In this document: piece by piece, positions 1-64,000 of the stretch
How the letters are laid out: each line of letters starts with the position of its first letter
Numbering within the stretch: position 1 is the stretch's first letter
Assembly: GCA_021464245.1 (NCBI GenBank)
Contig: JADCRB010000028.1
Coordinates: 6,761,612 to 6,825,611 of the forward strand
Direction of reading: 5' to 3'
Length of the DNA stretch: 64,000 nt
From: Carallia brachiata
Lineage: Eukaryota > Streptophyta > Magnoliopsida > Malpighiales > Rhizophoraceae
Notes under the pieces: generated by a model
The model's database searches: none
What the model was told of the DNA's origin: nothing
Seen by the model: the letters and a program-made list of their open reading frames with translations, nothing else
Program-made: the position numbers and the translations under genes

Positions 1-1470
1 AAAGAGGTAATAAAAAATCTTGCCCATTTTGGATTTGGAGATACTTCAATCGCAGACTGCCAAATAAAAAAGGTAGTTACTGGTTTGCAATTTAGAAAAA
101 TTTACCTAATACATTCCCACCGATGAATCATATAGCACTCCCCTAAAAAAGGAAAGCCAAGAAGCATCATGTATTTCTCTCCCTGACATAAATATTCTGC
201 AATAAAGAACAGCTTTAGGCAGAAAAACAAAAAATATATATATTTATAACTGCTACAAAAGCACCACAAACAACAACTAAATGTAACTGCAAGAATCTTT
301 AAAATAAATTGGTAGGAATATAATACCGACTATCAAGCCACAATGATGGTCAAATCAGGTCACACAGCAGTCAAATATGCTACAGTGCTCGGACTTCATT
401 TGGTCTAGAACAGGAAAATGCTACATTTTAATAGAAGAAAATGAAAAGCTTGTAGAGGATCTTCAGTAATGAAATAAAGAACTCACTTTGAAATTTTATA
501 AGTAAGCCATTCTTTCTCTTTATATATAATATTGGCATTGGGATAGGCAGAGAGATATAGCAAAACATTCTCAACCTTCACAGTTCCTAGATCAGAAAAG
601 CTAGTCAATAGAAACAGTATAACACTTGATCATATCAAGTTTAAAATGCAATGCACAGAAAATAAACAAATTTGCAGATGAAGAGAAATGTCTGTTACTA
701 GGCACATGCCCATGAACTCCACTTAGATAACACCCACTGGGAATATAGCTAAACGAAAGTTTTGCAATGGAGCAAGTTGCTCCAAATATTGCCAATCTGC
801 AATTGAACAGAAAAGAGTATGGTGTAAGATAGCTCTACTACCATAAAAGGACCTTACGAACTATTTTATAAATTGGACTAGTGGGATAAAACGTAGTACC
901 AGAAGCTATGAAGGAAAGACGCAAAATTCTCTCTCTTTTTGCCTTTGACAAAGAGCCAATTACTCAAAAATCAACTTTGCATAATTCCTCTTACCCCCTT
1001 ATTCAAACCATAAATTTAGAGCTTTCACGCTGGATTAATTTAAAGATCTTAAGTGAATGCAACTTTGTTATCATACATAATCACAAGAAACATCTCCACT
1101 CTCCAATTAATAACAGACCGAACACGGACTCAAATCACTGGACAGGTATTCAAATCTCTCCAATACGCCAAGAAAATTGATAATATAATTTTTAATTCCA
1201 ATACCAAAACATGCATCCCAACAGCGCACAAACACTACTTTCACAAACATACAAAAAGCACAAACACCCAATTTATCTTTACAATTAAACAAAACCCACC
1301 AACATAGAAATACTTGTAATACAGGATATGGCGGATTACAGCAGAAATGCTGAATGGAGAATATGACATTGGCACCAGTCACCAAACACAGCCTCATCAC
1401 GCCCCCTTCAATCAGGCCAAGAGAACCAAATGAATGCCAAAAAAAACAAGAAAGACAACTCATTAATAGA
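1..1470 (-). other. Possible 5' part of an unidentified leftward gene
   Basis: No protein family is recognised. On the minus strand there are two good splice-acceptor contexts: one before an exon-like stretch at 1-56 that is open in one frame and runs off the window edge, and one before 601-795, which is open for about 64 codons. An ATG near 1463 starts a 118-codon open frame that could be a first exon or a 5' leader. Together this looks like the beginning of an intron-containing gene transcribed leftwards, but no domain supports it, and chance open frames in AT-rich DNA would look much the same. Low confidence. Confidence 0.2.
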
Positions 1471-2384
1471 AACCCAAACGCATCTGTTTTCAGATGGAGA
1501 GAGTATAGGAAGCAATCATAGGCTTCAAAGGCGAGGAAACAATGGGGGGTTCAATGGGGGTGTCGCGGAAGATGGGCCGTTGATCGCATAAAATTTAGAC
1601 CGTCACTAGTAAGGTGGCCGGGCCCTGGCACATCAGAAACAACCCACCGTGCGGCCACTCTGGAGAGAGAGAGAGAGAGGAGTTTTTTTTTTTTGGTTTC
1701 AAGTACCACTTTTTGGCCTATGCTTGTTTTTTTTTTTTTTTGCCAAGTAGTCAAGTAGATTATTCAGTTACTTCAACGAAATTGAAATCCCAAAATTTGT
1801 TTGAATTTTATTTATTTTTATTGTCTCTCTTCATAAAGGCATATGGTTTAGTCAAAGTTTGTCAATTTCATTCCACTGGAATGATTTTTTTGAACTACGT
1901 GACATATAAATTGGTGCGAGTAATGTTTTGGTCTTGCTTATATTGCAAATTGAAAGAGGGTTTTAATAATGTCTTGAGGATAGACCTAATCTGTTTCTTC
2001 TTACTGTTGGTTGAAGGTTACAAAGATTTCACATTCTCGGAATATGCCAGGGAGGGGAGAGCATTGGCCCTTTATGAGGTTGGGACGGAGAAGAAGCAAT
2101 TGCTGAGATAGAGGTTGTTTCGGTACAGTGGAAGGAATTTCAAGGTTTTTGGAAGATTTTACATTCCCAGGCTATATCAGACTACGTTGCATTAGCTCTA
2201 ATGCTCGCCGATTGCAGCTTTTCACGTTGTCTTTTGTAATTAGAATATGAGATCTACCATGTAATATAGATGCAATTGACTTCTACTGTTTGTTCAAAAA
2301 TTATTCCTCCTTAGTTTATGGTGTGGTTTATAAGAACTATAAGGAATTTGGCTACCCTGATGAACCTCGCTAGCAATGATAAAA

Positions 2385-2935
2385 AGTTGGGTTAAATGTA
2401 GATTAGCTTTTTGTGGTTTAGTTGTTTTATATGATACTCTCCTATAATTTTAATTTATGCATTAAATCTCCCTGTGAATTCTAATTTTAGCAATTAACTC
2501 CTAATAGGAATTTTTTAAATTTATTAATAGAAATTGAATTATATTATTTTATAAACATTATTTTTTTTCTATTAAAAAATTTGTTATATATTTTTCAAGT
2601 TGAATTTTAATATATATTTAACTACATTATACTATTTTTTTTACAATTATTTTTATTTTTATTATATTGCACATATTGATATAGAAGTGTTTAAAATAGT
2701 ATTTACGACAGTATTCATGATTAACATTTATGTGAAATATAATAAAATAATGTATTTATTGTTAATTTCTATTAGTAAATTGAAGAAATTGCTGTTAAGC
2801 AGGTTGATTGTTAAAATTAGAAACTATAAAGGGATCTAATGTTTAAATTAAAATCATAAGGGTAATATGTAAAATAATTAAATTATAAGAAGTTAAAATG
2901 CATTTAATTTTAAAAAGTTAGAAGATATGATTTTA
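2385..2935. mobile_element. Decayed foldback (inverted-repeat) element
   Basis: About 120 bp near 2395-2515 is matched, inverted and at roughly 70% identity by eye, by 2790-2930; the core between is very AT-rich. This is the structure of a non-autonomous long-TIR element. No clear target-site duplication was found, so the ends are approximate and the superfamily is open. Confidence 0.4.
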
Positions 2936-3159
2936 TATGTACGCGTTCATGCTCATGACATTTGATTTCTTGTAGGGAAGTGTAGTGCTATATCTGCCAT
3001 TTTATTCTCATTTTCATAAAAAATGAATAATAAATATCGATTGGACGATTGCATATGAGAGTTATAACCCGCAAAACGTGCTTCGTAAATAGGTTTACGT
3101 GCCGAGACAAGAAAAAAGAGGAAAAACGTGTATTGGTGGTTCTTTGTGCACAAATTAAC

Positions 3160-3335
3160 CACAAATGATTAATCATGAATTTTTTAAGATTTTTTAAATT
3201 TATCAAGAACTTTTTTCTTTTTGTTCTCAAATATATCATGAACTTTAATTTTAGATTTAAATCTATCAAGCTGTTAAAAGATTTCATTAATTAGCTTAAA
3301 TGGTAGTCTGATGTGGCATAAGATGCCGCATAAGA
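3160..3335. mobile_element. Fragment related to the 41.4-kb MULE-like TIR
   Basis: The order of phrases (TTTATCA.GAA, ATATATCA.GAACTTT, AAATCTATCA, then a TGATGTGGCA-like end) parallels the left terminal repeat of the foldback element at 41415-42624. Only one arm is seen here, so this looks like a one-ended remnant of the same or a related family. Confidence 0.35.
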
Positions 3336-3884
3336 ATGCCATGTGTCCATTGAAATTGCTGACCTGTAATTGGAAAAGCAAAAAGTTTGGCCCTAATTCA
3401 ATCTTTCAAAATATTTACCGTGATTTGGCTGAGCAAGCAAACCCAAAACTAACCACAAATCCGACTTCAGCTGCAAATCCTCGCTCTGCTCTATCCACAG
3501 CCCCATTCATGACTCTTGCTTTGCTTTTGTCAAGACGTCGACGACAACGTCGACCACGACCACTACCATTGAATTGCACAGTATCCTCAACAGACCAGAA
3601 ATCACAAGAAGAAAAATTCGCTGAAAGACTTACAATTGGAATTTGAATACATGAGAAACAGCCATAGCCCAGTCTGCAGCTGCATATCTACACTCCAGTT
3701 CTCATCTGTTCATACAATTGCCAAAGAGGCAAAGATAGATCGAGCAATTGAAAAACTTGGATTAATTAATCCAAAAGCCGTTTTACAGAAAAGGATGGCA
3801 TAATTCCTCAAGTTCAAAAGTAAGAAGGATATGAGACAACGGTAGATTGGATTCCCTAAAACTCTTCCAAAAAAGATAAAGACT

Positions 3885-4106
3885 TTAAAACTACTGAGAA
3901 GCAGAACCGATATCTCCTTTGCCCTTCCCCATCTTCTTAGGAAGGAGAGTTTGGTGAATGTTGGGCAATACAACTCCATTGGCAATGGTGACAGAACCAA
4001 GAAGCTTGCTTAACTCCTCATCATTACTCACAGCAAGCTGGATATGCCTCCCCATGAAACGATTCTTCTTGTTGTCACTTGCTGCATTTCCAGCAAGCTC
4101 CAAGAC
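3885..4106 (-). pseudogene. Histone H2A.X-derived second exon, C-terminus cut
   Basis: The minus strand encodes the second half of an H2A histone fold: VLELAGNAA, then [28 protein letters not shown] and [11 protein letters not shown], ending GDIGSASQ. Known plant H2A.X proteins end in SASQEF; the serine of this motif is phosphorylated at DNA breaks. Here the Glu codon is TAG (3891-3893), followed by TTT and the ancestral-looking TAA at 3885-3887, so E and F are lost. The exon begins after a splice-acceptor-like CTAG at the conserved intron site of plant H2A genes (just before VLELAG). No intact first exon is visible; a weak match to the end of exon 1 (G..VY....VL) lies near 4640-4680. Several conserved residues differ (for example the usual IVP before RHIQLAV is FMG). 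A retired gene copy is most likely. Confidence 0.75.
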
Positions 4107-5542
4107 CTAGGAATCAAACGCCACGCCAATCGGCAAAATCCAGAGAACACTCTAATTCAAAACAAAAGTTAATTGAACGGGTATTAAATGAAAGGGAATT
4201 ACAATTCAACCCATCAATTTTGGAGATTGCATTTAAGTGCTTACAAACGAGAAAACCCTCTAATCAAAAGACCATTATATGTTTAACCTTAAAAAAAGGA
4301 CCATTTATCTGACCCAATTCTTGGTGACACAAATGTCTGCTGAAGTATGGAAACAAAAGCAAAAACAATCAGATGATGGCAAAAGCAAAAGAATTGTCTA
4401 AGCTTAATTGAACAATTCATTAATGCATGTCAGGTAAATTTAAAATTAGATAAACAATGAAACTAAACCAAATATAATTAGATGACAATATGTAGTATTC
4501 TCACAAAATTTAACTTGAAGAGAAATTTTTTCATCCAGACCCCCCAAAAGAAAAAGAGAAAATTTTCATATGGAGTATTCTCACAAAATTACCTCTTCCA
4601 AGGATGAGACGGAGAAATTTTGACTCCTGAAACAATACACTTGTGAGATGGTACACAATCCCTGCCGCTGCAATACTCAATTATGTTCATTCCTGTAAGT
4701 TGCACAAAATTTTAGCTGTCAAGGAAGTCCAAAACATAAACATTCGAACATAAATTACAAAATGATAGCGTGCAAATTAGACACAAATTAGAAATCTAAA
4801 CATGACAAAAGTTCAAAAATTAGCATATAATAAACCTCACATAAGTTTAAAATATTAGTTTTTATAAAATGGCCACATTTTCTTATTATAACCTAACAAT
4901 TTTAGTAAAACAAAATATTAAAACAGTCAACAAATGTAGATTGCTTTTTCATACTTAAAAATATCAAAGAAAAGAATTGTTTTTGTATGATTGCCAGCAA
5001 TTATTTTACTCATTACCTTTTGTAAATATAAATAGAAAATGCAAATTCTATAAAATTTCAAAAAACTTTTCGTAATGTAGTGATTTTATGTTTCCTATCT
5101 AGTAACGTGCCTATTGATTGCAAAATGAAAAATATATTGAAAAAATGATTTTTTTTTACACCACTACCCAATCGCACAATCTGCGACATACGAAAACACA
5201 CAGTTAATCCAATAGTTCATTTTTTTTTTTTTTCAAATTCAATATTTCACGATTTAACAGTTCAGATCTCTGTGTGCCAACTTTATATTTACCATTATAT
5301 ATGGTTACTTTAACTTTTCTCTTTTTTAACTAAGGGCATTTCAGTATTAATAAAAGTTGTGTGTATTTTAGCCCGATGAATTTTTTTTTTTTTTTTATTC
5401 AAGATGAAAATTTTTCACATATGTTGACTTTTACATGTAACATACAATATGGATATTATGGATTATAGATAATAATTTCTCTTATTTTGGCCTAAAATTT
5501 CTTGATTACCAGATGCAAAGGATTTCTCTATTTACATACCTT
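4107..5542. other. Intergenic DNA, AT-rich, nothing identified
   Basis: Apart from the possible H2A exon-1 remnant near 4640-4680, I see only AT-rich sequence with T-runs near 5146, 5219 and 5380. It lies just downstream of the resistance locus, which is transcribed leftwards. Confidence 0.4.
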
Positions 5543-6363
5543 TCAAAAAAACTGTTGTATGGTGGCATTAAGATTTCTGTGCCAGCGGCATTTGTGATCT
5601 TCTTCCTTTTGTTTCACTCTCTCAAGCTTCGGCGTGCTCAAGGCTCCTTTTGAGAAAAACTCCATCTTTGGGCATTGGCTCATAATAACTTCTGTCAAAC
5701 ACGGAAATTTGAAGCTGTGATTCGATGAGCAGAAGCTAGTGAGGCTTGGTAAACAATTGAGTTCCAAAGTTACTAATCTTCTGAACATGATCCCCTCTTC
5801 AGTTTCACATCCCTCACTAGCTACTATTTCTATCAACAATTGCATTCTATTATCCTCATTGTTTCCAGATGCACCAGAGATTTGGCAGTTGAGGAAGCCA
5901 CTATGTTTATTAATCCATGGCAATTTTTCATTTCCAGAGTTGTTAGGCCTTGGAAAGAAGCAGAGGATGGTGCTAAATTTCTCAAATTGTCACAAGACCA
6001 CACTTCTAGAGTTTCAAGGCTTGGAAGAATATGGTCCGGCTGAAGCTCATGATTCCATATATGTTCTAGAACAGGTAGATTATCCAATGTTAAATGCTGT
6101 ATTTGAGCCAGCACCCTTTTATGTTCCTCCTTGTCAAAAAGTTCTTTATATGCAAATAGCCCTTTGAATTGGCTACATGCAACAAGAAGTTTCTCCACAT
6201 TATCGAATTTGTGTAGGAATTCAAATGGAAAAACTGTAGATTCATCAAAAGCATTGCAGCTTAAGAGCTTTGACTTTCTCAAAGACGTTTGCTGGAAATT
6301 GGCATTTCCAATCATCGTGACATCTTCATTGTTCAGTGATAGTTCCTCCAAACTAGGGGCGAC
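5543..6363 (-). CDS. LRR exon type C, copy 3 (terminal exon)
   Basis: The exon starts VAPSLEELSLNNEDV after TGCAG and ends RNLNATIQQFF followed by TGA at 5543-5545, the expected C-terminus for the family. The frame shifts between about 5835 and 5920. A GTATGT just after the stop is a leftover of the internal-exon donor seen in the other C copies, which fits derivation of the terminal exon from the same cassette. Confidence 0.8.
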
Positions 6364-9300
6364 CTGCATACCAAATAATCAAAGGCAACTTACCGTTGAT
6401 GTTCCCCAATCAGCTTTAGAAATATATTTTAATAACATTTTTCTACCACGCTTCCAACTAAAAAAGAGGAAAATGAGAAACAAGGCAAAATTTATGATGC
6501 AACAGAAGTGACTTGTCAAATGAATAGATATTGGAATTTAAAAAAAAAAAGCACGAGAGCGAATTGCAAGCAGAGAACCAAAGGCAGGCAACTGAGGTTT
6601 GGCTGCTTACTAAAAGTTGATGGAAAATTATTCAAATAGGATTAAAATAATTGTACCTTGAGAAAAAATTTGACTTAATTTGATATGAACAAGAAAAAAA
6701 GCACTAGATCTTAGAAACTTGGTCATAGTGCAATGACACATTTTCACATATAACAGTGCAACACGACAATTTCATCACCAGGAAAGTCTAGATTAATTAC
6801 CTGTTTAGATATTCCTCCAAAAAAAAAAAAAAAAGTTCAGTTATCACCTAATAAGATTGTTTGTACTTTGTTGGATGTGACAGATATATGTTTTGTTTAC
6901 AAGTGAATCATAATATTTGTGTCAGTATCAAACATATTGGCTTTTGTTACATTATGAATCTAAAGTGCCTAATTAGTCACCACTGCCTTTTTAAATGATT
7001 TGATAATATGCCTCTGATTAAATACACCTTCAGTAGCCGTGACAACAGAGGCAACTTTAAATATAAGAAGTTGATTATCATTCAGTCCAGGACAAGGATA
7101 GAAATGGAAAGAGTAGAGAACCATACCTCTCGAAATGAAACAAGTGGCTGCGGAACTTGGATATCAAGTTGCTTTTCCACACACGGTTCCTCCAAACTCT
7201 GAGATTCAAAAGAAAATATCTTCATTTTGTCACAGTGATAAACATCTAATGTTTTCAATGCTGGCCATTCTGCAGTATGTACTCCCGGGTAGAATTTGTC
7301 TAGTTTTGACAATTTCCATAGCGTCAAAGAGTTTAGTTTGGGGAACATAAACCTATTAATTGGAGCTTCTTTTCCTCCTCCTTCTGCCATTGCAACAATT
7401 TCCTCCACACCACAAGACTTGATATTGAGGAGCTCAAGTTGCAGAAGACATTCGGCTACAGGCTGGAAAGATACTTTTAAGAAGTGGACAGTCCCAAACA
7501 TCCACCGAATGAAGGCTTTGAAAGGAAATATTTCTTTGAGGATTTTCCTTCCATATATGCTTTAGATTTGGTAGATTTCCTAAACACAGAGTTCTCAAAT
7601 GAAAGACTGTTTCCGCATGTGTCTCCTTTATATCCATCACAACTTGAAGATCGAACACCTCTGCTAGTGAGTCACAGTCTTGAACATTCAATTGCTCTAG
7701 ATCCTGGAATCTTGTCAGCATAATGGGCGGGAAAATTTTGGATAGTTCTCTAAAATGCTTTAAGGTCAAGTTTTTTAGTTTGCAGAAAGACTCTTTGTGG
7801 AGTTCATTGTGCCATATCATCTTCAGCCTATCCAGGTTGAGGACTTGTAGCGTCTCCAACATAGGAAATGCAACCTGCACATGCTTTATTCTAACGTCAA
7901 TGACCTTCCCAATGCCAAAGCAAACAGTAACATGGGTGTAAGAGAGGGCCGGAGGGGATAGGCATTCTGATTGCTTATATGACAAACGAAGCAAGGGTAT
8001 TAAACCTAATTTATTTTATTTTCATAAGCAGATCTTAGAAGAACCCTTATTCTTTCAAGGAAAAATGAGCTTCTTTTCATACAGCCAATTTGAATGATGT
8101 GATTTTCAGGAAGGCCCATTGAATAAATGGAAGTTTATTCAAAAAAAAAAACCTACCTTTTCATCAAAGAGGACTAAGATGGCTGCTCTACTCGCGGTGA
8201 AATGATTGGAGATAAATGTCTTTAACTCTGGACAATTTTCTATCCACAACTCTTTCAAGCACGAGAATTCTACGAAGTCACCAATGCAGAATCTGAGGAG
8301 CTTTGGAAGACCCTTGAGCCGCATGAATTCTAGTCGAGGGAACATCTTCCTAAGCATTTCTCCCTCTGCAACTACTACCTCTTCCATTAACTTGCAATCA
8401 CAGATCTCAAGTTTTTGGAGTTGTGAAAGACTTTTGGCAGCAGATGGTGATAACAAATAATTTAGATTCCCACAACCCTCCACCGCCAAGTTTGTTAGTC
8501 GGCTGAAGAAGGAAGAGTGATGTACAAGTTGGCCGCACCACAAATTCTCCACTCCGATTGAGGACAACTTCAGCTCCTCCAAATTAGGGAACACAACCTG
8601 CTAAGATTAAAGGATGCGATCAGAGGAAAATATAGTGGGGATAATTTAGTTCTGACATTGAATTTGAGAATGTATTTTAGACCCCGTTTTATTATATACA
8701 TTTTTTTTTTATTCTCGTAATACTAAAATTTATCACTAAATGATTACTAAATTACTATTATATCTTAAATGTCAACCGCGCACTGTAGCTGATACCATTT
8801 AATTTTTGCACGAATCGACGTCAGGCTTGTCAAACTGGCTAGAATGATGACAAAAACGAAATAATCGATCCAAAAGGCTAACCTTTGCACGTCTAGCTCC
8901 ATTAGCGTAGTTCTTTTGTTAAAGGAATTTTGAAATTAGGCTTCATTGTTACTCATTTGTGTAAATGAACAAACCCAAGCGATTACTCCTTAAGCTGAGC
9001 TACTAAACCTTTAGAGGTTGTATCAATTTGTTTCCTAATCCTAGTTATAATATATTCAGTTTTAATTTTCTATCCTAATAATACTAAAAATTGTTGCTAT
9101 TGGAGCTATATATATCAGATAATAATTACTAAACTACTATTCTATCAAAAATATCAACCATGCATTGTGGGCCGTATCATTTGATTTATGCACGAAACAA
9201 CATAAGGCTTCTCTTATTAGCAAAAATGACAACATAAACGGAAAAAATGCATAGCAGAAAACTGACCTTTGCCTGTGCAACTCCATTAGCAAAGAACGGT

Positions 9301-12300
9301 GGACGTTCATTCAAAAATGTGAATGTGAAGGTACTTGAACATTCAATGATAGCAATTCTTTTCAAGCATGGACATTCCACAGTACCACCTCTAGAGTAGA
9401 AGCTTGTTAAGCTGGGCAAACACTCTAGAGAAACGAAATTCAACAGTGGAAGCACGACGTTATCAACTATTGATCCAGATGCTTCTCCTTCTTTTGTTAT
9501 GATTTCCTCAATTAGAGGGCAGCTTTTTACTTCTACCTCCTGGAGCCGCACAAGGCCCAAGCACATGGTTGAAGTAAATAGGTATCTCAAAGTGCTACAG
9601 TTGTGTATTTTTAACACTTTAAGGTTTCTAAGGTGAAACACCCTGTTAGGCCCCTCCTTCCATAATTGCTTCAACTTTGGCAGGTCAATCAATTGTAATT
9701 TGTTTAGCTTGGGTGTCCCGATTTGCCGATCGGCAGCATTGGGCAGAGTGAGATCAAATACTTCTTCCACTAAATCGCAATTTATCACCTCAAGCTCTGC
9801 CAAATTTTCCAAGGACCCGAGTAAATTGGATGGGACAGCGTTGGAGTAATGTGCACATTCGTCCACCACTAGAGACCTCAATTTGGAGAGGACATTTGCT
9901 GGAAAATTTTCCTTATGCCATGTTTCTTTCAACTCGGGAAACTTTGAGAGCTCTAGATGCTCTATGCCATATAGTCCAACCTAGAGAAGAGAAATGTTGT
10001 GGCACCTTAGTGAAATTAAAAATGATCAAAGAAAAAAAAAACATGACAATAAATACTATCTGGTAGCCAAAACTAGGATTTAGTAATCGCGCTAACCAAT
10101 TCTGCACACAACTGTTGTATGGTGGTGTTGAGGTTGCCCTCCCAACGCCCTTTGTCATCGTCATCATTTTCTTCATCATCTTCTGCCAGTTTTACTAACT
10201 TGAGTCTTGGTGTGATTGGGGCTAATCTTGAGAAAGTCTTCATCTTTGGGCATTCTGTTACAATTACTTCCTCCAAAGATGGAAATTTGAAGGTGTGATA
10301 TGCAGAGGAGAAGCAAGTGAGGCTGACCAAACAATGGAGTTTCAAAGTTTTCAAATTGGCCCAGGTAATCATCTGGTCTTCTCCATCATGGTCTTCTTCT
10401 CTTGCCACTATTTCCTCCACCATATTGCATTCTCTTATGCTCAATGTTGTGAGATGCCTCACACATTGCGCCGTTGAAGAAGTCAACAGATTCAATAAAC
10501 CTTGACATTTTTGTACATCCAGATGGGACAGATTTCAAAGGATGCAACGGAAGGCGCCAAACTAATCAGACTGTCACACTTATATAATTCTAGAATCTCC
10601 AGGTCTTTGAACATCTCTTCCAGTTGACAATCCTGTTTCCAAATGCTCTTGAGATCATGAAGAATATTTAGCGTCATGTGTCGAATCTTGGGCACCGCAC
10701 TCCCTTGATTTTCCCCACACGGGAACAGCTCTTTGAGCTCATTATTCACCACTTCGAGTTTTTCCAAACTTCGGAATTTTGAGAGGAGAGCAAGGAGAAA
10801 TGATGCTGCCTTCTCATCAAAGCTTTCCAAATGAAGAAAGCTCACCTTATCAAATAAATGTGTAGGAAGTTGGGCATCCAGCATCATTTGTGCGTCGTTA
10901 TGGTCAATGTCAATTCTTCCAAGTTTGGAATGACCTGCACACGCCAATCAAGCAGACAGATTTGAGAGGAGAGGTGTAAGATTGTTTTTGAGATTCCTCC
11001 AAACTATTCCGCTTAACTTGTCCGCTTGGTTAATATTGAATTGTTTGCAATGAACGACTATTTGTTAATACAATATCAACAACTAATAGTAAATTTTTGT
11101 ATGAAGTTAGCGTGATTATGATGCAGGAAGAGCTTATGAAACAATTAACAAATACGAAAATACAGCAGAAATCTGCCTAGAAAATAGCAAACGATAGGAA
11201 TTCACCTATAAACACGCGAAAATTAGTACTAAGAATATTTTTTTTTTTTTGTTCATCAGGAGAACCGTTATGGCCTGCGCTACATAATGGGGCAACTCTT
11301 TCAAAAATTAGAATGAAGACCTACGAGATAAAAATCTTAAATCTTAATCATTGAGAAATTCTCCTAAGTGACTTACAATTGCCGCAAATCTTCAATACGA
11401 ACTCATTTTCATTTTCGCTTGTCATTTATATCAAATTGGAATTTTTTTTTTTTTACAAAATCCTTTGACAATATTATACAATTTTCCAAAAAAAAAATCA
11501 GATCGTGGTTACAATGAATTTCTAATCAACGATTGGCAATTCAAAATAATTTCTTAATCTATCAACGCGAGTTGGGCTGGGTAATCTCCTTTTTCCTTAA
11601 AACCTCAAAAAGTTTGGTTAACTGTCAAAATCAAACCTAACCAAACTGAGGTAAATCTAGGCTTTTCAATTCAATTAATTTGTTTTTCTTTTGGAAAAAT
11701 CACACTTAACTAAATGGAAATATTATTTTACATGTATATGCTTATTTTTTATTCTAAAAATACTAGAGGTTTTACTGATAGATACCTGTATAATAAGTTT
11801 ATATCACTATTATTATGTCTATATATAATGACTTATTTATTTTATACAATGGTGATTACAGGTTTTTTCGTGATAAATATAGCAATTTATATATATGTCA
11901 CATTAAAATTAGAACTTTAATTTTTTTTGGAAAATTAATTTTCAACCGGTTAACAGGCGATAAAATTAGTATGCTGACAACAGGTTTATAAAATCGAACG
12001 AATCAAAATTTTTTGTTAATCAAAAATTTCGAAAAACTTTGATTTTGAAAATGGTTGAAGCAAAATGAGGGTCGGTTTGGTTCTTTAGCCTCAGCAGCCA
12101 ACACATGAACTTCCCCAAATTGACATAGCTATTATCTATTGGTATCGAGGGATTTTTAGAGGATTTCTTTGATTAAAACAGTTCCACTGTATGGAAAATG
12201 CATTGATGATGGACACACAAAAATTAGAGTAAATGCAACAGTTGACTGAAAAAAAAAAATAGTTGAGTAAATGTCTGTACCTTCTCAACTGAGAAAAAAG

Positions 12301-15300
12301 GTCGTTGAGGGGAATTATCGAATTGGCTTCGCAGGTTGCTTTTTTGAGAGCTTCCACTTTCTGAAGTGAAAAATATCTTCATTTTGTCACAATCAAAAAC
12401 ATCTAAACTTTTCAACATTGGCCATTCAGAAGTATGCATCCCAGGATAGAGTCTCTCGAGTTGGCTTAAAGTATAAAGCGTTAGAGTTGTCAATTTGGGG
12501 AATTCAAACCTAGCAATTGCTTCTGTTTCTTCATCTCTCTCAATAATTTCCTCAATCCCACAATCATAGAGCTCAAGCTCTTCAAGTTGCAGAAGACCCC
12601 TGGCAATGTAGGCGGGAAAAACACTTCTCAGATTTGGGCATTCTCCAACTTCCACTATCTGAAGATCATTAAAGGAGATGACTTCTCTTTCTTGGGGATG
12701 CTTATTCCAGATGTGCTTCAATTTTGGCAGATTTTTTAGGCTCAATGTCCTCAATCGACAAGCTGTGGGTCCTTCAGTTCTCATATTCACCAATGCCTCA
12801 AGTTGAAGGTTAAACACTTCTTCTAGTGATGCACAATTAATCAACTCAAGGCTTTCTAGATCAAGGAACCTGCTCATCAGCGCATCCGATGGGAAAATGC
12901 TCAGTAGTTCCTGTGCATGTTCTACAATCATAGATTTTAGTTTGAGAAAGGAACACTCGTAAAGTTCAGAATGCCATATCATCTTTAACCCATCCATTTT
13001 AACAATCCGCAATCCCTCCAACTTCGGGAAGGCGACCTATAAGAAGTAGCAAGAAACAAGCATCTAAGAATACCAAAAAATTGAATTTGGAAACAAATGC
13101 GAAACAAGATGCTTGTAGGATTAAAGTTTCAAGTTCGAATTTTAATCAGAACTAATTAATCGAAAACCTAAACTATCATGGACCATTTCTTCTATCGATG
13201 TTTTCAGGGGGAATAACAAGACCTCTTGTTTCGTTACATTGGAATTTAAACACACACATTTGAGAAATTTGAGGAAATAAATTAACTAAATCAAAACACT
13301 TTCGTAAAATCCTGTAAAAATAAAAAAGTTTAGGACAAAGAAAAGTACTACACCTTCTCGTCAAAGAGGGCTAAGTTGGATCCTGCATTGACAGCAACAG
13401 GAGGGGAGATAAATGCCATCAACCTGGCACAATTGTCTATCCACAACTCTTTCAAGTTGGGAAATTCTATAAAGTCACCAATGTAGAATGTGCTGAGATT
13501 TGGGAGACCTTCAAGCTTTAGGAATTCAAGATTAGGAAATGGGGCCCTGCTTATAATTTCCCCTTCTGTAGCTATTACATCTTCCATTGAATCGCAGTTA
13601 GATATCTCAAGTTTTTGGAGTTGTGCAAGACAATTGACCATCGATGATGTAAACAGATAATGAAGATTCTGACAAGCGTCCACAGTCAAGCTTGTTAACT
13701 TGTAGAAAGAAGGCTGATCTGCAAAGTGGTCATGCCATATCTTATCCATTCCGATTAGGGACAGCTTGAGCTCTTTCAAATTTGGGAAAGTAATCTGCAA
13801 CCCCAATTTAGTTTCACCAATTATATATAGATATGTATGAAAAGAATTTAGTAAGGTTAAATCTATAGCAATTTACAAATTATGGAACGTGGTAAATTGC
13901 CTTCTTTTTGAGTAAAGAGACCAATATCGTGTAACGAAACAAAAAAAAAAAATTGTGAATAACGATCCATGCATTCAAAAACACTATGCCTTACTTTTAC
14001 AAAACCAAATGATATCAAAATTCCATGTTCTTATCTCTCTTCCAGTAGTCTTAAAAGTGTACCCCTACATATTGTTCTTATTCTCACCATACTTCAGTTA
14101 TTACTAATAGAATTATCTATATGAAATAATTGTCCCTAAATTTTTATTATATCCTTAATTTTAAAAAGCTTATGGTTAATCAAACTACATCGAAGATTTA
14201 TATTTAAGGCTACAACCGAGTTGAGCTTTATTATGTTTAAATTTAGCTTGATTAGCTAACGAGCTAAAAAACTAGGCTTCGTGTCATTACAGTTTAATCA
14301 TGAGCTGATCTCAAACTGTGTTTGTTTTAAACGACTAAGCTTGGGAGCTTTTTATGAATAGCTTGTTTAGTTTTATTATAATAATAATTAAAATTATAAA
14401 AAATTACTGTTACAAATAGAATAAAAATTACAAAAGCTTCTAATTTTTTTTTAAAAAATCAATTAAAAAATATTTAATTCAAGTCTATAAATATAAACAT
14501 ATGTGACACATAGAGTTTAACAAGTATTCTCTAATAAATAAATAAAATTTTGAATGACTATATAAAAGAACTCAATCTGTCCTTTTCCGCGCATTACTCT
14601 TTCACTACATGAGAAGTTAGACTTGAGTGTCGCTAATTTATGCAAATGAACAAATTCGAGCGATCTCATTAAGTTGAGCCACCCAAACTTTTAAAGGATG
14701 TATCCGCTTTTTTAATGCTGTACACTAATAATAGTAACAATTATGGCTAATAGAGCTATATATATCAAATAATAATTACTAAACTACTACTATTCATAAA
14801 TAACAACCATGCATTTTGGCCCATTTGTCATACTAGCAAGGGTGATGACAAAACAGAAAAAAGCAGAGCAGACTGACCTTTGCCGGTATAACTCCATTAG
14901 TATCGAATGGCAGATGTTCATTCAAAAACGCGAATGTGAATGAACTTGAACACTCAATGATAGCAATGCTTTTCAAGGATGGACATTCCACAGTACCACC
15001 TCCAGAGAAGAAGCTTGTCAAGTTGGGCAAATGCTCAAAAGAGACGGATTTCAACGGCGGAAGCACGACGTTATCAACGGTTGCTCCTGATGCTGCTCCT
15101 TTCGTTATGATTTCCTCAATTAGAGGACAACTTTTTACCTCTACCTCCTGGAGCCGCACGAGGCCCAAGCACATGGATGGAGTAAATAGGTATCTCAAAG
15201 TGCTACAGTTGTGTATTTTGAGCACTTTAAGGTTTTTAAGGTGAAACACCCCTTTAGGCTCCTCCTTCCATACTTGCTTGAGCCTTGGTAGGTCAATCAA

Positions 15301-18300
15301 TCTTAATTCGTTTAGCTTGGGTAGTGTCCCGATTTGCCCATCGACGGGATTGGACAGAGTGAGATCAAATACTTCTTCCACTGAATCACAATTTTTTACC
15401 TCAAGCTCCTGCAAATTGTCCAAGGACCGTAATAAATGGGGTGGGACAACATTGGAGCAATGTACGCATTCGTCCACTACTAGAGACCTCAATTTGGAGA
15501 GGACATTGGCTGGAAAATTTTCCATGTGCCAAGTTTCTTTCAACTCTGGAAAATCTGAGAGCTTGAGATGCTCTATGCCATGAAGTCCAGCCTGGAGAAG
15601 CAAAAATATTATGGCTTGTTCGTCAAATGAAATAACATGAAGGAAAAAAGAAACATGACACTAAGCACTATTTAGTAGTCAAAAAAAGGATTCAGTGATA
15701 GACGCTAACCAGTTCTACACACAACTGTTGTACCGTAGTGTTGAGGTCGCCCTCCCAACGCCCTTTAGCATCTCCTTCGGCCAGTTTTACTCTCTTGAGC
15801 TTTGGTGTGATTGAGAATCCTCCTGAGAAAGCCTTCATCTTGGAGCATCTAGTTACAATTACTTCTTCTAAAGCTGGAAATTTGAAGGTGTGATTTGCAG
15901 TGGAGAAGCAAGTGAGGCTTCCCAAACAATAGAGTTTCAAAGTTTTCAAATTGGCCCAGGTAATCGTCTGGTCTTCTCCATCATGGTCTTCTTCTCTTGC
16001 CACTATTTCCTCCACCATATCACATTCTCTTATGCTCAATTTATTGAGATGCCCCATATATTTGGCCGTTGAGGAAGTGACCAGATTCAATAAACCTTCA
16101 CATTTCCATACATCCAGATGGGACAGATTTCCAAAGGATGCAACTGAAGCCGCCAAACTAATCAAACTCTTACACCACCATACTTCTAGAGTCTCAAGAT
16201 CCACAAACATATGTTCCAGTTGGCAATCCTGCTTCCAAATACTCTTCAAATTGCAAGAAAACGTAGCCCAAGTGTTGTATCCTGGTAACCATCCTCCTCT
16301 CTACTCGATTCTCCTCTTCATCGATAAGTTCTTCACAAGAGAACAACTCCTGAAGCCATTATTCTCATTTCGAGATTTTGCAAAGAGCGAACCTTCGGAG
16401 GAAAGCGAAGAGAGATGATGCTGACTTCTTGTCAAGGAGTTGCAAATGGAGAGACCTCACGTTATCGAACAGGTCTGCCAGAAATTCGGAATCATGTATC
16501 ATTTGTACGTCCTTATTGTTCAATGTCAATTCTTCTAAGTTGGGAATGACCTGCAGGCCAGTCAAGCAAACACTGTCGTTGAAGCATTTCCTCACTCAAA
16601 AGGTCTAAAAAAAGACCACACTTCATTTGGTCAATAATAAATTGTGAATAATTTTCTGCTAATACACCATCAGCACCGTTTATAACTAACATGTGAATTT
16701 CGGTTAAAATAACATGATTAAATAAACTTAGATAAAATTTTGAGGTATGCCCTAATAAATTAATGATCTTTTAACATTTTAATGCAGCCTTTCTGCCATA
16801 ATCTTTTAATATATACTTTGTTTTTTGCCACAAAAAATGAATTTGACCCTTTCTTTTTTGACGGTAAAGACTTACTTTTTGAAGAGAAAATGTCGTATAT
16901 CTTTTAATACAATCTCATTTTCAGGTATCATCCATATCAACTATAATCATATTTTGACATTTAAATGACTTTTTATTGTACTTTAAATTTCTTTGCTTTA
17001 AATGTTGCCTTTTCTTTTCTATTTCTAAAAACATATTTTTAAAGAGAAAATTGCAAATCCCTCAAGCCTTTTAATGCAATCTCATTTTCAGGTGTCATTT
17101 TGTATCAATTTTAATTGTTATTTCATTTAAAAAAACTTTGAAAATATTATAAAATTTTCAAAAAAAAGAAAAATCATCTCATGGCCATAATGAATATTAT
17201 TACACCTACATTGCCAATTCAAAATAATTGTTTATTCTAATCGCTACAAGTATTGATAGATTTTTAGATGATTTCTTGATTAAAACAGCTTAAATATGTG
17301 GATAATATGATAATGATGGACACCCATAAATTGGAGTTAACGTCCGTACCTTCTCAACTGAAAAAAAAGGTTGGTGAAAGGAATTCTCCGGTTGCTTTCC
17401 CCAACTGCTTTCTTGAACGCTCTCACTTTCTGAAGTGAATATTTCCATCTCACCACAATCATAAACGTCTAACTTTTTCAACATTGGCCATTCAGAAATA
17501 TGCATCCCTGAGTAGAGTGTCTTGAGTTTTCTTAAGTTATAAAGTATTACAGTGGTCAATTTAGGAAATTCAAACCTGACAATTGCTTCTGTTTCCTTAT
17601 CTCTCTCAACAATTTCCTCAATTCCACAAAGGCTTAGCACAAGGCTTTCAAGTTGCAGTAGACCCCTTGCAATGAAGGCTGGAAAAACTCTTTTCAGATT
17701 TGGGCATTGACAAACTCTCACAACTTCTAGATCCTTAAAGCAGATGAGTTCTCTTTCTTGGGGATCCTTATTCCAGATGTGCTTCAAATTTGGCAGATTC
17801 TGTATCCTCAACGTCTTCAATCGACTATATGCCATTCCTTGTGTTCTGGAATTTATCAATGCTTGAAGTTGAAGGTTAAACACCTCTTCCAGTAATGCAC
17901 AATCATTCAACTCCAAATTCTCTAGATTGAGAAGCCTACTCAGAAGCATATTGTATGGCAAAATATTTTGCAGTTCCCCTGCACCTTTTACAATCACAGT
18001 TTTAAGTTTGCAAAAGGAAGACTCAGGAAGTTCATTGTGCCATATTATCTGTATTCCATCCATGTTGACAATCTGCAATTCCTCCAATTTAGGGAACGAA
18101 GCCTGGAAGAAAAGAAGAGAACAAGCGTCTCAATTATCAGACAATCGAATTGAGAAAAAAAAAAGTGAAACCAAATTTAAAATCAAAATAGTTGTCATGG
18201 ATCCATTTTTCCGTCGCTCTTTTTAAGGTACATCCAGATTCTTCTTTTGATACATCAGAATTAAAGCCCCACATTTGTCGGAATAAAGGGAAATGAGATT

Positions 18301-21300
18301 TAAATCTCAGTCTAGGCGGGGTTTTGTTGTTGCAGCCAACCAGTTCCTTTCATGGTGCCACAAAGGAGAAAATCCAAACAAATTATTTGCAGGGACCAAA
18401 GTGATTAAGAAGGTCTAGCCCCAACATAAACTGGAATAATTTACACATTTATACTATTTTTAAGTTTGTAAAAATATTAAAATGACTAAAAGCATAAACA
18501 TAACATTGCTACACAATTCAAAAATTTTAAAAAAATTGCTTGCACATACATATAATGAAGATTGACCAATATCTATTTGTCAATTATAATTAAGTGGGTA
18601 GTATGGACAAATTTTTTAATATATGTATATGCAAAAATGAGAAAATAAATCAAAGAATAAGAGAAATTAATGCTTAATGTTGTTAGTAACAAACATATAT
18701 TAAACAATGGTAATCAAACATTTACATAATATGCATACTTCCAACAATAATTGACTTAAACAACTACGCGCATGATATCAATACAATATCTATACGAGCT
18801 ACAACGATAAAAATACATGTTGATTGTTTTCTTCATAGTTAAAGCAATAAAATGAAGAAATAGTATGAGCAACGATATAAATTTATTATGTTCATAAAAA
18901 AAATGAAAGCATGTAAAGTTAGAATAGTTGACTTCATGTATATTGTATAACATCACTTACTCTGACACATGCTTTGGTTTCACATTGCATTAATCCGCAC
19001 AAATAGGCCAAGGCCTTTATATTCCAAGGATGTTGTGTGAGAAGCACAATCAATATGTAGATCAAAATCACACTTTCTATGTATGCATCACAGCATACAG
19101 TTTGGTGCTCTTATATGATGTTAAGGAGGAACCTAAAAGGGTCTTATAATAAATGTGAGTTGTCTCCTACTCTTCTGTCCTAACATTACATTTCCATTTG
19201 TACATTCAATGACCCATCTTGCTAGGAAAGATGAAGGAACATTAATTTATTATAGATGCTCGTTACTAAAGAAGGAGAAGAGACATCTTAGAATTATAAA
19301 AAAATCTTTTTATGGATTATTGAATAAATGGATGGTTGGTATTTTTAATTTTATGTCCCATGACAATTGCTAGAAGTTGAATAACAAGACAAAATGCTAA
19401 AAAATAATAGAAAAGTGTGCCACTTGGCACAGCCCTGATTGTCATACTATATATAATATATAGATAGATAATAACATTTCAAAAAGGCCTGTTGAAGAAT
19501 AGAGGTTTATCGAAAAGAAAAGAAATAAAAAAAAAAAGCTCTGATACATGTCTTTACAATTTAAGTACTACTCCATCTTTACTCTTTTCTTCTATTGTTT
19601 TTTAAAACTAAATTTTAAATACACTTAAAGTTATTCTAAATATATTAAATATTATCATAAACTTTAATTTTTCTAAAATTTTTTTGGTAGTACAATAGTG
19701 GTGAAATAGTGCTAAAATGTAAAGCCATGGACATTTTCTCTTCTAACAAAAATACATACCTTCTCATCGAAGAGGGCCAAGTTGGATCCGGTATTGCCAG
19801 CGATAAATTGGAAATAAATGCCTTTAATTGAAAACAATCCTCTATCCAGAGCTCTTTCAAAGAGGGGAATTCTATTAAACCACCAATGCAAAACCTGCTG
19901 AGAGTTGGTAGACTTTTGAGTTTTAAAAATTCTAAATTAGGAAAAGGAATATTATCTATTTTTTCCCCTTTAATAGCTATCACATCTTCCAATGACTTGC
20001 AGTCACATATCTCTAGTCTTCGGAGTTGGGCAAGACCTTTGACCATTGATGATATAAAAAGATAATTAAGATTCCTACAAGTCTCCACCGTCAAACTTGT
20101 TAATTTGTAGAAAGAATGCCAATCTGCAAATTGTTCGTGCCATATCTTATCCACTCCAATAAAGGATAACTTCAGTTCTTTCAAATTTGGGAAAACAATC
20201 TGCAACCACAATTTTCTATTTTATCAATTTATTTTCACAGAAATATAAAAAAAAATAGTGAAAATAAATTTATGGTAACATTTAAATTATCGTACTTGGT
20301 GAGATAAATCCATACCATAAAAAATATTAAGCCTTACTTTTTAACAAATTATATGATATCAAATTCCATAATCTTATATCTGTTCTCACATTCTTAAAGT
20401 ATTGCACTACAAGGAGTATAGTGTTTGTGAATTCTACTTTATTTTTTAAGTATAACTCATATATTATTTTATACTACATAAATTTATTTTTTTATTTTAT
20501 TTATTACAAGTAAACTCTACATTTATTTAATATAAAATTATTTTAATAAATTATACTCATCCGTAAAAACAATCAAATGAAAAATCCTCAATAATATTGG
20601 ATTCTCAACCGTTCTAACATAAAAACTTTCACATTTGTGTCTGCAAATGACCCATCCTAGCCCCTCACACAAACAAAAACCAGAAAGGAAAAACAAAAAC
20701 CAAAAAGGAAAAAGATAGGTAACTAGAAAATTTATCTAAAATCTATAAAGTAATATATTTAAAATTTATTAGTATAATATTATTTTAGATCTAATAATAT
20801 AATATAATAATTCAAAGGTGTCATCAAAACTTTTTTCTAGTTAAATTTAAGCTAAACAAATTGACTAGCTATGAAAAACACTCTACCCGAAAGTATAAAA
20901 TTATAATGTGATTTATGTCAAGAGAGCACCGTACCATTTCATTAAATAAGGGCATCGAAGTATCACTTGCTGATTCAATTTCCATGACAGGTGGATCCAT
21001 TGCAGATTGCTTTTGTCTTGAGCTAGACGCGTTTGCGGATGCGGGAGACAGTTTCTCTTTCGAACAAAAGCTTCGGAGCAGTGGCAGTCGTAACTTCAAG
21101 GAGAATAATTGAGTGAACTCCACCACTTCATTTTTGCCATCTTCTTCTTCTTCTACTTCTTCATTTTCATAAGCAAATAACACTTCCATATCACTGCAGT
21201 CCATTATTTCCATTTCTCCAAGTTGTTGAAGGTTTCTTCGAACCATGGAAAACGGGAAGAGATTCTTCAATTTGTTGCAGCTTCTGACTTTTAGGATTCT

Positions 21301-23816
21301 TAGTCTGCAGAAGTCCCCTACCAAAAGTTTTCCCAGGGAAATCTTGTCCAGGTTCACCAGATTGTGCAGAGTCAACGACTCTAGGCCGGGAAATGCATCA
21401 CAAGAAACCCACCTTTTTGAGTCAATGATATATCGAATCTCTCCATTGTTCTGGACATAGAGATGCTTTAATTGCGGAAATCCTTCACTGTGTAGATCGT
21501 ACAGCACGTTGGTGATTCCCTTCACTTCATCCAAATAAAGATCTTCTGCGTCCTTCAATAAGGTCTTCAACCCATGCTTGGAGTGAATGCTTGTATCCAG
21601 CTTCAGCTTTAACGTTCTTGAAGCTTGATATTTGCCACCCCAGTCCCACACATCACCAATGAGTATCTTGTATCTTTCTAACTTTTTGGAAGACAGCCTC
21701 TTTGGTAGTTTCTTGGCATCTGGCACATGAATCTCCAAATTTGTTAGTGACAAGTGCTCCAACTCAGATAGACTTGCATTACTTTGATTGTTGAGCCGTT
21801 TGACCCCCCAATTAACGAAGCTGTCGCCCATGAGCAGTTCTTCTAACTTTGATAGTTGCGACAAGACATTTTCGGGAATGAATTTGAGTTTGGAACAATT
21901 GCTCAAATCTAGCAACTTTAATTGAGTCAATTGTGCTAGATCTCTTGGCAACTCAACAATTTCAGAGCCCCGAGGCTAAGGATTTCTAGATTCTTCAGTT
22001 GCATAATGACAGATGTCGTGCAATGTACAAGAGTCCAAACACAAGCTATGAAGGCTTGATAGGGAGCCCAGTGATAAAGGAGAGATGAGAAACGCATCAT
22101 GTGAAATCTAGCACTTGGAGCTTCGTTATCCCTTCGAAAAATGAATCGGGGATCTTCAAGGAGATCTCTTTCATTTAAGTGAAAGAACTCTACTGCTGGG
22201 CATTGCGACTTGAGAGATAACATAGACACATCACAGTTTTCCAGATAAATTTTTGTACAACTTGTAATATCCGTTCTTTGGAATTCCTCCAACGAAGCAC
22301 CGACCTTCTTGAATCCAAGTTGAGTTCTAGTTGCAATTGAGGCAGCAACATCTTGAACTACATCATGGATTTTGACACTCCCATCCATTTCGCTCTCTGA
22401 CAACAAGCATGAGGCTTTTAGGTCTCCAATCAACTTATGGACTCTAATTCTAGCATCTTCCATTGTATGTATGTGTTTAAGTAGACCCAATCCCATACTG
22501 TACTCAACAAGTCCATGATCGAAATATTAGATACGTAAATAGACCACAGAGCAAGAAAATTGACTTAGCTTCTTCATCAGGCATGATCATAACTCAACTT
22601 AAGACCAGAGTAGACTTCCTCACCCTTGGATGTAGACAGTCGGTATAAAGCATCCTTCCATATTTCCAACTCTTTATTCTTCAAAGCACTTGCCACAGTG
22701 ACAAGTAAAAGAGGGAATCCTGCACACTTCTCGGCCACTTCCATTGCTACAGATTGCAGTTCTGGAATTTTGAGGCCACCCACCATCCTTTCAAATAGAG
22801 TCCATGACTCCTCTGTTGGTAAAACGTCAAGCATGAACCCTCTCTGCACTGCCATATCAGAGGTTAACAGATCCCGATTTCTCGAGGTTATTAATAGTTT
22901 GCATACCTTCTGATAATTTTTTCTTTGTTCAACTTCAGGCATGGAGTCAGTTCTCATGCTACTGGCCCATTGCTCATTCGATACCGGAATTCCCAATTTT
23001 TCCAAATCAATTTTTTCCCAAAGATTGTCCAAAATTATAAGGACTTTTTTCTCTTTCATCAACCTATGATGAAGTCGACTTGCCCTTCCATCCACAGTCT
23101 CCTCCTCGAATATCAAGCCTAGGAAGTCTGCAATACTCCCTTGGATCTCTTTGAGATCAGGTTTTTGAGATACAGTTGCCATGGCCACAACATCGAACAA
23201 GTTCCCCTCAATCGCTTGCTTGTGGACCTCCCTTGCCAGAGTGGTCTTACCCGTTCCGCCCAAGCCGTAGACACCTATTAGGTAGATATTGGAAATCTGA
23301 TAGAGCATCCATAACATCTTTGAAAATGGAAGCTCTCGAAGGCAAGCCCTCAAAACCATAAGCGGATGAAGAAACTATCTGCTGCAGAGGGGCACGGTAG
23401 GATATTTGACTTGGATCAAATTTGCCTTCGTTCTCCAGAGCTTGAATAGCCAAAGCTTCCTTGGTCGCTTTCCTGCCAAGCTGATGGCGGGTCTTAAGGT
23501 TGGGACACCCCCCAGCAAAGCAATTCTTCTTTGCCTCGTCTTCTCCGCGTTGGGTGAGCTCCCCAGCCTCTTTAATTTTATTCTCCGAATCATTCAGCCA
23601 CTTTTCGACGGTAGGCTGGATCTCGTCCCCTCTTCTTTTGGCTGCATGAACAGAGTTCTGCAAACTCTCTCTGGTAGCAGCCAGCTTCTCAACCTGATTC
23701 TTGAGCTCAGCAACCTTCCTTGCGTAGCAAAAAGCATAACCGGCATGTCGTATAAGAGGGCCGACAGTGTACTTCAGAACGGTGGGAACTAAATTAAGAA
23801 TGATTTCCAAAGCCAT
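5543..23816 (-). CDS. Giant CC-NB-LRR disease-resistance locus (At4g27190-like), frame-disrupted
   Basis: A single leftward locus of 18.3 kb. It begins with a coiled-coil/NB-ARC/LRR exon (20935-23816), followed by 11 LRR exons of four types with good GT-AG borders: A 19760-20199, B 17350-18102, C 15710-16550, D 14878-15591, A 13354-13794, B 12281-13036, C 10097-10934, D 9267-9980, A 8157-8597, B 7127-7874, C 5543-6363. All junctions fall between codons. Read as one gene it would give a protein of about 3,400 residues, far longer than usual for this family (about 900-2,000), so two or three transcripts are an alternative. NLRs of this type are intracellular immune receptors, with the LRR and NB parts sensing effectors and switching on ADP/ATP exchange. 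Frame breaks in the NB exon and in exons A1, C1, C2, B3 and C3 suggest a pseudogene or sequence errors. Confidence 0.75.
7127..7874 (-). CDS. LRR exon type B, copy 3
   Basis: It starts VAFPMLETLQVLNLDRLKMI after GTGCAG and ends before donor GTATGG. 748 bp is not a multiple of three, and the frame breaks near 7435-7500, where the two open pieces overlap. The diagnostic NLPNLKHIWKENPQ motif confirms type B. Confidence 0.75.
8157..8597 (-). CDS. LRR exon type A, copy 3
   Basis: 441 bp and intact: VVFPNLEELKLSSIG to LVLFDEK, acceptor TAGCAG, donor GTAGGT. It is the most divergent A copy and opens the third, incomplete cassette. Confidence 0.8.
9267..9980 (-). CDS. LRR exon type D, copy 2
   Basis: 714 bp, open throughout, same length as D copy 1. 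It encodes VGLYGIEHLELSKFPELK, then LRRs, ending QAK before donor GTCAGT. The intron from C copy 2 is only 116 bp. Confidence 0.8.
10097..10934 (-). CDS. LRR exon type C, copy 2
   Basis: It starts VIPNLEELT after GTGCAG and ends with GNLNTTIQQLCAEL before donor GTTAGC. The 838 bp length is not a multiple of three; frame changes are visible near 10880 and near 10510. An Asp/Glu-rich insertion (about 10150-10185) precedes the C-terminal-like motif. Confidence 0.75.
12281..13036 (-). CDS. LRR exon type B, copy 2
   Basis: 756 bp and intact, from VAFPKLEGLRIVKMDGLKMI to FFSVEK with donor GTACAG. It differs from B copy 1 by one codon in length. It is followed by the long intron 10935-12280 (1.35 kb), which holds AT-rich sequence only. 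Confidence 0.8.
13354..13794 (-). CDS. LRR exon type A, copy 2
   Basis: 441 bp, intact, from ITFPNLKELKLS to NLALFDEK, with acceptor TTGCAG and donor GTGTAG. It opens the second cassette. The clean frame lets the frame loss in copy 1 be recognised by comparison. Confidence 0.8.
14878..15591 (-). CDS. LRR exon type D, copy 1
   Basis: 714 bp, fully open. It begins with AGLHGIEHLKLSDFPELK and continues with LRRs such as VFHLKNLKVLKIHNC and VECPSLKSIAI, ending PAK before donor GTCAGT. It closes the first A-B-C-D cassette and is strongly similar to D copy 2, in DNA and protein and in the adjacent intron. Confidence 0.8.
15710..16550 (-). CDS. LRR exon type C, copy 1
   Basis: The exon starts VIPNLEELTLNN after TGCAG and ends with the LNTTVQQL motif and donor GTTAGC. 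Its 841 bp is not a multiple of three, and the frame changes between about 16250 and 16370. The LNTTxQQL motif is commonly near the protein end in this family, yet here a donor/acceptor pair leads into a type D exon 118 bp further on, with the frame kept. Confidence 0.75.
17350..18102 (-). CDS. LRR exon type B, copy 1
   Basis: 753 bp, intact frame. It starts ASFPKLEELQI after an acceptor CTTCCAG and ends PFFSVEK before donor GTACGG. Repeats follow the irregular LRR pattern of this family (LKHIWNKDPQE, CPNLKRVFPA, FEFPKLTT). The intron to exon A copy 1 is the longest in the LRR part, at about 1.66 kb. Confidence 0.8.
19760..20199 (-). CDS. LRR exon type A, copy 1
   Basis: The acceptor TTGCAG precedes 20199; the exon encodes FPNLKELKLS and irregular LRRs (FPNLEFLKL, FPSLKELWI), and the donor GTATGT lies below 19760. 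At 440 bp it is one base shorter than the other A exons (441), and the frame is lost about 60 bp before the 3' end, where the conserved NLALFDEK can be read only in another frame. It starts the first A-B-C-D cassette. Confidence 0.75.
20935..22496 (-). CDS. ARC2/MHD end and first LRRs of the NB-LRR gene
   Basis: This is the second half of the first exon. It contains the conserved MGLGLLKH and an MHD-type motif in the form IHDVVQDV, which in this family closes the NB-ARC domain. Classical leucine-rich repeats follow, then an acidic stretch of Glu residues near 21140-21165. Between 22577 and 22496 the expected ARC2 sequence can be recognised in pieces in different frames, which needs at least three small indels. 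More breaks occur near 22000-22130 and at about 21955. From 21951 to 20935 the frame is open. The donor is GTACGG just below 20935. Confidence 0.8.
22577..23816 (-). CDS. CC and NB-ARC domains of the NB-LRR gene
   Basis: The chosen start ATG is at 23814-23816; the preceding in-frame 34 codons are hydrophobic and untypical of the family. An N-terminal coiled-coil region (VAELKNQVEKL, EKWLNDSENKI) is followed by the NB-ARC domain: P-loop GLGGTGKTT at about 23240-23266, kinase-2 KVLIILDNLW, RNBS-B LLITSRN and GFPL in place of GLPL. These residues bind and switch the nucleotide. One extra base in a T-run (AAA on the plus strand at 23293-23295) shifts the frame just before the P-loop, and the frame is lost again at about 22577 in the ARC2 region. 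Without the P-loop frameshift the two halves join naturally, so a sequencing error is as likely as a real mutation there. Confidence 0.85.
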
Positions 23817-24156
23817 TTGTAAAATATTCGAAAACGGGAAATATGTCAACAAGACGGGATATGCAATGGGAATCGTTGAACAAATGCAGAGAAGGAGAAG
23901 GGAAGACACTGACGGCAAAGGAAAGCAGACAAGTAGGAAAGTAAGGAAATACGATTGAAAGGCGTCTTAAAGAGTAGCGAAATGGAAGAAAGTTGATGAA
24001 CAGAGAGAGGAAGAAATGAAGAAGAAATAAGTTAGCAACGTGTTTGTTTGGTGGTTGTAAGTGAAGTAACAGGAACGGGTTTAATGGTAATTGGTAATTA
24101 AAGGGACAGCGAAATGAGAAAAGAGAGCAGGCAAAGCAAAGAAAGAGTAGCAGCCG

Positions 24157-24162
24157 TTTATA
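24157..24162 (-). promoter_or_regulatory. Possible TATA box of the NB-LRR gene
   Basis: The minus strand reads AGTATAAAC about 345 bp upstream of the chosen ATG, followed by a pyrimidine-rich leader-like stretch. The position implies a long 5' UTR. Only sequence context supports it. Confidence 0.3.
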
Positions 24163-27100
24163 CTATGGTATTTGGATGTCCAAAGTGGCTGGGGCAGAGA
24201 AACAAATTGTCCTGGAGGGATCTGAAGAAATTTGCACAGATTAGCAGATGATGATTATGAGCAATGGGGATTCGGAAGTGAAGTCTGCAATGAACTATGC
24301 AAAAAAAGGTTTTTGTGTGATGTGAAGAAAGAGAGCTGGCTGTACTTAATGCCATCATGTGCACTTAGAAGCCAACTTTTTCCAATATTTTATGGACTAA
24401 ACAGTACTGATGGGAGAAAAACGTTTAAACAAATACTTGGGAAAGACTTTATTTATATTATTTAATAAAATATTTATTAATTTTATTCTTATTTTTTATA
24501 AATAAAATTAATTTATAATTTAATATTATTTTAATATTATTTTAATTTTTTTATTTAAATATATCTCACCTATTATATAATATAAAATTATAAATATATT
24601 ATATTCCTTAAAAATAAAGTTAAAATATAAATTCCTAATTTAATAAAAGCTGACGAGCGTCAAAACAGATGCTAACCGACCAAATAGCTAAGGACCAAAA
24701 TACGACAAAGGAGAGCAAGCATGATACCTGTGAGAAAGTATGGAATAATAATAATAATAATATAAGTAACTATAAGATCTAAGAATCAATTTATATGACA
24801 TTATTTTAAATCTCACCGTAGATAAAAAATAATATGCAGGTTCTAGATATTAACATAGTCATAAACATTACATTCTAGGCAAATCTACGTATTTTAATGA
24901 AATTGCTAATCCTAACATTTTATTTTATAAAACATGACAAGGCAATTGGATTCTCTTGCAATTGCTTTAAAAAATTTTTTGTGAACTAAATAAATAAATT
25001 TTTTTAAAAAAATTAATCATATAAAATTAATTTTACAAATTTTATCCATTCTAAATAAGTTACATAAGATGAGAAAAAAAGATATATCTCAAGAATCACC
25101 AAATTGATTAACCTTTTTAAAACCAAACTAATTCATCAAAGTTTCATTTTCACAAATCACCAATACAAGGTGGGTGGAAGCATAAGTTTTTAATTTCTTT
25201 ATTTAGGCACCAGTGCTTTCAGCTTGAATCATTGCTGAGCAAACCAATGAATTATTCAACTTTGTTCTACTATCGCTCAGTTTAATATTAGGTATCCTAA
25301 GCTTTAAATTACTGTATACTTCCATTTCATGTGCGCTACCCACTTTAATGGGCTCCGCCACTCGAGACAAAAGCATTAACTATATATATATATATGAGAA
25401 ATTTTGGAGAGAGAACCAACGAATAATGAAATGTCCAGAGAAAAAACCAGGAAGCCCATGGCTGGCCGGCAGCAACTTAAGTATTATGGGTTCCCACCAA
25501 CCAAACCAATAAAAAATAACAATAATAATAAGAAGCATGGTTGGGAGCTTAGAATTCTGAAAAAGAAACCATGGAGTGTATAATTTTATTGAAATATAAG
25601 CACGAAATTTTATAAATTATTAAATAATTAAATTTAAAAAATAAATAAATTATTAAATATATTATTTGTCTATTTGTATCTCGTTAAAAATGAGTTACAT
25701 TTGAATATTTTTTTTATAAAAAAAAAGATTTCATAAGTATTTGTTCTTAAAGAATGAAGATATTTTTTTTTCAAAAATCTTCACTCTACAAGTAACTTGA
25801 CATATTTTTATTCTGTCCCAATAGAGCCAACAAGTTTATTTAAGTTCTTTTCTCTTTTTCTTTAACATTTTATTCGTTTTAATAAGGTGGATCAGGCGTC
25901 TACTACCCAGAAAATAATTGTTAAATTCCTTTTCTTCCTAATTCCAAGCCGTCGGCCGGCTAGGCTACGAACTCAAGAAGATGCCCACCATGCTGCTCAT
26001 TTATTTTCTTTTTCGGATTTGCTGGGTTAAAAAATCAATAAAAATTTAATTTGACATGCTATAATTTAGTTCCGATAATGATTGACACTATACACATTAA
26101 GATGTGACAAAAAAGCATTCTAACATTTCAATACGGTAACAATTAGCCACTTCGTTAAAGAGTATATGTGTGCGTTTTTTTTTTTAATAATTTCCCTGGG
26201 TTTAACCAAATTTAAGGACCAAAACATATGACATCGTAAGAAATAAAAAACCAATTTTAACGTAAAAAAAAATAGAAATATGATTTAAAGAACTTTTCTC
26301 ACATCAGTGCTGAGCAACGAAAATGAAATGATTTCATTAACCAATGGACAATCCTGCTCACAAACATGAGTTCAACCAAATACATTTTTTTTTGTTGGTA
26401 TTATTCTATAATTATGAGTTTGGTAAAGATTATAAAGTTGATCCATTGGCTTGCTTAAATCATTGCCGAGCAAACCAATGAAGTATTGAACTTTATTTTA
26501 TCCCCGCCTAAATTATTTAAGTTGTCGTGATAGAACTTTAAATTATAATATACTTCGTGCATTGTTACTTGCAATGACAAATTTTGTCGGCCTGATGAAT
26601 AAAGAAAGAAATGTTACAAGAAATGGTGAGTCATGGCCAGCGCAGCAGCTACACCTAGTGGCGAGTGCTTGCTTGGATCGAGAGGTTTGACTGTCGGGGA
26701 GAGGATTTTAGGGCGTCAGGGGCAGAGGAATTATTATTTTTTTTGATACTATTATAAGTCCGGATAAATTTAATAAAAGAAAATTTTAATTTATAATCAC
26801 GTATATTTATTTTGTAACTTTATTAATTATAAGAGTAATGAAAAAAAAATTATTATCCTTTTTCACTGTACAATGAATCCATAAAATTATGAAAGACTTT
26901 CAGACTGTTATATTACAAAAATTCTTTAGATAATTTATTTTCAACAACTACTTTTTTTTCTTTTTCTCTTTTTTTTTTAAGGCCACGCCACAAAACCAAT
27001 CCCCACTTTTGGAGAAAGGCGGTTGGCCCTATGCTAGCCTCTTGTTTTTTTTTTTTTTTAATACTTTATAATAAACCTAATGTCTCTGTTTTATTTTTTA

Positions 27101-27462
27101 TTTTCATTTTTAATATAAAATTAATATTATAATACACATGATTTTACTTTTATATGATCAACAAATTTGTAGTTTCCTTCTTCGCATTATTTTTCCTAAA
27201 CATTGAGGATAAGAAAAAATTTTATTCCTAATTTTCTTCTCTGTCCTCTCCTCCTACTTGTTTCTTTTTTATCTTTGAGAGCTAGCACCCAAAGACAATT
27301 GGAATTTGGGAGACAGAAGATAAGAGACAAGACTAAAATTTGAACTTTAATATCGTGGTTCGAAGTCATTGCCTTTGCGGCTAGCTTTTACCTCTCCTAC
27401 CCTTTTTTTTTTTCTTCCAAAGAATACCTTTGTCGCCTAATTTTATCATCAATCACGCTCCT
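24163..27462. other. AT-rich intergenic DNA with dispersed old repeats
   Basis: No gene is seen. Stretches around 25205-25340 and 26440-26600 (phrases such as GAGCAAACCAATGAA and TTTAAATTATA) are old copies of the repeat found three times at 40085-40500. Short (AAT)n tracts occur near 24746 and 25511, and many homopolymer tracts. Confidence 0.4.
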
Positions 27463-28018
27463 CCTCTTCCTTACATTCTACTCAAATCTAATACGTTGAG
27501 CTTTGTGAAACTACTCAAAAACAGATCTCCTAACAACCAAAGCAAACAGGTAAGTTAGAAAATCATAGCTAAACTGTGGACAACTATAAATAACTAAAGT
27601 CCATATCCTTCTGTTCTACCAACGATCGTTGGTTCAAATGGTAAGGGACTTAACACCCCTTAAATAAGGTTTCGAGTTCGAGTCTTGTACATGAAAAAAA
27701 ACGGCATTAGGAGAACCGCTTCTAATATAGGTCTGACAGTCCTCTTCCTTACATTCTACTCAAATCTAATACGTTGAGCTTTGTCAAACTACTCAAAAAC
27801 AGATCTCCTAACAACCAAAGCAAACAGGTAAGTTAGAAAATCATAGCTAAACTGTAGACAACTATAAATAACTAAAGTCCATATCCTTCTGTTTTACTAA
27901 CGATCGTTGGTTCAAGTGGTAAGGGACTTAACACCCCTTAAATAAGGTCTCGAGTTCGAGTCTTGTAAATGAGAAAAACGGTGTTAGGAGAGCCGCCCCC
28001 AATATAGGCATGACAGTG
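27463..28018. repeat. Direct tandem duplication, two units of about 278 bp
   Basis: 27463-27740 is repeated at 27741-28018 with a handful of differences. Each unit carries the same leader and the first part of a SINE. The duplication therefore happened after the SINE had inserted, and its right breakpoint cut the first SINE copy. Confidence 0.85.
27616..27740 (+). mobile_element. 3'-truncated SINE copy made by tandem duplication
   Basis: Same SINE, same left flank and TSD sequence (27605-27615) as the full copy, but it stops at ...GACAGT where the second duplication unit begins. It is not an independent insertion. Confidence 0.75.
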
Positions 28019-28085
28019 CTCGAACCGGATTAGTTAGGGGTCCAATGAGACATTCCAGATACCGGGAAAGACCAAAAAAAAAAAA
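27894..28085 (+). mobile_element. tRNA-derived SINE, full copy
   Basis: Near the 5' end lies a box-A-like TGGTTCAAGTGGTAAGG and about 30 bp later a box-B-like GGTCTCGAGTTCGAGTC, the internal pol III promoter layout of plant SINEs. The body ends in a 13-A run and is flanked by ATCCTTCTGTT at 27883-27893 and 28086-28096. Related empty sites occur near 36085 and 63210, where the flanking sequence is continuous. Confidence 0.75.
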
Positions 28086-28179
28086 ATCCTTCTGTTCAAA
28101 GAAGGCGGACATGGAAATATTCAACGCAAATTAATGTAAGTATGGTTTTAAAAAGACTCAGGAAAAGGAATTCGCGGTC

Positions 28180-28202
28180 ATATATATATATATATATATA
28201 TA
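28180..28202. repeat. (TA)n microsatellite
   Basis: An uninterrupted TA run inside old repeat DNA that is also present, without the TA run, near 36160. Confidence 0.9.
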
Positions 28203-28419
28203 AAAGAACTTTACGGTTCAAATTCAAAAATTATTTAAAAAAAACTAAGACTTTATTGTTTAAATTTAAAAATAATAAAAGAAAGACTTGGAAGAGTTTT
28301 TTTTTGTATAAAGGTCAATTTTACCTAAAATTTATAATAGTTTGTTGATTTTTATTTGTTATATTTTTTTATGAAAATCGGTACAAAAAGTTTTTTTCGT
28401 TATAAAATTATACCTACCT

Positions 28420-28838
28420 ATTAATTTTTTTACCAATTACACTGATGTAACAATTAATAGAATGTCACGTCAATAAAGTTGTGTTCAATTAACTATCACA
28501 TCATTTTAAGTTGATGATGTGACATATATCTTTTCTTGATTTTTCAAAAATTTTAATTTTTTTTTAAAATATGTTGATATTTAATTAAAAATAAACTTAA
28601 CATTTTTAATGCTTACCACCATAATATCATATTTCATAAACTTTTCCTTTTAACATACTTTAAATTGGGTTCCGTTAATTAAAAAATTAACATATTTTAA
28701 AAATCTTTTTTTAGATTTTTGAAAAACAAAAAACGTGGAGATATCAACTTAGGATGATGTGGCAACCTATTGAATACAATTTTGTTGATATGGCATTCTA
28801 TTAGTTGTTACGTTAGTATAATTAATAGAAAAATTAAC
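28420..28838. mobile_element. Foldback element with about 140-bp arms
   Basis: 28421-28560 is matched in inverted orientation by about 28695-28838 at roughly 75-80% by eye (phrases such as AATAGAATGtCA and TAAGTTGATgaTG). No coding capacity. Ends and TSD are not sharp, so the superfamily is uncertain; a long-TIR MULE-like element is likely. Confidence 0.5.
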
Positions 28839-29018
28839 AACTGATTATTATTTTTTTAATAAAAACTTCTAAAGAGAGACTTGTAAAAAAAATTTATTGT
28901 CAAATCACTGAAAAAACAGATTGCCCAGCAACCAAACCAAAGCATGCACGTTGAATATGTTGGTTTTGTTATCGCCCAAGAGAGGGGGTAAATTGAAATT
29001 CAATTAGCGCCCAATACA

Positions 29019-30725
29019 ATGAAATCTGTTCTTAGCTCTGGCGATCGCCCCTTGCCCGACAACCCAGATCCCCCCGACCCCTTGCCTGAACAGGTGATGA
29101 CAGATGCGATTGATGATGGCGTGCGCCCAATTGGAGAGATGGGTCATCCTCGGAGGGAATCCTTCAAGGATAAGCTTCTGAACAAGAGAGCTTCTTCGAT
29201 TACACCCGAAATTGACCTATATGCGACTAATCAAATTTCCATCGGCTACAAGGATGGAAATCCCTTGCAACCACAGGTCAAATTCCAGGAAAACCTCATG
29301 GATTCCTTCGCCCAGCCATGGATGAAGGCCCTGATTGTCAAGCTGTTGGGCAAGGATGTTGGGTACCAATTTTTGGTAAGCAAGCTGGAGCAAATATGGA
29401 AGCCAGCCGGAGGTATGGATTTAATGGATTTGGGTTATGGTTGTTATATGGTCAGGTTTAATCAAGATGATGATTTAGATAGAGTGATTAGTGGTGGTCC
29501 ATGGACCATCCAGGACCATTACCTTACTGTCCGCAGATGGGATCGGCATTTTGTGCCGTCGAGGGCTCCAGTTGAGTCCACCCTAGCCTGGGTTCGTTTC
29601 CCGGAACTTTCAGTCATGTTTTATAATGATGATGCACTTATGGCTATTGCTTCCTGTGCTGGTAAGCCTGTTAAAATTGATCGAAACACAATGTTTGCAA
29701 CTAGAGGCCGTTTTGCACGTGTCTGTGTGGAACTGGACCTCACAAAACCGTTGATCCCTGAGATTTGGGTTAATGACGGGTGCCAACGGGTGGAATATGA
29801 GAGTCTGCACACGGTTTGTCTGACTTGTGGGAGATTTGGTCATGCTACTGGCACCTGTGCGAATGCCACAGGAAATCACCACAGCACAAACAACCGGGAG
29901 GTAGCCAGGGGATCACATGCTGGAGAGGAAGGTCTGAAGCAAGATAGTAACTCGGAGATGGTGTCGGAGCCCAACCTGGAGATGAGTCCTGATCGGGAGT
30001 CGGCTAATTTCGGGCCTTGGATGGTAGTAACACGTAGAAAGCGTCCCACAATTAATCAAGACAAGAAGCATACGAGAGTGGGGGGGACTCCTAATGTAAA
30101 TAGATTCTCTTCTTTGGGGAGCAATAGGGTAACTGAGAAGAGAGTCCTAATAGTGTGAATTTGGTGGCACCGAATTTTAGAGAGACTATTAATCAGGATG
30201 CAGGGAAGCCAAGGGATAAAGGGAAGAGGGCTCGAGTGGAGGTGGGTTTTACTGTAGGTGTGAATGAGAACGAAGCGCAGGCTCCAGGCCGTGAGAGGAA
30301 TGGACACCCGGGGAATAAACCATCTAAGATGGTTGGAAGGCAACGCAAGACAAAAGCCTCATTGTTGAAAGAAAATGTGGATCCAAATTCTAGTGGGGTT
30401 GGGTCCAGGTCTGGATTATTGAACTTGGATACACAGGGGAAATTTACTGAAGGGCTCAAAGGAAATGCTGTCAACAGGGTGCTTCAAACGGACCAGGGGT
30501 CCCTTCTGATGCGAACACCTTTGGATGGGATTTTTTTCACTGCTGGATATATCTACTTCTCAATCTAGCTCCCCATTCCCAGCTGATGGATTGGAACGCC
30601 CATTAGATATGCATGGGGGCAAGGGAACATCTCCAATAATACACTCAGAAATGTCTGACATGGAGCTGGAGGTGGTGGAAGCCAATGAGGCAGGGGTTAC
30701 AAGGGTACATCATGGATCCATATGA
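29019..30725 (+). pseudogene. LINE ORF1, nucleic-acid-binding protein (frameshifted)
   Basis: The first 379 codons (29019-30158) contain a DUF4283-like N-terminal domain (GGPWTIQDHYLTVRRW) and a CCHC zinc knuckle CLTCGRFGHATGTC near residue 265. The product would coat the LINE RNA. The frame continues in two further pieces, 30155-30568 and 30525-30725, after shifts near 30150 and at the T-run at about 30532; the last piece ends in TGA shortly before ORF2. Confidence 0.8.
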
Positions 30726-30785
30726 CAGCCTCGAGAAAGCACCGGGTTCGGTATATTTTTTTTTCTACTATCTCTTTGTTTATTT

Positions 30786-33700
30786 ATGGACTTAGCTCAC
30801 ATGGAGAATTTTAAAATTCTATGTTGGAATATTAGAGGAGCAGGCAATGCAAGTGCGAAAAGGCATTTAGCCCATTTGGTGAGAACCCATCGTCCCGATA
30901 TGGTGTTCATCATGGAGACTCACATTCCATTTTCTAAAGTGGAGCGTAAGTGGGAGTTTCTTGGGTTTGATAAAAATATTATCTCAGACCCATGTGGTTT
31001 TGCTGGGGGTATATGGGTCCTCTGGAAGAGCAGAAAGTTAGCAATTAGTCATGTTATTATTAATCCTCAATCCATTCATTTCTCCATTTCTCAGCCGGGA
31101 CGTATGGAGTGGCGGTGTTCGGCAGTTTACGCTAGCCCCACAGCGTCATACAGAGAGGCCTTTTGGACGGATAAACGGGGATTATCTGACCAGTCTAGTA
31201 CTCCCTGGTTGCTCATGGGGGACTTTAATGACATCAGTAGTCCGGCAGAGAAGAAAGGAGGTCGCATTTATTATAATCGTATTAAGAAGTTTGTTGACAA
31301 TGTTGAATACTGTGGGTTTCAGGACTTGGGATTCAAAGGTCCCTTTTTTACTTGGCACCAGACGGAACATGGGCGGGTTGTGATATCAGAAAGGATTGAT
31401 CGAGCTCTTGCCACGGAAGATTGGAGATCCATGTTCCCTGAGTGCTCTTTGGTCGTATTGCCCCGGACTCACTCGGACCACCACCCTCTGCTGCTTGTCT
31501 CGGGATATCCCACTGAACGTCTCCCCCGACCCTTTCGCTTTGAAGCTGCTTGGCTAACACATGAAAATTTTCCTGAGGTTGTCCGGCAGGCTTGGGGGAC
31601 GAACTGCATTCCCATCCATGAGAAATTGGAGGCTGTCCAACATGCAGCAGTAGAATTTAACCAGAGTGTCTTTGGTAACATTTTTCGAAGAAAAAGGCAG
31701 CTCCAAGCGAGAATTAATGGGATTCAAATGGCTCTAGAGTACTATCAAGACCCCTTCCTTGTTGCTTTGGAGAAGAGGTTACTTTCAGAATTCAACCTGG
31801 CTCTTAGGCAAGAAGAATTGTTATGGTTCCAAAAATCCCGGGTCCAGTGGCTGCAACTTGGAGATAGAGGAACGCGTTTCTTTCACGCGTCAACTATTGC
31901 AAGATGCAAAGCTAACAAGATTGAGGGTCTGCGGTTGGCAAATGGAGTATGGAGTTATGACCAGCAGGCGATCAAAACGAACGTACTGGAGCATTTTCGT
32001 CACATTTTTTGCTCCACAGAAAATATTTCCCAATTCCCCACCATTGAGAATCACCCCGTACTTTCGATAGATCAGCAGCAGAGCCTCTTGCAACCGGTCT
32101 CCTGTGAAGAAGTCCGCACTGCTCTTAATGCTATGAAATCATTCAAGGCACCTGGCCCTGATGTCTTCCAACCAATTTTCTTCAAGACATATTGGGATCT
32201 TATTGGGAATGATTTGGTAAGGCTGGTTCAGAAGGCTTTTCTAACAGGAAGATTTGATGCGAAATTGTCGGAAACATTGGTCTGCCTTATTCCGAAAATG
32301 GAAAATGCAGATACCATATCCAAGTTTCGACCCATCTCACTTTGCAATGTGGCCTTTAAGCTTATAACTAAAGTCTTGGTGAATCGGGTGCGCCCCTTTC
32401 TTGATGATATTATCAGTCCTCTGCAGGGAAGCTTTATTCCGGGGAGATGCTCTTCTGATAATATTGTTGTTGCCCAGGAAGTTATGAATTATATTAAGAG
32501 AACAAAAAGCAAGAAGGGAGCTATGGCTTTTAAAATCGATCTAGAGAAAGCGTATGACCGGGTTGACTGGACCTTCTTGCGTCAGACGCTGCATGATTTT
32601 GGCTTCCCAGATGCCACTGTTAATCTCATAATGTTCTGTGTTTCAAGTTCGTCGTTGATGGTTTTGTGGAATGGGGCACGGTTGGAGACGCTCACACCAC
32701 ACAGAGGACTGCGCCAGGGAGATCCACTATCTCCATATTTATTCCTTATGTGCATGGAGAAGCTTTCTCTGCTTATTCAACAGCTGGTTAATCACCGGGT
32801 ATGGAAGCCGATTAAGTGTAGTAGAGGGGGTCCTTCTATTTCTCACTTACTATTTGCTGATGACTTAATGATTTTTGCTCAAGCAACGATGGAGCAAGCT
32901 CGTGCCATTCGATCTACTCTAGATAATTTTTGTCGGGCTTCGGGGTTCAAGATTAACGATACTAAGTCCAGGGCCATCATTTCCAATTATGTCCCGCGGG
33001 AGACCGTTCGAGGCATTAAGCGAGTCAGCAAGTTCTGCTTCGCTACTGACATGGGAGCGTATCTGGGAAATCCACTTTCTCAGAACCGAAGAAATAGAGC
33101 TACATATGCCTACATTTTGGATAAGGTACGCCAAAAACTAAGCGTGTGGAAATCTAAGCTTTTGAACTTAGCTGGGAGAGTAACTCTAGCTCAAAATTGT
33201 CTTGCTTCAATTCCCATCTATACGATGCAAACCGTCTGGTTGCCAGCTTCTATTTGTGATGAGTTAGACCGGATAACACGCAGATTTATTTGGTCATCAG
33301 ATCACGACAAAAAAGGAGTTCACTTGGTTAGTTGGGAAGTGATAACTCGCCCGAAATTTTGAAGGTGGCCTTGGATTGAGACAGGCACGTTGGAATAATA
33401 TTGCTATGTTGGGGAAATTATGCTGGGATATACTGTGTAACAAAAACAAAATTTGGGTCTCAATGCTCCGACATAAATACTGTGATTCCTCTCGTGCTAT
33501 GGTCCCGTGTAACTCTCATGCATCAATAACCTGGAAATCAATCACTCATTGTTTTGCTCATTTAGAAGATGGGTTTGGAATCCGGGTGAGCAACGGTAAC
33601 AGCACTTCCTTATGGCATGACAGGTGGCTGCTGGGCAAGTGCCTTGCTGAGATGGTGCCAATGATTGACCCAAGAGAACTACATGCTAAGGTCAGTCACA

Positions 33701-34830
33701 TTATCAACAATGGGAGATGGGATCTGGATGTCCTGTCCACAATAATACCACCAGCTGGTAAGCAAATGATTGAATCAACTCCATTGCCCAAATATGTGGT
33801 TTGTGAAGATTCAGTGGCTTGGATAGGCAGCCAGGATGGCTCATATTCAGCTAAGACCGGGTATGCTTGGCTAGTTCATGGTTCTTCAGCTGGGTCACCG
33901 GATCCAATATGGGGGGGTTTGGAAATTGAAAATCCCCAGAAAATGAAAATGTTCTTATGGCAAATTTTGAAAGGTCGCTTGCTGACCAATTTGGAACGAT
34001 TTCGCCGTGGGCTTTGCACTTCCCCTTTGTGTGGACGCTGTCTTGCAGGGGAAGAATCCATTATCCATGTCTTGAGAGATTGTACTTATGCTAGATGTGT
34101 GTGGGAGGTGCTATTCCCCACAGGAGCTCCTGATCCCTTTTATAGGGAAGAAATACATGGTTGGATTATGAAATTTCTCAAAATTTTGATACTTGATTGG
34201 ATTGCGTGCCCCGGGCTTTTTTTCTTGTGTGCTTGTTGGACCATATGGCAGGCTCGAAATGACGAAGTATCAATGGCATGTCCAACAAGTTTCTTCAAAC
34301 ACAGAAAATTTACGGACTGGTCATGGACTGCAATATAAGCTTTCCGATAAAGAAGTTGGCTTCAAGTCTCCTGTTAGGCTTGTGTCCTGGATGCCACCAC
34401 AACATGGATGGATCAAGTTAAACATAGATGGTAGCTCAATGGGAAATCCTGGCAGAGCTGGTGTGGGGGGATTTTTAGAGATGCTGTGGGAAGGTGGCTG
34501 GGGGGTTTCTCAATGTCAGTTGGTGTGACAACTAACATGGTGGCTGAATTACTGGCCATAAGAAGAGGTATGGAGATCGCATGGGATAAAGGGTTTCGAG
34601 CCATAATGTTGAATCGATTCCTTGGAAGCCCTCCGCTTGATTGGAAAAAAGTTGGGGTTGGCTCATCCATCTCAAGTTCTTGTTGGAGATATCCAAGCAT
34701 TGCAGCAACGACGCTGGGAAGTTAAGTTCCAACACGTTCTGAGAGAGGGAAATGCCTGCGCGGACTACCTTGCAAAAATGGGAGCCTCAAGTGCTGGTGG
34801 TGAAATCTTTTTACAAACGCCACCAATTGG
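30786..34830 (+). pseudogene. LINE ORF2: AP-endonuclease, reverse transcriptase, RNase H (frameshifted)
   Basis: 30786-33362 is open for 858 codons. Endonuclease motifs: ILCWNIRG, GDFND, RIDRAL and SDHHPL. Reverse transcriptase motifs: PISLCNV, KIDLEKAYDRVDW, GLRQGDPLSPYLF and FADDLMIF, the last with the catalytic Asp pair. One extra T at 33357-33361 shifts the frame; 33376-34338 continues with the zinc-binding RVT region (HVLRDC) and stops at TAA. 34360-34830 encodes a broken RNase H (LNIDGSSMGNPG, then AELLAIRRG, then ADYLAKMG) in three frames. An intact protein would nick target DNA and prime reverse transcription there. Confidence 0.9.
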
Positions 34831-34981
34831 GATATGAAATTTACTTGATGCAGACAACTACGGTGTCATGCATCCTAGACTATAGTTGTGCTCTTGTTTC
34901 TGTTTTCGTTTCTTTTTTCTTTCTAGCTTGTTCTTTCCTGCATCTTCTGTACCAAAAAAAAAAGAGAGGGGGTAAATTGAA

Positions 34982-37232
34982 CATTTTTGGATTCTGGTCA
35001 CAATTCACTTAATTTCAACTCTAAAGAGTTAGTTGAAATAATAAATGATAATTAAATAACATAAATGCAACAAAAATAAAAAAGAGATAGAGAGGGAAGA
35101 GATTGTACTACGATTTATAACAGTTAGACTGTAACTGTGAATTTACGTCTACTCCTCATGGACTCTTCCTTGAGAATTTAATCAACTAACGCTTTCTTCT
35201 TTTGATGGGCAAAGAACAGCCATTTACAATCTCTTTGAACACACAATCAACAAGTTTTTGTGAAACTTTTGATCACAAGTATACTCTTTTCACTTAGCAC
35301 TAGAGTTTAAGTTCTCATTTTCATTTTCTCTTTCTTTTTCACACAACTTTACAAGAATTTCTCATGATCTTCTCTATCAAAATTGATGTATAATAAAGGA
35401 GTTCTCTAACCCCTTTATAGACTGATAGTCTGTAACTAGTCATTAGTCCTTAATTTTTTTTGAAAACGTGTGGTTCTTTCTCAAAATGAAAAGTTAAATC
35501 TCTATCTGCTGAAATATTGGTTGACCGACCCGAACTTATGGTAACTCTGGACTCCTATCTTTTAGTTGCATTGGCCTACTACAGACCTCGTTTGACTGAC
35601 TGATCAAAACTTTCTATAACTTCTCTCTCTCTCTTTTTTTTTTTTGCTTCCTTCCCATGCAACTGACCAAAGTGACACACAAGTCGATCGGTTTGGACTT
35701 TCTGTAACTTTGCACACTTTCTTCTCTGATCATCCAATCGACCACAGAACCTATTAGGTCAACCAGTTTGATTTCGTTATATCTTTCAACTTTTAGAAAT
35801 TTCCTTCTTTTACGATAATCGCTTGAGATTATATTCAATGCCTTTCTAAAATGAGTGAGATCTGACAAATACTGCTTGTCATTCATTTCTTGTTATAATA
35901 GAATGTAATCACAATGATATATTGTCATGCAAACTCGTTCAATCAACTAATTAATTGATCAACTAAATATAAAAATGTTCGGTCAAATTGTTTAATTGAT
36001 TTCCTTAACTGTGTGAACGGGTAGATTAGAAAATCATAGCTAAATTGTAGACAGTGATAAATAACTCAAGTTCATATACTTCTGTTCAAAAAAGGCTGCC
36101 ATGAAAATATTCAAGTCAAATTAATCTACGTATGGTTTCAAAAAGACTCGGAAAAGGAATTCGTGGTCTAATCTCAATTATACTTTTATAACAAAAAAAA
36201 AACTTTATCGCTCAAATCTAAATATTAAAAAAAAAGATTGGAAAAAGACTTTATTGTTCAAATTGAAAAATATTTAAAAAAATGACTTGAAAGAGTTTAT
36301 TGTTTGTTTAAATCAAAAGAGCCGTCAAATAATGAGTATGAAACTTAAAACATATTAAAAATTTAAGATAAAAGTAGGAGAAGTTTAAAATTATTATAAA
36401 GCATGTTTATAAACTGGTTTATTTTCAATATGTGACATTTTAACTCTTTAAAATGTCCTTTTGACATGTGTTAGGTTTAATTAGCACGTGAAATAAGAAA
36501 ATTAAATTGAAATAGAACAAACTCATAGAAATGTGTTAAATTAATAAATGTAGATAAAAGAGATAAGTCAAGTTATGATAAAAAAAAATTATAATATCAT
36601 ATCAAATAATAACTATGAGTTTCAAAATTTACCAAAAGTTTAAACTAAAAATACAAAAAACTTAAAATTATTATAAATCATATTACAAACTTGTTTATTT
36701 TACATTTTAACTCTTTAATAAGAGCAAAGATTGTGCCCCAAATAAAATATCCGGACACTTTTAGAACGTGCAACCACTAATATTTTTAATGTAAACAAAA
36801 ATTATAAAAGAAAATTTTAAAATTAGATAAATATTATTTTAAAATTTAAAGTGTAAATTCTACATAATATACATTAAAATAAATTTTTTTTTCTCCTAAA
36901 AATTCAAGTTGTATTTTTTTAATAGTGTCCGGACAAATTCTGGACGCCACTAGTTCGGTCCACTAACTTTAGTGAAATCAAAAATTTTAAAGACTTGTCA
37001 AAAGACTTTAATATTTAAATCTAAAAGATCCCGTTGGAAAGGACGCAGAAAAAAGAGACTGTAGCTTACGGCCCTGAAATGAAAGAAAGCATGAAATCAA
37101 TGAGAAACAATGGCGACATGAAAGCAGCATAAAAAAAAATCAAAATGACTAATGTGCATTTAAAAATTGACAAAAAAAAAAAAAAACTTGGACCTTCAAT
37201 TGTGTCAATGTTATCCTAACGCCTTTGTTTAT
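34982..37232. other. Intergenic DNA with an old duplicated segment
   Basis: 35000-36000 shows no gene; the open frame at 35614-35886 (minus) has no known motif. From about 36010 the sequence is a diverged copy of 27520-28300 (without the SINE) and of 63130-63700. Confidence 0.4.
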
Positions 37233-37738
37233 GGGATATGCATTAAAAAAGTCTTAAACCTTTAGATATTTTTTCATTTAAGTTCTAAATCGTTTTGAAA
37301 TTTCATTTCAGTCCTATACCTTTTGATTTTGTTCCAAATCAGTCCTTCCGTTAGTCAAACCGTTAAAAATTACTGTTCACTATCGGAAATTTTTTAAAAA
37401 AGGTAAAATATACTATTTCAATTCACCAATTAACAGAAATACTTTGTATAATCTTAAAAAAAATAAAATAAAAAATAAAAAATCTAAAATCTCAACTTAC
37501 ATGTTACTATTTGAGAGTAAAATACAAGCATTTAATAACAAAAAAAATATTTAAATAGTGTATTTTACCTTTTTTTAAAAATTTCAGTTAGTGAACAGTA
37601 ATTTTTAACGGTTTGACTAACGGAAGGACTGATTTGGAGCAAAATCAAAAGGTTTAGGACTGAAATGAAATCTCAAAAAGGTTTAGAACTTAAATGAAAA
37701 AAAATCTAAAAGTTTAGGACTTTTTTAATGCATATCCC
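37233..37738. mobile_element. 506-bp foldback element, copy 1
   Basis: The ends are GGGATATGCATTAAAAAAGT and its reverse complement. The arms are about 210 bp (phrases such as GTCCTTCCGTTAGTCAAACC on the left and their complements on the right) around an asymmetric core. It is flanked by CTTTGTTTAT at 37223-37232 and 37739-37748, a 10-bp target duplication in the MULE range. A related locus near 63700 lacks it. No coding capacity. Confidence 0.85.
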
Positions 37739-38804
37739 CTTTGTTTATTATAATGATCGTATGAACGAAGAGAAATAAACAAAGGAAGAGGATCATACAA
37801 ACCTTAGCCCTCAGAATCATTTATCTCTTCTTTAATAATAGATTATCATCTCTATTATAAATTAAAAAATAAAAAGAGATAAAAAAATAATCGAAGGAAA
37901 GGAGAAAGAGAGAGAGGGAGAGAGACGACCTACCCAATTGTTGTCCAATATATCGTGAAATGGTACCTCCATTAGGCTGGGGCAACATTTTAAGGAATGC
38001 TAAACTTTCGAGAATTTTTATAATTAAAATTTAAATTTTTTTATTTTTTTAAATGACTTTTAAATCTTTAATTTTTATTTCATATAAGTCCATTTTTTAA
38101 ATAGGAATTGGTCAAATTGTTAGAAACATAATTTGATTTAAAAGAGACAGTGTGAAGATTACTCAAATACAAACTTAAAATATAGAATTACATCTAAATA
38201 CATATTTCGCCTTTTGTTTATCCTTCTCTTTCTATATATAAAACACAAATCCACATGAATTTGGGAAAAAATTTAGAGCTTTTGGGTTTGATATGCAAGA
38301 GAAATGAGAAAATTTTAACAAGAAACGCACATTGACATGTTTTAAGGCGCATTTGGGTGTTTTTTTTTATATTGTTTCCATTAAGTCAAATGATCTATTT
38401 AATGATTTGAAAAATTATTTTCCAAAAAAAGATTTGTATGGAAACTTTTGTGTCCGGATCATTTTTTTCACCATAACAATTTTGTTGTCTTGAAAATCCA
38501 CTTTCAATATAGTCTCATATACCTAACTAATACAAGACAAGCCAACAAACCATTGTATCTAGGCATATGTTTCGAGTGGAATTTAAATCTTTTGGTATAT
38601 TTATTACAATTCAAAACCTTAAATGATTTCATTCCTTTTATTCCGTAAGTCATTTTTATTTACAACTTGCAACTCTATCCAATTTTCTTTATTTTGCAGA
38701 CCCAGCTTATAAAGAAATTATATTTCATAAGTGATGAGGAGTTCACCAGAAGTTAATTGAGCTTAGAGTAGGGCTTTGACCTGCAAGAGAATGAAGAGGT
38801 AGGG

Positions 38805-39308
38805 GGGATATGCATTTACTTAGTCCTAAACTTTTAGGTTTTTTTTTTATTTAAGTGTAAAACCTTTTTGAGATTTCATTTCAGTTCTAAACCTTTTGAT
38901 TTTGCTCCAAATAAGTTCTTCCGTTAGTCAAACCGTTAAAAATTATTGTTGGCTAACAGAAATTTTTTTAAAAAGGTAAAATATATTATTTAAATTTTTT
39001 TATTATTAAATGCTTGTATTTTACTCTCAAATAGTAACATGTAAGTTGAGATTTTGAGTTTTTTTATTTTATTTTTATTTTTTTTAAGATTACACAACGT
39101 ATTTCTGTTAACTGGTGAATTAAAATAGTATATTTTGCTTTTTTAAAAAAATTTCTGTTAGTCAACAGTAATTTTTAATGATTTGACTAACAGAAGGACT
39201 GATTTGGAGTAAAATCAAAAGGTTTAGGACTGAAATGAAATCTCAAAAAGGTTTAAGACTTAAATGAAAAAAAACTTAAAAGTTTAGAACTAAATAAATG
39301 TATATCCC
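38805..39308. mobile_element. 504-bp foldback element, copy 2, opposite core orientation
   Basis: Same family as the element at 37233: ends GGGATATGCATTTA and TGTATATCCC, same arm phrases, but the core (ATTTTACTCTCAAATAGTAACATG) is inverted relative to copy 1. A perfect target duplication is not visible; the flanks are only similar (GAGGTAGGG versus GAGCTAAGG). Confidence 0.85.
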
Positions 39309-40084
39309 GAGAGCTAAGGGGGTGTACTACAAAACTCGCATTTGGGCTTCAATCATGTCATTGTTTTTTTTTTTTTTTTCTTCACTTGTGTCATTATAAA
39401 AAATAAAATAAATAAATAAAGTTACAAAGGAAGACTTAGTAATAGTTAAGTGGTTATCATCAGTACTCTTCAATTGAAAATTTTGATATTCGAACATCAG
39501 TCTTTTTTTCATCTCTCATTTTTCAGGTCTACTAATTCAAAGCACAAAAAAAAAAAAAACATAAATAAATAAATAATGAAGTTGTAAAGAAAGACTCGAA
39601 GACACGGTGCTTCACTCGTGCCATTATTATCCCTATGGTCTTCATTTCTTTATCATAGGAATTTGCATATAATTTTTGTGTTATTGTGAATTTGGTATAG
39701 ATTCTAACATGGTTATTGTGAATTTGGTATAGATTCTAAAATGAACTCTTTTATTTAATATAAACTTTAAATACTATGCAATTCCTACATTATCTAGCGA
39801 TAATTACTAATCCTAACATCTTATTCTATTTTCTAAAATATGATAATTTAATTGAATTCTTTTGCTTTAAAATGTGTGAAAATAAAGAAATAATAGAAAA
39901 TTTTAAATCACTTTAAATTCGATTTTACTAAGTATAACAATTCTAAATAAGTTGTACAAGATGAAAATATATGTGCCTTGAGGATCGCCAAATTGATTAA
40001 ATTTCAAACTAAATTAAATCACTAATATTTCGTCTTCACCCACTTGTATAACATGGAAACGTAAGTTCTCAATTTTTTCTTTTT
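39309..40084. other. AT-rich intergenic DNA, nothing identified
   Basis: Contains a T-run near 39365, an A-run near 39546 and a short direct repeat of about 24 bp (TTATTGTGAATTTGGTATAG) near 39680-39730. No gene. Confidence 0.4.
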
Positions 40085-40500
40085 CTTTATTTAGGCACTA
40101 GTGCTGTTGCATAAATCATTGTTGAGCAGACAAATAAATTATTTAGCTTTATTTTACCATCCTCCGAATTAGTTAAGTCATCATAATGTTTAAATTATAA
40201 ATATACTTATCTATCATAGACAATGTTACATGACAAATTTTGGATCAACCTGAACAAGCAAATGAATTATTTTACTTTATTTCACCATCGCCCAAATTAT
40301 TTAAGTTATCATTAAGCTTTAAATTATGATTAACTTTCCTATCATAGGCAATGCTACTCGTATGACTCATTTTGGGGCGACCTGAGCAAAAAAATGAATT
40401 ATTTAACTTGATTTCTGCATCGCCCAAATTATTTAAGTTATCATTAAGCTTTAAATTATAATATGCTTTCCTGTCATAGTATATGACAAATTTTGCAGGG
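40085..40500. repeat. Three tandem units of about 120-140 bp
   Basis: The phrases GAGCA..CAAATGAATTATT, CATCGCCCAAATTATTTAAGT, ATCATTAAGCTTTAAATTAT and TTTCCTATCATAG recur three times in a row. The third unit is the left end of the large tandem duplication and recurs at 53731-53844. Older single copies lie near 25210 and 26450. Confidence 0.75.
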
Positions 40501-41414
40501 ACCACGAATAAAAGAAATGTTACGAGAAAACAAGAAGATTCCTATCAGATACAGCTGAGAGGCCGCTACTATAAACCTCGAGATGAGATGGGGAGATTCA
40601 ATCTCATATTTCATTTAGAGTTTTATTATATTATTGTATTTTATATAATATTAAAATAATTATATAATTTATTTTATAATTTTTAATAATTTATTTATTT
40701 TTTAAATTTTTTTAAATTTATTTTATTAACAACTTATATCATCTTAATACTACTTAATCTGATATAAAAAAATCCATCAAATATTTTCCTTGCATTTGTA
40801 GATTATTTTATTTTTTCAATTCAGATAAATTTTAAAAAAAATAATAAAATAAAATAAGGGAACCCATGTACCCGAATTAGACTTATGGGACAACGGTTCG
40901 CCTAATTTTTTTTTATAATTCTTTAATGGGTGGGTGTTATCCCAACCCGCCGGTCCCAGAGAGAGAAAAAGAATCATAATAATAATAATAATAATAAAAT
41001 AAAGACGCAGGGGGTGGGCGGCTTTTTAAGGGCCATAGCCCGTAGCCAATAGCGATGGTTGTCGGCAGCTTACAATAAACTAAAGAAGATAAAAGAGTTT
41101 AAAAATTATTTTCTGGTTAGCAAGCGTGGTCCGTTTCAGCGATGCACCAAATTAAAAAATAATAATAATATGGTAAAGAAAAAGAGGAAAATTACTTAAA
41201 ATAAGTTTGCTACCTACTCTTGCAGACACAAGATTATTATTAAGTTGATAATTATGAAAAAATTTAAATCTAAATTAATAATAAAAAATAGTTCAAATAA
41301 AATCGATACCCTTAAAAGAGTAAATGAATAAGCCAATAACGTTAAATCATTGTCAATTAAAAAATATATGTATTTAATGTGACAAAATTCACTTATTTTA
41401 ATTAATATTTTATA

Positions 41415-42624
41415 GGGTTAATTCCCGAAAAAATCATAAACTTTTGGTTTTTTATCCAATTTATCATGAATTTTTATTTTTGCTGAATATATCACGAACT
41501 TTTCTATTTGGTAAAAATCTATCATACCGTTATGTCAAGTGGACGGATTCCGTTAGCATGCTGACGTGGCACAAACTACCACGTGGATCATAATTTAATA
41601 TTATTTTTACTGTTAAGCACTGTTCATATAGTAAAAATAATAATAAAAAAATATTTTTTACAGTTTGCACAGTAAAAATTTGGGTAAAAACTACTTTATT
41701 TTTTTAAAAGATAAAATATTTTTGAAATTAAATATAAAAATAAGTAAAATTTATTTAAATAATTTTTAAAATGAATAAAAATTAAATGAATGAAATAATT
41801 TTCTTTATTATTTTTTTGTCAGCATTGGAAATGAGAAGATAAAAAAATAAAAAAATTTATTTAAAATTTCTTAAAATTTATTCGTAAAAATTATTACCGT
41901 ATAATTGTATTTTAAATAATATTTTATAATTTTACAACTTACACCCTTTTGCACACTATGTAAGCCTGTCCGAATGATCTATCAGCCTCTGTCAAACAAT
42001 TTTCCAAGTTTTATAAACACCAGAATTGAAGGAATAAACGTATGTTTGTGCACTTCGAAAATGCAAACAAATCAGAGAATGTTTATTGTAGCTTACAGCC
42101 AGCATTTCTAATGCATGTTCTGAGTGCATTAAACTCTCACGTGAGTAATTTTTATATCATATTCTAATAAATTTTTTGATTTTTTCATCTTCTCATTTTC
42201 AATGCTAACAAAAAAATAATTAAGAAAATTATTTCATTAATTTAGCTTCTATTCATTTTAAAAATTATTTGAATAAATTTTACTTATTTTTACATCTAAT
42301 TTTAAAAATATTTTATCTTTTAAAAAAATAAATTAGTTTTTACCTAAATTTTTACTGTGTAAACATTAAAAATATTATTTTATTATTATTTTATTGTGTG
42401 AACAGTGCTTAACAGTAAAAATAATATTAAATTATGATCCACGTGGCAGTTTGTGCCACGTCAGCGTACCACGTCAGCATACTAACGGAATTCGTCCACT
42501 TGACATAACGGCATGATAGATTTTTACCAAATAGAAAAGTTCGTGATATATTCAACAAAAACAAAAGTTCATGATAGATTGGACAAAAAACCAAAAATTT
42601 ATGGTTTTTTTTGGGAATTAACCC
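41415..42624. mobile_element. MULE-like foldback element, 1,210 bp
   Basis: Termini GGGTTAATTCCC and GGGAATTAACCC; the inverted arms extend about 430-460 bp each around a unique core of about 280 bp. It is flanked by a perfect 9-bp target duplication, TATTTTATA, at 41406-41414 and 42625-42633, diagnostic of Mutator-type insertion. The sister duplication unit has one uninterrupted TATTTTATA at 60283-60291. No transposase is encoded. The arms repeat the GTGGCA/TGCCAC-rich phrase seen near 3320. Confidence 0.92.
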
Positions 42625-43090
42625 TATTTTATATTTATACGATAAAAATCACTTAAATTTAAGTAATAAAATTGTTATAGAGGCATTAAACGTTTTTTAA
42701 ACTTGAGTATTTTTGTTACGTAAGCATAATTTATTAATTAAGGTAAGTGAAATTCGTGACGTCAATTACTGTCAGTTCATATTACTAACAGAGCTATGGG
42801 CTGTTTTTGTCTGGTCTACAGCAATCCTCGTGTACAACCGAATAAATGTTTAGGAACTAAAAAGATTTGAGCCTTCTGATTGACGGTATATATATTAGGC
42901 CAGGAAAAAGCTAAACAATTATCCCTCTTTTAATTAAATTAAAACCCTTATTGGTTTGTGTTAAAAATGCGAAAAAGCAATTACACTCACTAATGAGTTG
43001 AAGGACTTAAAGGAGAACAGCAGCAGCAATCGTTAAAAGTCCAACCCGCCGTTGTTTGAATATCACTCCAGACTTAGCAGTAGAAACAAC

Positions 43091-43894
43091 TGTAACGGGT
43101 AAATTTTGAGCCTGTAACAGTTAGACTAAAAAATACAAAAAACAAATTAAATATAAAAATTTAAAATTTATGCGGGTTCGATCTCTGGGTAGATCCTCCG
43201 ATTAATACTCCTGTGTAATTTAATCAATGGCCGTGAAGGCTTAATCTTGACTGAGAGATGTTGAATTTCCACAGCGTGATCTTGAACTGTAGGAAATGGA
43301 TTCCACTGAGGGCCGATGCTTGATCTCAAGGTGGATTAGTTGAACTCCGGTGAGGGCCGTAGGAGGCTTGATCCCACTGATTGAATGGATTCCTACTCGA
43401 ATTGGATGGACTCCGGTAAGGGCTGTAGGAGGCTTGATCCCACTCAGACTGGATGGACTTCAGTGAGGGCCGTAAGAGGCTTGATCCCACTCGAATTGAT
43501 TGGACTCCGGTGAGGGCCGTAGGAGGCTTGATCCCACTCGGATATTTAAGATTTTAATATCTTGGATTTTTAATCTAGCGGATCCAACTCAGTGGCAGCT
43601 ATAGAGCATACACCCAAAATATTTAGAGAGAAAGAAAGAATGGAAAATTTTAGAAGAGAGGATTTTGCTTTTCATCCTATCCATTCAAAAGATTGGAGGG
43701 GGTGCTTATTTATAGGAGTTCCCTTCTCGTGTGAAAGCATGCGTGCAAAAGGAATAAGTCGACTTTTCCGTGTGAAAACATGCGTGTGAAAGGAAGAAGT
43801 CGACTTTTTCGTGTGAAAGTATGCGTGCGAAAGGAATAAGTCGACTATTGACTTTTTTTTTTGACCTTTGACTTTTTTTTTTAATATGTTTACA
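43091..43894 (-). repeat. 3' LTR of element 1
   Basis: 804 bp; in element orientation it starts TGTAAACA and ends CGTTACA, with the standard TG..CA ends. A TATA box (minus strand TATAAATAAG) lies near 43708-43716. The part towards the CGTTACA end contains four to five imperfect direct repeats of about 40-55 bp (GACTCCGGTGAGGGCCGTAG core, 43330-43545). The U3 side has repeats around GTGTGAAAGCATGCGTG. It shares its first half with the element 2 LTR but not the outer U3 region. Confidence 0.88.
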
Positions 43895-44020
43895 AATGCC
43901 CCCACTTCAAGGGTCGGTAAGGAAGAACTTTACAGACGTGATCCGCACCGAGTCTTGAAGTCCAGTTCGAAACTTGAGATGTCTTGATGAACATTGAATG
44001 TTGAAGTCTTCTAACTTTGA

Positions 44021-44341
44021 CTATGTCTGCTGTTGTTGGATCGCAATAGGAACCCGATACGATTTTGAGAAAGTTAGCACCTCAGCCAATATAAAAATTG
44101 ACATTCTGGCTCCAGGTGCGGTCGAGCTTCCATAGCTCGCAAATGATTTTTTATATGTCTTAAAGTTCCATAGATTTGGTGTGGATGATCCGGTAGGCAA
44201 AGAACTTGAACCTTCTAATGAGGAAGGCCCAGCACTACAGAACTTCAAGACCGGTACACAGAGAGACTGACTGTAATGATGATTCCCAAGTGTGCTCCGA
44301 CGTAATGAGAGTAGTTGGAACTTCTCTGTACGTCGCCGCAT
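44021..44341 (-). pseudogene. Conserved ORF of unknown function in element 1
   Basis: 106 codons, starting MRRRT and containing NHHYSQSLCVPVLKF and APGARMSIFILAEVLTFSKSY. No family is recognised. Element 2 has the matching ORF of 144 codons (54786-55220) with most residues kept. Here a TAG replaces the TGG Trp codon of element 2, so the last 38 codons are lost. It lies downstream of the WUS-like gene in the same frame and could be a second coding segment of the cargo or of the element. Confidence 0.45.
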
Positions 44342-44744
44342 TCAAAGGAAGATTAGGATGATTGCAGCTTCTCATCCCTCTGTGATAGATGTGAATTAAG
44401 GAGAGTAGTTGGAACTCTATGACACCGATGGCGTTGGAGACTGAGTTTCGAGGGCTTTTAGGAATCCCTCGAGGAGGACTACTTCTTCTTTTCTTAGCTT
44501 GTGCGCCTCCAACTTCTTGATCAAAGAACTTTCTGAGACAAGTGCAGAGACTAGTCATTTTCTTTTTGAGAAAAAGAAGAGCTGAGGGGTGAGTATTACA
44601 ACTCAGGCATGTAAGATATATATACATACGATAAAGAGCTTTTTTTTTTGAAAAGTCAAAAAGAAGGTACGCAGAATCGAGTAGGGTCATCCACGTCCCT
44701 TTCTAGCATAAGAGATAAAAGGGGCAGCGGCTGACGCTCGTCAC

Positions 44745-44832
44745 GAAAGTCGTTACCGTGTGTTGCAGAAGTCGTTGCCGTGTGCTGCAGAAGTCGTTGC
44801 CGTGTGCTGCAGAAGTCGTTGCACCTTATCTT
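44745..44832. repeat. Four tandem copies of a 22-bp unit
   Basis: The unit AAGTCGTTGCCGTGTGCTGC occurs four times here with slight changes, just downstream of the WUS-like stop; element 2 has two units at 55570-55615. Confidence 0.8.
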
Positions 44833-44842
44833 GTCAGCCGCC

Positions 44843-45460
44843 CTAGCGGGGCCCGAGGCGCAGCTCCAAGTCAAGCTTGGCCTCGTCTGGTGGGCCGATG
44901 ATGTTGACGTCGCTGGAGCCTTCCGGCTGGTTGATACTGCTGGAATATTATAGGAAGAGAGGCAAAGTTTCGCCAGGATGACTTCTTTCTATTAGAAAAG
45001 TCTCTCCTAAACTTAAGTACTTAGGAGGGATGAACCCTTGACTGACTCCGTAAGACTACCAGGACCAGTACGCATGCTTCCACAGGCTACGACTTTGATC
45101 GTTATAGCTTGAAGAGACCATTGCAGTAGTAGAACTCAGACCTGCTTCATTTGAGGGCGAAGCTGTACCGGTGGGATCTACTATCAGAACAGCAGACTGT
45201 GCTTTGGAAAAAGCAGTTCTCAGTGCTGGTTTCTTCCTGCTTCTCCAATTCTAGAACCAATAAAACACATTTTTTCCTTCGATCGCCCCGAGCGGGCGCA
45301 GTCGTAAGATAAGTTGGTAAATCTGAGATGTATTAGGACTAATACCTCCATTGTTGTGGAAGACTTCCTCCAAAATTTGCAGTTGTGCCATGGTTGGTTG
45401 CCACCTTGTACGGGGTGACCTTTCTTCTCCCTTGTCTTGAGGTTCTGCAACTGGTTCCAT
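44843..45460 (-). pseudogene. WUSCHEL-like homeobox gene in element 1 (three internal stops)
   Basis: An ATG at 45458-45460 opens a frame of 206 codons ending at TAG 44843-44845, with no frameshift. Residues 17-75 form a WOX homeodomain (TRWQPT...QLQILEE...LRPLGAIEGKNVFYWF) of the WUS clade. The third helix is broken by CAG to TAG at 45251-45253 (WF-stop-N). A second TAG sits at a Trp codon near codon 136. The WUS-box region reads TLPLFL followed by TAA instead of TLPLFP. The C-terminus keeps an acidic part (GPPDE) and LDLELRL, an LxLxL repressor-type motif. Known WUS proteins are nuclear repressors that keep stem cells undifferentiated; whether this copy ever acted so is inference. A minus-strand TATAAAA (45549-45555) lies 89 bp upstream. 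Confidence 0.85.
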
Positions 45461-45589
45461 CTTTCTTGTGGCAGAGGAACAAAGGTCTGGTATGTGGTGA
45501 AGATCAGTTGAGACTTATGTTGGGTTTCAGACTCAAACCCTCCGTCGCTTTTATATTTTTGGACCGTTCACAGTTTATACTCATGCGGG

Positions 45590-45995
45590 CCAGGAGTTGG
45601 ATTGGATTTTGAACTTGGGTTCTGGACTGTGTCTAGAACTTGGAATTTTTGGGTTTTGGGCTTAGGTTTTATGTCTGGGTTTTAAATTGGACTTGAATTT
45701 TTGGGCTTTTTTTATTTGGGCTTTTGGATTTGGGTAGAGTGTTTGGGCTTCTGGACTTGGACTATTTGGATTTGGGGCGAGTGTTTGGGTTTTGGATCCG
45801 GACTTAATTTTCAGGCTTTTGAGTTGGGCTTGAGTTTTTTGAATTGGACTCAAGTGTTTGGGCTTAGATTTTCGGGTTTGGATTTTCGCTTGGACTTTTA
45901 GATCGAGATTTCCGAATTTTTTTTTTTTGATTTTTTTCTTCTTTTTTTCTATTTTTTCTATTTTTTTATTTTTTATTTTTTTGATTTTTTTTAAA
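45590..45995. repeat. Degenerate GGRTTTGGGC-type repeat and T-rich tract of element 1
   Basis: Short imperfect units such as GGGCTTTTGGATTTGG fill the space between the WUS-like promoter and the integrase end, followed by a long T-rich tract. The apparent lysine-rich or Pro/Lys-rich open frames here are products of the repeat. Element 2 has the equivalent at 57080-57555. Confidence 0.7.
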
Positions 45996-46001
45996 ACATA
46001 T

Positions 46002-47098
46002 TTACACATAATACTGTTTCAGAAGTTTACCATTAATCGGGCCAATTCGGACGCCTTCTTGGTCTGACAGCATGTAAGCGTTGTGAGTATAGGCCTCCTG
46101 CACTAAGTATGTCCCGTCCCATTTGGAAGTAAGCTTGTCACCAGGTCGATACTTCATGTTGATGGGCCGTCGTACTACAAGAACAAGGTTTCCAACTTGA
46201 AAAGATCGAGGGTAGACCTTGCGGTTGAACGTGTTGGTGAGTCGGGCTTGGTAGCATTCGAGTTGCTGTTGTTCTTCGAGTCTCCTTTCATCAAGGGCTT
46301 CTAACTCATCCAGACGTAGGCGAGCATTCTCCTCCTGTGTGAGTCCTTCCAGAACAGCCATGCGCAGAGATGGAATCTGTGTTTCCAACGGCAGTATTGC
46401 TTCGACACCGTAGACAAGTGAGTATGGTGTCGCCTGTGTTGGAGTCCGGTAAGTTGTACGATACGCCCATAATGCCTCCAGAATTCTGTCATGCCAATCT
46501 CTTTTGGATTTAGAGACTATCTTCCGCAATAGGTTGCATAAGGTCTTGTTGAATGCTCAGCCAAGCCATTTGCTGGGGCATTGTACATGGATGACTTGTA
46601 CTGCTTGAACTTGAACTTGAACATCTCGCAGAGCTTGTCGATCAAGCTGTTGTAGAACTGCTTGCCATTATCAGTGATGATGAATCGAGGGACTCCATTG
46701 CGATAGATCAGCTGAGTCCAGATGAAATTGGCAACATGCTCCTTCTTTACCTCTCTAAGTGGAATAGTTTCGGCCCATTTTGAGAAGTAATCTGTTGCTG
46801 CGAGGATGTAAAGGTGACCTAGGGATGACTTTGGCAAGGGCCCCATTAAGTCGAGACCCCAAGCTTCAAAGGGCCAGGATGAGACAGTTGGATGCAGTGG
46901 CTCCGGTGGTTGATGTATGTAATTGGCATGAAATTGACAAGCTTGACAAGTTTTAGAAAACTCATTGGAATCACGTACCAACGTATCACGGCCAATAGTA
47001 TCCCATCCTTTTGAGCTGGAAGTGCAACTTAGGCCCTGATTGATGTCCGCCACAAACACCAGAATGTGCTTCAGCGAGAGCTTGTTTTGCCTCTTCAT
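46002..47098 (-). pseudogene. Integrase of element 1
   Basis: 46517-47098 carries the catalytic core: LDLMGPLP, then ATDYFSKW, ITDNGKQF and GLAE, with the three acidic residues. A frameshift just after GLAE (about 46545) leads into 46002-46529, which continues with RDWHDRILEALWAYRTT, TPYSLVYG, a GPY-like C-terminal region (LTSKWDGTYLVQEAY) and a stop at 46002. No chromodomain follows. The protein would insert the cDNA with a 5-bp stagger, as the ACAAC duplication shows. Confidence 0.9.
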
Positions 47099-47843
47099 TG
47101 CCTAGGCAGTGAAGTAAAACTCCATCAAAAGATCTTCGATGTAGAGCATCCTTGAGATATATGAAGTGGGGAGCTTGTCGTTGAATTTCTGTCTTATGAC
47201 GACGATCTTCGGGCAGCTTCCCGTGCTGTAGGTAGTCAATGATTGGTTGGCGCCAATCTTCGTCCTCCGCGAGACGTACAGATACAGCGTTGGCTGCTGT
47301 AGTTTCTTCATCATCCTTCTGTGGCACTATCCATTTCTGGCATACAGCAACAACTGTAGCCTGAATTTCTGACTTTGCAAGAGAAGTGGCCAGATTAGCC
47401 AACGCGTCTGCCTGAGTGTTTTCTCGTCGAGGCACATGCTCCAAGGTGATGCTTTCAAATTCATTCAGTAGCTGCCGAGCACGTTGATGGTAAGGCGCAA
47501 GGTCCTCTTTCTTCACGTCATACAATCCTGTAAGTTGGTTGATGACGAGCTGGGAATCTCCATGGACTTCTATAGTTGGAATCTTCATATCGACAGCCAT
47601 TTGAAGACCAATGATCAAAGCCTGGTATTCAGCAACATTATTTGAACATAACTCACCGAGAATGATAGCATATGGTAGTATTTGTCGTTGAGGAGTGACA
47701 AACACTATGCCGGCACCAGCACCATCACGCCTTGCTGCACCATCAAAGAACATCGTCCATGGTGGCAGTGTCTCAATGTAAAAGACCTCTTCATCTGGAA
47801 GATCATCTGTGAACTCCCAATCTGACGGAAGGGTGATCTGCAA
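46986..47843 (-). CDS. Archaeal-type RNase H (second RNase H) of element 1
   Basis: 285 codons open. The motifs MFFDGAARRDGAGAGIVF, ELCSNNVAEYQALIIGL, VHGDSQLVINQL and ENTQADALANLA give the catalytic Asp/Glu/Asp/Asp set. A second RNase H of this type after the ordinary RT/RNase H is a mark of the Tat lineage. It also includes the start of the integrase zinc-binding region (HSGVCGGHQSGPK), overlapping the next piece in another frame. Confidence 0.85.
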   Translation of the reverse strand: MQITLPSDWEFTDDLPDEEVFYIETLPPWTMFFDGAARRDGAGAGIVFVTPQRQILPYAIILGELCSNNVAEYQALIIGLQMAVDMKIPTIEVHGDSQLVINQLTGLYDVKKEDLAPYHQRARQLLNEFESITLEHVPRRENTQADALANLATSLAKSEIQATVVAVCQKWIVPQKDDEETTAANAVSVRLAEDEDWRQPIIDYLQHGKLPEDRRHKTEIQRQAPHFIYLKDALHRRSFDGVLLHCLGNEEAKQALAEAHSGVCGGHQSGPKLHFQLKRMGYYWP

Positions 47844-49467
47844 GGAAGTCTGCTAGAGCTTGTCCTTTGACTGCTTTTTGAGGCACGTAGACAATGTCGT
47901 AGCTTTGTAGGATTACTGCCCACTTGGCAAGTCGTCCTGACAAGATTGGTCTAGATAAGATATATTTGACAGGATCAGCTCTGGCAATGAGACGTACCGT
48001 GTGAGCTTGCATGTAGTGCCTCAGCTTGTCAATGGCAAAGAACAGTGCTAGACATGTCTTTTCAATGGGCGAATAACTCAGCTCCGGACCGTTTAGTGTT
48101 CTGCTCAAGTAGTACAGGGCAACTTCCTTTCCCTGCTCGTTTTCCTGTGCAAGCAAGGCTCCCAAAGATCTTTCCTGCGCTGCAATGTAGAGAATCAACG
48201 ACTTTCCTTGAATTGGAGCTCCCAGGACTGGTGGATTGGAAAGGTACTTCTTTATGCTCTCAAAGGCTTTGCTGCAAGCTTCGTCCCACTCGAAGTTGAC
48301 ATCCTTCTTCATCAACCGATGGAAAGGTTGACATCTCCCAGCTAAATTGGAGATGAAACGGCGAATGTAGGCCAGCTTTCCTTGTAGACTTCGCAGCTCG
48401 TGCAGGTTTTTAGGTTCAGGCATCTTTTGAATTGCCTCAACCTTTGACTGATCAACTTCGATTCCACGATGGCGCACCACGAACCCAAGAAACTTTCCTG
48501 ATGTGACACCGAATGCGCACTTGAGAGGGTTCATTTTGAGCTGATGCCTCCGAAGTCTTTCGAACACTGTCTTGAGATCCTCGAGGTGGTCTTTGCGCTT
48601 CTTAGTCTTTACAACTAAGTCATCAACATAACATTCTACAATCTTGTGCAGCATGTCATCAAAAATTTTTTGCATAGCACGTTGATAAGTGGCGCCAGCA
48701 TTTTTTAATCCAAACGGCATAACTTTGTAGCAGTATATACCTTTTGGGGTGCGGAATGCTGTCAACTCCTCGTCTTCTGGTGCCATTCTGATTTGGTTAT
48801 AGCCTGAAGAACCATCCATGAAGGACAATGCTTCGTGACCCGTTGTTGCATCGACTGTGATCTCCGTTATGGGCAACGGAAAGTCATCTTTCGGGCAGGC
48901 CTGTTAAGATCTCGAAAATCAACACATACCCTCAACTGTCCATTCTTCTTTCTTACCGGGACATGTTGGCAATCCACGTTGGGTAGGTGACCTCTCGGAT
49001 GAAGCCGCATTGATCAGCTTGTTAACCTCCTCCTCGATTTGTGGAATGAGTTCCGGGCGGAACCGTCGTTGTGGCTGCTTGACAGAACGAACACCCTTCT
49101 TTACTGCTAGACGATGCACCGCAATTTTTGGGTCAAGTCCAGGCATTTCTTTGTAACTCCATGCGAACACGTCCCTGTATTGACTTAATACCTGAACATA
49201 TTCTTGCTCTTCTTCTGCAGTAAGTAAAGCACTTACAAATGTAGGTCGAGGATCTTCCGGAGAGCCAAGATTGACCTCCTTGAGTTCATCAACAGTTGCT
49301 TGGCCACCATCTTCAAGTTCCGGGGGAGCCTCCTTCACTTCACCCTGATGAGTCGGAATCAGCCTCCTCGCTAATTGTGACATGAAATGTAGAACCTCTG
49401 ACTTCACCTTCTTTGTTTGACTGGATAAGCCTGTCTTGTTTGGTGGTGGTGGTGATGGCACGTGCAT
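47803..49467 (-). pseudogene. Reverse transcriptase and RNase H of element 1
   Basis: 48919-49467 encodes the N-terminal part, including YKEMPGLDPKIAVHRLAV and the FRPELIPQIEEEVNKLI region. A frameshift lies near 48900. 47803-48876 has FMDGSSGYNQIRMAPEDE, FRTPKGIYCYKVMPFGLKNAGATYQR, the YVDD catalytic motif (CYVDDLVVK), then FLGFVV and the RNase H domain (YYLSRTL, IEKTCLALFFAIDKLRHY, QALADFLADH). Confidence 0.9.
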
Positions 49468-50129
49468 CAGCTGCTCGGCTTCGGCTCTTTAGCGTGATCC
49501 GCACAGGTGACTTCTCCTGATAGCCTAAGCCAGGTCGGGACTGTGATGTTTGAGAAGCGGCGCCATGTGTGGACGGCAGCGTACCCATTGTGCTCGGGTT
49601 TGAGAAGTCATAGCCCGCCTTGCCAAAAGCTTGTATGCATTAGGATCAAATCCTTCATGTGTTCTTCTTTCTGGAAGTGAGCCGCCTTCGACTGCCCCCG
49701 TGTGTGGTTTGACGAAGCCTTTTAATGGTTTTGAGACAAAACCGGCTCAATCTTTGGTATCGGCAGAGTGTAAGTCTCCTTCAGGTTGTGCAGCTCCTTT
49801 GTTTGGGTTGGCTATGTCCTTGCTCCTGTTTAGATCAATACAAGAGAAAGGGGGTTGACCTTCTGAGCGTCGTGACTTCGGCACATAGCGTAGGACTGGA
49901 GTGGAGCTTGAAGATGCAACATCCTTCGGACGAAGTTCAGCAGGCTGTGGCAGCTTTTCATTTGTTGGAGCTGGGTTGGCATTGGCAGGTTCTTCGACAG
50001 CTTTTCCCTTTTTGTGGATGCCCCCAGTCCAAGTAGCTTTTGATGGAATGATCTCCGGATTGTCTGTGTCGGTGTAGAAGACTGCATCCGCCAAATGTGA
50101 TTCAGCATCATCGAACGGCTTTAAGTCAG

Positions 50130-50480
50130 CATTGACCTTTTGAACGCCACCATTGTAGTACTTGAAGCACTGATGCAGGCTTGAGAGCACAACTCCATTT
50201 CCATGAATCCACGGTCGTCCTAGCAACATCTTATATGTGGTACGTGCATCATCACATGAAATAGAGTGCTAGAAGTGAGATTACCGATAGTTAGCTCCAA
50301 GCGAATCATCCCAATTGCTTTCTGTCCTCCTTGATTAAAGCCATGAATCATCAAGCGGCTGTCTGATAATTCATCAATGCCGATGCCGAGCTCCTTTATG
50401 GTGGATTTTGGGATAATATTGACTGCTGAGCCATCGTCGATCAGAATACGTCGGACCTTCTGTTCTCACATAGCCTGATA
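50130..50480 (-). pseudogene. Aspartic protease region of element 1
   Basis: The minus strand around 50440 encodes RRILIDDGSAVNI, the DDGSA active site of Ty3/gypsy proteases, then LGI, IRLELTIG and, after a small indel near 50250, KMLLGRPWIHG, the usual closing motif. The following open frame to 49747 is a Pro/Ser-rich linker towards the reverse transcriptase. Confidence 0.75.
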
Positions 50481-50831
50481 CATACAGCGGCCGATTGTGG
50501 GGTTTGGACCCCAGCAGGAGATCCTCATCTGAAAATGAGATAGCAGAGTAACATCCGACGTGATTTTGGGCCGTTGTGCTCCGCGAGTGGAATTACTTGA
50601 TGGCAGAGGTTCAGCTGAGGTCTGGAGAGTATTGCCTGACTTGATTTTGCCACACTTCTGTTGATTGCAAACAACTGAGGGTTAGCGAGAAGGGTTTGGA
50701 GAGCTTCATATACCTTCTTTGTCGACTTTTTGTCGAGCGGCTCCTCCTTACGGTGTGTCACCTCTTCTGATGGTTTTGAAGTGATGGTGGTCTGGTTTGC
50801 CGAGGTTATGCCTTCCTGGTCCAGAATGATT

Positions 50832-52124
50832 TTATTCTGGCTTGAGCTTCATGATTAGCTCCTTCAGGACGAAACACTTCTCGGTTGGATGACTTACTAT
50901 CCGGTGATATTTGCAGAATCTCGGATCGCTGACTCGATCCTTTTCATTCGGCCGCTTGCACTCTGGGAGTTCGATCAGCTTCGCCTCCAAGAGTTGTTCA
51001 AGAATGTCGGGGACGTCTGAGTCGGGGAATGGATACTGCTTCTGCTCCAACTCTCGCAATGTCACCTTCCGCCTTTCCTGTTGTTTTGGCTGAGTTATTT
51101 GGGTCGGAGGATTTACCTTAGCTTTGCTCCCACTTTTACTGGTGCGGCTTCAACAGTCATCACTTCTTTCCTTTTCCGGAGCTGTTGGGTTTCTTAATCT
51201 CCCTTCTGCCCCCTTGCTGGTCCAACTGGATGGGAACCGTGCCTCCGGAAGTCTGGATGCTTATCTCCATATCATGTGCGCGGGTCGCCAGTTCTTCGAA
51301 GTTCGGGGTTTGACACCCTGCAGGATGTATAACAGCTCCCAATGCATTCCCTGGATGCACATCTCCACGGCAGAAGTCTCCGTCAGGCGATCTTTGCAGT
51401 CCAAGCTGAGGGCACGCCATCTGTTGATGTATTCGACAACGGGCTCTCCTTTCCTTTGTTTGGTGCTGGTAAGCTCCATCATACTTACCGTCCTTCGAGT
51501 GCTGAAAAATCTGTTGAGGAACTCTCGTTGTAGCTGTTCCCAACTGTCGATCGATTCTGGTTCAAGATTTATGAATCAGGTGAAAGCGGTCTCCCTAAGT
51601 GAACGAACAAACTGCTTCACCAAGAGATCTCCGTAAGTCTCTGCGTTGTTGCAGGTTTCAACGAAGTGGGCGATATGCTGTTTGAGATCGCCTCGTCCGT
51701 CGAATTGTTGAAATTTGGGCGGCTGGTAGCCCAAAGGCATGTTGAGACTTTCGATCCGTCTGGTGTACGGTTTGACGTACATCTGTGATCCTTGGAAGGA
51801 TGTAGCTTGTTGCAGTCGGATCGTATTGGCTATCATTTCCTGCAATTGTTGAACAGATAGCGAAGTTACAGAATTTGAGGGTGGCAGCTGTGTAGAACTA
51901 CCTGGTCGCTTTTCTGCAGTGAAGACGTCGGCTGGTGTGGCTTCTGGAGTGAAACCGGGTGGATATGGTTGCTCCTCGCAGATCTCAGGATCAATTTGGA
52001 TTGGGGCTTTTCCTTTGAGAGCGGCGATCTGTTGATCCTTTTTCTCTACAACTTTGATCAGCTGCAAAATCTTGTTCTCCAATTCTGAAATTTTTTCTTC
52101 TGTACTGGTTGTGTTGGTCATCAT
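50832..52124 (-). pseudogene. gag of element 1
   Basis: The start is at 52124 with an N-terminal coiled-coil-like part (EEKISELENKILQLIKVVEKK), then KPYTRRIESLNMPLGYQPPKF and the retrotransposon-gag core (HIAHFVETCNNAETYGD, LVKQFVRSL). A TGA near 51576 lies where related proteins have Trp. The core resumes (QREFLNRFF) and shifts frame near 51310. The 3' part at 50832-51065 has YPFPDSDVPDILEQLL and the C-x2-H-x4-H-x4-C knuckle CKYHRIVSHPTEKC. Gag forms the particle that packages the RNA. Confidence 0.85.
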
Positions 52125-52511
52125 GACGACAACAAATGAAGCTCCGCGAAAGGCAGGGGGAGAGAACTCTTCTGATTCCTCTGTGTGGATCTCTACAGAA
52201 TGAGTTGGATTCTGTTCAGCGGGCTTTGTCGTGTTGCCCCCAACTTCGATCGGGGTGGGTGATCGACTCCTCCATGCGGCAAGAGAGTCAGGGGAGAGAT
52301 CCTGTTATTGTGCGAGCTATGGACTCTCCGTTTCGATATTTTTTCAGGTTTGGACGGCAAGAAATTGTGTTCTTCTCCGGGTTTCTAGATCTGCGTACCC
52401 AGGTAGGGTAGTTGATGCAGGCAATGGAGCAGTTGCCTTTTTGTTGGTACCGGCAACTGTACTTCTCTTTGTGCGATCTTTTTCTCTTTTTTTTTCTAAA
52501 TTTTTTTTTCT

Positions 52512-52644
52512 CGACTTTTCCGTGTGAAAACTTGCGTGTGAAAGGAAGAAGTCGACTTTTTCGTGTGAAAGTATGCGTGCGAAAGAAATAAGTCGACTAT
52601 TGACTTTTTTTTTGACCTTTGACTTTTTTTTTAATATGTTTACA
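52512..52644 (-). repeat. Truncated 5' LTR of element 1 (133 bp)
   Basis: Only the outer 133 bp matches the last part of the full LTR (about 43762-43894). The rest of the LTR, the primer-binding site and the start of the leader are missing. Since the outer end and TSD are intact, the loss is an internal deletion after insertion. Confidence 0.85.
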
Positions 52645-53404
52645 ACAACAAGCAGAGGGGGATCCATGTTTCTGGGAATCTGGACGTGTTTTTTTTTTTT
52701 TTTTTTTTTTTGAGAAAATGGCTAAATCGAAGTTGCCGAATTAGATTCGATCGTCACTTATTGACCACTCCTGTTGACTGGGATGCTTGATTGACGGGAA
52801 AATGAAGGAAACTAGAAAGAGAAAAAAAACAAACATTTTAAGGAATAAAAAAAATGGAGATGATTTTAATTTAACTTATATGTTTTAGTAAGTATGACTT
52901 ACTCATAACTTTATACTGTATAATTAGTAGAATTTATTTGAAATAAAAAATAAATTTTGTGACATTAAATTATAAATAAATTTTACTTACTCAAAAAAAT
53001 AATAAAATTAACAAGTATCATAAATAGATTGGTAACTAGGAAAACTGGTTTAAGCCCTTATCTCTCATCCTTAATATGGAAAATGGATACAACTTGGATA
53101 CATTCTCATCTTAATGAATCGCAACCATGATCGTCGTGCAAATAACAAAAAAGACATGCAAAAACAAAAATTTATATTCATTATTGTATATTTGTGAATT
53201 CTTGTCTGTAACTGTGTTCATTTGGCCCCGTTTGGTAAGGATTATTCTTTCTGTTTTTTTGTTTATTTTTCATAAAAAAACAGAAAATATGTTTGGTATC
53301 GTTTTTGTTTTCTATTTTTTTATTGAAAACTTGAAAGATTTTTCCAAAAAAAAAAAACAGAATGAGAAAATAATAAAACATACTTTCTCAATTTATTTTT
53401 CACT

Positions 53405-53730
53405 TTTTTTGTTATACTCTCTCTCACAACCTTTTCTCTCTCTATCCACCCTCTTCGCTATGTCTCTCTCTATTCATTCTCTCGCTATCCCTCTCTATTT
53501 TTTCTCTCTCTAACTTTCTCTCTCTACCCTCTCTCTCCTTTTTCTATCTCTACCATTCTGTCTACTTATTCTCTCTCTACCCTCTCTCTCTCTTCTTTGT
53601 CTCTCTGTCATTCTCTCTTTACTCACACTCTCTCCTTTTCTTACTCTACCATTCTTTTTACTCATTATCTCTATACCCTCTTTCTCTCTTTTTTCCCTCT
53701 CTACCATTCACTCTTTGCCCTCACTCTCTC
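53405..53730. repeat. CT-rich imperfect microsatellite (unit A part)
   Basis: CTCTCTCTACCAT/CCT-type units. This is the left part of the longer tract at 61500-62440, cut by the duplication junction. Confidence 0.85.
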
Positions 53731-53844
53731 CTGAGCGAAAAAATGAATTATTTCTGCATCGCCCAAATTATTTAAGTTATCATTAAGCTTTAAATTATAA
53801 TATGCTTTCCTGTCATAGTATATGACAAATTTTGCAGGGACCAC

Positions 53845-54773
53845 TGTAACGGGTAAATTTCCGAGCCTGTAACAGTTAGACTCAAAAATACAGAAACAAA
53901 TTACAATAAAAAATTGTAAAATAAAAAGAAATTTATGTGGGGTCGATCTCTGAGTAGATCCTCCGATTAATGCTCCTGTGTAATTTAGTCAAGGGCCGTG
54001 AAGGCTTAATCTTGACCGAGAGATGTTGAATTTCCACAGAGTGAACTTGAACTGTAGGAAATGGATCCCACTGAGGGCCGAGGCTTGATCTCAAGTGGAT
54101 TAGTTGAACTCCGGTGAGGGCCGTAGGAGGCTTGATCCCACTCGGACTGGATGGACTTCGGTGAGGGCCGTAGGAGGCTTGATCCCACTCGAACTGGATG
54201 GACTCCGGTGAGGGCCGTAAGAGGCTTGATCCCACTCGGATATTTAATATCTTGGGTTTTTGATCTAGCGGATCCAACTTAGTGGCAGCCAGAGAGCATA
54301 CACCCAAAATATTTAGAGAGAGAAAGGAAGAGATGCAAAGCTTTAGAAGATGAGATTTTTGCTTTGCATGGGATGCATTGAAAGGCTTTGAGGGGATCCC
54401 TATTATAGGGTTTTGGGGGAGGATGGATGCCAAAATTGTATACTTGGATCATACATGGCAAGGGCCCTCTTTGGTGGTTGAATTTTGACATTTTGCAATC
54501 AAATGGAAAGATGAATCATATGATCCTACATGGCAAGGCCCTCTTTGGTGGTTGAATTTTGACATTTTGCAATCAAATGGAAATTAAAATTTCCATATGA
54601 TTCATCATGAGTAGGATCCTACATGGCAAGGACCCCTTTGGTGGTTGAATTTTGACATTTTGCATGGTCATCAACCAAATGGAAATCATCATTTTCATAT
54701 GCATGCACGTTGCTTCATGTAGGGCATGCATTGATTTTTTTTTTTTTTTTTTGTAATTTTTTTGGTGTTTACA
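53845..54773 (-). repeat. 3' LTR of element 2
   Basis: 929 bp with TGTAAC.. and ..TTTACA plus-strand ends. It contains three repeats of about 41 bp (54110-54240), a TATA region near 54400 that has lost one base compared with the other LTR, and U3 repeats of the TACATGGCAAG/CCTCTTTGGTGG type. Confidence 0.9.
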
Positions 54774-54785
54774 AATGCCCCCACT

Positions 54786-55220
54786 TCAAGGGTCGGTAAG
54801 GAAGAATTTTACAGTAATGATCCGAACCGAGTCTTGAAGTCCAGTTTGAAACTTGAGATGTCTTAATGAACGTTGAATGTTGGAGTCTTCTATCTTTGAC
54901 CATGCCTGCTGTTGTTGGATCGCAATAGGAATCTGATACGATCTTGAGAAAGTTAGCAGCCCAGCCAATATAAAAATTGACATTCTAGCTCCAGGTGCAT
55001 TCGAGCTTCCATAGCTAGTAAAGGCTGACAAAGGTTCTTTGAAGTTCGAAAGCTCTGGTGAGGATGATCCGGTAGGCAAATAACTTGAACCTCCCCAAGA
55101 GGAAGGCCCAGCACCTCGGAACTTCAAAACTGGCACACAGAGAGACTGACTGTAGTGATGATTCCCAAGTCTGCTTCGACGTAAGGAGAGTAGTTGGAAC
55201 TTCCCTGTACGTCGCCGCAT
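54786..55220 (-). CDS. Conserved ORF of unknown function in element 2
   Basis: 144 codons from MRRRT to FFLTDP. It matches the 106-codon ORF of element 1 (44021-44341) over NHHYSQSLCVPVLKF, APGARMSIFILA and IPIAIQQQQ. No family is recognised, no signal peptide or transmembrane segment is clear; it is Ser-rich with a short hydrophobic stretch (MSIFILAGLL). It ends about 10 bp from the 3' LTR, so it lies in the usual position of extra ORFs in plant Ty3/gypsy elements. It could also be chance coding potential of a conserved non-coding region. Confidence 0.45.
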   Translation of the reverse strand: MRRRTGKFQLLSLRRSRLGNHHYSQSLCVPVLKFRGAGPSSWGGSSYLPTGSSSPELSNFKEPLSAFTSYGSSNAPGARMSIFILAGLLTFSRSYQIPIAIQQQQAWSKIEDSNIQRSLRHLKFQTGLQDSVRIITVKFFLTDP

Positions 55221-55634
55221 CCAAAGGAAGATTAGGATAATTGCAGCGTCTCATCGCTCTGTGGTAGATGTGAACTAAGGAGAGTAGTTGGAACTCCATG
55301 ACACCGAAGGCGTTGGAGACTGAGTTTCGAGGGCTTTTAGGGATCCCTCGAGGAAGACTACTCCTTCTTTTCTTAGCTCGTGCGCCTCCAACTTCTTGAT
55401 CGAAGAACTTCCTGAGACAAGTGCATTCTTTTGAGAAAGAAGAGCTGAGGGGTGAGTATTACAACTCGGGAATGCAAGATATATATATACATACGATAAA
55501 GATTTTTTTTTTTTTTGGAAAGTCAAAAAGAAGGTACGCAGATTCGAGTAGGGCCATCCACGTCCCTTTCCGTGTGCTGCCAAAGTCGTTGCCGTGTGCT
55601 GCCAAAGTCGTTGCACCTTATCTTGTCGGCCGTC

Positions 55635-56258
55635 CTAGCGGGGCCCGAGGTGCAACTCCAAGTCAAGCTCGACCTCGTCTGGTGGGCCGATGATGTTGAC
55701 GTCGACGTCGACGTCGCTTTCCAGCTGGTTGATGCTGCCGGAATAGTCTGGAAAGAGAGGCAAAGTTTCGCCGGAATAACTCCTTTCTGCTAGAAAAATT
55801 CCTCCTAGACTTAAGTACCTAGGAGGGATGAACCTTTGGCTGACTCCGTAAGACCACTAGGACCAGCATGCATGCTCCCATGGGCTACGACTTTGATGAA
55901 CATACCGTGGAGAGACCATTGCAGTGGAAGAACTCGGACCTGTTTCATTTGAGGGCGAAGCTGTACCGGTGACATTTATTATCGGAACGACAGACTGTTC
56001 TTTGGAAAAAACAGTTCTCAGTGCTGGTTTCTTCATGCTTCTCCGATTCTGGAACCAATAAAACACATTTTTTCCTTCGATTGCCCCGAGCGGGCGCAAT
56101 CGTGAGACAAGTTGGTAAATTTGAGATGCACTAGGAATAATACCTCCATTGTTGTGGAAGATTTCCTCCAAAATTTGCAGTTGTGCCACGGTTGGTTGCC
56201 ACCTTGTGCGGGGTGACTTTTCTTCTCCCTTGTCTTGAGGTTCTGCAACTGGTTCCAT
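55635..56258 (-). pseudogene. WUSCHEL-like homeobox gene in element 2 (one internal TAG)
   Basis: ATG at 56256-56258; 208 codons in one frame to TAG at 55635-55637, with a single in-frame TAG at 55857-55859 (codon 134). Residues 17-78 are a WOX homeodomain: TRWQPT in the N-arm, QLQILEE in helix 1, SQIYQL in helix 2, IEGKNVFYWFQNRR in helix 3, a WUS-clade signature. A WUS-box TLPLFP is at residues 165-170 (55749-55766). An acidic stretch (DVDVDV, GPPDE) follows, and LDLELHL at 198-204 (55647-55667), an LxLxL EAR-type motif, near the end. This is the full domain order of WUS but in a protein shorter than plant WUS (about 290 residues) and without introns, as expected after passage through RNA. 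In this family the homeodomain binds DNA and the last two motifs recruit TOPLESS-type corepressors. The stop separates the homeodomain from the repressor part; readthrough, truncation or inactivity are all possible. Confidence 0.88.
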
Positions 56259-56346
56259 CTTTCTTGTGGCAGAGGAGCAAACGTCTGGTATGTGGTGACG
56301 ATCGATTGAGACTGATGCTGAGTTTCAGACTCAAACCCTCCGTCGC

Positions 56347-56353
56347 TTTTATA
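56347..56353 (-). promoter_or_regulatory. TATA box of the element 2 WUS-like gene
   Basis: Minus strand AATATAAAAGCG, 89 bp upstream of the ATG, with no other ATG in between on that strand. Element 1 has the same box at 45549-45555 at the same distance. It resembles the repeated TATAAAAGGCG of the array upstream. Confidence 0.6.
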
Positions 56354-56503
56354 TTTTTGGGCCGTTCACAGTTTATACTCATGCGGGCCAGCAGTTTGTT
56401 TGCTGGATTGTTGAGTGTTTGGATTTTGTGTTTGGACTTTGACTTTCGCTTGGGCTTTCAGATCGGGACTTCCGATTTTTTTTTTTTTTTTTTTTGTGCC
56501 GTT

Positions 56504-57060
56504 CACAGTTTATACTCGTGCGGGCCAGGAGTCTAGCTTGCTGGATTGTTCGCCTTTTATACTCGTGCGGTGCAGGAGTGTGCTGTAGTTGATTGCCTTT
56601 TATACTCGTGCGAGGCAGGAGTGCTGAACTGTGGTGTCGCCTTTTATACTCGGGTGAGGCAGGAGTGTGCTGCTGTTGATCGCCTTTTATACTCGTGCGA
56701 GGCAGGAGTGTGCTGTAGAGCTGTTCGCCTTTTATACTCGTGCGAGGCAGGAGTGCTGAACTGTATTGCATTGATTATCGCCTTTTATACTCGTGCGAGA
56801 CAGGAGTACGTTGTAGAGCTGTTCGCCTTTTATCTCGCGAGGCAGAGTGCGCTGTAGAGCTGTTCGCCTTTTATACTCGTGCGAGGCTGGAGTGCTGAAC
56901 TGTTGATCGCCTTTTATACTCGTGCGAGGCAGGAGTACTGAACTGTTGATCGCCTTTTATACTCGTGCGAGGCAGGAGTGCTGAACTGTGGTGTATTGAT
57001 TATCGCCTTTTATACTCGTGCGAGGCAGGAGTGTGCTGCTGAACTGTTGAGCTGGTGAGC
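56504..57060 (-). repeat. Array of about 11 tandem TATA-containing units upstream of the WUS-like gene
   Basis: Units of 41-53 bp share CGCCTTTTATACTCGTGCG followed by AGGCAGGAGTG, with variable spacers built from GCTGAACTGTTGAT-type sequence. On the minus strand, the sense strand of the WUS-like gene, each unit reads CACGAGTATAAAAGGCG, a canonical TATA core. Element 1 has only a single related unit (45548-45600: TTTATACTCATGCGGGCCAGGAG). The array therefore grew in the element 2 lineage. One unit (about 56823-56863) has small deletions that spoil the TATA. Confidence 0.9.
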
Positions 57061-57079
57061 TGCTGAGTTGTTGACTTGG

Positions 57080-57555
57080 ATTCTGATTCAGGGTTTAAAC
57101 TTTGCCCCCGAATCTGGATTTGGACTTTGAGTTGGAACTTGGATTTGGGCTTTGAGCCCGAGTTTAGATTTTGTGAATTTGGGCTTTAGGCTGGGGTTTG
57201 AGTTTAGGCTTTTTGGGCCTGGATTTGAATTTGGGCTTGGATTTGAATTTGGGCTTTAGGCCCGAGTTTGAATTTGGACTTGGATTTTGAACTAGAATTT
57301 GGGTTCGGGCTTGGATTTTGCCCCCGAATTTGGATTTGTTGGGTTTTGAATTGGGGTTTGAGATCTGCCCCCGAATCTAGATTTGGATTTTGAGGAAGGG
57401 TTCTGAACTTGCACATAAGTTTTAGACATTTTTTTTTCTTCTTTTTTTTTTTCCTCTTTTTTTTGGCTTTTTTTTTTCGTGCTTATTTTTTGTTTTTCTT
57501 TTTATTTCCTTTTTTATTTTTCTCTTTTTTTTGCCTTTTTTTTGTTTTTTTTTTT
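57080..57555. repeat. Degenerate GGATTTGGGCTTTG repeat and T-rich tract of element 2
   Basis: Imperfect units of GGATTTGAATTTGGGCTT type to about 57420, then a T-rich tract. The matching region in element 1 is 45590-45995. No coding meaning is seen. Confidence 0.7.
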
Positions 57556-57559
57556 GTTT

Positions 57560-57700
57560 TTACACAGTAAATTTTAGAAGTTTACCGTTTGATCGAACCA
57601 GGTCGGGATGCGTTGACAGCATGCAAGCGTAATTGACGTAGGCTTCTTGAACCAGGTATAGCCCATCCCAGTTGGATGTGAGCTTGTCGCAGAGTCGGTG
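57560..57700 (-). pseudogene. C-terminal remnant of integrase in element 2
   Basis: The minus strand reads CDKLTSNWDGLYLVQEAY and NGKLLKF, matching the last 45 or so residues of the element 1 integrase. Just upstream, sequence related to the gag 3' part (CAGTTGGACCAGTAGAGGG-like) is joined to it, marking the internal deletion that removed gag-pol. Confidence 0.8.
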
Positions 57701-57980
57701 CTTGTGTCCCTCTACTGGTCCAGTTGGATGAGAACTGTGTTTATGCACGAGTTTGCGAACCTACGTACTCAAGTAGGATGATTAATGCAGGCGATTGAGC
57801 AGTTGTCCTTTTACTGGTGGCGATAGTCTTGTTCATCTTTAGTGCCACCGATGCGCCGGATTCCTACCCTCTAGAGTTGTGTTGGTGTTGGCCATTTCAC
57901 GGCCCATAGGCCTTGAAATGGCCGTTGTGCCACCAACTTTTTTTTTTTTTTCTAAGGAGCAAAAGATGGGAGGTAGAGAT

Positions 57981-57998
57981 GTCCCACCGAGCGTGCCA
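57981..57998 (-). other. Primer-binding site of element 2
   Basis: Six bases inside the 5' LTR the minus strand reads TGGCACGCTCGGTGGGAC, starting TGG as needed to pair with the CCA end of a tRNA. I do not assign the tRNA species. Element 1 has lost this region. Confidence 0.65.
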
Positions 57999-58004
57999 AA
58001 AATT

Positions 58005-58941
58005 TGTAACGGGTAAATTTCCGAGCCTGTAACAGTTAGACTCAAAAATATAGAAACAAATTACAATAAAAAATTGTAAAATAAAAAGAAATTTATGTGG
58101 GGTCGATCTCTGAGTAGATCCTCCGATTAATGCTCCTGTGTAATTTAGTCAAGGGCCGTGAAGGCTTAATCTTGACCGAGAGATGTTGAATTTCCACAGA
58201 GTGAACTTGAACTGTAGGAAATGGATCCCACTGAGGGCCGAGGCTTGATCTCAAGTGGATTAGTTGAACTCCGGTGAGGGCCGTAGGAGGCTTGATCCCA
58301 CTCGGACTGGATGGACTTCGGTGAGGGCCGTAGGAGGCTTGATCCCACTCGAACTGGATGGACTCCGGTGAGGGCCGTAAGAGGCTTGATCCCACTCGGA
58401 TATTTAATATCTTGGGTTTTTGATCTAGCGGATCCAACTTAGTGGCAGCCAGAGAGCATACACCCAAAATATTTAGAGAGAGAAAGGAAGAGATGCAAAG
58501 CTTTAGAAGATGAGATTTTTGCTTTGCATGGGATGCATTGAAAGGCTTTGAGGGGATCCCTATTTATAGGGTTTTGGGGGAGGATGGATGCCAAAATTGT
58601 ATGACTTGGATCATACATGGCAAGGGCCCTCTTTGGTGGTTGAATTTTGACATTTTGCAATCAAATGGAAAGATGAATCATATGATCCTACATGGCAAGG
58701 GCCCTCTTTGGTGGTTGAATTTTGACATTTTGCAATCAAATGGAAATTAAAATTTCCATATGATTCATCATGAGTAGGATCCTACATGGCAAGGACCCTC
58801 TTTGGTGGTTGAATTTTGACATTTTGCATGGTCATCAACCAAATGGAAATCATCATTTTCATATGCATGCACTTGTTGCTTTCATGTAGGGCATGCATTG
58901 ATTTTTTTTTTTTTTTTTTTGTAATTTTTTTGGTGTTTACA
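58005..58941 (-). repeat. 5' LTR of element 2
   Basis: 937 bp, differing from the 3' LTR at only about ten places, most of them single-base gaps or T-run length. Minus-strand TATAAATAGG near 58558-58567 is the likely promoter of the element. Near-identity points to a recent insertion. Confidence 0.9.
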
Positions 58942-59384
58942 GAATAAAGAAATGTTACGAGAAAACAAGAAGATTCCTATCAGATACAGCTGAGAGGCCG
59001 CTAAATATAAACCTCGAGATGAGATGGGGAGATTCAATCTCATATTTCATTTAAAGTTTTATTATATTATTGTATTTTATATAATATTAAAATAATTACA
59101 TAATTTATTTTATAGTTTTTAATAATTTATTTATTTTTTAAATTTTTTTTAAATTTATTTTATTAATAACTTATATCATCTTAATACTACTTAATCTGAT
59201 ATAGAAAAATCCATCAAATATTTTCCTTGCATTTGTAAATTATTTTATTTTTTCAATTCAGACAGATTTTTAAAAAAATAATAAAATAAAATAGGGGAAC
59301 CCATGTACCCGAATTAGACTTATGGGACAACGGTTCGCCTAATTTTTTTTTTTATAATTCTTTAATGGGTGGGTGTTATCCAAC
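58942..59384. other. Unit B intergenic DNA, no gene
   Basis: AT-rich sequence matching 40503-40940 of unit A at about 95% by eye. Confidence 0.6.
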
Positions 59385-60123
59385 CATAGTTATTAAACCC
59401 GGTCCAATCCGACCGGTGACCTAGGCACTGGGCCGGGCCGGTTCGCGTGAACAGTAACCGGGTCATTTGAATAACAAATTTTTTTTTCACTTTTTACTGT
59501 GTAAACAGTAAAAATAATATTTTTTAATGATGAACAGTTGTCAAACCGTAAAAAAATTATAATTTTTTTTTCACTTTTTACTGTGTAAGCAGTAAAAATA
59601 ATATTTTTTTAATGATAAACAGTGTTCAAACAATAAAAATTATAAATTTTTTTCATTTTTTATTACTTGACCAATAATATTTGTATAATATTTACACACT
59701 AAAATTTATTTTTTTTTTACTTTTTACTGTGTGAATGATAAAAATAATATTTTCATAATACTAAACAGTATTACACAATATTTTTTTTTACAATTTAATA
59801 ATTTTTTAATTTTTGTAATATATTTTTCTGTATGCAATAATTGAACATTGTTCATATATCAAATAATATGTTACAATTGACCTTAAAAAATAGTTTTTTA
59901 AAAATTTTTATCAAAATTTTGATTAGTATAAACTACTTTTTAATTTGTAAAAATGTAGTTATTGTACTAAATTGTACAAAAATTTATATATATTATTTAA
60001 TATATTCATTTTCTTAAGAATTAATGACTCATTTGTTGAACTAATGACCCACTAGTTGAACTAATGACCCACTGACCCAGCCGCCTGATCGGGTCAGTGT
60101 CCGAGTCGGTTTTAATAACTATG
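59385..60123. mobile_element. hAT-like MITE, 739 bp
   Basis: Termini CATAGTTATTAAA and TTTAATAACTATG (one mismatch inside), then GC-rich phrases (ACCCGGTCCAATCCG / GATCGGGTCAGTG). It is flanked by the 8-bp duplication TATCCAAC at 59377-59384 and 60124-60131. Unit A has the uninterrupted site near 40937. Internal AT-rich sequence repeats TTTTTACTGTGTAA three times. No coding capacity. Confidence 0.82.
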
Positions 60124-60131
60124 TATCCAAC

Positions 60132-61325
60132 CCACCGGTCCCAGAGAGAGAAAAAAAAAAATAATAATAATAATAATAAAATAAAGACGCAGGGGTGGGC
60201 GGCTTTTTAAGGGCCGTAGCCCGTAGCCAATAGCGATGAAATATATGTATTTAATGTGACAAAATTCACTTATTTTAATTAATATTTTATATTTGTACGA
60301 TAAAAATCACTTAAATTTAAGTAATAAAATTGCTGTAGAGGAATTAAACGTTTTTTAAACTTGAGTATTTTTGTTACGTAAGCATAACTTATTAATTAAG
60401 GTAAGTGAAATTCGTGACGTCAATTACTGTCAGTTCATATTACTAACAGAGCTATGGGCTGTTTTTGTCTGGTCTACAGCAATCTTCGTGTACAACCGAA
60501 AAAATGTTTAGGAACTAAAAAGATTTGAGCCTTCTGATTGACGGTATATATATTAGGCCAGGAAAAAGCTAAACAATTATCCCTCTTTTAATTAAATTAA
60601 AACCCTTATTGGTTTGTGTTCAAAATGCGACAAAGCAATTACACTCACTAATGAGTTGAAGGACTTAAAGGAGAACAGCAGCAGCAATCGTTAAAAGTCC
60701 AACCTGCCGTTGTTTGAATATCACTCCAGACTTAGCAGTAGAAACAACAGGCAGAGGGGGATCCATGTTTCTGGGAATCTGGACGTGTGTTTTCTTTTTT
60801 TTTTTTCTGAGAAAATGGCTAAATCGAAGTTGCCGGATTAGATTCGATCGTCACTTATTGACCACTCCTGTTGACTGGGATGCTTGATTGACGGGAAAAT
60901 GAAGGAAACTAGAAAGAGAAAAAAAAAAAACAAACATTTTAAGGAATAAATAAAATGGAGATGATTTATAATTTAACTTATATGTTTTAGTAAGTATGAC
61001 TTACTCATAACTTTATACTGTATAATTAGTAGAATTTATTTGAAATAAAAAATAAATTTTGTGACATTAAATTATAAATAAATTTTACTTACTCAAAAAA
61101 ATAATAAAATTAACAAGTATCATAAATAGATTGGTAACTAGGAAAACTGGTTTAAGCCCTTATCTCTCATCCTTAATATGGAAAATGGATACAACTTGGA
61201 TACATTCTCATCTTAATGAATCGCAACCATTATCGTCGTGCAAATAACAAAAAAGACATGCAAAAACAAAAATTTATATTCATTATTGTATATTTGTGAA
61301 TTCTTGTCTGTAACTGTGTTCATTT
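60132..61325. other. Unit B intergenic DNA with the element 1 empty site
   Basis: Matches unit A on both sides of the MULE-like element and of element 1. It contains the empty sites TATTTTATA (60283-60291) and ACAAC (60744-60748) and an (AAT)n microsatellite near 60161-60180. No gene. Confidence 0.7.
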
Positions 61326-62594
61326 GGCCCCGTTTGGTAAGGATTATTCTTTCTGTTTTTTGTTTATTTTTTATAAAAAAACAGAAAATATGTTTGGTAT
61401 CGTTTTTGTTTTCTATTTTTTTATTGAAAACTTGAAAGAATTTTGCAAAAAAAAAAAACAGAATGAGAAAATAATAAAACATACTTTCTCAATTTGTTTT
61501 TCACTTTTTTTGTTATACTTTCTCTCACAACCTTTTCTCTCTCTATCCACCCTCTTCACTATGTCTCTCTCTATTCATCTTCTCGCTATCCCTCTCTATT
61601 TTTTCTCTCTCTAACTTTTTCTCTATACTTTCTCTCTCTACCCTCTCTCTCCTTTTTCTATCTCTACCATTCTGTCTACTTATTCTCTCTCTACCCTCTC
61701 TCTCTCTCTTCTTTTTCTCTCTGTCATTCTCTCTTTACTCACACTCTCTCCTTTTCTTACTCTACCATTCTTTTTACTCATTATCTCTCTACCCTCTCTC
61801 TCTCCTTTTTCTCTCTCTACCATTCACTCTTTGCCCTCACTCTCTCCCTTTTCTCACTCTGCCGTTCTCTCTCCTCATTCTCTCACTACCCTCTCTCTCC
61901 TTTTTCTCTCTCTACTCACACTCTCTCATTTTTCTCAATCTACCACTCTTTCTATTCATTCTCTCTCTTTTTTCTCTCTCTACCATTCACTCTCTACCCA
62001 CACACTCTTTCCTTTTTCTCACTCTACCATTTTCTCTCCTCATTCTCTCTCTACCCTCTCTCTCTTTTTTTTCTTTCTCTACAATTCACTCTACCCACAC
62101 TCTCTCTTCTTTTTCTCACTTTACTAGTCTCTTTACTCATTCTCTCTCGACCATCTCTCTCTCATTTTTCTCTCTACCATTTAATCTACTCATTCTTTCT
62201 CGACGCTCTCTCTCTCTTCTCTCTCTGTCATTTTCTGTAATCATTCTCTCCCTACCCTCTTTCTCTCTCTATGCTTTTTCTCTCTACCCTCTCTCTCTCC
62301 TTTTTTCTATCTCTACCATTCTCTCTACTCATTCTCTCTCTTTTCTATCTCTACCACTCTCTCTATTCATTCTCTCTTCTACCCTCTCTTTCGCTCTCCT
62401 CTTTTTCTCTCTCTATTCATACTGTTTTTTACTATATCTCTCACTATCTTTTATCTATCTACTTCTTTATTTTTGTAAAAAACAAAAAACAAAAATTAAC
62501 AGCAAAAAATACAAAAATTCAACAAACAGCAAAAATAGGAAAACAAAAAATAAGAAACAATAACAAAAAATTGTCAACGTCTCCAAACAGGCCC
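61326..62594. mobile_element. Foldback-type element with a CT-rich satellite core
   Basis: The left end GGCCCCGTTTGG and right end CCAAACAGGCCC are inverted; adjoining arms are rich in TTTTTGTTTTC on the left and AAAAACAAAAA on the right. The interior (61500-62440) is an imperfect array of CTCTCTACCATTCTCTCTACTCATT-like units. Long serine/leucine-rich open frames here come from the satellite. A clear target duplication is not visible. Unit A holds only the left part (53226-53730). Confidence 0.6.
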
Positions 62595-64000
62595 TAAATA
62601 TCTCTGTTTTCTTTTTTCTACCCTGTGTATCAAATATGTGTGTTTGTGTGTATGCGCGTGCGTGTTAAAGAACTTTCAATCATTAATTTTCAAGAAAAGT
62701 ATCTTAACGAGACTTGAAAATTTTAGAACTGAGATGGGAGAAATTGATTCGGAAAAACGTATAAGTGAAGAGATGAGTTCACTTTTATTATCAAGAATAA
62801 ATATAAACATTACGAAAATTTTTCACAAAGGTTTACGAAAATTTTTAAATTTTAATATAACACTATATCTACCTAAAATTTAAAATAAAAATTAAATTAC
62901 AAAAAACTTCTTATTACATCAATAAAAAAATTAATTCATGAAAGATCATGATAAAATTCTTCATGCTGCGTGCCACTGCTCTATTGTAAATCACGCTTCT
63001 CCTCTTCCTTACAATCTACTCAAATTTAGTACGTTGAGCTTTGCCACTCAAACCACTGAAAAGGAATCTCCTAACAACCAAAGCAAAGCACGTTGAATAT
63101 ATGTACCCGAATGGTCTTACCAATTTCCTTAACTGTGTGCGAGACGGATAGGTTAGAATATCGTAGCTAAATTGTTGACAGCGATAAATAATTCAAGCCC
63201 ATATATTTCTGTTCAAAGAAGGCGGCCATGGAAATACTCCAAGCAAACTAATGTACGTATGGAAATACTCAAAAAGATTTAATCTCAACATTTTTTTCAA
63301 TAAAAAATGACTAAATTTTAAATCTAATTTTTTTAAAGAAAAAAAGATTGAAAAAAGACTATATTGCTTAAATTTTAAAAAAATAATAAAAAAGGACTTT
63401 GGAGGAGTTTATCGTTTGTTTACATAAAAATTTTTTAAAAAAGACTCGTGAAAAGACTTTATTCTTTAAATCTAAAAATCCCATAAAAAAGGATCTCGAA
63501 AAAGACTATTGCTTATGCCACTAATCGGTTAAAAAAGACAAGTGGAAAGACAGAATGAGACCAATGAGAAACAACTAGGAGATGAAATCAACATAAAAGA
63601 AAAGGGTCCTATTACATAAAAAAAAGGACAAAATGACTAAGCTTCATTTAATTTTTTTAAAAAAAGACTTGGACCTTCACTTCTGTCATTACTGTCCTAA
63701 GGTCTTTTTCTCTTATAATGACCACATCAACTAAGAAAAAGAAACAAATGGAAAATAACGAAGGGAAGGGGAGAGAAAGGGGGAGAAACAAAACCAAATT
63801 TTTGTCCAATAGGCGGAGGAATGGAAGCTCAAATGGTTGCTGCAAAAGAAACTTTTGTGTCCAAGTCATCTTCGACACCATAACAATTTTGTTCTCTTCA
63901 GAATTCACTTTCAATATAGTATCATATAGCTAATTAAGATAGGGCAAGCCATCAACTCTAGTCATCTAAATATATTTACGTACACCATTGTGTTATTATT
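62595..64000. other. Intergenic DNA with the third copy of an old repeat block
   Basis: A TG-rich microsatellite lies at 62636-62662. From about 62990 to 63960 the sequence is a diverged copy of 27450-28300 and 36010-38560, with neither the SINE nor the 506-bp foldback. No gene is recognised. Confidence 0.5.

Follow-up and report, generated by a model that had tools for sequence, protein, structure and literature searches.

The window is a 64,000-nt stretch of contig JADCRB010000028.1 of Carallia brachiata, whose 337.5-Mb genome is assembled in 164 contigs. It contains two related LTR retrotransposons, E2 and E1, each of which carries a WUSCHEL (WUS)-like gene. The features of the two elements are as follows.

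53845..58941, minus strand: E2, an LTR element without gag-pol and with a WUS-like gene (LTR pair, TG..CA ends)
53845..54773, minus strand: 3′ LTR of E2
55635..56258, minus strand: WUS-like ORF of E2 (207 codons and a stop)
55647..55667, minus strand: EAR-like LDLELHL end of E2, downstream of the in-frame stop
55749..55766, minus strand: WUS-box TLPLFP of E2 (match to a WUS profile, residues 161-179), downstream of the in-frame stop
56016..56210, minus strand: homeodomain of E2, codons 17-81 (Pfam PF00046, E 6.9e-12, residues 17-77)
56509..57048, minus strand: tandem repeats of ~44 bp in E2, upstream of its WUS-like gene
57614..57703, minus strand: integrase C-terminal remnant of E2 (tblastx match to E1 46065-46154, 70% over 30 aa)
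57733..57840, minus strand: remnant of the pre-gag leader in E2 (tblastx to E1 52363-52470)
58005..58941, minus strand: 5′ LTR of E2
43091..52644, minus strand: E1, a diverged member of the same family with pol and a WUS-like gene (target site duplication (TSD) ACAAC)
43091..43894, minus strand: 3′ LTR of E1
44843..45460, minus strand: WUS-like ORF of E1, with three in-frame stops
46002..47098, minus strand: integrase of E1, in two frames (Pfam rve 1.5e-9 at 46517-47098, upper frame only)
46986..47843, minus strand: second RNase H (RVT_3) of E1, a Tat mark (Pfam 1.1e-24)
47803..48876, minus strand: reverse transcriptase and RNase H of E1 (Pfam RVT_1 1.3e-30, RT_RNaseH 1.9e-23)
52511..52644, minus strand: truncated 5′ LTR of E1, ~134 bp (97% over 137 columns to 43759-43895)

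The E2 frame begins with MEPVAEPQ and ends with LDLELHL. A first-pass annotation had proposed that it has the layout of WUS, with a homeodomain, a WUS-box and an LxLxL end, and this is borne out on the minus strand by Pfam, by the WUS structure 6ry3 and by a profile set against shuffled sequences. The homeodomain matches 6ry3 with E 4.8e-18 and STENOFOLIA with E 8.7e-16. A profile made from 120 host proteins to represent WUS gives 83.6 bits at the homeodomain and 4.0 bits at the WUS-box, and the C-terminal part that includes the box scores 6.7, compared with 6.1 for the top of 2000 shuffles. The EAR-like end aligns with WUS C-termini in the open copies of the gene. In E1 the homeodomain is recognized at Pfam E 2e-6. 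The annotation was mistaken in describing one continuous frame in both elements (208 and 206 codons): E2 has a single in-frame stop, at codon 134 of 207 (55857-55859), and E1 has three. A plus-strand gene at 55635-56258 was considered and rejected, as that strand holds six stops. By eye, an inverted repeat, CCTCCTAG..CTAGGAGG, lies at about nt 433-458 of the WUS-like ORF, adjoining recurrent one-base indels.

The domains of E1 run along the minus strand in the order reverse transcriptase (RT)/RNase H (48876-47803), second RNase H (aRH; 47843-46986) and integrase (47098-46002), and the WUS-like gene follows in sense orientation between the integrase and the 3′ LTR, at the same relative place as in E2. 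The two genes are 88.5% identical in DNA and 79% in protein, and their 3′ flanks are 88.9% identical; such alike genes with shared flanks indicate that both elements inherited the gene. The placement between integrase and 3′ LTR, which the annotation had claimed for both, thus stands for E1, while in E2, from which gag-pol is missing, it hangs on the 30-residue integrase remnant. Pfam gave no gag match in the scanned frames of E1 and E2, and the gag-like frames of E1 were named by place and by eye. A single unit related to the E2 tandem repeats lies at 45549-45597 of E1.

The LTRs of E2 are 98.9% identical by BLAST, with 5 substitutions in 929 columns. Compared with E1 by tblastx, its interior is reduced to scraps of the leader, a 14-residue gag match and the 30-residue integrase C-terminus, which leads us to read E2 as a probable deletion derivative, young and non-autonomous. 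Both window elements are decayed members of their family. E1 is flanked by its 5-bp TSD, with an empty paralogous site at ~60743. No TSD was found for E2, though its flanks match an uninterrupted paralogous site near 40505 up to both LTR ends; inspected by eye, the ends lie at 53840-53849 and 58937-58946 and the empty site at 40495-40515.

The surrounding DNA holds a segmental tandem duplication of 96-98% identity (40506-40947/58942-59385, 42625-43090/60283-60748 and 52644-53731/60743-61847), one copy of which holds E1 and the other E2, so that each shows the empty site of the element that its partner holds. Sequence of NBS-LRR-type resistance genes lies in tandem at 5611-20214 (73-82% alike, frames broken), adjoined by LRR and NB-ARC domains at 20869-23359; the nearest proteins to this NBS-LRR neighbour are from Pistacia and Hevea, at 51-52%. 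An ORF of 858 codons at 30786-33362 was named by eye from its translation as a LINE-type endonuclease-reverse transcriptase.

We searched the genome with E2 residues 1-133, the part before its stop. This gave 1999 candidates; the 150 that were scored all share 85-100% identity with these residues, and in 121 of them the matched part is free of stops. Thirty-five rows have an identical score of 257.6 bits and are probably a young burst; among 12 copies picked for this one score, 11 have exactly the same sequence over 399 nt. A 30-mer of the homeobox, present in 40 of the 43 copies aligned below, has 659 matches in the genome at ≤2 mismatches. Its reversed control has 0, and a chance motif was rejected on this count.

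Twenty of these loci were extended to 10-kb stretches picked by the gene, comprising 12 of the 35 same-score rows and 8 others. The WUS-like gene lies downstream of an integrase in all 20, and RT, second RNase H and integrase stand alongside it in 19. Partial LTR pairs, found in 8 of the 20, have K values of 0.002-0.082. One locus, L036, has a partial LTR pair with K 0.048, yet its WUS-like gene equals that of the young copies over 399 nt; it may be a recombinant element or a product of gene conversion. As a gene-independent sample, a search with a piece of the integrase gave 150 scored matches of 2034 candidates, and the 30 hits on contigs C1-C48 were examined. At least 17 of these 30 have a same-strand copy of the gene 0.2-1.6 kb further downstream. 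For the other 13, no gene is present among the perfect 30-mer matches and scored protein matches, and some of them may truly be without it.

By a motif test, one frame runs from the start through the box to the end in 16 of the 43 aligned copies, while LPLFP is found in some frame in 34 and the EAR-like end, as a loose motif, in 41. The twelve burst copies (L031-L042) carry 5-20 one-base indels per 3.7 kb of the pol region. The number of indels is independent of that of substitutions (11 in a copy with 6 substitutions, 13 in a copy with 247), and assembly errors may account for many of the frameshifts, among them the recurrent ones close to codon 146 of the gene.

The search for further LTR copies with the homeodomain that the first-pass annotation had suggested therefore reveals a large family. 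Its central claim, that an LTR family gained a WUS-type gene before its subfamilies split and kept it, is supported by the hundreds of copies, by the place of the gene in all 20 extended loci and in at least 17 of the 30 integrase hits, by the 121 of 150 stop-free matches and by the scarcity of shared amino-acid changes in the homeodomain described below. Against its being kept stand the E1-E2 pair, which shows no constraint, and three stops that are each common to two copies. The 659 homeobox matches and the 20 extended loci also exclude that the gene is absent from all other copies of the family.

We then compared the gene with WUS/WOX proteins. In a search over 5.8 billion proteins, all of the best 120 of 414 hits (565 candidates) have WUS-type homeodomains, and the best identity among these 120 is 53% where the match spans the homeodomain. 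When five open genomic copies and a fragment served as queries instead (206 hits, 7992 scored candidates), the best 120 gave the same picture. No close relative of the element gene appears among annotated proteins of other species in the best 120 of each search, and a scan of viral contigs gave no relative. Over 63 positions the element homeodomain is at most 52% identical to WUS/WOX, compared with a median of 94% for 500 random pairs of the listed host proteins.

The homeodomain of E2 has the length of that of WUS, aligning ungapped to WUS and with one gap to STENOFOLIA; the rows for other WOX proteins are provisional. BLOSUM scores are 170-184 for seven WUS rows and 111-146 for the other, provisional WOX rows. 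In homeodomain trees of 65 columns, the branch of the element measures 1.67-1.82 and no sister group is resolved, and placements with WUS and with other modern, intermediate and ancient WOX proteins all pass the AU test (p 0.19-0.36; other WOX rows provisional). The trees thus favour no placement, and the grouping with WUS-clade proteins that the annotation had expected is left to the score, the WUS-length homeodomain, the box and the end of the protein, which together favour a WUS identity.

Helix 3 of the element homeodomain ends in RRSxKK in place of HKARER. The domain keeps 15 of 17 WOX-invariant positions versus 17 of 46 others (p 3e-4; other WOX rows provisional), which fits a homeodomain that kept working along its long branch, either in the element or in some host source. 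An AlphaFold model of an open copy has a mean pLDDT of 61 as a whole and of 92-95 in blocks over residues 21-70, with helices at 24-36, 44-57 and 62-76. The best PDB match of the modelled homeodomain is that of WUS on DNA, 6ryd (TM 0.93 by target length). The base contacts of WUS include R38, Q89, N90 and R94 in the available part of the structural report (PMC7203112). R38, Q89 and N90 are present in E2, and the place of R94 is taken by Met in E2 and by Arg in further aligned rows.

The best host WUS match in the genome, on C90, comes in two pieces (residues 4-106 and 152-280) that lie 867 nt apart, with 45 unmatched residues between them. So long a distance for 45 residues suggests that host WUS is probably interrupted here by an intron. 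The element gene is uninterrupted from homeodomain to box, and this difference from the two-piece host match makes capture through a spliced WUS-type mRNA likely. Eight further loci, at 59-71% identity, look like host WOX genes (C65, C40, C108, C77, C113 (twice), C78 and C101). Among them, the second WUS-like host locus at C65:260958-261347 is 71% identical to a Pterospermum WUS-type protein over residues 3-123, and it is a possible candidate for the source of the captured gene.

Selection on the gene was assessed in 43 aligned copies, made up of 30 scored-match loci including E2, 12 of the extended loci and E1; 32 are distinct over 399 nt. Variants shared among copies stem mostly from replicating lineages and singletons mostly from the time after insertion, and the neutral ratio of nonsynonymous to synonymous changes (N:S) is about 2.4:1. 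In the homeodomain (codons 17-81), variants shared by at least 2 of the 32 distinct copies are 3N:12S (omega 0.11, p 8e-5 versus neutral), those shared by at least 3 are 2N:8S (omega 0.11, p 0.0015) and those shared by at least 4 are 1N:8S (omega 0.05, p 4e-4). Singletons of the same region are 19N:15S (omega 0.53). This scarcity of shared amino-acid changes points to selection on the homeodomain protein while the family spread.

Several comparisons bear on how far this signal reaches. In the linker (codons 82-133), shared variants at cut-offs of 2, 3 and 4 are 18N:9S, 5N:6S and 2N:3S (omega 0.81, 0.34 and 0.27) and singletons are 29N:20S (omega 0.58); the contrast between homeodomain and linker is significant at cut-off 2 only (p 0.009, versus 0.36 at 3 and 0.51 at 4). 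Shared variants differ from singletons in the homeodomain with p 0.03 at cut-off 2 and 0.07 at cut-off 3, and over the 133 codons with p 0.16. As a control, RT in 19 of the extended loci has omega 0.28 for shared variants and 0.98 for singletons, and the WUS-like gene in the 20 extended loci has 0.44 and 0.33. Singletons of the gene, at 53N:37S, are low as well. Copies picked by protein similarity to the window gene will have fewer amino-acid changes in all classes, singletons included, and this choice could inflate the selection signal. The pair E1-E2, which was not chosen by similarity, has omega 0.76 with differences of 28/26/16 by codon position and gives no sign of constraint. Three in-frame stops in the homeodomain are each common to two copies (L018/E1 at codon 70, L020/L028 at codon 49 and L027/L029 at codon 28); elsewhere these pairs show 41, 10 and 15 differing sites, respectively. 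Such sharing may mean that broken copies multiplied or that mutation struck each site twice.

We propose that the spliced mRNA of a WUSCHEL-type gene was captured, in sense orientation between integrase and 3′ LTR, by a Ty3/gypsy element of the Tat lineage whose second RNase H is placed as in the Ogre/Retand type. The family would then have multiplied, carrying the homeobox to at least 659 places in the genome, with the homeodomain kept by selection. The element would make a small WUS-like protein with a homeodomain, a WUS-box and an EAR-like end, which would bind WUS-type sites and act on transcription in the cells that express the element. Its target could be the promoter of the element itself or host genes, pushed toward a state that favours spread. 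Taken as a whole, the account of capture, selection on the homeodomain and a protein acting in favour of the element is the one we regard as fairly probable.

Meristem cells that lead to the germ line would be the most plausible site of such action. This route is attractive because subepidermal stem cells give rise to germ cells, as described in the available part of PMC7560203; a meristem or germ-line advantage is nevertheless speculative. A stronger version holds that the family uses a captured and maintained WUSCHEL-type regulator on the stem cells of the shoot meristem, enlarging or reprogramming the pool from which the germ line arises or lifting its own silencing there, and so biases its own inheritance. 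We judge this to be quite improbable; if true, the family would be the plant parallel to a retrovirus with a cell-fate gene as cargo.

Much of the same evidence could be read without any benefit to the element. A host WUS copy transduced once could hitch-hike as a passenger of no use, its open frames owed to a recent burst. Near identity of the young copies (11 of 12 same-score copies over 399 nt) would be expected under this account, as would the lack of constraint in the E1-E2 pair, the three stops each common to two copies, the broken genes of E1 and E2 and the 13 integrase hits, of 30, for which no gene is listed. However, the homeodomain is short of shared amino-acid changes at every cut-off, with omega of 0.05-0.11 at or below that of RT (0.28). 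The family also predates the burst, as indicated by the LTR pair of L048 (K 0.08) and the 79% protein identity of E1 to E2, and still many of the scored matches are open copies. A useless passenger is an unlikely explanation. A separate insertion of a host gene into two elements by chance, by comparison, has next to nothing to recommend it: every one of the 20 extended loci has the gene in the same position, its flanks are common to E1 and E2, and there are 659 homeobox matches. It was rejected on these grounds.

Two other explanations are closer to the captured and selected gene that we favour. The constraint may predate capture, if a divergent host WUS paralogue was taken whose pattern of core residues had been set in the host gene. 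This is compatible with our preferred account and would explain why no host protein is near (best 53% spanning the homeodomain, among the best 120 of each search) and why the branch of the element homeodomain is so long (1.67-1.82), and the C65 locus, 71% identical to the query WUS, is a second WUS-like gene in this genome. It leaves the few amino-acid changes among the element copies unexplained, and we lean against it as the full answer. Alternatively, in a variant of the favoured account, the protein could work on the element itself, its homeodomain binding the LTR or 3′ region of the element, as suggested for TRP28 of Retand, with cell fate untouched. Retand elements usually encode, between pol and the 3′ LTR, accessory proteins that may bind DNA, according to the available part of PMC11963269, and E2 retains three of the WUS contact residues (R38, Q89 and N90; PMC7203112, in part). 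A plain count, however, gave no TTAATGG, TGAATGA or TCACGTGA in E2 or in the LTRs of E1 and E2. TTAATSS occurs 5 times in E2 and 1-2 times per LTR of E1 and E2, raw counts that decide nothing. We consider this variant possible but on the doubtful side.

The extra ORFs of plant LTR elements are mostly without known domain or function, as far as the available parts of PMC6317226 and PMC9289625 describe them. No WUS or homeodomain cargo of a transposon was found in the open-access literature searched. The words homeobox, homeodomain and homeo have zero occurrences in the texts examined on extra ORFs or gene capture, and homeobox, WUS and WOX are absent from the available text of a 2026 review of gene capture (PMC13317346). 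Within this literature the WUS cargo is new, whereas extra ORFs in Tat elements and captured genes are already known. In this family the extra gene is related to one of the most closely studied regulators of plants and bears, in its DNA-binding domain, signs of protein-level selection inside the element, which makes the role of extra ORFs in plant retrotransposons directly testable. It also raises the question of whether mobile elements manipulate meristems, the seat of the future germ line (PMC7560203, in part). The accessible sections of PMC9289625 report a domain of the cytokinin-activating LONELY GUY type in Gypsy elements from two Citrus species and, when a filter is left off, from Populus trichocarpa; it would be a second cargo tied to meristem signalling. 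For annotators, the family is a warning that WOX-like hits can be transposon genes.

In form alone, E2 resembles the oncogene-transducing retroviruses, which have lost gag-pol and kept a host-derived regulator between intact LTRs; the gene of E2 is interrupted. Among plant elements, E1 belongs with the Tat lineage of Ty3/gypsy, having reverse transcriptase, RNase H, integrase and the second RNase H between RNase H and integrase that marks Ogre and Retand (PMC6317226, in part). The family further shares with these Tat elements both an extra ORF and tandem repeats in the stretch between integrase and 3′ LTR, and members without coding domains, features described in the available sections of PMC6317226 and PMC11963269. 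In the Retand clusters covered there (PMC11963269), sense ORFs of this region are without known domain, and the domains that are recognized, mostly TRP28, lie in antisense, whereas the ORF described here is in sense and encodes a WUS-type homeodomain. Pfam gave no TRP28 in the ten scanned frames of E1 and E2, a set outside which the antisense frames between pol and the 3′ LTR fall, and no PMD, a domain reported as frequent in Ogre (PMC6317226, in part), in the same ten frames.

Gypsy elements of Phalaenopsis likewise keep a host-type gene as an extra ORF, in that case an AlkB-type m6A demethylase (PMC9289625, in part); their cargo is an enzyme, and that of the present family is a transcription factor. 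The same source describes a screen of 121 angiosperm genomes for 15 domains, of which its available text names PMD, G-patch, AIR1, DUF1409, YgdH/LONELY GUY, L26, B3, ArgoL2 and 2-ODD and does not contain ‘homeo’. Maize Bs1 and other transducing plant LTR elements also hold host coding sequence between their LTRs. Bs1 carries segments of three host genes, none of them full-length, in the available account (PMC13317346), whereas a regulator with a nearly full WUS layout is present here in hundreds of copies. With the WUSCHEL/WOX factors themselves the element gene has in common a WUS-length homeodomain, a WUS-box, an EAR-like end and, in the predicted model, the WUS fold; it differs from them in its low homeodomain identity (at most 52% over 63 positions), in the RRSxKK end of helix 3 and in residing within a mobile element.
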